Virus record (IMG/VR): IMGVR_UViG_3300037189_025064
Location: 1 to 25,129 of that record
DNA: 25,129 nucleotides
Reading direction: 5' to 3' (one strand)
DNA from: a virus
The notes under the pieces are model-generated. The model was not told where the DNA came from, did not search any database, and saw only the letters and a list, made by a program, of their open reading frames with translations. Shown in pieces: positions 1 through 25,129 of this stretch. A program made the position numbers and the translations under genes. Within the stretch, counting starts at the first letter, position 1; each line of letters starts with the position of its first letter.

Positions 1-1
1 A

Positions 2-688
2 TTACCTAAAGATTGGCATATCATTTTAACTGCTAATCCTGATAATGGAGATTATTTAGTTAACAGTATTGATAACGCTCAAAAAACAAGATTTATTAGT
101 GTTAACTTGAAATTTGATCTTAAATGTTGGGGTAAGTGGGCTGAAGAAAATAAATTAGATGGTAGATGTATTAACTTTTTATTGATGCATCCGGAACTAG
201 TTACTAAAGAAATTAATAGTAGAAGTGTTAGTATGTTCTTTAACAGTATTAGTTCGATTAAGTCGTTTGAGGAATCATTACCACTAATTCAAATGATTGG
301 AGAAGGTTCAGTTGGTAGTGAATTTAGTACTTTGTTTACAATGTTTATTAATAATAAGTTGGATAAAATGATTTCACCAGAAAACATTATGACACAAGAT
401 GAACATTATGTGATGAATACACTTAAAGGATTAGTTGGTAAAGATAATGCTTATAGAGCAGATATTGCCGCTACATTAGGAACTAGATTAGCTAACTATT
501 TAGAGTTTTTTGCTAAAGATAATAAAATTGAAAAAGATAGTATTGATCGTATTTCTAAAATTGTAACGGAAAAAATATTTGCTACAGATGTGAGTTATAA
601 TATGATTAAATCAATTTATAATAGTAATCCAGGTAAGTTTAAATTAATGATGTTGAATAAAGAATTAGTTAAATATATTACTAAATAG
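2..688 (+). CDS. MoxR-type AAA+ ATPase, 3' part (5' end outside window)
   Basis: The reading frame is open from the first bases of the window, so this is the last 228 codons of a longer gene. The TTG at 107 is not a credible start because coding sense continues upstream of it. The visible N-terminal part reads WHIILTANPDNGDY followed by a segment with NAQKTRF. It matches the sensor-1 strand (Asn after a hydrophobic beta strand) and the arginine-finger region (Arg-Phe) of MoxR/dynein-related AAA+ ATPases. The Walker A and B motifs would lie upstream. The rest is a helical lid and C-terminal domain. MoxR ATPases usually remodel or insert cofactors into partner proteins, often with a VWA-domain partner; no partner is visible here. 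The gene ends just before a strong terminator, so it closes the preceding transcription unit. The family call is good; the phage role is unknown. Confidence 0.7.
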   Translation, partial: LPKDWHIILTANPDNGDYLVNSIDNAQKTRFISVNLKFDLKCWGKWAEENKLDGRCINFLLMHPELVTKEINSRSVSMFFNSISSIKSFEESLPLIQMIGEGSVGSEFSTLFTMFINNKLDKMISPENIMTQDEHYVMNTLKGLVGKDNAYRADIAATLGTRLANYLEFFAKDNKIEKDSIDRISKIVTEKIFATDVSYNMIKSIYNSNPGKFKLMMLNKELVKYITK

Positions 689-714
689 TTTTTAGCCATA
701 ATAAATAATGTTAG

Positions 715-738
715 CCCAATTCGAAAGAATTGGGTTTT
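715..738 (+). terminator. Rho-independent terminator with GAAA tetraloop
   Basis: A perfect 8-bp stem, CCCAATTC (715-722) pairing with GAATTGGG (727-734), is closed by the stable tetraloop GAAA (723-726). Four T residues follow (735-738). It starts 26 nt after the stop codon of the AAA+ ATPase gene. It should end that transcription unit and insulate the unit beginning near 929. Confidence 0.85.
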
Positions 739-928
739 AACATGATTAATAACCGATTTAAACCATTAAAATTTGATCCTCGTATATATTTATATGCTAA
801 CCAATAACACCGTTAAATCCCCGGTAAAGGCCGTTGAAAATTTTTGGCTGACCTCCATAATAAAGTTTGGCCTCCCAGAGAATTTTCCATATTTTTTATT
901 TAACATTAATAAATTAAATTAGTTACTT
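739..928 (+). promoter_or_regulatory. Intergenic regulatory stretch upstream of the glutaredoxin gene
   Basis: Together with the terminator this is the only sizeable non-coding gap in the window (about 240 nt from 689 to 928). It holds the 9-mer ATATTTATA at 786-794. Relatively GC-rich patches lie between about 809 and 880, unlike the surrounding DNA. Two partial copies of a TTTGGC...CCTCC element are present (843-856 and 866-876), followed by a TTTG/TATTTTTT promoter candidate. The 12-mer TTTTCCATATTT at 883-894 recurs at 3257-3268 ahead of another start codon. No tRNA fold and no convincing gene were seen. Confidence 0.5.
866..897 (+). promoter_or_regulatory. Candidate Bacteroidota-type promoter (TTTG-N20-TATTTTTT)
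   Basis: TTTG at 866-869 is followed after 20 nt by TATTTTTT at 890-897. This is close to the known primary-sigma consensus of Bacteroidota (TTTG about 19 nt before TAnnTTTG), with the last G replaced by T. The start codon of the glutaredoxin gene lies 31 nt further on, at 929, which would give a short leader. It follows the terminator at 715-738, as expected for the first promoter of a new unit. This is inferred from the consensus only; AT-rich DNA makes chance matches common. Confidence 0.4.
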
Positions 929-1246
929 ATGAGTAATGATGGAATGAATAGAGGAGTAGGAGTTAGGATAATGACATTAAGTGGATGTGATTATTGTATG
1001 TGGCTGAAGAGTGAATTAGATGGGTTAGGAATATCCTACATTAATATAGATGCTGATGAACATACTGTTTTCGCTGATAATATAGAACAGAAATTCGGAG
1101 TTGAACATTATCCAATAGTATTCATAGATTCACAATCTGAAATTATAACTATCCTCTCAGAAACGAACTTGGAAACATCAGATACATTACGTACATTTGA
1201 CACGATACCACATTTAGTCGGTATCATAAAATCATATATAAAATGA
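929..1246 (+). CDS. Glutaredoxin-like thiol-disulfide oxidoreductase
   Basis: A 105-residue thioredoxin-fold protein. The first beta strand (VRIMTL) leads into the redox motif C-D-Y-C (residues 20-23). A helix and a second strand (ISYINID) follow, and the cis-proline signature HYPIVFID sits near residues 75-82. This is the usual glutaredoxin layout and size. Phage glutaredoxins typically supply electrons to ribonucleotide reductase or keep thiols reduced, but no reductase gene is visible here. Internal ATG codons at 944 and 971 exist. The one at 971 has an AGGAG-like stretch upstream but would cut the first beta strand, so the start at 929 is preferred. The end overlaps the next start by 4 nt (ATGA), indicating translational coupling. 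Confidence 0.85.
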   Translation: MSNDGMNRGVGVRIMTLSGCDYCMWLKSELDGLGISYINIDADEHTVFADNIEQKFGVEHYPIVFIDSQSEIITILSETNLETSDTLRTFDTIPHLVGIIKSYIK

Positions 1247-1422
1247 GATATAAACAATTAACACAAGACAAATTAGATCAACTTGAGAACATGTTAAATG
1301 GATTTCAAGCGCAATTTTCAAATCCTAACTTTAATATCATGACAGCCAAAGAAATGGTTAGTAAAATGAAAGATAAAGTTGAAGAAGTTAGATCACTAAT
1401 TAATGGAGAACAACAAAATTAA
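1243..1422 (+). CDS. Small helical protein of unknown function, 59 aa
   Basis: The ATG at 1243 overlaps the glutaredoxin stop codon in an ATGA junction, and the frame stays open for 59 codons to TAA at 1420-1422. The product is highly charged and predicted helical: the start MRYKQLTQDKLDQLE and the end KMKDKVEEVRSLINGE both look amphipathic, with a short Asn/Pro-containing turn between (about residues 26-31). Such small two-helix proteins are common in phage genomes, but I do not recognise the family. The ATGA coupling and the codon use matching its neighbours support a real gene, which fills what would otherwise be a 196-nt gap between the glutaredoxin and HD-domain genes. Confidence 0.75.
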   Translation: MRYKQLTQDKLDQLENMLNGFQAQFSNPNFNIMTAKEMVSKMKDKVEEVRSLINGEQQN

Positions 1423-1442
1423 TTCATATTTAAATAAAAGTT

Positions 1443-2216
1443 ATGTTAACACCAGAACAAATTAAAAATAATTGGGATAAATTTCTCAGCTATATTGACA
1501 CTCACATTCCATTTTCACGAGGTAAACAACTTAAAGAATTCTACCTTAAATATGAAGAACGTTTCATAATGATGCCCGCGTCTCATAAGTCGCAATACCA
1601 TAACTGTTTTCCAGGTGGTTATATTGATCATGTAAATAGAGTAGTTGAAGCGGCTCTTAAGTTAGATGAAGTATGGCGCTCATTTGGAATGATAGATACT
1701 TACACAACTGAGGAACTTGTATTCTCAGCTATCAATCATGATTTAGGTAAATTTGGAGATGAACAGAACGCATCATATATTGAACAGACAGATCAATGGA
1801 GACGAGATAAACTAAACGAAACTTATATGTTTAACGATCGTTTAGAATATATGACTGTTCCTGATCGCGGTTTGTATTTACTAATTAGTAATGGTATTAT
1901 ACCTACTAAGAACGAAATGATCGCTATAAAAACACATGATGGACTATATGAGGAATCAAATAAGGCTTACTTAATGGGTTTTACACCTGAAACTAAGCCC
2001 CGTACTTCGTTAGTATATGTTTTACATCAGGCTGATTTATTAGCTGCTCGTGTTGAATTTGAAATTGAGTGGTTACCTAAATTATTAGGACCACGTGTTG
2101 AAAAACCGGCTAAAGAAACTAATTTTAGTCTAAATAAAAATAATAGTAATGTTAAAGCAAAGGCTATGAAAAAATTAGCTAATCCTGCTTTAGCAGATAT
2201 AATGAAAAATTTATAA
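1443..2216 (+). CDS. HD-domain metal-dependent phosphohydrolase
   Basis: A 257-residue protein with the HD superfamily pattern. The first histidine lies in GGYIDHV (His63; His53 is nearby). The HD doublet is in INHDLGKFG (His99-Asp100), a further histidine is in KTHDGLY (His165), and the closing aspartate is in LHQADLLAARVE (Asp198). These residues bind one or two divalent metals in the fold. The family includes nucleotidases, (p)ppGpp hydrolases and dNTPases, and substrate cannot be set from sequence. In a T4-like phage, trimming host nucleotides or alarmones is plausible. The last 40 residues are Lys/Asn-rich and probably flexible. The gene begins 20 nt after the small gene and ends 1 nt before the next start, so it is in an operon. 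There is no Shine-Dalgarno; AAATAAAAGTT precedes the ATG. Confidence 0.85.
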   Translation: MLTPEQIKNNWDKFLSYIDTHIPFSRGKQLKEFYLKYEERFIMMPASHKSQYHNCFPGGYIDHVNRVVEAALKLDEVWRSFGMIDTYTTEELVFSAINHDLGKFGDEQNASYIEQTDQWRRDKLNETYMFNDRLEYMTVPDRGLYLLISNGIIPTKNEMIAIKTHDGLYEESNKAYLMGFTPETKPRTSLVYVLHQADLLAARVEFEIEWLPKLLGPRVEKPAKETNFSLNKNNSNVKAKAMKKLANPALADIMKNL

Positions 2217-2217
2217 T

Positions 2218-2493
2218 ATGGTACTAGGAATTATTGCAATTGTATTATGGGTCGCTACTATCGCGGGATTTATTATTTACAATTTAAATCAAAAAGTAGT
2301 TAAATTAGAAGAAATAGCTATCAAACAACAAACTATCATTGATAGTATTTCAGCTATTGTTGATGAATCAAATAAACAACTTAATGCTATTGATTTAACT
2401 GAAGCGTTTAAATCAGACGATCAAATAGGTTTTTTCTTCCGTAATTTACAAAATATACAAGATTCATTAAATCACTATCTTAAGAATAAATAA
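2218..2493 (+). CDS. Single-pass membrane protein with coiled coil, 91 aa
   Basis: The N-terminus is a strongly hydrophobic helix (about residues 2-21, start MVLGIIAIVLWVATIAGF), followed at once by a polar helix with heptad-like spacing (about residues 22-55, including LNQKVVKLEEIAIKQQ) and a second helical stretch. There is no lipobox or cleavage site, so it is probably a signal-anchored inner-membrane protein with its helical part on one side. The architecture resembles an i-spanin or a small superinfection-exclusion protein, but no lysis genes are adjacent and I would not assign either. It lies between the HD hydrolase and the late sigma gene with 1-nt gaps on both sides and is surely co-transcribed and co-translated with them. 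Confidence 0.75.
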   Translation: MVLGIIAIVLWVATIAGFIIYNLNQKVVKLEEIAIKQQTIIDSISAIVDESNKQLNAIDLTEAFKSDDQIGFFFRNLQNIQDSLNHYLKNK

Positions 2494-2494
2494 T

Positions 2495-3247
2495 ATGGCT
2501 GAAGAAATATTACTAACTAAAAAAGGAACTGTACGTAAACGTAAGCCAAAAAAGGCTAATATTTACTTTACTCAAGAAACTGAAGATGCCATATTAGAAT
2601 ATCTCAGAACAAAAAATCAAGCTAAACGAAATCAAATTTTTAATGAAAAAATTAATTACTCCTTTCATAAACTGGCTGAGAATATCATACACACTTTTAA
2701 GTTTTACTATACAGAAGTGGATACAATACCTGAACTCCAACATGAAGTAGTAGCGTTTCTACTTGAAAAATTACATTTATATGATCAAACTAAAGGAAAA
2801 GCTTTTTCTTACTTTGGTACTATCGCTAAGCGCTATCTTATCTTATATAATAATGCTAACTATAAAAAATTAAAAGATAAAGCATCTATTGACGCTATTG
2901 ATGAGGATAAATCTATTTTAGTTGATTTAGTAAATAATCATAATGATAACTATAAATTAGATAAAGTATCTCATTTTCTAAAACAATTTACACAATATAT
3001 TGATAGTAAAATATTTTCTTTATTTCCAAAACAACGTGATGCTCAAATAGCAGATGCTATAAATGAGTTATTTAAGAAAAGTGAAAATTTAGATATATTT
3101 AATAAAAAAGCACTTTACATATACATAAAGGAAATAACAGACGCGTCAACCCCTCAAATAACTAAAATTATAAAGCGTTTAAAAGTGATATATATTCATA
3201 AGTATAATGAATTTTATGAACATGGATATATAAGTCTTAAGAATTAA
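2495..3247 (+). CDS. 55: Late-transcription sigma factor, T4 gp55-like
   Basis: A 250-residue protein whose centre (about residues 54-122) reads like sigma-70 region 2. Helices with FHKLAENIIHTFKF come first, then an ELQHEVVAFLLEKLHLYD segment and KGKAFSYFGTIAKRYL, the pattern of region 2 core-binding and promoter-melting helices in T4 gp55 homologues. The N-terminus is basic (KKGTVRKRKPKK). T4 gp55 is about 185 residues, so this one has extra C-terminal sequence (about residues 150-250, helical, Lys-rich). Gp55-type factors direct host RNA polymerase to short AT-rich late promoters with help from the sliding clamp. It is the last gene before the structural block, and a recurrent ATATTTATA element begins right after it. 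The family call rests on pattern recognition, not alignment. Confidence 0.75.
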   Translation: MAEEILLTKKGTVRKRKPKKANIYFTQETEDAILEYLRTKNQAKRNQIFNEKINYSFHKLAENIIHTFKFYYTEVDTIPELQHEVVAFLLEKLHLYDQTKGKAFSYFGTIAKRYLILYNNANYKKLKDKASIDAIDEDKSILVDLVNNHNDNYKLDKVSHFLKQFTQYIDSKIFSLFPKQRDAQIADAINELFKKSENLDIFNKKALYIYIKEITDASTPQITKIIKRLKVIYIHKYNEFYEHGYISLKN

Positions 3248-3262
3248 TCTTTTATATTTTCC

Positions 3263-3276
3263 ATATTTATATTAAA
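3263..3276 (+). promoter_or_regulatory. Candidate phage late promoter (ATATTTATATTAAA)
   Basis: This 14-mer lies in the 37-nt gap after the sigma gene and ends 8 nt before the ATG at 3285. It is identical to 23576-23589, and its first nine bases recur at 13002, 20818, 10194 and 786. It is preceded by TTTTCC, shared with the element at 883-894. Proposed role: the AT-rich box read by the phage late sigma factor, opening the baseplate hub operon. Confidence 0.45.
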
Positions 3277-3284
3277 CAATCAAT

Positions 3285-3635
3285 ATGGATTTTAATCAAG
3301 TTTTATTTAAAGACAAAACATTCGCTAACCTACTTGAAGATATATACAAGAACGCGAGTCGTAAGGAAAAAGAAATTAAAGCATTAATCGATCAACTGAA
3401 ACCTATGATACAGGAACCAGGTGACGCGATGATGCTTGTTCCTTTGTTAAAAGAATATATGGAATTATCTATTAAGAATGATGACGCCTTAATCAAAATG
3501 GCAGGAATTGTTCAACGCGCTATGTCTAATAGTGGTGATAGTGGTGATGGTAATATGTTAAGTGATAGAGATAAAGAATTATTATTCCAAGAAATTAATA
3601 ATGTATCTATTAAACAAATAGGAAATGGGAGCTGA
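3285..3635 (+). CDS. Hypothetical helical protein, 116 aa
   Basis: I do not recognise the family. The product is predicted almost all helical and strongly charged, for example SRKEKEIKALIDQLKPMI near residues 25-42 and LKEYMELSIKNDDALIKMAG near 55-74. A short Gly/Ser/Asp-rich loop (about residues 81-90) precedes a C-terminal helix. There is no membrane segment or signal peptide. It is the first gene of the hub region, behind a promoter candidate, and its end overlaps the next start by 11 nt. That position suggests a minor virion or assembly protein for the baseplate hub or tail. No cysteines or catalytic motifs are evident. Confidence 0.75.
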   Translation: MDFNQVLFKDKTFANLLEDIYKNASRKEKEIKALIDQLKPMIQEPGDAMMLVPLLKEYMELSIKNDDALIKMAGIVQRAMSNSGDSGDGNMLSDRDKELLFQEINNVSIKQIGNGS

Positions 3636-4692
3636 AAATAGAATAATAACAGGTAATACAACCGCTAATAATAATCAAGTCACTGGACTTGGAGGTAGAT
3701 CTAATCCTACTCCTTCAACTAATACTCAATATGGTAGAGTTATTGAAGTAAACACTAAAGATAGATCTATCAAATATGAATTAGTCACAAATAATCTTGG
3801 CCCATCAGCATCAGATAATAAACGTAAATTTGTTGGAGTAGCTAAAAATATTAATCCTAATCTTACTCGTCTTCCTGTAGTAGATGAACTAGTACCTTTA
3901 ATTAAAGGTCCAACACCTAATATTGGATCTTCAGCTGGACAATTTGATCAAGAAACATATTATGGTTCTCCTATATCTATTCAAGGTACTGTTGATGATA
4001 ATAAAGTACCACAAGATAAAACTTCAACAACAAATAATCCTAATAGTTTAAATAACTATAAAATGAATGAGATAGGAGCTAACTCAAATCCTAATAGCAC
4101 TCCTAATTCAAATCAAAATTCAGAAAGACAAGGTACTGATACTGATGGAATTAATGGAGAATATACCTCTCAATTTATATTCCCTAAAGGATTAATGACA
4201 TTAACTATTGAGTTAAAAGGTAAACCTCCTCAAGTAATAAAAACAGCTTTAGGAATCGCGGAAAGTAATAATATATTAATAAGTATAGTTCAGAATTATA
4301 ATTTAACAATTCCTCAAATGGAGGCTTGGAATGAATTCCAAACATGGATGCAAGGTAAGAAATATAGTGGAAATAAAAGTATGAACACAAAGCCATTTAG
4401 TAAAAATGTTTGGTCTGAATATAAAACTAAAGTCAAAAAAGATTTCTGGGTGACATATACTAGACCTGATAATACTAGTGATGATATAAGAAAAATACAA
4501 GATGCTCTTAAAATATATAGGGCATATCTTATAAATGAATGGAAAACTAAAAAACCACCTTTCAACCCAGGAATAAAACTAAGAGATCTAAAAACAGGTG
4601 TAGTAAGACCTATGGATGTTTCTCTTCCAGATGATGTTAAGAATGTTGAAGAAAATTTTATGAAATGGGCTAAACCAACAACTTATAATTAA
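3625..4692 (+). CDS. Baseplate hub/spike protein with gp5-like OB-fold domain
   Basis: A 355-residue protein. After a flexible Asn/Thr-rich start, residues about 36-125 look like an OB-type beta barrel: strands YGRVIEVN and IKYELV, then LPVVDELVPLIKGPTP and SPISIQGTV. This pattern of short strands around a conserved LxVxDELVPL turn is typical of gp5/VgrG N-terminal OB domains. A low-complexity linker rich in Asn, Ser, Pro and Thr (about 130-175) leads to a helical C-terminal half (about 180-355), including FQTWMQGKKYSG and IYRAYLINEWK, which I cannot name. Unlike T4 gp5, no lysozyme motif is visible; the lytic domains sit in the two following genes instead. The start at 3625 lies inside the previous gene and has AGGAA just upstream, one of the few Shine-Dalgarno-like sites here. 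Confidence 0.55.
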   Translation: MGAENRIITGNTTANNNQVTGLGGRSNPTPSTNTQYGRVIEVNTKDRSIKYELVTNNLGPSASDNKRKFVGVAKNINPNLTRLPVVDELVPLIKGPTPNIGSSAGQFDQETYYGSPISIQGTVDDNKVPQDKTSTTNNPNSLNNYKMNEIGANSNPNSTPNSNQNSERQGTDTDGINGEYTSQFIFPKGLMTLTIELKGKPPQVIKTALGIAESNNILISIVQNYNLTIPQMEAWNEFQTWMQGKKYSGNKSMNTKPFSKNVWSEYKTKVKKDFWVTYTRPDNTSDDIRKIQDALKIYRAYLINEWKTKKPPFNPGIKLRDLKTGVVRPMDVSLPDDVKNVEENFMKWAKPTTYN

Positions 4693-4694
4693 TC

Positions 4695-6587
4695 ATGTCA
4701 AATAAACAATATCTTAGAAGTATTGATGTAGGAGATGCTAGTTTTGAAGGCAGACAATCTAATGGATTAACAGCCAAAACAGATGGTACAACATTATTAT
4801 ATTCTGGTGTAAATAAATCTCAATTAGAACAATTAGAAACACAAACCGATGTAACTAATGTAGCTATAAATGGAAATGTTGGTACTATTGTTGCTATTAT
4901 ACCTGCTGAAAAAAATATAGAATATCCTGAAGGAAATGATAATAAGGAGACAACACAACCTACCACTGATCCAAATAAAATAACAACACCTACAATTAAT
5001 GCTGGAGGATTAAATGGTACTTATAAACCTTTAAATGTTCTATCTCAATCTACTCAAGATTTAATTACTAAGGGTGATGGTCTTGTTTTAGTAAGAGAAA
5101 CTTCTAATTCAACACGTGTCACAGGTACAATGTGGTTTAAAGGACAAGTACTTGGATTTACATGTGAAGATCCTATACGAACCGTAAAAATAGACTCAAA
5201 AACAGCTATACCTTCAGGTCGATTTAATATTAAATTAAGTGATACATCAAATAATCTTTTATTTAGATATAGGGTAAAAGTTCCAAAAGATCCAAATAAT
5301 CCTATTTTAAATTGGAGCGCTAATGGAGTTTTCGCTCGAATTGGAACAACTTCTGATGCTGTTAGTTTAAAAGCTAGTGGTTTAAGCTTTGGTGGTATTA
5401 GAATTCATGGAGGTTGGTCAGAAACATATTCTGCTGGATGTGTTATTTATTCTCCAAAACGTAATAAAGATGGTACTGTTGGTACACCTAAAGTAGATTA
5501 TTGGGAAGAACATAATAAAAAAATAACATTATTAATATTAAATAATAAAATTAATCATATAGATATTGTTCATGAGTTTGGATCAACAACAACAGTAAAT
5601 ATAACTTCAACAACAGTATCTGCTCCTGCTCCAAAAACAACAACTGAAACAGTCTCAACAAAAGATAATAATATTCTTCCACCTTCTCAGGAAATTATAA
5701 TACCACAAGAATCACCTTCTGATGATAATGAAGAAGAAAAAGAGAATTTTACATTTTTAGATGAAACAGGAATTGAATTAGATCCTATAAAAGTATTTAA
5801 TGTTATTGATGTTAAAGATAATGATAATGAAATTATATCAGATGCTGATGTTGCTAAAATTAATCAACAACAAATTATATTAAGTAATGAAGAAAATAAA
5901 TCTAATCCTAAAAAAACAACTCCTACTCCAAAACCAACAGTTAAAAAGGGATCTATATTTAAAATAATACAAAATAATAGTGATTATGGAAACTTAGGAG
6001 ATTTATACTATTGGCCTTCTCCTTTATATAGTCAATCAGACCCAGAATGGGGATCATATAAAAGTGGTGATTTAAAACAGTCTAGTCATGGATGTTGTTA
6101 TAATACTTTATCTATGTTAACAGCTTGGTTTACTCAAGATGCTACAAAAACTCCTAAATGGCATTGGAATACTAAAAAAAATCAATCTGTTTCAGTTTAT
6201 TATGATAGATTTGGAACAGCTGTTAATGGAACTGTTATATTAAAAGAAGCCAATTTAGCATCTGATGTTGATAATATATTAAAAAATAGACCTGTTGGTT
6301 TTGAATGGAAAGGTGGAAAAATATTTAGTGGTTGGGGATGGGATAAAGGATATAATGATTATCATGGTACTATAAAAAGAAGTCCATCTGGAGCAAGCTT
6401 TAAAGGGAAAAAAATAGTAACTATAGGTATAAGCTACACAGCCAGTAAACAACATTGGATGGTTATAGCAGGTAAAAATCAAGATGGTACCTACACTGTA
6501 TTCGACCCAGCAGGAGGAGTTATTAGATATAACCAATCTAAAGAAACCATTGAAGCAGGATTAAGCAGAATTGTTTACATTAAATAA
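4695..6587 (+). CDS. Modular baseplate protein: DUF5675/L,D-transpeptidase-like domain plus C39-like peptidase
   Basis: A 630-residue multidomain protein. Residues 1-98 form a module shared with the next gene. Residues about 128-295 match the DUF5675 pattern, with IPSGRFNI at 172-179 followed by IRIHGG (His238) and SAGCVIYS (Cys249). The His...Cys arrangement resembles L,D-transpeptidases. A Pro/Thr/Ser linker and the acidic segment EEEKENFTFLDETGIELDP (347-365) follow; this segment is also in the paralogue. Residues about 440-630 look like a C39-like papain-fold peptidase: PLYSQSDPEWG (Gln447), SSHGCCYNT (Cys467 or 468 as nucleophile), KQHWMVIAG (His587) and VFDPAGG (Asp604). Probable role: cleavage or remodelling of peptidoglycan peptides by the tail hub during infection, or processing of tail proteins. 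Neither activity is proven, and the virion location is inferred from position between the OB-fold protein and the wedge genes. Confidence 0.75.
   Translation: MSNKQYLRSIDVGDASFEGRQSNGLTAKTDGTTLLYSGVNKSQLEQLETQTDVTNVAINGNVGTIVAIIPAEKNIEYPEGNDNKETTQPTTDPNKITTPTINAGGLNGTYKPLNVLSQSTQDLITKGDGLVLVRETSNSTRVTGTMWFKGQVLGFTCEDPIRTVKIDSKTAIPSGRFNIKLSDTSNNLLFRYRVKVPKDPNNPILNWSANGVFARIGTTSDAVSLKASGLSFGGIRIHGGWSETYSAGCVIYSPKRNKDGTVGTPKVDYWEEHNKKITLLILNNKINHIDIVHEFGSTTTVNITSTTVSAPAPKTTTETVSTKDNNILPPSQEIIIPQESPSDDNEEEKENFTFLDETGIELDPIKVFNVIDVKDNDNEIISDADVAKINQQQIILSNEENKSNPKKTTPTPKPTVKKGSIFKIIQNNSDYGNLGDLYYWPSPLYSQSDPEWGSYKSGDLKQSSHGCCYNTLSMLTAWFTQDATKTPKWHWNTKKNQSVSVYYDRFGTAVNGTVILKEANLASDVDNILKNRPVGFEWKGGKIFSGWGWDKGYNDYHGTIKRSPSGASFKGKKIVTIGISYTASKQHWMVIAGKNQDGTYTVFDPAGGVIRYNQSKETIEAGLSRIVYIK
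4744..4786. repeat. 43-nt direct repeat, copy 1 (pairs with 6646-6688)
   Basis: Forty-three bases are identical to 6646-6688, in the part encoding residues 17-31 of both large paralogues (EGRQSNGLTAKTDG core). It lies in a longer region of clear but imperfect identity. The exact match, including third codon positions, points to recent duplication or gene conversion. Confidence 0.9.
5730..5767. repeat. 38-nt direct repeat, copy 1 (pairs with 7704-7741)
   Basis: Thirty-eight bases are identical to 7704-7741 and encode the acidic linker EEEKENFTFLDE. Flanking sequence in the two genes is unrelated apart from the next few codons (TGIELDP), so this is a conserved junction between otherwise different domains. 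Confidence 0.9.
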
Positions 6588-6596
6588 AATAAAGTC

Positions 6597-8576
6597 ATGC
6601 CAGATAAACAATATCTTAGAAATACTAATGAAGGAGATGCTAGTCTTGAAGGCAGACAATCTAATGGATTAACAGCCAAAACAGATGGATCTACTATTAT
6701 GTATGGTCCTGCCAATCAAGCATCAACAGAACAATTAGAATCTGGAGAAAATATAGACATAAATGGCAATACAGGATCAGTATTTGCTTTAATCCCAGCT
6801 GAAAAAAATATAGATTACACTGAAGGAAACAATAATAAGGAGACAACTCAACCTACCACTGACCCAAACAAAATAACAACTCCTAATAAACCTACAGTTA
6901 AAGGATATAAAACTATTGTAACTGCTGACGCTACAATAACTATACCTAATGGTGTTACAGGTCCAGTGAGTGTATTTGTTTTATATCCTGGCACAACATT
7001 ACCTAATAAACAAATTGGTAAACAATATATGCCTCCATTAGTAAAAAAAGGAATACCTGATTTTTATGAAAAATATGTTATTGTTATACCTAACCAAGAT
7101 TTAACAAAATGGGAAAGTGTTAAAAAAGAATATGAAACCGAATTAAAAAATGCAAATTTATCTGAAAAAAATCTTAGTATAGGTATATTTTCAGGTAGTG
7201 GTAATGATGGTAGAAGTATTCAAAGAGTATTAACTACTTTACCTAATCTTGTTAACCTTATAATAATGGATCCATGGCCTGGGAAAGTTTTTTCTAGTAA
7301 TATTACTAAAGTAAAATCAACAGGTACTAAAGTATATATGATGTATAATACTGGAAATTGGGGTTATTATCCAACTTATCCTCCTTTAATAAAAATTCTA
7401 GTTAAAAATGTTGGGGCTAATGCTACTTCTGTGTCACGTGACCATATGAGTATACCAGCAACGACATTAACTAAATTTAGAACAGAAATTGAAAATAATT
7501 TAGGCTCTACACCAACAATACCTCAATCTCCCACACAAACCCAAAATCAACAGCAAACTCAACAGCAAGATCAACAGCAAACTCAACAGCAAGATCAAAT
7601 ACAAATACAAAATCAAACTGTAGTTTCTACCACACCTGTGACTCCAGAAAGTCCTATTATTCAAGAAGAAAATATTCCTGAAGCGGCTCCATCAACAGAT
7701 GGGGAAGAAGAAAAAGAGAATTTTACATTTTTAGATGAAACTGGAATTGAATTAGATCCAGTACAAATATTTGAGTATACAGTTGGAGATCAAATTGTTA
7801 CACCTTCAGCTCCTGTACAAAATGATTTAGTAGCTTCATATACTCCTGAAGAATATAAAGGATCAACTGAAGTTATTAAATTAAAACCAATTAAAACAAC
7901 TCCAACAAAAGCAACTACACCTACAAAAACAACTACTAAAAGTACTAAAACAGTACTCGCTGAAGGAGTTTTAGTTGGAGCCTTAGGAGATGTTAATCAA
8001 GAAATTAACCTACCAAATCCTATTCCAGGGGCGAAAGGAAAATTACCAGATAAATACCGTGGAAAAATTCCAGTTAAAGAAGTAACATATACCTCTAAAT
8101 TAGTTAGTATTCAAGAAATGATAAAGCTTTTTAAAACTAAGGGTTTAACTGAACAAGAAGCTAGAAATATGTTAACTTTAACAGCATCCGAAGCCGCTAG
8201 AGAGGATAAAAGTCAACCTTATTTTTCAGGATATAATTATAATATATTTGGTATTCAAGCTGAGGCATATTGGACAGCTCAATATAGTGGAGTTAAAATG
8301 AGTAGTTTTATAGCTTATCGTTATATAGCTAAAGATGATTATGGTTTAAGAATATTCGCGGGATTTAATAGTCTTGATGATGCTGTTTCAGCTAAAATTA
8401 TAGCATGTCGAAATAAAGGAATATTAACAGCTACTGATATTGATACTTTTTCAACTTTATATGTAACAAAATGGGTAGGTATAGCAGCTACTCCTGAAGC
8501 TATCAAATATAGAAGATCTATTTATCAATCATGGGGTAATAAGCGTTTTGACCAATATAAAGCTGGTATTTATTAA
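6597..8576 (+). CDS. Modular baseplate protein: alpha/beta-hydrolase-like domain plus FlgJ/GH73-like glucosaminidase
   Basis: A 659-residue paralogue of the preceding protein. Residues 1-96 are the shared N-terminal module. Residues about 105-302 look like an alpha/beta hydrolase: strand VSVFVLYPG, then nucleophile-elbow-like IGIFSGSGN (Ser199/Ser201), strand LIIMDPWPG (Asp225) and late histidine RDHMSIP (His283). Residues about 310-342 are a Gln/Thr hinge containing two tandem QQQTQQQD units. The shared acidic linker EEEKENFTFLDE is at 370-381. Residues about 498-659 resemble FlgJ-type GH73 glucosaminidases: LTLTASEAARE (Glu532 or Glu536 as acid), GYNYNIFGIQAEAYW (545-559) and FAGFNSLDDAVSAK (587-600). 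It probably cuts the glycan strand of peptidoglycan near the tail hub. The esterase-like domain could act on acetylated or acylated surface polymers, but its substrate is unknown. Confidence 0.75.
   Translation: MPDKQYLRNTNEGDASLEGRQSNGLTAKTDGSTIMYGPANQASTEQLESGENIDINGNTGSVFALIPAEKNIDYTEGNNNKETTQPTTDPNKITTPNKPTVKGYKTIVTADATITIPNGVTGPVSVFVLYPGTTLPNKQIGKQYMPPLVKKGIPDFYEKYVIVIPNQDLTKWESVKKEYETELKNANLSEKNLSIGIFSGSGNDGRSIQRVLTTLPNLVNLIIMDPWPGKVFSSNITKVKSTGTKVYMMYNTGNWGYYPTYPPLIKILVKNVGANATSVSRDHMSIPATTLTKFRTEIENNLGSTPTIPQSPTQTQNQQQTQQQDQQQTQQQDQIQIQNQTVVSTTPVTPESPIIQEENIPEAAPSTDGEEEKENFTFLDETGIELDPVQIFEYTVGDQIVTPSAPVQNDLVASYTPEEYKGSTEVIKLKPIKTTPTKATTPTKTTTKSTKTVLAEGVLVGALGDVNQEINLPNPIPGAKGKLPDKYRGKIPVKEVTYTSKLVSIQEMIKLFKTKGLTEQEARNMLTLTASEAAREDKSQPYFSGYNYNIFGIQAEAYWTAQYSGVKMSSFIAYRYIAKDDYGLRIFAGFNSLDDAVSAKIIACRNKGILTATDIDTFSTLYVTKWVGIAATPEAIKYRRSIYQSWGNKRFDQYKAGIY
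6646..6688. repeat. 43-nt direct repeat, copy 2
   Basis: Identical to 4744-4786; see that entry. The two copies are 1,902 nt apart and in the same frame and orientation, so they could recombine to fuse the two genes and delete the intervening enzymatic domains. Confidence 0.9.
7548..7595. repeat. Tandem repeat, two perfect 24-nt units
   Basis: Units 7548-7571 and 7572-7595 are identical and each encodes QQQTQQQD, in the hinge between the esterase-like domain and the acidic linker. The unit length is a multiple of three, so gain or loss by slippage would change hinge length without breaking the frame. Confidence 0.9.
7704..7741. repeat. 38-nt direct repeat, copy 2
   Basis: Identical to 5730-5767; encodes the acidic linker that precedes the C-terminal half of this paralogue. 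Confidence 0.9.
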
Positions 8577-8591
8577 AAATAAAATAAAAAT

Positions 8592-9029
8592 ATGAAAGAT
8601 TTTAAAGGCGAAAAAATATTATTATCTTCTGAACGATTAATATTTAATACAACAACTGATGATATTGAATTTTTAACTAAAAAAATATTCCATATCTCAG
8701 CTGGAGATTCTGTACGTATTGATATAGGACCATTAGGAAGTACTAATTCAGATAATTTATTTGTTATTAACGCTCCTAGAGTTCAATTTGGTATAGCTAC
8801 TAAAGGAAGAGAAGTAGAACCTGTAGTTAAAGGTAAAACTTTAGCTGCTACTTTAAAAGATTTAATGAAAGCTATTGAAAATTATTCAGATGCTGTAGCA
8901 GCATCTGTACCTGAAGCAACACCTATATTACAATTATTTTCAAATAAATTAAAACAAGATTTTAAACTAGTACAAGCAGATCTAGAATCACCAGGAATTG
9001 TTCAATCTAACATAACATATACAATATAA
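8592..9029 (+). CDS. Spike- or baseplate-associated beta-rich protein, 145 aa
   Basis: The N-terminal half (about residues 5-70) consists of short alternating strands: KILLSSERLIFNT, DIEFLTKKIFHIS, SVRIDIG, FVINAPRVQFG. This register, with a polar-hydrophobic SxRxIFN pattern, is typical of beta-prism or beta-helix tips of phage spikes and of gp5/VgrG C-terminal regions. The C-terminal half (about 78-145) is helical, with GKTLAATLKDLMKAIENY. The protein could trimerise on the hub and form or cap the membrane-piercing needle. It sits 15 nt after the glucosaminidase gene and overlaps the next start by one base (TAATG). The family is recognised only by pattern, so the role is an inference from the motif and neighbours. 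Confidence 0.6.
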   Translation: MKDFKGEKILLSSERLIFNTTTDDIEFLTKKIFHISAGDSVRIDIGPLGSTNSDNLFVINAPRVQFGIATKGREVEPVVKGKTLAATLKDLMKAIENYSDAVAASVPEATPILQLFSNKLKQDFKLVQADLESPGIVQSNITYTI

Positions 9030-10192
9030 TGCCAGATACATTCAACACCCAAAACTCTCAATACAAACCACCAACTCCAGGAGCTATTCCTAGTCCTGTA
9101 CCTTTATCAAGTCAAGGACAATCTAGCGTTAGTGGTAGTATAGCTAATATAGGATCCTCTATAAGTGGAAGTTTCTCATCAACTAAAAATCAAGTTAGTG
9201 GTAGTATATCTAATGCTAAGGATAAACTTAATCAATTTAAGAAACAACTTGATACTATTAAAGGAAAACAAAAAGAGCTTGATCCATTTAAAAATTTAAA
9301 TGATCCTAAATCTTTTTTGAAACAGCAAACATTATCTGTTTCTAAAAATCAAGTTATAACTGTTTTAACACCTATAGTATCTCAATTTATTAAAATTGAG
9401 TATATAGCTAAATTACTTATAAAAAAACTAGAAAAACAAACTCGAGAACAAGTAAAAAATAAAGGTACATTAACTGTATCTGGAGGTACATTTACTTTTA
9501 CTCCTTCAAATCCTGGTGATTATTCTATATTTAAAAGTAATTTTGATAGGAAAGTAGCTAATTTAAAAACAACAGTACAAAAATTACAACAAGTAATTAC
9601 CATATTAAATAATATATTAAGAATAATAAACATAGCTTTATCAATTATTCAATTATATATTAAACTAAAATTAGTGCAACTAGGTGTTCAATTAACCTCA
9701 GTTACAGCAGATTTAGCTAGTCCTTCTCCAGCTAAAACTAGTGGTGTTTTACTATCAAATATAACTATTAGTATAATAAAACTTGGGGATGCTAAAGTAA
9801 AAGTAGAAAAATATAAAGCAGGTATAACAATAGCTAAATCTATATTAAGTATTTTAAAAAAAGCATTAACTGATATAAAAATTAAACTAGACCAATTACA
9901 ATTTATAATAGTATCTTCTCCAAGCAATGAAGGTATTCCAGGAGTCTCAGATAGTACATCATTATCTTTAATAGAAAGTATAAATGATGTTCAAACAACA
10001 GCCCCAGAAAATGAAGAATACACAGATGCTGTTGGTAAGTCATATATATTAGAATTAGTGACTTTACCTAATGGTGCTATACAGTATCAAGCGTTAGATT
10101 CATACTCTAAATTTAAAATAACACAAACAGCTCCAAGTAAAATAAAAAATCCACAACAATTATTAGAAGAAATCAAACAAATATTAGGATAA
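9029..10192 (+). CDS. Coiled-coil baseplate/tail structural protein, 387 aa
   Basis: I do not recognise a named family. The first 60 residues are Pro/Ser/Gly-rich and flexible, and include repeated VSGSI motifs (QSSVSGSIANIG and NQVSGSISNAK). Residues about 65-300 are mostly long helices with many Ile/Leu heptads, such as LKTTVQKLQQVITILNNILRI near 183-203. One predicted beta strand pair lies near 147-157 (GTLTVSGGTFTFTP). Hydrophobicity near 190-220 could suggest membrane contact, but basic residues interrupt it. The C-terminal 50 residues include YILELVTLPNGAIQYQALDS and end in helix LLEEIKQILG; this strand-turn-helix ending is seen in phage hub proteins. The context between the spike-like protein and the wedge genes supports a hub or tube-initiator role. 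Confidence 0.65.
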   Translation: MPDTFNTQNSQYKPPTPGAIPSPVPLSSQGQSSVSGSIANIGSSISGSFSSTKNQVSGSISNAKDKLNQFKKQLDTIKGKQKELDPFKNLNDPKSFLKQQTLSVSKNQVITVLTPIVSQFIKIEYIAKLLIKKLEKQTREQVKNKGTLTVSGGTFTFTPSNPGDYSIFKSNFDRKVANLKTTVQKLQQVITILNNILRIINIALSIIQLYIKLKLVQLGVQLTSVTADLASPSPAKTSGVLLSNITISIIKLGDAKVKVEKYKAGITIAKSILSILKKALTDIKIKLDQLQFIIVSSPSNEGIPGVSDSTSLSLIESINDVQTTAPENEEYTDAVGKSYILELVTLPNGAIQYQALDSYSKFKITQTAPSKIKNPQQLLEEIKQILG

Positions 10193-10205
10193 AATATTTA
10201 TAATC

Positions 10206-10673
10206 ATGAAAGCAGATACTTTTATTAAAATTTTACGTAAAGTTATACGTGAAGAAGTACAATTAGTTGTACGTGAAGAATTAGGTCTATTATTAGAAAC
10301 ACCAGAACCTAAAAAACCTATGACAGAAGCTAAAAAACCTGTCATAAAAAATTCATTAGTTGATTCTATTAAACCTTCTAAATCTCAACAACCAATTTCC
10401 TTTACCAACAACAATATATTAAATAATATATTAAATGAAACAGCACATGGAAATGAGTGGCGTTCAATAATTGATGGAACATCACAACAAGCTCCAAACT
10501 TTAGTGCTATGATGGGACAATATGGTGGAGTCTCAGAACCTGTTGTTGTTGAAAGTGTAGATCAAATGTTAGCTAATACAAGACCAGCGGGAGATATCAA
10601 CGCTGTTAAAATTGATGTAGTCCCTGATTTTAGCGCTTTAATGAATAAAATGAAACAAGACGGTAAATTATAA
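10206..10673 (+). CDS. Small virion-associated protein with internal repeat, 155 aa
   Basis: The N-terminal 30 residues form a charged amphipathic helix (FIKILRKVIREEVQLVVREE). A Pro/Lys-rich linker and an Asn-rich stretch with ILNNILNETA (71-80) follow. Two related short motifs occur, PNFSAMMGQ (97-105) and PDFSALMNK (140-148), separated by an extended segment. The rest has little predicted structure, so this may be an adaptor that binds identical sites on a partner with its two copies. The gene lies directly before gp25. Only 13 nt separate it from the previous gene, and that gap holds an ATATTTATA 9-mer ending 3 nt before the ATG. No family is recognised. Confidence 0.7.
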   Translation: MKADTFIKILRKVIREEVQLVVREELGLLLETPEPKKPMTEAKKPVIKNSLVDSIKPSKSQQPISFTNNNILNNILNETAHGNEWRSIIDGTSQQAPNFSAMMGQYGGVSEPVVVESVDQMLANTRPAGDINAVKIDVVPDFSALMNKMKQDGKL

Positions 10674-10675
10674 TA

Positions 10676-11104
10676 ATGGCATATAGGCAAACATATCGAA
10701 TTAATCCTATTGATATAGGACAACCTATGGGAATAGGTGTTAATATTCTATTTAACAATAGTACTGATATTTTTAACACAACATCTACCACACGAGATCA
10801 AATAAAATCAAACCTTATTAATTTTTTATTAACTAATAAAGGTGAAAGAATGTATGATCCTGAGTTTGGTGGTGATCTTAAAAGAGCTATATTTGAACAA
10901 GCTGACAATACTTCTTTTGATACTATAACAGCCAAACTAGAAACAGAGATAGTCAATAATATACCAGGTATTAATTTACAATCAATTTCAGCATCTCCTA
11001 ATCCAGATTTCAATATTGTTACCATAACTATAGTTTATCAAATAAATCAAGAAGATGATAGTTTAGTACTAAATGTAGAAACAAATAATTTAAATACATT
11101 CTAA
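10676..11104 (+). CDS. 25: Baseplate wedge protein gp25 (GPW/gp25 family)
   Basis: A 142-residue protein, close to T4 gp25 (132 residues). It has the family signature: a helix DQIKSNLINFLLTNKGERMY followed by DPEFGGDLKRAIFE (about residues 61-74). A second helix comes next (ITAKLETEIVNNIPGI), then a strand pair ending NIVTITIVYQI. This is the GPW/gp25 (EIPR) fold found in T4 gp25, phage P2 GpW and type VI TssE, which forms the inner ring of the baseplate wedge and nucleates the sheath. It starts 2 nt after the previous stop and is followed after 2 nt by gp6, the same order as in T4-like genomes. Confidence 0.93.
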   Translation: MAYRQTYRINPIDIGQPMGIGVNILFNNSTDIFNTTSTTRDQIKSNLINFLLTNKGERMYDPEFGGDLKRAIFEQADNTSFDTITAKLETEIVNNIPGINLQSISASPNPDFNIVTITIVYQINQEDDSLVLNVETNNLNTF

Positions 11105-11106
11105 AA

Positions 11107-12984
11107 ATGGCGAATACTCCAGATATAAAATATTTTAGTAAAGATTTCTCTTCGTTAAAGCAAAATCTAATTGATTATGCTAGAACATATTTCCAAAATA
11201 CGTACATGGATTTTAGTCCATCTTCTCCAGGTAATATGTTTATTGAAATGGCGGCTTATGTTGGTGATGTTTTGAGTTTTTATACAGATACTCAATTACA
11301 AGAAACATTACTTTTATATGCCCAAGAAAGAAAAAATATAATAGCTCTTGCTTATGCTTTAGGATATAGACCTAAAGTAACAATAGCATCATCTGTCATA
11401 TTAGATATCTACCAGCAAATACCAAGTACTGGTACTCCTAATTATTCACCAGATTATAGATACACATTTCAAATTCCTCAAAATACTGTTATAGCATCAA
11501 AATCAAATCCAAGTGTTACTTTCATAACTGAAGAATTAGTTGATTTTAAATTTTCATCTTCATTTGATCCAACATTAGTGACTATATACCAATATGATGG
11601 ATCCGGAAATCCACAATTTTATTTACTTAAAAAACAAGTAAAAGCATATTCTGGTACTATAAAAACAATAGATTTTAATTTCGGAAGTCCAACTCAATTT
11701 CCTATATCTACCATCAATGATGATAATATAATACAAATATTAAGTGTTGTTGATAGTGATGGTAATAATTGGTATGAAGTACCTTATTTAGCTCAAGATA
11801 CAATATTTGATGAAACATTAAATATCGCTATTAATGAACCTAACTATTATGATGAGAATAATACAGCTAGATTTTTATTGCGCTTAAAAAAAGTACCAAG
11901 ACGCTTCGCTACTCGTTTTGAAGATGACAACACATTAACTTTAGAATTTGGTAGTGGAGTAGTATCAACTCCAGATGAATTAATTATTCCAAATCCAGAT
12001 AATGTAGGTATGGGATTAGTTGATGGTATAAGTAAATTAAATCAATCTTATGACCCATCAAATTTTATGTACACTAATGAGTATGGTATAGCACCATCTA
12101 ATACAACATTAACTGTAAATTATATTGTCGGTGGAGGAATAAGTACAAATTTACCATCTAATGATATTAATGTTAGCACAACTATTGGAAATGATGCTTT
12201 AATTAACTCATATAATTTAAATAATACATTAATAACAGCGTTAAGAGATACAATTAAAGCTAACAATCCATCTCCATCATTTGGTGGAGGTCCTGGTGAA
12301 ACAACAGAACAAATTCGTTTACAAGCTTTAGCTAATTTTCCAACTCAAAATAGAAATGTTACTAAAGCTGATTATTTAGTTAGAGCTTTATCTATGCCTG
12401 CTAAGTTCGGTTACATAAGTAAAGCTTATGTAGCACAAGATTATTTAGTAGCTAATGATACTGACCGACAGAATTTTATAAATAATAATCCATTAGCTAT
12501 ATCTATTTATGTTTTATCAACAGACATTAATAATAAAATTACAACATTATCCAATACAATAAAGCAAAATTTAAAAACATATTTAGGATATTATAAAATG
12601 GCTAGTGATGCTATTTTGATTAAAGATGCGTATTATATTAATATTAAAGTTAATTTTGACATTACTTTAACACCATCATATAATGCTCAAGAAGTAATAA
12701 CTAGATGTACTACAACTTTACAAAATTATTTTGATATTGATAAGTGGCAAATTAACCAACCTATTATATACTCAGATGTTTATAATTTATTAAGTAATAC
12801 AGCTGGAGTTAGATCAGTTATTAATGTTGATATTCAAAATTTAGCTGGTGGTAATTATTCACAATATTCTTATGATATTCAAAGTGCTACTAAACAGGGA
12901 GTTATATATCCATCAATAGATCCAATGATATTTGAAGTAAGATATCCTAACACAGATATATATGGACGTGTAGTTACTTATTAA
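11107..12984 (+). CDS. 6: Baseplate wedge protein gp6 (baseplate J-like)
   Basis: A 625-residue protein, similar in size to T4 gp6 (660). The N-terminus DIKYFSKDFSSLKQNLIDYARTYF leads to DFSPSSPGNMFIEMAAYVGDVLSFYTD (about residues 36-62). This matches the gp6/baseplate-J family, whose members begin with a helical clamp followed by a GxxxIE(M/L)xAyvgd motif. Residues about 416-445 read NVTKADYLVRALSMPAKFGYISKAYV, the conserved baseplate-J core. The C-terminal domain ends with a beta-rich IYSDVYNLLSNTAGVRSVINVDI segment. Gp6 dimers form the baseplate iris that changes shape on contraction. Its position directly after gp25 supports the call. Confidence 0.93.
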   Translation: MANTPDIKYFSKDFSSLKQNLIDYARTYFQNTYMDFSPSSPGNMFIEMAAYVGDVLSFYTDTQLQETLLLYAQERKNIIALAYALGYRPKVTIASSVILDIYQQIPSTGTPNYSPDYRYTFQIPQNTVIASKSNPSVTFITEELVDFKFSSSFDPTLVTIYQYDGSGNPQFYLLKKQVKAYSGTIKTIDFNFGSPTQFPISTINDDNIIQILSVVDSDGNNWYEVPYLAQDTIFDETLNIAINEPNYYDENNTARFLLRLKKVPRRFATRFEDDNTLTLEFGSGVVSTPDELIIPNPDNVGMGLVDGISKLNQSYDPSNFMYTNEYGIAPSNTTLTVNYIVGGGISTNLPSNDINVSTTIGNDALINSYNLNNTLITALRDTIKANNPSPSFGGGPGETTEQIRLQALANFPTQNRNVTKADYLVRALSMPAKFGYISKAYVAQDYLVANDTDRQNFINNNPLAISIYVLSTDINNKITTLSNTIKQNLKTYLGYYKMASDAILIKDAYYINIKVNFDITLTPSYNAQEVITRCTTTLQNYFDIDKWQINQPIIYSDVYNLLSNTAGVRSVINVDIQNLAGGNYSQYSYDIQSATKQGVIYPSIDPMIFEVRYPNTDIYGRVVTY

Positions 12985-13001
12985 AATTTTATAATTGCTT
13001 G

Positions 13002-13010
13002 ATATTTATA
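13002..13010 (+). promoter_or_regulatory. Candidate phage late promoter (ATATTTATA)
   Basis: The 9-mer is in the 46-nt gap after gp6, followed by CTAGA. Its end is 20 nt from the ATG at 13031. It is the same core as in the gaps at 3263, 20818 and 23576. It could open a separate unit for the large adhesive proteins that follow. Confidence 0.42.
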
Positions 13011-13030
13011 CTAGACTAATACTAATATAA

Positions 13031-14122
13031 ATGGGTGTTTATAAAATATTTCCATCACAGGACACAACTATCTACACAGATTATAATACTCTCAATGCAG
13101 GGTTAGATTCGATTTTAGACTTATCTAAAAATCCTCCTAATCTTTATGTGTCTTCTTCTACTAGCCGGGTGTTAATCCAATTTGATAACACTGATATAAC
13201 AGATGCTATAACTAAATCAGGCGTTAATTTTACAGCCTCTTTAAAATTATATAACGCCGCAGTTGATGGTATTCCTACAGGATTTAATTTAATTGTTAAT
13301 CCAATTTATGAAAGTTGGGATATGGGTACAGGACGTTTTAATAATATTCCTGAGACTTATGATGGTTGTAGTTGGAAATATAGAAAAGCTAATCAATCAA
13401 CATCATGGACAACATCTGGATTTCCTTCTAATACAACAGGTAGTTTTATCTCTAATAATATTGGTGGAGCTAATTGGTACTCTAATTATACAGTTAGTCA
13501 ATCATTTACATTTTTTTCAACTAAAGATCTTAATTTTGATGTGACATCAATAGTAACTGCTTGGACATCTAGTGTTATACCAAATAATGGATTTATAATT
13601 CGTAATACTGGATCTATTGAGTTTAATTCTAATTATAACTATACTTTTAATTTCTTTTCAAGAGATACTAATACAATTTATCCTCCATGTTTGGAATTTA
13701 AATGGAAGGATAGTACATTCAATTCAGGATCTACATCTTATGTGAGTGATAATAATATATTAGTATCATTATCAAATAATAAAAATATATTTTATGATAA
13801 TGAATATGTAAAATTTAGAGTGTACGCTAAAGATAGATACCCAGCTAGAACATATACTACTAGTTCTTTACAAAGTTATAATAAATTATTACCAACTACA
13901 ACATATTATTCAATAATTGATTTAAATTCAAATTTAAGAGTTATTGATTTTGATAATATCGCTACTCAATTAAGTAATGACTCAATAAGTAGTTATTTTA
14001 TGTTATATATGAATGGGTTAGAACCAGATCGTTATTATAAAATACAAATCAAATCAGTGATTGATGGTGGAACTTATATATATGATGATGATTTTTATTT
14101 TAAAGTAAACCAAACTGTTTAA
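13031..14122 (+). CDS. Virion protein with DNRLRE-like N-terminal domain, 363 aa
   Basis: Residues 1-226 follow the DNRLRE pattern: FPSQDTTIYTDYNTLNAG (7-24), SRVLIQFD (45-52), the conserved FDVTSIVTAW (169-178), GFIIRN (187-192) and SRDTNTIYPPCLEFKW (210-225). DNRLRE-type beta-sandwiches occur in bacterial surface proteins, where they are linked to carbohydrate binding or cell-surface attachment. Residues about 230-363 form another beta-rich region ending DDDFYFKVNQ. The gene follows gp6 and a promoter candidate and precedes two structural genes by 2-nt gaps. In a T4-like layout this is the place of gp7, gp8 and fibre-socket proteins. The role as an outer-wedge or adhesive protein is inferred; the domain call is based on motif recall. 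Confidence 0.65.
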   Translation: MGVYKIFPSQDTTIYTDYNTLNAGLDSILDLSKNPPNLYVSSSTSRVLIQFDNTDITDAITKSGVNFTASLKLYNAAVDGIPTGFNLIVNPIYESWDMGTGRFNNIPETYDGCSWKYRKANQSTSWTTSGFPSNTTGSFISNNIGGANWYSNYTVSQSFTFFSTKDLNFDVTSIVTAWTSSVIPNNGFIIRNTGSIEFNSNYNYTFNFFSRDTNTIYPPCLEFKWKDSTFNSGSTSYVSDNNILVSLSNNKNIFYDNEYVKFRVYAKDRYPARTYTTSSLQSYNKLLPTTTYYSIIDLNSNLRVIDFDNIATQLSNDSISSYFMLYMNGLEPDRYYKIQIKSVIDGGTYIYDDDFYFKVNQTV

Positions 14123-14124
14123 TT

Positions 14125-14475
14125 ATGAGTGAGATAGTTACATTACAAAAAACTATATATAGTAACAATATAAATAATGTTATTGATACTAGTTTTAGTC
14201 AATTAATCCCTCCATCAGAAACCCAAATTCCAGCGGTTCCTGATACAACAGTTGATCAATTTTTTGAACAATATAATATTTTATTTTATGAAATACCACC
14301 ATCTGGATCAGATAACTCTCATTTAGGTTTAGCTAACAGAAGTTTAGAATATCTAGGATTATCTTTAGATGATCTTCAAATAGAAATAGAATATTTAAGA
14401 CAAGAAAATGTTGAATTAAAAAATCAAATATTCCAGGCTTCTAAAATCAATCCTGGTGAACTACAAGAATTATAA
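14125..14475 (+). CDS. Small baseplate-region protein with C-terminal coiled coil, 116 aa
   Basis: The first 60 residues lack strong predicted structure and are rich in Pro, Thr and Ile (SQLIPPSETQIPAVPD). Residues 79-104 form a short coiled coil, LSLDDLQIEIEYLRQENVELKNQIF, with leucines, isoleucines and a valine at heptad positions. This may trimerise or dimerise the protein or bind a neighbouring fibre. It is flanked by 2-nt gaps, so it is translated together with the proteins on both sides. I do not recognise a family; a small connector between the DNRLRE-like protein and the giant protein is a guess from position. Confidence 0.75.
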   Translation: MSEIVTLQKTIYSNNINNVIDTSFSQLIPPSETQIPAVPDTTVDQFFEQYNILFYEIPPSGSDNSHLGLANRSLEYLGLSLDDLQIEIEYLRQENVELKNQIFQASKINPGELQEL

Positions 14476-14477
14476 TT

Positions 14478-17400
14478 ATGGCTACTAATGTAACAGCATT
14501 AAATAATGTAACAAACATATTACCTGGTTCAGTATCATCTCTAGTTTTGACTAATAATCAAACTAGAAAGTATGGTGTGGCTGGTGACTATGTTGAAATG
14601 AATGTATATGATCTAAATAATACTTTTATATTTCAAATTGTTCCTTTTTTAAATTTTAAAATTCCAGGAAATTATCCAGCTGAAACAGAAACATATACTC
14701 AAGAATTAGATTTCTCTCCAGAGGATGACGCTCAACAAAATAGTTTAGGATTTGGTAGTTATATATTTGAATATAATATTTTACGACCTAAGGTTATAAA
14801 TGATGTTAATAAGATTTTCTTCATCAAAGAAATATCAGCTAATAGAACTGAACTTAGATTAGGTACTAACTCCTCAGCAACAACATTAACTAATGGTGCT
14901 TTATCATTTATAAATGAATTTCAATCTTTAGGATATTTTAAAGAATTTTATATAAATTTAGGTAATGGTATTTTATTACCATGTATTAATATAGCGTTAG
15001 ATGAGAATACAGATCCACCAACTTTATTAATTAAACTTTTAAATCCATTACCTGGTAATTTTAATACTTTAGCAACTCTTAATATAGTTGATAAAATATC
15101 AGATAGTAAAGCATTCCAAGTAGGTATAACTCCTGATGTTATAAAACCAACATATGCTTCATTACGTAGCGCTAATTTTGATATAGAATTAGATAATGTT
15201 AGAGCTAATCCAACTCAATATTTTAGTTTTAATCAAATTATAGATTCAAAATCAAGTGTTAATTCACAACTACAATCTTTATTAGGATTAGTTAGTTCAT
15301 CTCAATTTAGTATAAATATTGATTATACTGATTTATCTAATTTTATTCATTATTCATCAGCTGTTAATAGATTAGATGGATTTAAATATAAACTTAATTT
15401 AATTGAGACTTATACAGCGGCTAGTTCTTCAGCAGCTTCTTTCTCAACAATAGCTGCTCAACAAGATGCTCAAAATTATAAAAACCAATTAAATAATGTT
15501 ATTCAAAGTTTTGATGGATATGAGAAATTTCTTTATTATGAATCATCTTCTTTTACTTGGCCTAAACAAAACTCAGTAAAACCATATATAAATTACGCTT
15601 CAACTTCTTCACAAGGGTTATTATGGTATAGCAGCAGTTATGACTCAGCTTCTTTATATGATATAAATAATCAAAATTATTTAATATACGCTTTACCAAC
15701 ATATATAAATGAAAATTCATCTAATAATAACTTATTTAAGTATATTTCTTCTATGGGTTTAATGTTTGATGAGATTTGGTTATATACTAAAGCTATAACT
15801 GATTTATATCAATCAAAAAATAATTTAACTAAAGGTATATCTAAAGATTTAGTATATTTTGCTCTTCAATCAATGGGAGTAAATGTATATCCTGATCAAG
15901 ATGGAGAAAATGTATTTCAATATTTATATGGAGTTACTCCTGATGGAAAATATCTTCCTAATACAGGATCATATGAGACTTTAGTAACAGCTTCTCAATA
16001 CTCTATGCCTGGTCAAGATCAGGAAAAAGGTATTTATAAACGTTTATATCATAATTTACCTTTATTACTTAAATCTAAAGGTACTAATAGATTTATTCAA
16101 TATTTAAATACTATATTTGGTATTCCAACAACAATAATGGGATATACTGAATATGGTGGTGTAGATAAATCTACAGCTACTACAGAATATGAATTTGATA
16201 GATTCACTTATGGTTTAAATACTATTAGCAATAATACAATAACTATACCTTGGAATTACACATCACAAAGTTTTAATAGGACTGGATATAATGATATAGT
16301 TCCTAATGGTATTGAACTTAGATTTAAAGCATTCACTACATCCTCAAATATTTTATCATCAACATACGCTACTCAATCTTTATTTTATAATGGATCTAAC
16401 TATTCATTAAATTTATTATACACAAATACAGGATCAAATAATTCTATTTACTCAGGTAGTGTTGGTGATTTTGGATACTTACAATTTAAATTAGGAACTA
16501 GTACTATTATTACTCCAACAATTCCTATTTTCACAACTGGATCAGATGGAGAAACATCTTGGTATAGTATTTTAGTGCAAAGAAGTAATCCTAATTTAAG
16601 AATAGGAGATGTTAGTACTTCTCAAACATATACTGTTTATGTTAAAAATAATATTTGGGGAAAAGTAGGACATGTCGCTAGCGCTAGTTTAACAACTACT
16701 ACAGAAAATACTTCCTGGTACACTCAAGGAACAACACTATCTATTGGTGGAGGTACATATCCATTTTCTGGATCAGTGCAAGAATTAAGATTATGGTCTA
16801 ATTTTATATCAGAATCTAAATTTAATATTCATGTCTTAAATCCTGAATCAATTGAAGGAAATATAACAGGATCTTCATTTAATGATTTAGCAACTAGGTT
16901 TACATTAGGAAATAATTTATACACATATAACCATAGTATAACTACAAAATTATATTCAACACATCCAGACCAAAATACTCAAATACTAACCGCTTCATTT
17001 TCAAATTTTTTAAATCAAAATAATTACTCATCATTTACTGAGACATATTATACTAATGTAGCCAACTCGGGATACGCAAATCCAGTAACAGATAAGGTGA
17101 GAATAATGAGTGGAAGTACATATGGTACTCAATTATTACCTAATAAGAGTATTGAAGTACAATCTTTATTACCAACAACAAAAGATATACACTTACTTGA
17201 CGCTAGTCTATCTCCACAAGATGAAATTGATAGAGATATTATAGCTAGTTTAGGTGCCACTTACACTATAGATGATTATATTGGTGATCCATCAGGTAAT
17301 AGTTTAATTAATTTAAATAAATTAAGATTTGATCATTTTAAAAAATATAAAAAACCATTCAACTATAAGGATTATATCCGATTAATTGAATTTTTCCACA

Positions 17401-20114
17401 CATCATTATTTAGAACACTTAAAGATTTTATACCTGCTAGAACTAATGCCGCTACAGGTATGGTTATAAAACCAAATATACTTGAAAGATCAACTCAAAA
17501 AATAAATGATCCTGGGGTAAATAAGCATAATAATATAACATCTTCTATTAATGTTTTATTTATTACTTCAAGTAATGGTGGAGGATATACACAACCTACT
17601 TATAGTTATACTATTAATTCTAATTTAGGTCCTGTTTCTCAAATTTCTGATGGTAGGGATTTCTTTACAGGTGAATTACCAAGTTCATCAATATTCATTC
17701 ATGATGATTTTGATATAGCTAATTATAATCCATTTGCTATTAATTTCAAATCAGATAATACAGGATCCTATTCTCAATCATTATGGAATGTTGAATTTAA
17801 TCCATTATTAAATAATGTTGAAAAAAATCAAACATCAAATCTTATAAAAAAATTAACACTTATAGGAGGTAATTTTGGATTTGTTTTTGGAAGTACTTAT
17901 GTTACTGAAAGTTTTGATTTACAAGATTTTACTTACTCATATAAACGTCATATTAACCCACGTTACATAGGAACTAAAGTATCTAGTTTAAAATATAACA
18001 CATATACTTCAACTTCATATACTGGATCTAATTTTAGTGTCGTTACTGGAGATAATTCATATGGTAAAACAGCTGTTATAGATCGTAATTCATATAAACT
18101 AGGATGGGTTAAGAGTATTCCATCTCAAAGTTTTAATTTTTATGATAAAACTATAATAAATTTAAAATATTTAATAGACTCAGATTCTAATATCACTGAA
18201 TTATCATCTAATAATAATAATTTATTTGAAGTACAAAATACTTTTAGATCAGGAGATCCTGTTAAAGTATCTATAACTGATATCCAAAATCCATCAAATC
18301 AAGTAACATTAGATGGTGTTAAAAATATTTTTAAAGGAGGATATAGATATGATCCTATAATCTATAGAGAAGGAAATGAGTCTTTAAATTTTACTTTTAC
18401 TTCTCCTATTAGTTCAATATTAAAGTATATTGGTGTGAATGCTAGAAGTGATAATTACTATCAATTTTCAGCTATAAATGTTAATGATATTCATCCTGCT
18501 CAAACTAATGATAATTATACTTTAACTTCTAATGATTCCTCAGCTACTCAACCTATGTCTTATGCTTTTTTTACAGAGACACAATGGAATTCTTATTTAG
18601 GTGGAGTTTATGGAGCTAATTCTAAAACAAATTTCACATATAATTTAGTATATAATTTTACAAATTCTCCTTATCCTTCAAGATATGGTAAATATGTTTG
18701 GGGATTTAAATTAACAAAATTTAATAATATTCTTAGTAATAGTGAAAGTGATTCAACAACATTTAACTCAACTTCAGCTGACTATTTCTATAAAGTACCT
18801 AGAACAAGTACTAAGTATTCTATAAGTGGACAAATACCTTTTTATTTTTATGGAGATGACCGAGTAGAAGTTCTTGCTACAGGAAATCGACCAGGTCCTG
18901 CTGGGTTTAAAATTTTCGCCGCTATTGAATCAACATCAGATATAAATAACTCAAACTGGAGACCTATAGTTATATCAGATATACAACAGATCTATTATCA
19001 AGGAAACCCAACAAATAATCCTCAAGGATATGATAATCAAATTATATTTGATAATATAGCTGAGGGTTTATTTCTTTGTAGATTTTCACAGGAAAATATA
19101 ACTTTATCAGCTGGAGATTATCTAAGAATAAGATTTTATTTATTATCAGTAACTGATATTTTTGGAGTTAATGCCAACAGTAACTACCCAGGACTAAATA
19201 AATTTACTTTTGTTATAGGAGGGGATGATATTTTAAACGGTATAGATTATAATTCAACTGAAAATGGTACTGGTATATTTACAACCCCAACAAGTAGAAA
19301 AACTTTTATTGATATAAAGGATAAAAATACCGCGTATAATGAAGATATATATGATAGTATATTACCTCCTATTTCTCCTTTATTTACTACTAGTTCAGCT
19401 TCTTCATCATCTATTGAGGTAGATACTGTTTTAAGTACTTATTATTATTCATCTTCCTTTACTCCATCATCAATTACAAGTAGAAATTATACACAAGTAG
19501 TTGATACTTTTAGTATACAACCTAATGATTTATTTAGATTTGGAAATTTTAACTCATCAAATCCTCAATATTATACTGTTATTTCTACCTCAAATACTGT
19601 ATCAGGTGTAACACCAGTAAGTATTGTAGCTAATTTTAATGGTCCTTTTGTATATAATGGAACCTCTTATAATAATAATTCTATATTTTATGATTTAAAT
19701 ACATATGGAAATCCATTTAAAATTGGTGATTACATTACTGTTAGTGGTACCTCTAATAATAATTTATCGGATATTGTTATAAAAGGTATATATATAAATT
19801 ATGGTTTAGTGTCATTAGATTTTGGAACATTAACTACTCCTTTTAATACAACTGGTGTAGCTGTTTCTGCTACATTAACACGTTATAGACCTAGTTTTAA
19901 AGTAAATTTTGATAAAAATATAAATGATAGTATATTATCATCAACAAATTTTGCTATTTTAAGACCTAAACCAGATGAAACAACAATTATTATAGACCAA
20001 AAGAAAAAACCAGGAGATGTTTCCCAAACTATATTATTACCATATGACGCTAATCAAAAATTACTTGATAATGTTGGTAAAATATATAAAGATTTCAACA
20101 CTGATTTAACTTAA
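14478..20114 (+). CDS. Giant baseplate/tail-fibre protein, 1878 aa, with ConA/LamG-like domain
   Basis: The largest gene in the window (5.6 kb). The N-terminal part (about residues 1-230) is beta-rich. Two stretches look conserved in large phage tail proteins: LLLKSKGTNRFIQYLNTIFGIPTTI, followed by YGG (about 526-560), and LFRTLKDFIPARTNAATGMVIKPNILERS (about 975-1005). A concanavalin/LamG-like beta-sandwich fills about 585-790, with the closing signature SGSVQELRLWSNF. The C-terminal 800 residues are Ser/Thr/Asn/Tyr-rich beta structure. No catalytic motif was found. The protein probably forms the outer baseplate or a fibre anchor and may bind host glycans. Its size exceeds T4 gp7 (1032 residues), the nearest positional counterpart, and homology to gp7 is not claimed. 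No frameshift is seen over its length. Confidence 0.72.
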   Translation: MATNVTALNNVTNILPGSVSSLVLTNNQTRKYGVAGDYVEMNVYDLNNTFIFQIVPFLNFKIPGNYPAETETYTQELDFSPEDDAQQNSLGFGSYIFEYNILRPKVINDVNKIFFIKEISANRTELRLGTNSSATTLTNGALSFINEFQSLGYFKEFYINLGNGILLPCINIALDENTDPPTLLIKLLNPLPGNFNTLATLNIVDKISDSKAFQVGITPDVIKPTYASLRSANFDIELDNVRANPTQYFSFNQIIDSKSSVNSQLQSLLGLVSSSQFSINIDYTDLSNFIHYSSAVNRLDGFKYKLNLIETYTAASSSAASFSTIAAQQDAQNYKNQLNNVIQSFDGYEKFLYYESSSFTWPKQNSVKPYINYASTSSQGLLWYSSSYDSASLYDINNQNYLIYALPTYINENSSNNNLFKYISSMGLMFDEIWLYTKAITDLYQSKNNLTKGISKDLVYFALQSMGVNVYPDQDGENVFQYLYGVTPDGKYLPNTGSYETLVTASQYSMPGQDQEKGIYKRLYHNLPLLLKSKGTNRFIQYLNTIFGIPTTIMGYTEYGGVDKSTATTEYEFDRFTYGLNTISNNTITIPWNYTSQSFNRTGYNDIVPNGIELRFKAFTTSSNILSSTYATQSLFYNGSNYSLNLLYTNTGSNNSIYSGSVGDFGYLQFKLGTSTIITPTIPIFTTGSDGETSWYSILVQRSNPNLRIGDVSTSQTYTVYVKNNIWGKVGHVASASLTTTTENTSWYTQGTTLSIGGGTYPFSGSVQELRLWSNFISESKFNIHVLNPESIEGNITGSSFNDLATRFTLGNNLYTYNHSITTKLYSTHPDQNTQILTASFSNFLNQNNYSSFTETYYTNVANSGYANPVTDKVRIMSGSTYGTQLLPNKSIEVQSLLPTTKDIHLLDASLSPQDEIDRDIIASLGATYTIDDYIGDPSGNSLINLNKLRFDHFKKYKKPFNYKDYIRLIEFFHTSLFRTLKDFIPARTNAATGMVIKPNILERSTQKINDPGVNKHNNITSSINVLFITSSNGGGYTQPTYSYTINSNLGPVSQISDGRDFFTGELPSSSIFIHDDFDIANYNPFAINFKSDNTGSYSQSLWNVEFNPLLNNVEKNQTSNLIKKLTLIGGNFGFVFGSTYVTESFDLQDFTYSYKRHINPRYIGTKVSSLKYNTYTSTSYTGSNFSVVTGDNSYGKTAVIDRNSYKLGWVKSIPSQSFNFYDKTIINLKYLIDSDSNITELSSNNNNLFEVQNTFRSGDPVKVSITDIQNPSNQVTLDGVKNIFKGGYRYDPIIYREGNESLNFTFTSPISSILKYIGVNARSDNYYQFSAINVNDIHPAQTNDNYTLTSNDSSATQPMSYAFFTETQWNSYLGGVYGANSKTNFTYNLVYNFTNSPYPSRYGKYVWGFKLTKFNNILSNSESDSTTFNSTSADYFYKVPRTSTKYSISGQIPFYFYGDDRVEVLATGNRPGPAGFKIFAAIESTSDINNSNWRPIVISDIQQIYYQGNPTNNPQGYDNQIIFDNIAEGLFLCRFSQENITLSAGDYLRIRFYLLSVTDIFGVNANSNYPGLNKFTFVIGGDDILNGIDYNSTENGTGIFTTPTSRKTFIDIKDKNTAYNEDIYDSILPPISPLFTTSSASSSSIEVDTVLSTYYYSSSFTPSSITSRNYTQVVDTFSIQPNDLFRFGNFNSSNPQYYTVISTSNTVSGVTPVSIVANFNGPFVYNGTSYNNNSIFYDLNTYGNPFKIGDYITVSGTSNNNLSDIVIKGIYINYGLVSLDFGTLTTPFNTTGVAVSATLTRYRPSFKVNFDKNINDSILSSTNFAILRPKPDETTIIIDQKKKPGDVSQTILLPYDANQKLLDNVGKIYKDFNTDLT

Positions 20115-20124
20115 CTAAATATAA

Positions 20125-20802
20125 ATGACAAATATATATTATTTACAAGCTTCAGGGTCAACTCCATCTAGTGTAACTATTGTTCCTGGAGATACTTTTG
20201 TATTACCCTCTAGTATTTTTAATAGTACATCAAATACTTACTTAAAATTTCCTGGTGCTACTTTAGAAATAACAGCTAGTGCTTATTATACAACAGAATC
20301 ATTTAGTTCAACAGTTGGTACTTTAAGAGTTTATGTTCGTAGTGGAAGCGCAACATATGCATCCTTTCCTCTAGAGGCTGTAAATATACTTTATAATACT
20401 GAATTTATTAACACAGGAGTTCCAACAACTCCAACAGAGAATAGTGTTTTAAATTTATATTTTAGTTTTAGTAATATGGATTTGAAAGGTCAAGAATCTA
20501 CTGGTTATTTTATAACATCTAGTAATGTTTATTTTGGAGCCAGTGGGTCTAATAATACAGGAAGTAGTTATTTAACTGTAGATTCAGGTAAATCTTATAC
20601 AATAACTGTTACAGGAAGTTCCTATTATAATAATTATAGTGCTTCTTTGTATATTTACAATACAACAAATAATTCTTCAAGAAATTTATCTTTAGGTACT
20701 TTAATAACTAGTGCAGTTGCTATAAACACAGGCGCATCAGCTTCTTTCTATCCTACTTCTTCTAATTCGTATTATATAAGTATGGGTATTATTGGAGTAT
20801 AA
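20125..20802 (+). CDS. Beta-rich Ser/Thr/Tyr/Asn-rich virion protein, 225 aa
   Basis: I do not recognise the family. The product is almost entirely predicted beta strands separated by Ser/Thr/Asn/Gly loops, for example ATLEITASAYYTTESF and LRVYVRSGSATYASF. The second half holds YTITVTGSSYYNNYSASLYIY, again with alternating hydrophobic residues. There is no signal peptide, cysteine or catalytic motif. The composition is like the C-terminal part of the giant protein just upstream (10-nt gap), so it may be a fibre or decoration subunit that sits on it. It is the last gene before a promoter candidate at 20818. Confidence 0.65.
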   Translation: MTNIYYLQASGSTPSSVTIVPGDTFVLPSSIFNSTSNTYLKFPGATLEITASAYYTTESFSSTVGTLRVYVRSGSATYASFPLEAVNILYNTEFINTGVPTTPTENSVLNLYFSFSNMDLKGQESTGYFITSSNVYFGASGSNNTGSSYLTVDSGKSYTITVTGSSYYNNYSASLYIYNTTNNSSRNLSLGTLITSAVAINTGASASFYPTSSNSYYISMGIIGV

Positions 20803-20817
20803 TTTTTAAATTTTAAT

Positions 20818-20826
20818 ATATTTATA
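20818..20826 (+). promoter_or_regulatory. Candidate phage late promoter (ATATTTATA)
   Basis: The 9-mer lies in the 43-nt gap between two virion genes. Its end is 19 nt before the ATG at 20846, a spacing close to that at 13002 (20 nt). No terminator hairpin is seen in the gap, so it may boost rather than separate transcription. Confidence 0.42.
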
Positions 20827-20845
20827 ACTATAACAAATAAAAACT

Positions 20846-21514
20846 ATGTCATTTTTAAACAATCAGTTAGTAACAATTGATGCTGTCCTAACAAAGAAAG
20901 GACGTGAATTAATGGCTCGTAATGATGGTTCATTTCAAATCACACAATTTGCTTTAGCGGATGATGAAATTGATTATACTTTGTATAATCCTTCACACCC
21001 ATCTGGTTCAGCATTTTTTGGTGAGGCAATTGAAAAGATGCCTTTATTACAAGCGTTCACAGACGAAACACAAAATTTAAAATACAAATTAGTTACATTA
21101 CCTCGTGGTACAAGTAAATTACCTGTATTAAATCTTGGTTTCTCAACTGTATCTTTACGTCAAGCAGCTTCTTTAACTATTACTCCTCAAACATTAAATT
21201 ATTTAGGAGCTACATCAACATTTGAACCATCAGGATATTTAATGACTGTGGGAGACTCAAGATTTCTTAGTACATTCACTGGAGCCGGAATTGACACAAC
21301 AGCTTTAGCTACAGCAACCACTATACCAAATACTAGTGGAGCTAGTTTATCAGCTAGTCAAATTGGTACATCATTTAGTTTAATAGCTACAACTATTAAT
21401 ACTTTATTTGGAACAACAGCTTTACCGGGTGCTACTATAACAACAACAATAACTTGTATTGGTAGAGATAGTGGAGCTAGAATTACAGTACCTTTAATAA
21501 TCACAAAAACTTAA
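20846..21514 (+). CDS. Conserved virion structural protein, 222 aa
   Basis: The N-terminus carries a pattern I know from structural proteins of T4-related phages: MSFLNNQLVTIDAVLTKKGRE, then FQITQFALADDEIDYTLYN (about residues 30-48), then a GEAIEKMPLLQAF segment (59-71) and LKYKLVTLP (78-86). After about residue 100 the protein is Thr/Ala/Ser/Gly-rich beta structure (TLTITPQTLNYLGAT, ending DSGARITVPLIITKT), likely an immunoglobulin-like domain or a set of loops exposed on the particle. The family has no proven function that I can state; it is found among tail and baseplate genes. It is the first of three consecutive genes with 10-12 nt gaps. Confidence 0.7.
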   Translation: MSFLNNQLVTIDAVLTKKGRELMARNDGSFQITQFALADDEIDYTLYNPSHPSGSAFFGEAIEKMPLLQAFTDETQNLKYKLVTLPRGTSKLPVLNLGFSTVSLRQAASLTITPQTLNYLGATSTFEPSGYLMTVGDSRFLSTFTGAGIDTTALATATTIPNTSGASLSASQIGTSFSLIATTINTLFGTTALPGATITTTITCIGRDSGARITVPLIITKT

Positions 21515-21526
21515 TTAACATAAGAT

Positions 21527-22549
21527 ATGTCATTTACACAATTCGCCTCTGATGATTCAGTTATAAGCTCTGACGCCACTATATCTCCCATGTGGACTGG
21601 AGATATCGCAGCATTAACTACATTTTTTACTAGTTCAACTCAAGAATCTTCAGTTCCTGGAACTTTTTATCTTGATGTTTATCAAACAGGATCTAGTTTA
21701 AGTAATGCTGAAGTACAATTTTCTATAGCTTATGGCCATGTGAGTGGATCAGGATCTGGATATTTTAACCAGCAAATCCCAGAAAAAACACCAACAAGAG
21801 ATATATATGGTCAATTTAGATCATTAATATATGGAGATGAGAATACATCATTTACTTTTGGATCAGATGATATATCAAAAGATATTATTGTATTATCTAT
21901 TAATAGAGCCCGCTTTAAAGAATCATTCAATCCAGGCTCTTTAACATTAACTATCAACAGTGGTAGTAATACTATTAAATTAACTGATGATTCAACAGTA
22001 AATACAACAGCTACTTATATTGGAACATCTCGTGTGTATTATTTATTAAGTGGTTCTTATAATAGTGTAAAATCAACAACATATACTGATAGTGGAAGTT
22101 ATGGTATGATGATTCCTGATGAAGGATTAATTATATTAAATCCAAGAGCTTTATCATTATCATCAGCGAATGGAGGTGTAGGAGCTATATTTAATGAACA
22201 AGCTTCATCAACATCTTTTTCTGCTAATCCTAATAATAGGATGGTATTTCAAATGTTATCTGCTTCATCAGCTGCAAATTTCCGTTTACAGAATTATGAA
22301 ACAATATCTTCAAGATATTTCTTTGTAAGAATAAAGAATGGTGATTATAATTATACTACAAATCCAACAGTAATTGATGCGAATGGTAATTTATTATATA
22401 CATCTTTAATATATAATTCTCAAACATTTATTACATCTGTAGGATTATATAATAACAGTGGTGATTTAGTAGCCGTAGCTAAACTAAATAAACCATTAGT
22501 TAAAGACTTTACTAAAGAATTATTATTAAGAGTTAAATTAGATTTCTAA
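21527..22549 (+). CDS. Virion structural protein with GLYN...AVAK C-terminal module, 340 aa
   Basis: A beta-rich protein. The middle contains a conserved-looking block, QIPEKTPTRDIYGQFRSLIYGDENTSF (about residues 82-108), followed by an FGSDDISKDIIVLSINRARFKE segment (111-132). The C-terminal 41 residues, with SVGLYNNSGDLVAVAKLNKP and ending LLRVKLDF, recur in altered form in the next protein. I recall this ending in structural proteins of T4-like phages, but no biochemical role is known to me. No signal peptide or catalytic residues are seen. It is translated between two other virion genes with gaps of 12 and 10 nt; before it TAACATAAGAT stands where a Shine-Dalgarno would be expected. Confidence 0.7.
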   Translation: MSFTQFASDDSVISSDATISPMWTGDIAALTTFFTSSTQESSVPGTFYLDVYQTGSSLSNAEVQFSIAYGHVSGSGSGYFNQQIPEKTPTRDIYGQFRSLIYGDENTSFTFGSDDISKDIIVLSINRARFKESFNPGSLTLTINSGSNTIKLTDDSTVNTTATYIGTSRVYYLLSGSYNSVKSTTYTDSGSYGMMIPDEGLIILNPRALSLSSANGGVGAIFNEQASSTSFSANPNNRMVFQMLSASSAANFRLQNYETISSRYFFVRIKNGDYNYTTNPTVIDANGNLLYTSLIYNSQTFITSVGLYNNSGDLVAVAKLNKPLVKDFTKELLLRVKLDF

Positions 22550-22559
22550 TGTTTCACCT

Positions 22560-23570
22560 ATGTCAGCATTTAAAAGAATCAGTGTATCCGACTCATTTGT
22601 AGTACCATATACAGCTAATAAAAGCTGGAATATACCATCAGCTTCATTAGCTGATTATCAGATAACAATAAATAGAGGAGTTAAGAATACAAGTTCTTTT
22701 AATCCTAATGAAACAACATCTAGTAATCAGTATCCTAGTTTAGTTTATAATACTATCAATGTATCATACTACCCAAATTTTATACCAGGATATATAAATA
22801 CATCTTCAATGTATGGTACCATCTTTAATGATGGTACCTTATCAACTTCATCATATTATAATGGATTTGTTAATTTAGGTAATCTAAATACTATAAAATA
22901 TTTCCCTACTAATCCTGATAATATTATATACACTGTTAATCTTCCTCGCCAGATAACTGGTGATAAAATTTTACCATCAACTTTCACATTAACATATACT
23001 AGTGCCTCAGTGGTTCATAAATTATATGATGATGGAAATTATAATTTATTATATAGTGGAAGTAATGTAAGTTCTTCTATTGGAACTATATTATCACAAA
23101 GTTCATATGTTGGAAATATATTTTATGAGCAAAATATCGCTGTATTAACTGTTATACCTAGTCCTATTTCTCAATCCCTTTTTAGCAATATTGTTGATAT
23201 TAGTTTTCAAAATAATCATATTGTTTATGAAAATTTTACTAAATGCACTATAAAAGATTATGAATATAATGCATCATACAACCCAACATTATTATCAGGT
23301 AGTCAAGGTATTTTAACACCATATAGTAGTTCAAATGCTAGTGATAAAGTTTATATAACATCAATTCAAAATTATGGAATATTAAAAAATTTCACTACTG
23401 GTTCTATCTCAGGATCAGAATTTTCTCCATATGTTGCATCTATAGGTTTATATAATGACGCTCAAGATTTATTAGCTGTTGCTAAAATGTCAACACCTAT
23501 TCCTATACCATCAAATACTGATATGACATTTTTAGTGAAATGGGATACTAATTTTATAAGTAAATTTTAA
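22560..23570 (+). CDS. Virion structural protein sharing the C-terminal module of its neighbour, 336 aa
   Basis: A beta-rich protein with a helix-poor, Ser/Asn/Tyr-rich composition. The N-terminus MSAFKRISVSDSFVVPYTANKSWNI is followed by strands, and NLPRQITGDKILPSTFTLTYT (about residues 128-148) marks a conserved-looking core. The last 48 residues, with SIGLYNDAQDLLAVAKMSTP and LVKWD, correspond to the ending of the preceding protein. The two genes may therefore encode partners with a common anchoring domain. No enzyme motif is seen. It is the last gene of the structural block; a 27-nt gap with a promoter candidate separates it from the nuclease and primase genes. Confidence 0.68.
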   Translation: MSAFKRISVSDSFVVPYTANKSWNIPSASLADYQITINRGVKNTSSFNPNETTSSNQYPSLVYNTINVSYYPNFIPGYINTSSMYGTIFNDGTLSTSSYYNGFVNLGNLNTIKYFPTNPDNIIYTVNLPRQITGDKILPSTFTLTYTSASVVHKLYDDGNYNLLYSGSNVSSSIGTILSQSSYVGNIFYEQNIAVLTVIPSPISQSLFSNIVDISFQNNHIVYENFTKCTIKDYEYNASYNPTLLSGSQGILTPYSSSNASDKVYITSIQNYGILKNFTTGSISGSEFSPYVASIGLYNDAQDLLAVAKMSTPIPIPSNTDMTFLVKWDTNFISKF

Positions 23571-23575
23571 TTATA

Positions 23576-23589
23576 ATATTTATATTAAA
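23576..23589 (+). promoter_or_regulatory. Candidate phage promoter (ATATTTATATTAAA)
   Basis: This 14-mer is identical to 3263-3276 and ends 8 nt before the ATG at 23598. Here it precedes a nuclease and the primase rather than a virion gene. Either the promoter class is not limited to late genes or it is read through to genes further downstream. Confidence 0.42.
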
Positions 23590-23597
23590 TAAACGTT

Positions 23598-24074
23598 ATG
23601 AATAATTGGTTATATCACACTGACGATGGATCTTTAAATTCATTAGCAGATAATTTTCAAACAAACTGTTATGGTTTTGTTTATAATATTACTAATCTAG
23701 AAACAGGAAAATTTTATATTGGTAAAAAAGCATTTTTTCATAACAAGAAGAAAAAACTTACTAAAAAAGAACTTGCTGAACAAACAGGACCTGGTCGTAA
23801 AACCATTACTAAAGTAGAACAAGTTGATAGTGGTTGGAAAGATTATTATGGTTCATCTAAAGAACTACTTGCAGATCTTAAAACTTTAGGCAAAGACAAA
23901 TTCGAAAGAGTCATATTACAGTTTTGCCCTACCAAAAAACAACTCACATATTACGAAATACAATACCAGATAACTTATGGTGTTTTACACACTACTAATA
24001 GCTACAATGACAATGTGTTAGGAAAATTCTATAGAAAAGATTTTGCTACTCAAGAAATAGATGCTATATTATAA
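23598..24074 (+). CDS. GIY-YIG-like nuclease, 158 aa
   Basis: The core reads CYGFVYNITNLETGKFYIGKKAF (about residues 24-46). GFVY takes the place of GIY and YIG is intact, spaced as in the GIY-YIG fold. Further family features are W-KDYYGSS (80-87) followed by a helix, and Glu120 in TYYEIQYQ as the candidate metal-binding residue. A Lys-rich insertion (about 44-72) separates the two halves. Relatives in T4-like phages are free-standing homing endonucleases (Seg type) or nucleases of unknown role. No DNA-binding tail is apparent after residue 135. It starts behind a promoter candidate and ends 3 nt before the primase start, so the two are co-transcribed. Confidence 0.7.
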   Translation: MNNWLYHTDDGSLNSLADNFQTNCYGFVYNITNLETGKFYIGKKAFFHNKKKKLTKKELAEQTGPGRKTITKVEQVDSGWKDYYGSSKELLADLKTLGKDKFERVILQFCPTKKQLTYYEIQYQITYGVLHTTNSYNDNVLGKFYRKDFATQEIDAIL

Positions 24075-24077
24075 GTT

Positions 24078-25013
24078 ATGATAAATAATGCCTTATTACA
24101 TACTGTAAATAGCGTTCTAGGAAATGGAAAAAAGACTAGTAACAATAACTACGCCTATAAATGTCCATTCTGTACACACCATAAGCAAAAATTAGAAATT
24201 AATTTACAACCTAATGTTAAAGGAGAAACACCTTGGCATTGCTGGGTGTGTAACGCCAAAGGTAAAACGTTATTAGGGCTATTTAAGAAACTAAAAGCAT
24301 CATCTGACAAAATATCCGAACTAAAGTCAATGTTAGGATTCACGCCTAAATTAACTGAAGAACAAGTAATACAAAAAGTAACATTACCTAAAGAATACAA
24401 ACCACTTATTAACCTATCACGTACAGATATTGTCGCTAAACACGCTTTAATGTATTTAAAAAAACGAGGTATTACTAAGTCGGATATATTGAAGTATAAT
24501 ATAGGTTATTGTGAAGAAGGCAAGTATAGCGGCAGAATTATTATTCCATCATATGATAAAGACGGTAATTTAAATTACTTTATTGCTAGAGCAATTGATC
24601 CTAACTCAACTAAAAAATATGATGCTCCAAAATGTAACAAAAATGAATTAATAGGATTAGAATATTTCATTAATTGGAACGTACCTATCATATTATGTGA
24701 AGGTATTTTTGATGCTATAGCAATAAAACGTAATGCTATTCCATTATTAGGTAAAACAATACCTAAAGCGTTAATGATGAAATTAATTGAACCATCAGTA
24801 AAAACAGTATACGTGTCTTTAGATAGGGACGCTTTAAAAGATGCTCTAAAATATGCAGAACAACTGCTAAACTTAGGTAAAGACGTTTACCTGATAGATT
24901 TACAAGACAAAGATCCATCTGAGATGGGTTTTGAAAACTTCACCAAATTAGTTCATGACGCTGAGCAATTAACACTCGGAGAACTACTTTACAAAAAACT
25001 AGAATTAGCATGA
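24078..25013 (+). CDS. 61: DNA primase, T4 gp61/DnaG-type (zinc finger plus TOPRIM)
   Basis: A 311-residue primase that makes RNA primers for lagging-strand synthesis with the replicative helicase. The N-terminal zinc-binding domain is seen as CPFC (Cys29, Cys32) and HCWVC (His54, Cys55, Cys58), with a helix KTLLGLFKKL after it. A linker leads to the RNA polymerase core: YLKKRGITKSDILKYNIGYC (126-145), IIIPSYDKDGN (154-164) and the TOPRIM metal-binding site, with Glu208 in CEGIFDAIAIK and Asp249/Asp251 in SLDRDA, then the DLQDKDPSE segment (274-282). The length is close to T4 gp61 (342 residues), which lacks the helicase-binding extension of bacterial DnaG. The next gene starts inside the stop codon (ATGA), indicating coupling. 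Confidence 0.9.
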   Translation: MINNALLHTVNSVLGNGKKTSNNNYAYKCPFCTHHKQKLEINLQPNVKGETPWHCWVCNAKGKTLLGLFKKLKASSDKISELKSMLGFTPKLTEEQVIQKVTLPKEYKPLINLSRTDIVAKHALMYLKKRGITKSDILKYNIGYCEEGKYSGRIIIPSYDKDGNLNYFIARAIDPNSTKKYDAPKCNKNELIGLEYFINWNVPIILCEGIFDAIAIKRNAIPLLGKTIPKALMMKLIEPSVKTVYVSLDRDALKDALKYAEQLLNLGKDVYLIDLQDKDPSEMGFENFTKLVHDAEQLTLGELLYKKLELA

Positions 25014-25129
25014 TAGACAAGCACTCAAATATTATCCACGACCCTAAGATTAAACGTATTGTAGAATACAGCGCTGATAACAAGCAAGTAAATGTATTAG
25101 ACCAAAGATTTTATAGACGTGATGGAAAA
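25010..25129 (+). CDS. Start of next gene, truncated by window end (40 codons)
   Basis: ATG at 25010 overlaps the primase stop in an ATGA junction and stays open to the last base. The visible product begins MIDKHSNIIHDPKIKRIVEY and goes on to VLDQRFYRRDGK. A VxxRFYxxxGxxYPSVT start is known to me from phage PD-(D/E)XK nucleases of the Cas4/RecB type, but the diagnostic part lies outside the window. That assignment is only a suggestion; the existence of a gene is well supported. Confidence 0.7.
   Translation, partial: MIDKHSNIIHDPKIKRIVEYSADNKQVNVLDQRFYRRDGK

Follow-up and report, generated by a model that had tools for sequence, protein, structure and literature searches.

The OB-fold gene, the beta-tip gene and the genes between them probably encode, together, the cell-puncturing device of a T4-related contractile tail, in a split form that carries several enzymes. 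The sequence analysed (the window) comprises the 25,129 bases of viral record IMGVR_UViG_3300037189_025064, given as one strand, in which two adjacent open reading frames (ORFs) encode hub paralogues, named here A and B, that combine a common N-terminal module (N-module) with different enzyme-like domains in two positions, slot 1 and slot 2. They belong to a same-strand run of genes (3625-4692, A, B, 8592-9029, 9029-10192, 10206-10673, gp25 and gp6) in which the following features were assigned:

3625-4692, plus strand: OB part of a split gp5-type spike, 355 aa (HMM of unsplit homologues, hhalign)
4695-6587, plus strand: hub paralogue A, with N-module, DUF5675 in slot 1, linker motif and a papain-like/C39-like peptidase in slot 2
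4695-5006, plus strand: N-module of A, with the motif EGRQSNG at residue 18 (alignment; weak match to the spike segment EGRxGNSIR)
5088-5462, plus strand: DUF5675 (L,D-transpeptidase-like) domain, slot 1 of A, with conserved H238 and C249 (Pfam PF18925, alignment)
5679-5798, plus strand: acidic linker motif of A, FTFLDETG at residue 352 (alignment)
5973-6584, plus strand: predicted papain-like/C39-like cysteine peptidase, slot 2 of A, candidate catalytic residues C467, H587 and D604 (AlphaFold2, VIA)
6597-8576, plus strand: hub paralogue B, with N-module, a hydrolase-like domain in slot 1, linker motif and a GH73-like domain in slot 2
6597-6887, plus strand: N-module of B (~68% identity to A over the first 100 residues)
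6879-7520, plus strand: alpha/beta-hydrolase-like domain (unproven), slot 1 of B, candidate residues S199 or S201, D225 and H283 (low-confidence model)
7653-7772, plus strand: acidic linker motif of B, FTFLDETG at residue 376 (alignment)
7959-8573, plus strand: GH73 (glucosaminidase)-like domain, slot 2 of B, candidate E532 and NIFGIQ at 549 (hhalign)
8592-9029, plus strand: beta-tip part of the split spike, 145 aa, with INAPRVQFG (HMM of unsplit spikes, hhalign)
10676-11104, plus strand: baseplate wedge gp25 (Pfam GPW_gp25, E 4e-9)
11107-12984, plus strand: baseplate wedge gp6 (phrog_219, E 2e-20)

The ORFs of A (630 aa) and B (659 aa) span exactly the positions listed and, because both are 100% identical in a second assembly of the same phage, the 102 kb contig UViG_3300032330_002177, they are not assembly artefacts. 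The two proteins have in common their N-terminal ~100 aa (66-69% identity) and an acidic 40-residue linker in which 28/40 positions (70%) are identical (A 329-368 versus B 353-392), and since no other part of A and B aligns, their remaining domains are unrelated. A first-pass annotation of this DNA had described two adjacent paralogues of precisely this kind, and the ORFs, the identities and the second assembly agree with that description. When A, B and the spike gene were each compared singly by tblastn with 50,697 phage records no match was obtained, and an NCBIfam search returned nothing on either hub protein. In a tree of N-modules the two copies of this phage group together (100/100), the pairs of two related loci (L024 and L032) fall in a separate clade and that of L051 in another. 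Pairs are thus sisters within genomes, so that carriers, as we call the N-module proteins, were duplicated more than once, a pattern that gene conversion could mimic.

The nature of the genes flanking A and B became apparent from relatives collected through gp6, a search that retrieved 80 related viral contigs together with Flavobacterium phage immuto, Microcystis phage Mel-JY01 and a huge uncultured phage. In distant relatives (immuto gp116, YP_010114567; Mel-JY01; L071, L080, L082, L091 and L097) a single protein of ~380-500 aa, the unsplit spike, stands in place of the several genes of the window. The upstream (OB) gene family matches the N-terminal third of these unsplit spikes in profile comparisons (hhalign, 97.2%, E 4e-11) and the family of 8592-9029 matches their C-terminal third (99.1%, E 4e-19); likewise, an HMM built from the unsplit spikes finds both genes of the window, with E 3e-11 for 3625-4692 (model positions 59-167) and E 5e-14 for 8592-9029 (positions 283-400). 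The N-terminal OB domain of a gp5-type spike (~residues 1-158 of the 3625-4692 product) and its C-terminal beta tip/trimerisation segment are both present here, in separate genes. The N-module is likely the middle EGRxGNSIR segment of the ancestral spike, a match that is specific but weak: its best alignment is with the GDxxxEGRxGxS segment of the unsplit spikes (column 188) at an HHalign probability of 9-26%, and it scores 25.1, or 25.8 with the near subset, where none of 300 column shuffles exceeds 19.5. Judged from sequence, three loci are intermediates between the unsplit and the split spike (INTERMEDIATES): in L076 a gene that combines OB and EGR is followed by one for the tip, L073 has an OB+EGR gene, a free M15_3 peptidase gene and a tip gene, and L067 has OB, EGR and a C39-like peptidase fused in one gene with the tip separate. 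In another phage (L105), the OB part, a 'baseplate hub subunit and tail lysozyme' protein (phrog_430, E 1e-11), is fused to a homologue of the peptidase of A.

Lytic functions had earlier been proposed to be moved off the OB-fold spike protein and onto the hub, a proposal that the gene anatomy contradicts. The gene at 3625-4692 is only the OB part and 8592-9029 is the beta tip, with the cassettes between them, and in L067 and L105 a peptidase is fused to the spike itself. The T4 order of OB, enzyme and tip is kept as gene order and the lytic domains have therefore not been relocated; rather, the spike has been divided up around the enzymes. T4 gp5 consists of OB, lysozyme and beta-helix parts, with a maturation cleavage between the last two at S351/A352 (PMC3004832), and resembles the present system both in the order OB, lytic domain, beta tip and in that cleavage makes the tip a separate part of the mature T4 protein. 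The differences are that here the OB part, the enzyme carrier and the tip each have a gene of their own, that the carrier is present in duplicate and offers up to two enzyme slots, and that the cargo is without a T4-type lysozyme. Phage immuto, whose gp6 is 46% identical to that of the window, has in gp116 an unsplit homologue of the OB and tip genes, but as one continuous spike protein without a lytic cassette. The spikes of L067 and L105 share with our locus a homologous peptidase placed at the spike, but there it is fused directly to the OB protein without a separate carrier.

The OB and tip genes themselves show further variation. Residues ~185-355 of the 3625-4692 product form a variable C-terminal extension without a family match that is replaced or lost among close relatives and is perhaps another cargo or adaptor site. 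Two tandem OB-spike genes precede the carriers in L057 (2079-3540) and L061 (1566-3456), which means that the OB gene has been duplicated too. Extra domains are found on some OB genes (L035, 2057-3139; L061, 2497-3456), and the tip gene of L035 (4327-5436) is fused to a hydrolase-like domain resembling that in L041.

Both the OB and the tip gene are visible in 28 loci (27 relatives and this phage), and in 28/28 of them one or two N-module genes lie between the two. The carriers have a common layout of N-module, optional slot 1, a Pro/Thr-rich linker that ends in the acidic motif (centred on F-x-F-L-(D/E/P)) and slot 2, and all of their Pfam-recognised wall hydrolases lie C-terminal of this motif. 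According to Pfam, slot 2 holds SLT in L018 and in the second hub of L024, VanY in L035, C39_2 in L036, GH108 in L040 and Phage_lysozyme2 in L046 (E 4.5e-22), with GH19 in L022 and DUF2272 in L051 below the Pfam cut-off; by motif, L039, L041, L055, L058 and L061 end in M15-like domains (S-x-H-x-x-G-x-x-x-D ... H-x-H). Slot 1 holds DUF5675 in A, a hydrolase-like domain in B and L024, and an SGNH-like domain in L024 and L038 (GDS..., GTND/GTNG; read by eye), and a family search found none for the 'X' domain of slot 1 in L055-L064. The contents of the slots are combined in different ways: L024 has a hydrolase-like domain of the B type (51% identical) and a C39 domain of the A type in one protein, L038 joins an SGNH-like to a C39 domain, L099 has no slot 1 and a C39 domain 58% identical to that of A, and L015 has no slot 1 and GH73. 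Separately, L099 has a gene for a GH19-like chitinase/lysozyme (10052-10645) directly 3' of gp6.

Since such domain families are also used by endolysins, A and B might be taken for ordinary lysis enzymes encoded by chance in the baseplate region. We regard this as very improbable, as the domains are attached to a module whose place, in every one of the 28 loci, is exclusively between the OB gene and the tip gene, and the tandem paralogues sit within a co-directional baseplate operon. What the sequences present is a predicted wall-degrading domain fused to what appears to be a virion module, and we read the locus as a split, duplicated and swappable form of virion-associated lysin.

Exchange of the cargo has occurred recently. 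Between L015 and L018 a segment has been exchanged, 712 bases (GH73) in L015 corresponding to 586 unrelated bases (SLT) in L018, whereas the flanks share 95.4% identity on the left (5,461 bases) and 98.3% on the right (5,219 bases). The left junction lies at carrier residue 159, just past the acidic motif. In L020, compared with L015, a 333-base C-terminal extension of the OB gene is lost. In an all-against-all scan of the loci, large two-sided replacements between similar phages (flanks of 85-98% identity) fell almost exclusively in the zone of the OB extension and the carrier, 4.2 to 2.6 kb upstream of gp6; one at +7.9 kb was an exception, as were those in which L088 took part. L021 and L025 differ by a two-sided replacement at +7.9 to +8.4 kb relative to gp6, which lies apparently within the counterpart of the gene that in the window encodes a 1,878-aa protein downstream of gp6 (14478-20114). 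The proposal of a cassette system, in which unrelated enzyme-like domains are placed on a common scaffold, is borne out by the shuffled domains of L024 and by the cargo swap between L015 and L018. It is possible, and we put it forward tentatively, that the split gp5 spike works as a cartridge system, taking interchangeable carriers that compete or stack at one site and give mixed-enzyme, possibly heterotrimeric, spikes, in which slot 1 would strip wall decorations, slot 2 would cut the backbone and the acidic motif would serve both as docking and as recombination point.

The domain assignments in A are the firmer ones. DUF5675 is recognised by Pfam (PF18925) with E 7.6e-7 and 29.4 bits against a cut-off of 26.7, and H238 and C249 of its IHxGx...GC motif, which we take to be the pair expected for an L,D-transpeptidase-like active site, are invariant in an alignment with 21 viral DUF5675 proteins; the DUF5675 assignment made at first sight thus stands. 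Because this part of A was folded without homologues it is not resolved in the model; a full-length MAFFT alignment with DUF5675 fragments was misaligned and not used for folding. A sequence search of the PDB with the DUF5675 profile gave nothing convincing. Slot 2 of A, modelled with AlphaFold2 from a 14-row alignment (core pLDDT 78-91), has a papain-like fold, its best Foldseek matches being papain-like toxins, the pseudomurein endoisopeptidase PeiR and staphopain, and VIA giving Z 10-11.8 with a papain-like toxin, staphopain, the C39 domains of PCAT1/ComA and PeiR. In the peptidase alignment C467 and H587 are invariant and D604 is D except for one N, so that the modelled fold and the candidate Cys and His together point to a papain-like/C39-like cysteine peptidase. 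The domain stays below the Pfam cut-off for Peptidase_C39/C39_2 (12.4 versus 22 bits), which among its homologues only L036 passes, and it is for this reason named papain-like and C39-like; with structure matches at Z about 11, the C39-like peptidase of the earlier reading is upheld at the level of fold.

These same matches raise the question of whether the carriers are delivery vehicles for effectors acting inside or on the cell, comparable to the 'evolved' spike effectors of type VI secretion systems, with the papain-like and DUF5675/Tlde1-like domains as toxins or host-takeover proteins. In favour of this, the best Foldseek matches of the peptidase of A are bacterial toxins and not wall enzymes, namely CdiA-CT papain-like toxins and a toxin/immunity pair, also papain-like, with a molecule entered as DUF4150-domain protein, and a weak Tlde1 match overlaps DUF5675. 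We nevertheless consider it unlikely, as slot 2 of the relatives is filled from wall-degradation families (SLT, VanY, GH108, Phage_lysozyme2 and C39_2), the peptidase fold matches PeiR at about equal Z, and a homologous peptidase is fused to the OB spike in L105.

In B, the C-terminal domain has no Pfam match, PF01832 included, and is for that reason called 'GH73-like' and not a filed member of the family. Its profile aligns with that of E. coli FlgJ and ten phage glucosaminidase domains (hhalign, 71.5%, E 3.6e-5) with a score of 37.3, the best of 200 shuffles reaching 27.8, and the E532 region falls on the catalytic LES and NIFGIQ on NNLFGIK. Profile similarity, a candidate catalytic Glu and the N-FG(I) motif are thus all found in slot 2, and the GH73-like glucosaminidase suggested at the outset receives moderate support from the profile-profile comparison, with PF01832 itself giving no match. 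The hubB model has a mean pLDDT of 35.6, which leaves the GH73 call dependent on the profile comparison and the alpha/beta-hydrolase call unproven. The N-terminal domain of this low-confidence model is an alternating alpha/beta stretch, and for slot 1 the three top-ranking VIA matches comprise esterases and a dienelactone hydrolase at Z 6.3-6.6, values below the trusted level, with Rossmann folds close behind. S199, common to five homologues, D225 and H283 are candidate catalytic residues. These matches are suggestive of an alpha/beta-hydrolase-like domain, as had been proposed, although the low Z and the Rossmann folds mixed in with the esterases make this a weak call. Of the glycan, peptide and ester bonds named as possible targets, the ester would depend on this weakest of the domain calls. 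Foldseek returned nothing below E 0.04 for the hubB model, and PDB sequence searches with the GH73-like and hydrolase-like profiles gave nothing convincing. A periplasmic binding protein matched by the hydrolase-like profile (E 0.0013) was judged to reflect chance or a shared Rossmann-like pattern, and matches of hubB to L,D-asparaginase and G6PDH were rejected as common Rossmann-type arrangements.

The absence of a canonical GxSxG in the hydrolase-like domain and the departure of this DUF5675 copy from the consensus IHAGN..DT.GC would fit structural or adhesion proteins with inactive enzyme relics that serve as spacers or sugar binders. This we think improbable, given that the candidate catalytic residues are kept (H238/C249, C467/H587/D604 and E532) and that the domains have repeatedly given way to other wall hydrolases of the active type, a sign that activity is selected for.

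Taking the locus as a split cell-puncturing device, an ancestral gp5-type spike (OB, EGRxGNSIR segment, beta tip) would have been broken into an OB gene, N-module genes and a tip gene, with the N-module protein as a carrier plugged into the spike between the OB part and the tip. Each carrier would hold up to two enzyme cassettes around the conserved acidic motif, slot 1 with DUF5675, esterase- or SGNH-like domains or others and slot 2 with a peptidoglycan hydrolase. Most likely, going by the anatomy, the OB trimer docks on the hub, the N-modules are stacked beneath it and the tip protein finishes the needle, the enzymes being suspended at its side like the lysozyme domain of T4. On contraction the spike would then be driven across the outer membrane, after which the peptidase, the glucosaminidase and possibly the transpeptidase and esterase domains would breach the wall locally. 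A and B may occupy the same site in mixed trimers, be stacked, or be used in different virions.

Modular virion-associated lysins are well known. According to a 2017 review most have one lytic domain, two-domain forms come only from phages of Gram-positive bacteria, two different such lysins occur only in PRD1 and phi11, and gp44 of phi11 consists of an endopeptidase and an SGNH hydrolase (PMC5380687). The present carriers resemble lysins of the phi11 gp44/gp49 type in that a virion protein has two catalytic domains, here predicted, and that a phage encodes several such proteins, but whereas two-domain lysins are known from Gram-positive hosts, the host here is probably Gram-negative. Our search of the open-licence literature turned up no account of a gp5-type spike divided into an OB part, exchangeable carriers and a tip. 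A split that lets the enzyme part alone be duplicated or exchanged would explain how phages track wall chemistry across hosts with the rest of the baseplate unchanged, and the exchange of cargo suggests that such phages retool their drilling into bacteria. As L015 and L018 combine the same phage backbone with a different enzyme, this idea is directly testable, and carrier loci may be regarded as a source of new wall-cutting domains.

A Bacteroidota envelope as the barrier to be crossed fits part of the evidence. The gp6 protein is 46% identical to that of Flavobacterium phage immuto, and an SD-like sequence precedes only 2/22 genes; because Bacteroidota usually lack SD sequences (PMC9723584), these two observations make a Bacteroidota host likely, even though the gp6 of Microcystis phage Mel-JY01 is equally close (45.6%). 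A gp6 scan of 84,980 bacterial and archaeal genomes gave one match, a contig of a marine MAG.

The 102 kb contig (G001) of this phage contains other genes of interest. In its locus L009 a GroEL-like 548-aa ORF (12721-14367) stands beside an Hsp20-like ORF (11736-12176), the two spanning 11736-14367, and these read as phage-borne chaperones. Also in L009, a 448-aa beta-helix-like protein with a signal peptide (18408-19754), and so secreted, is possibly a polysaccharide-degrading enzyme. At 23824-38103 of G001 (L010) many ORFs resembling glycosyltransferases, methyltransferases and aminotransferases follow one another, which suggests a sugar-building cluster of the phage.
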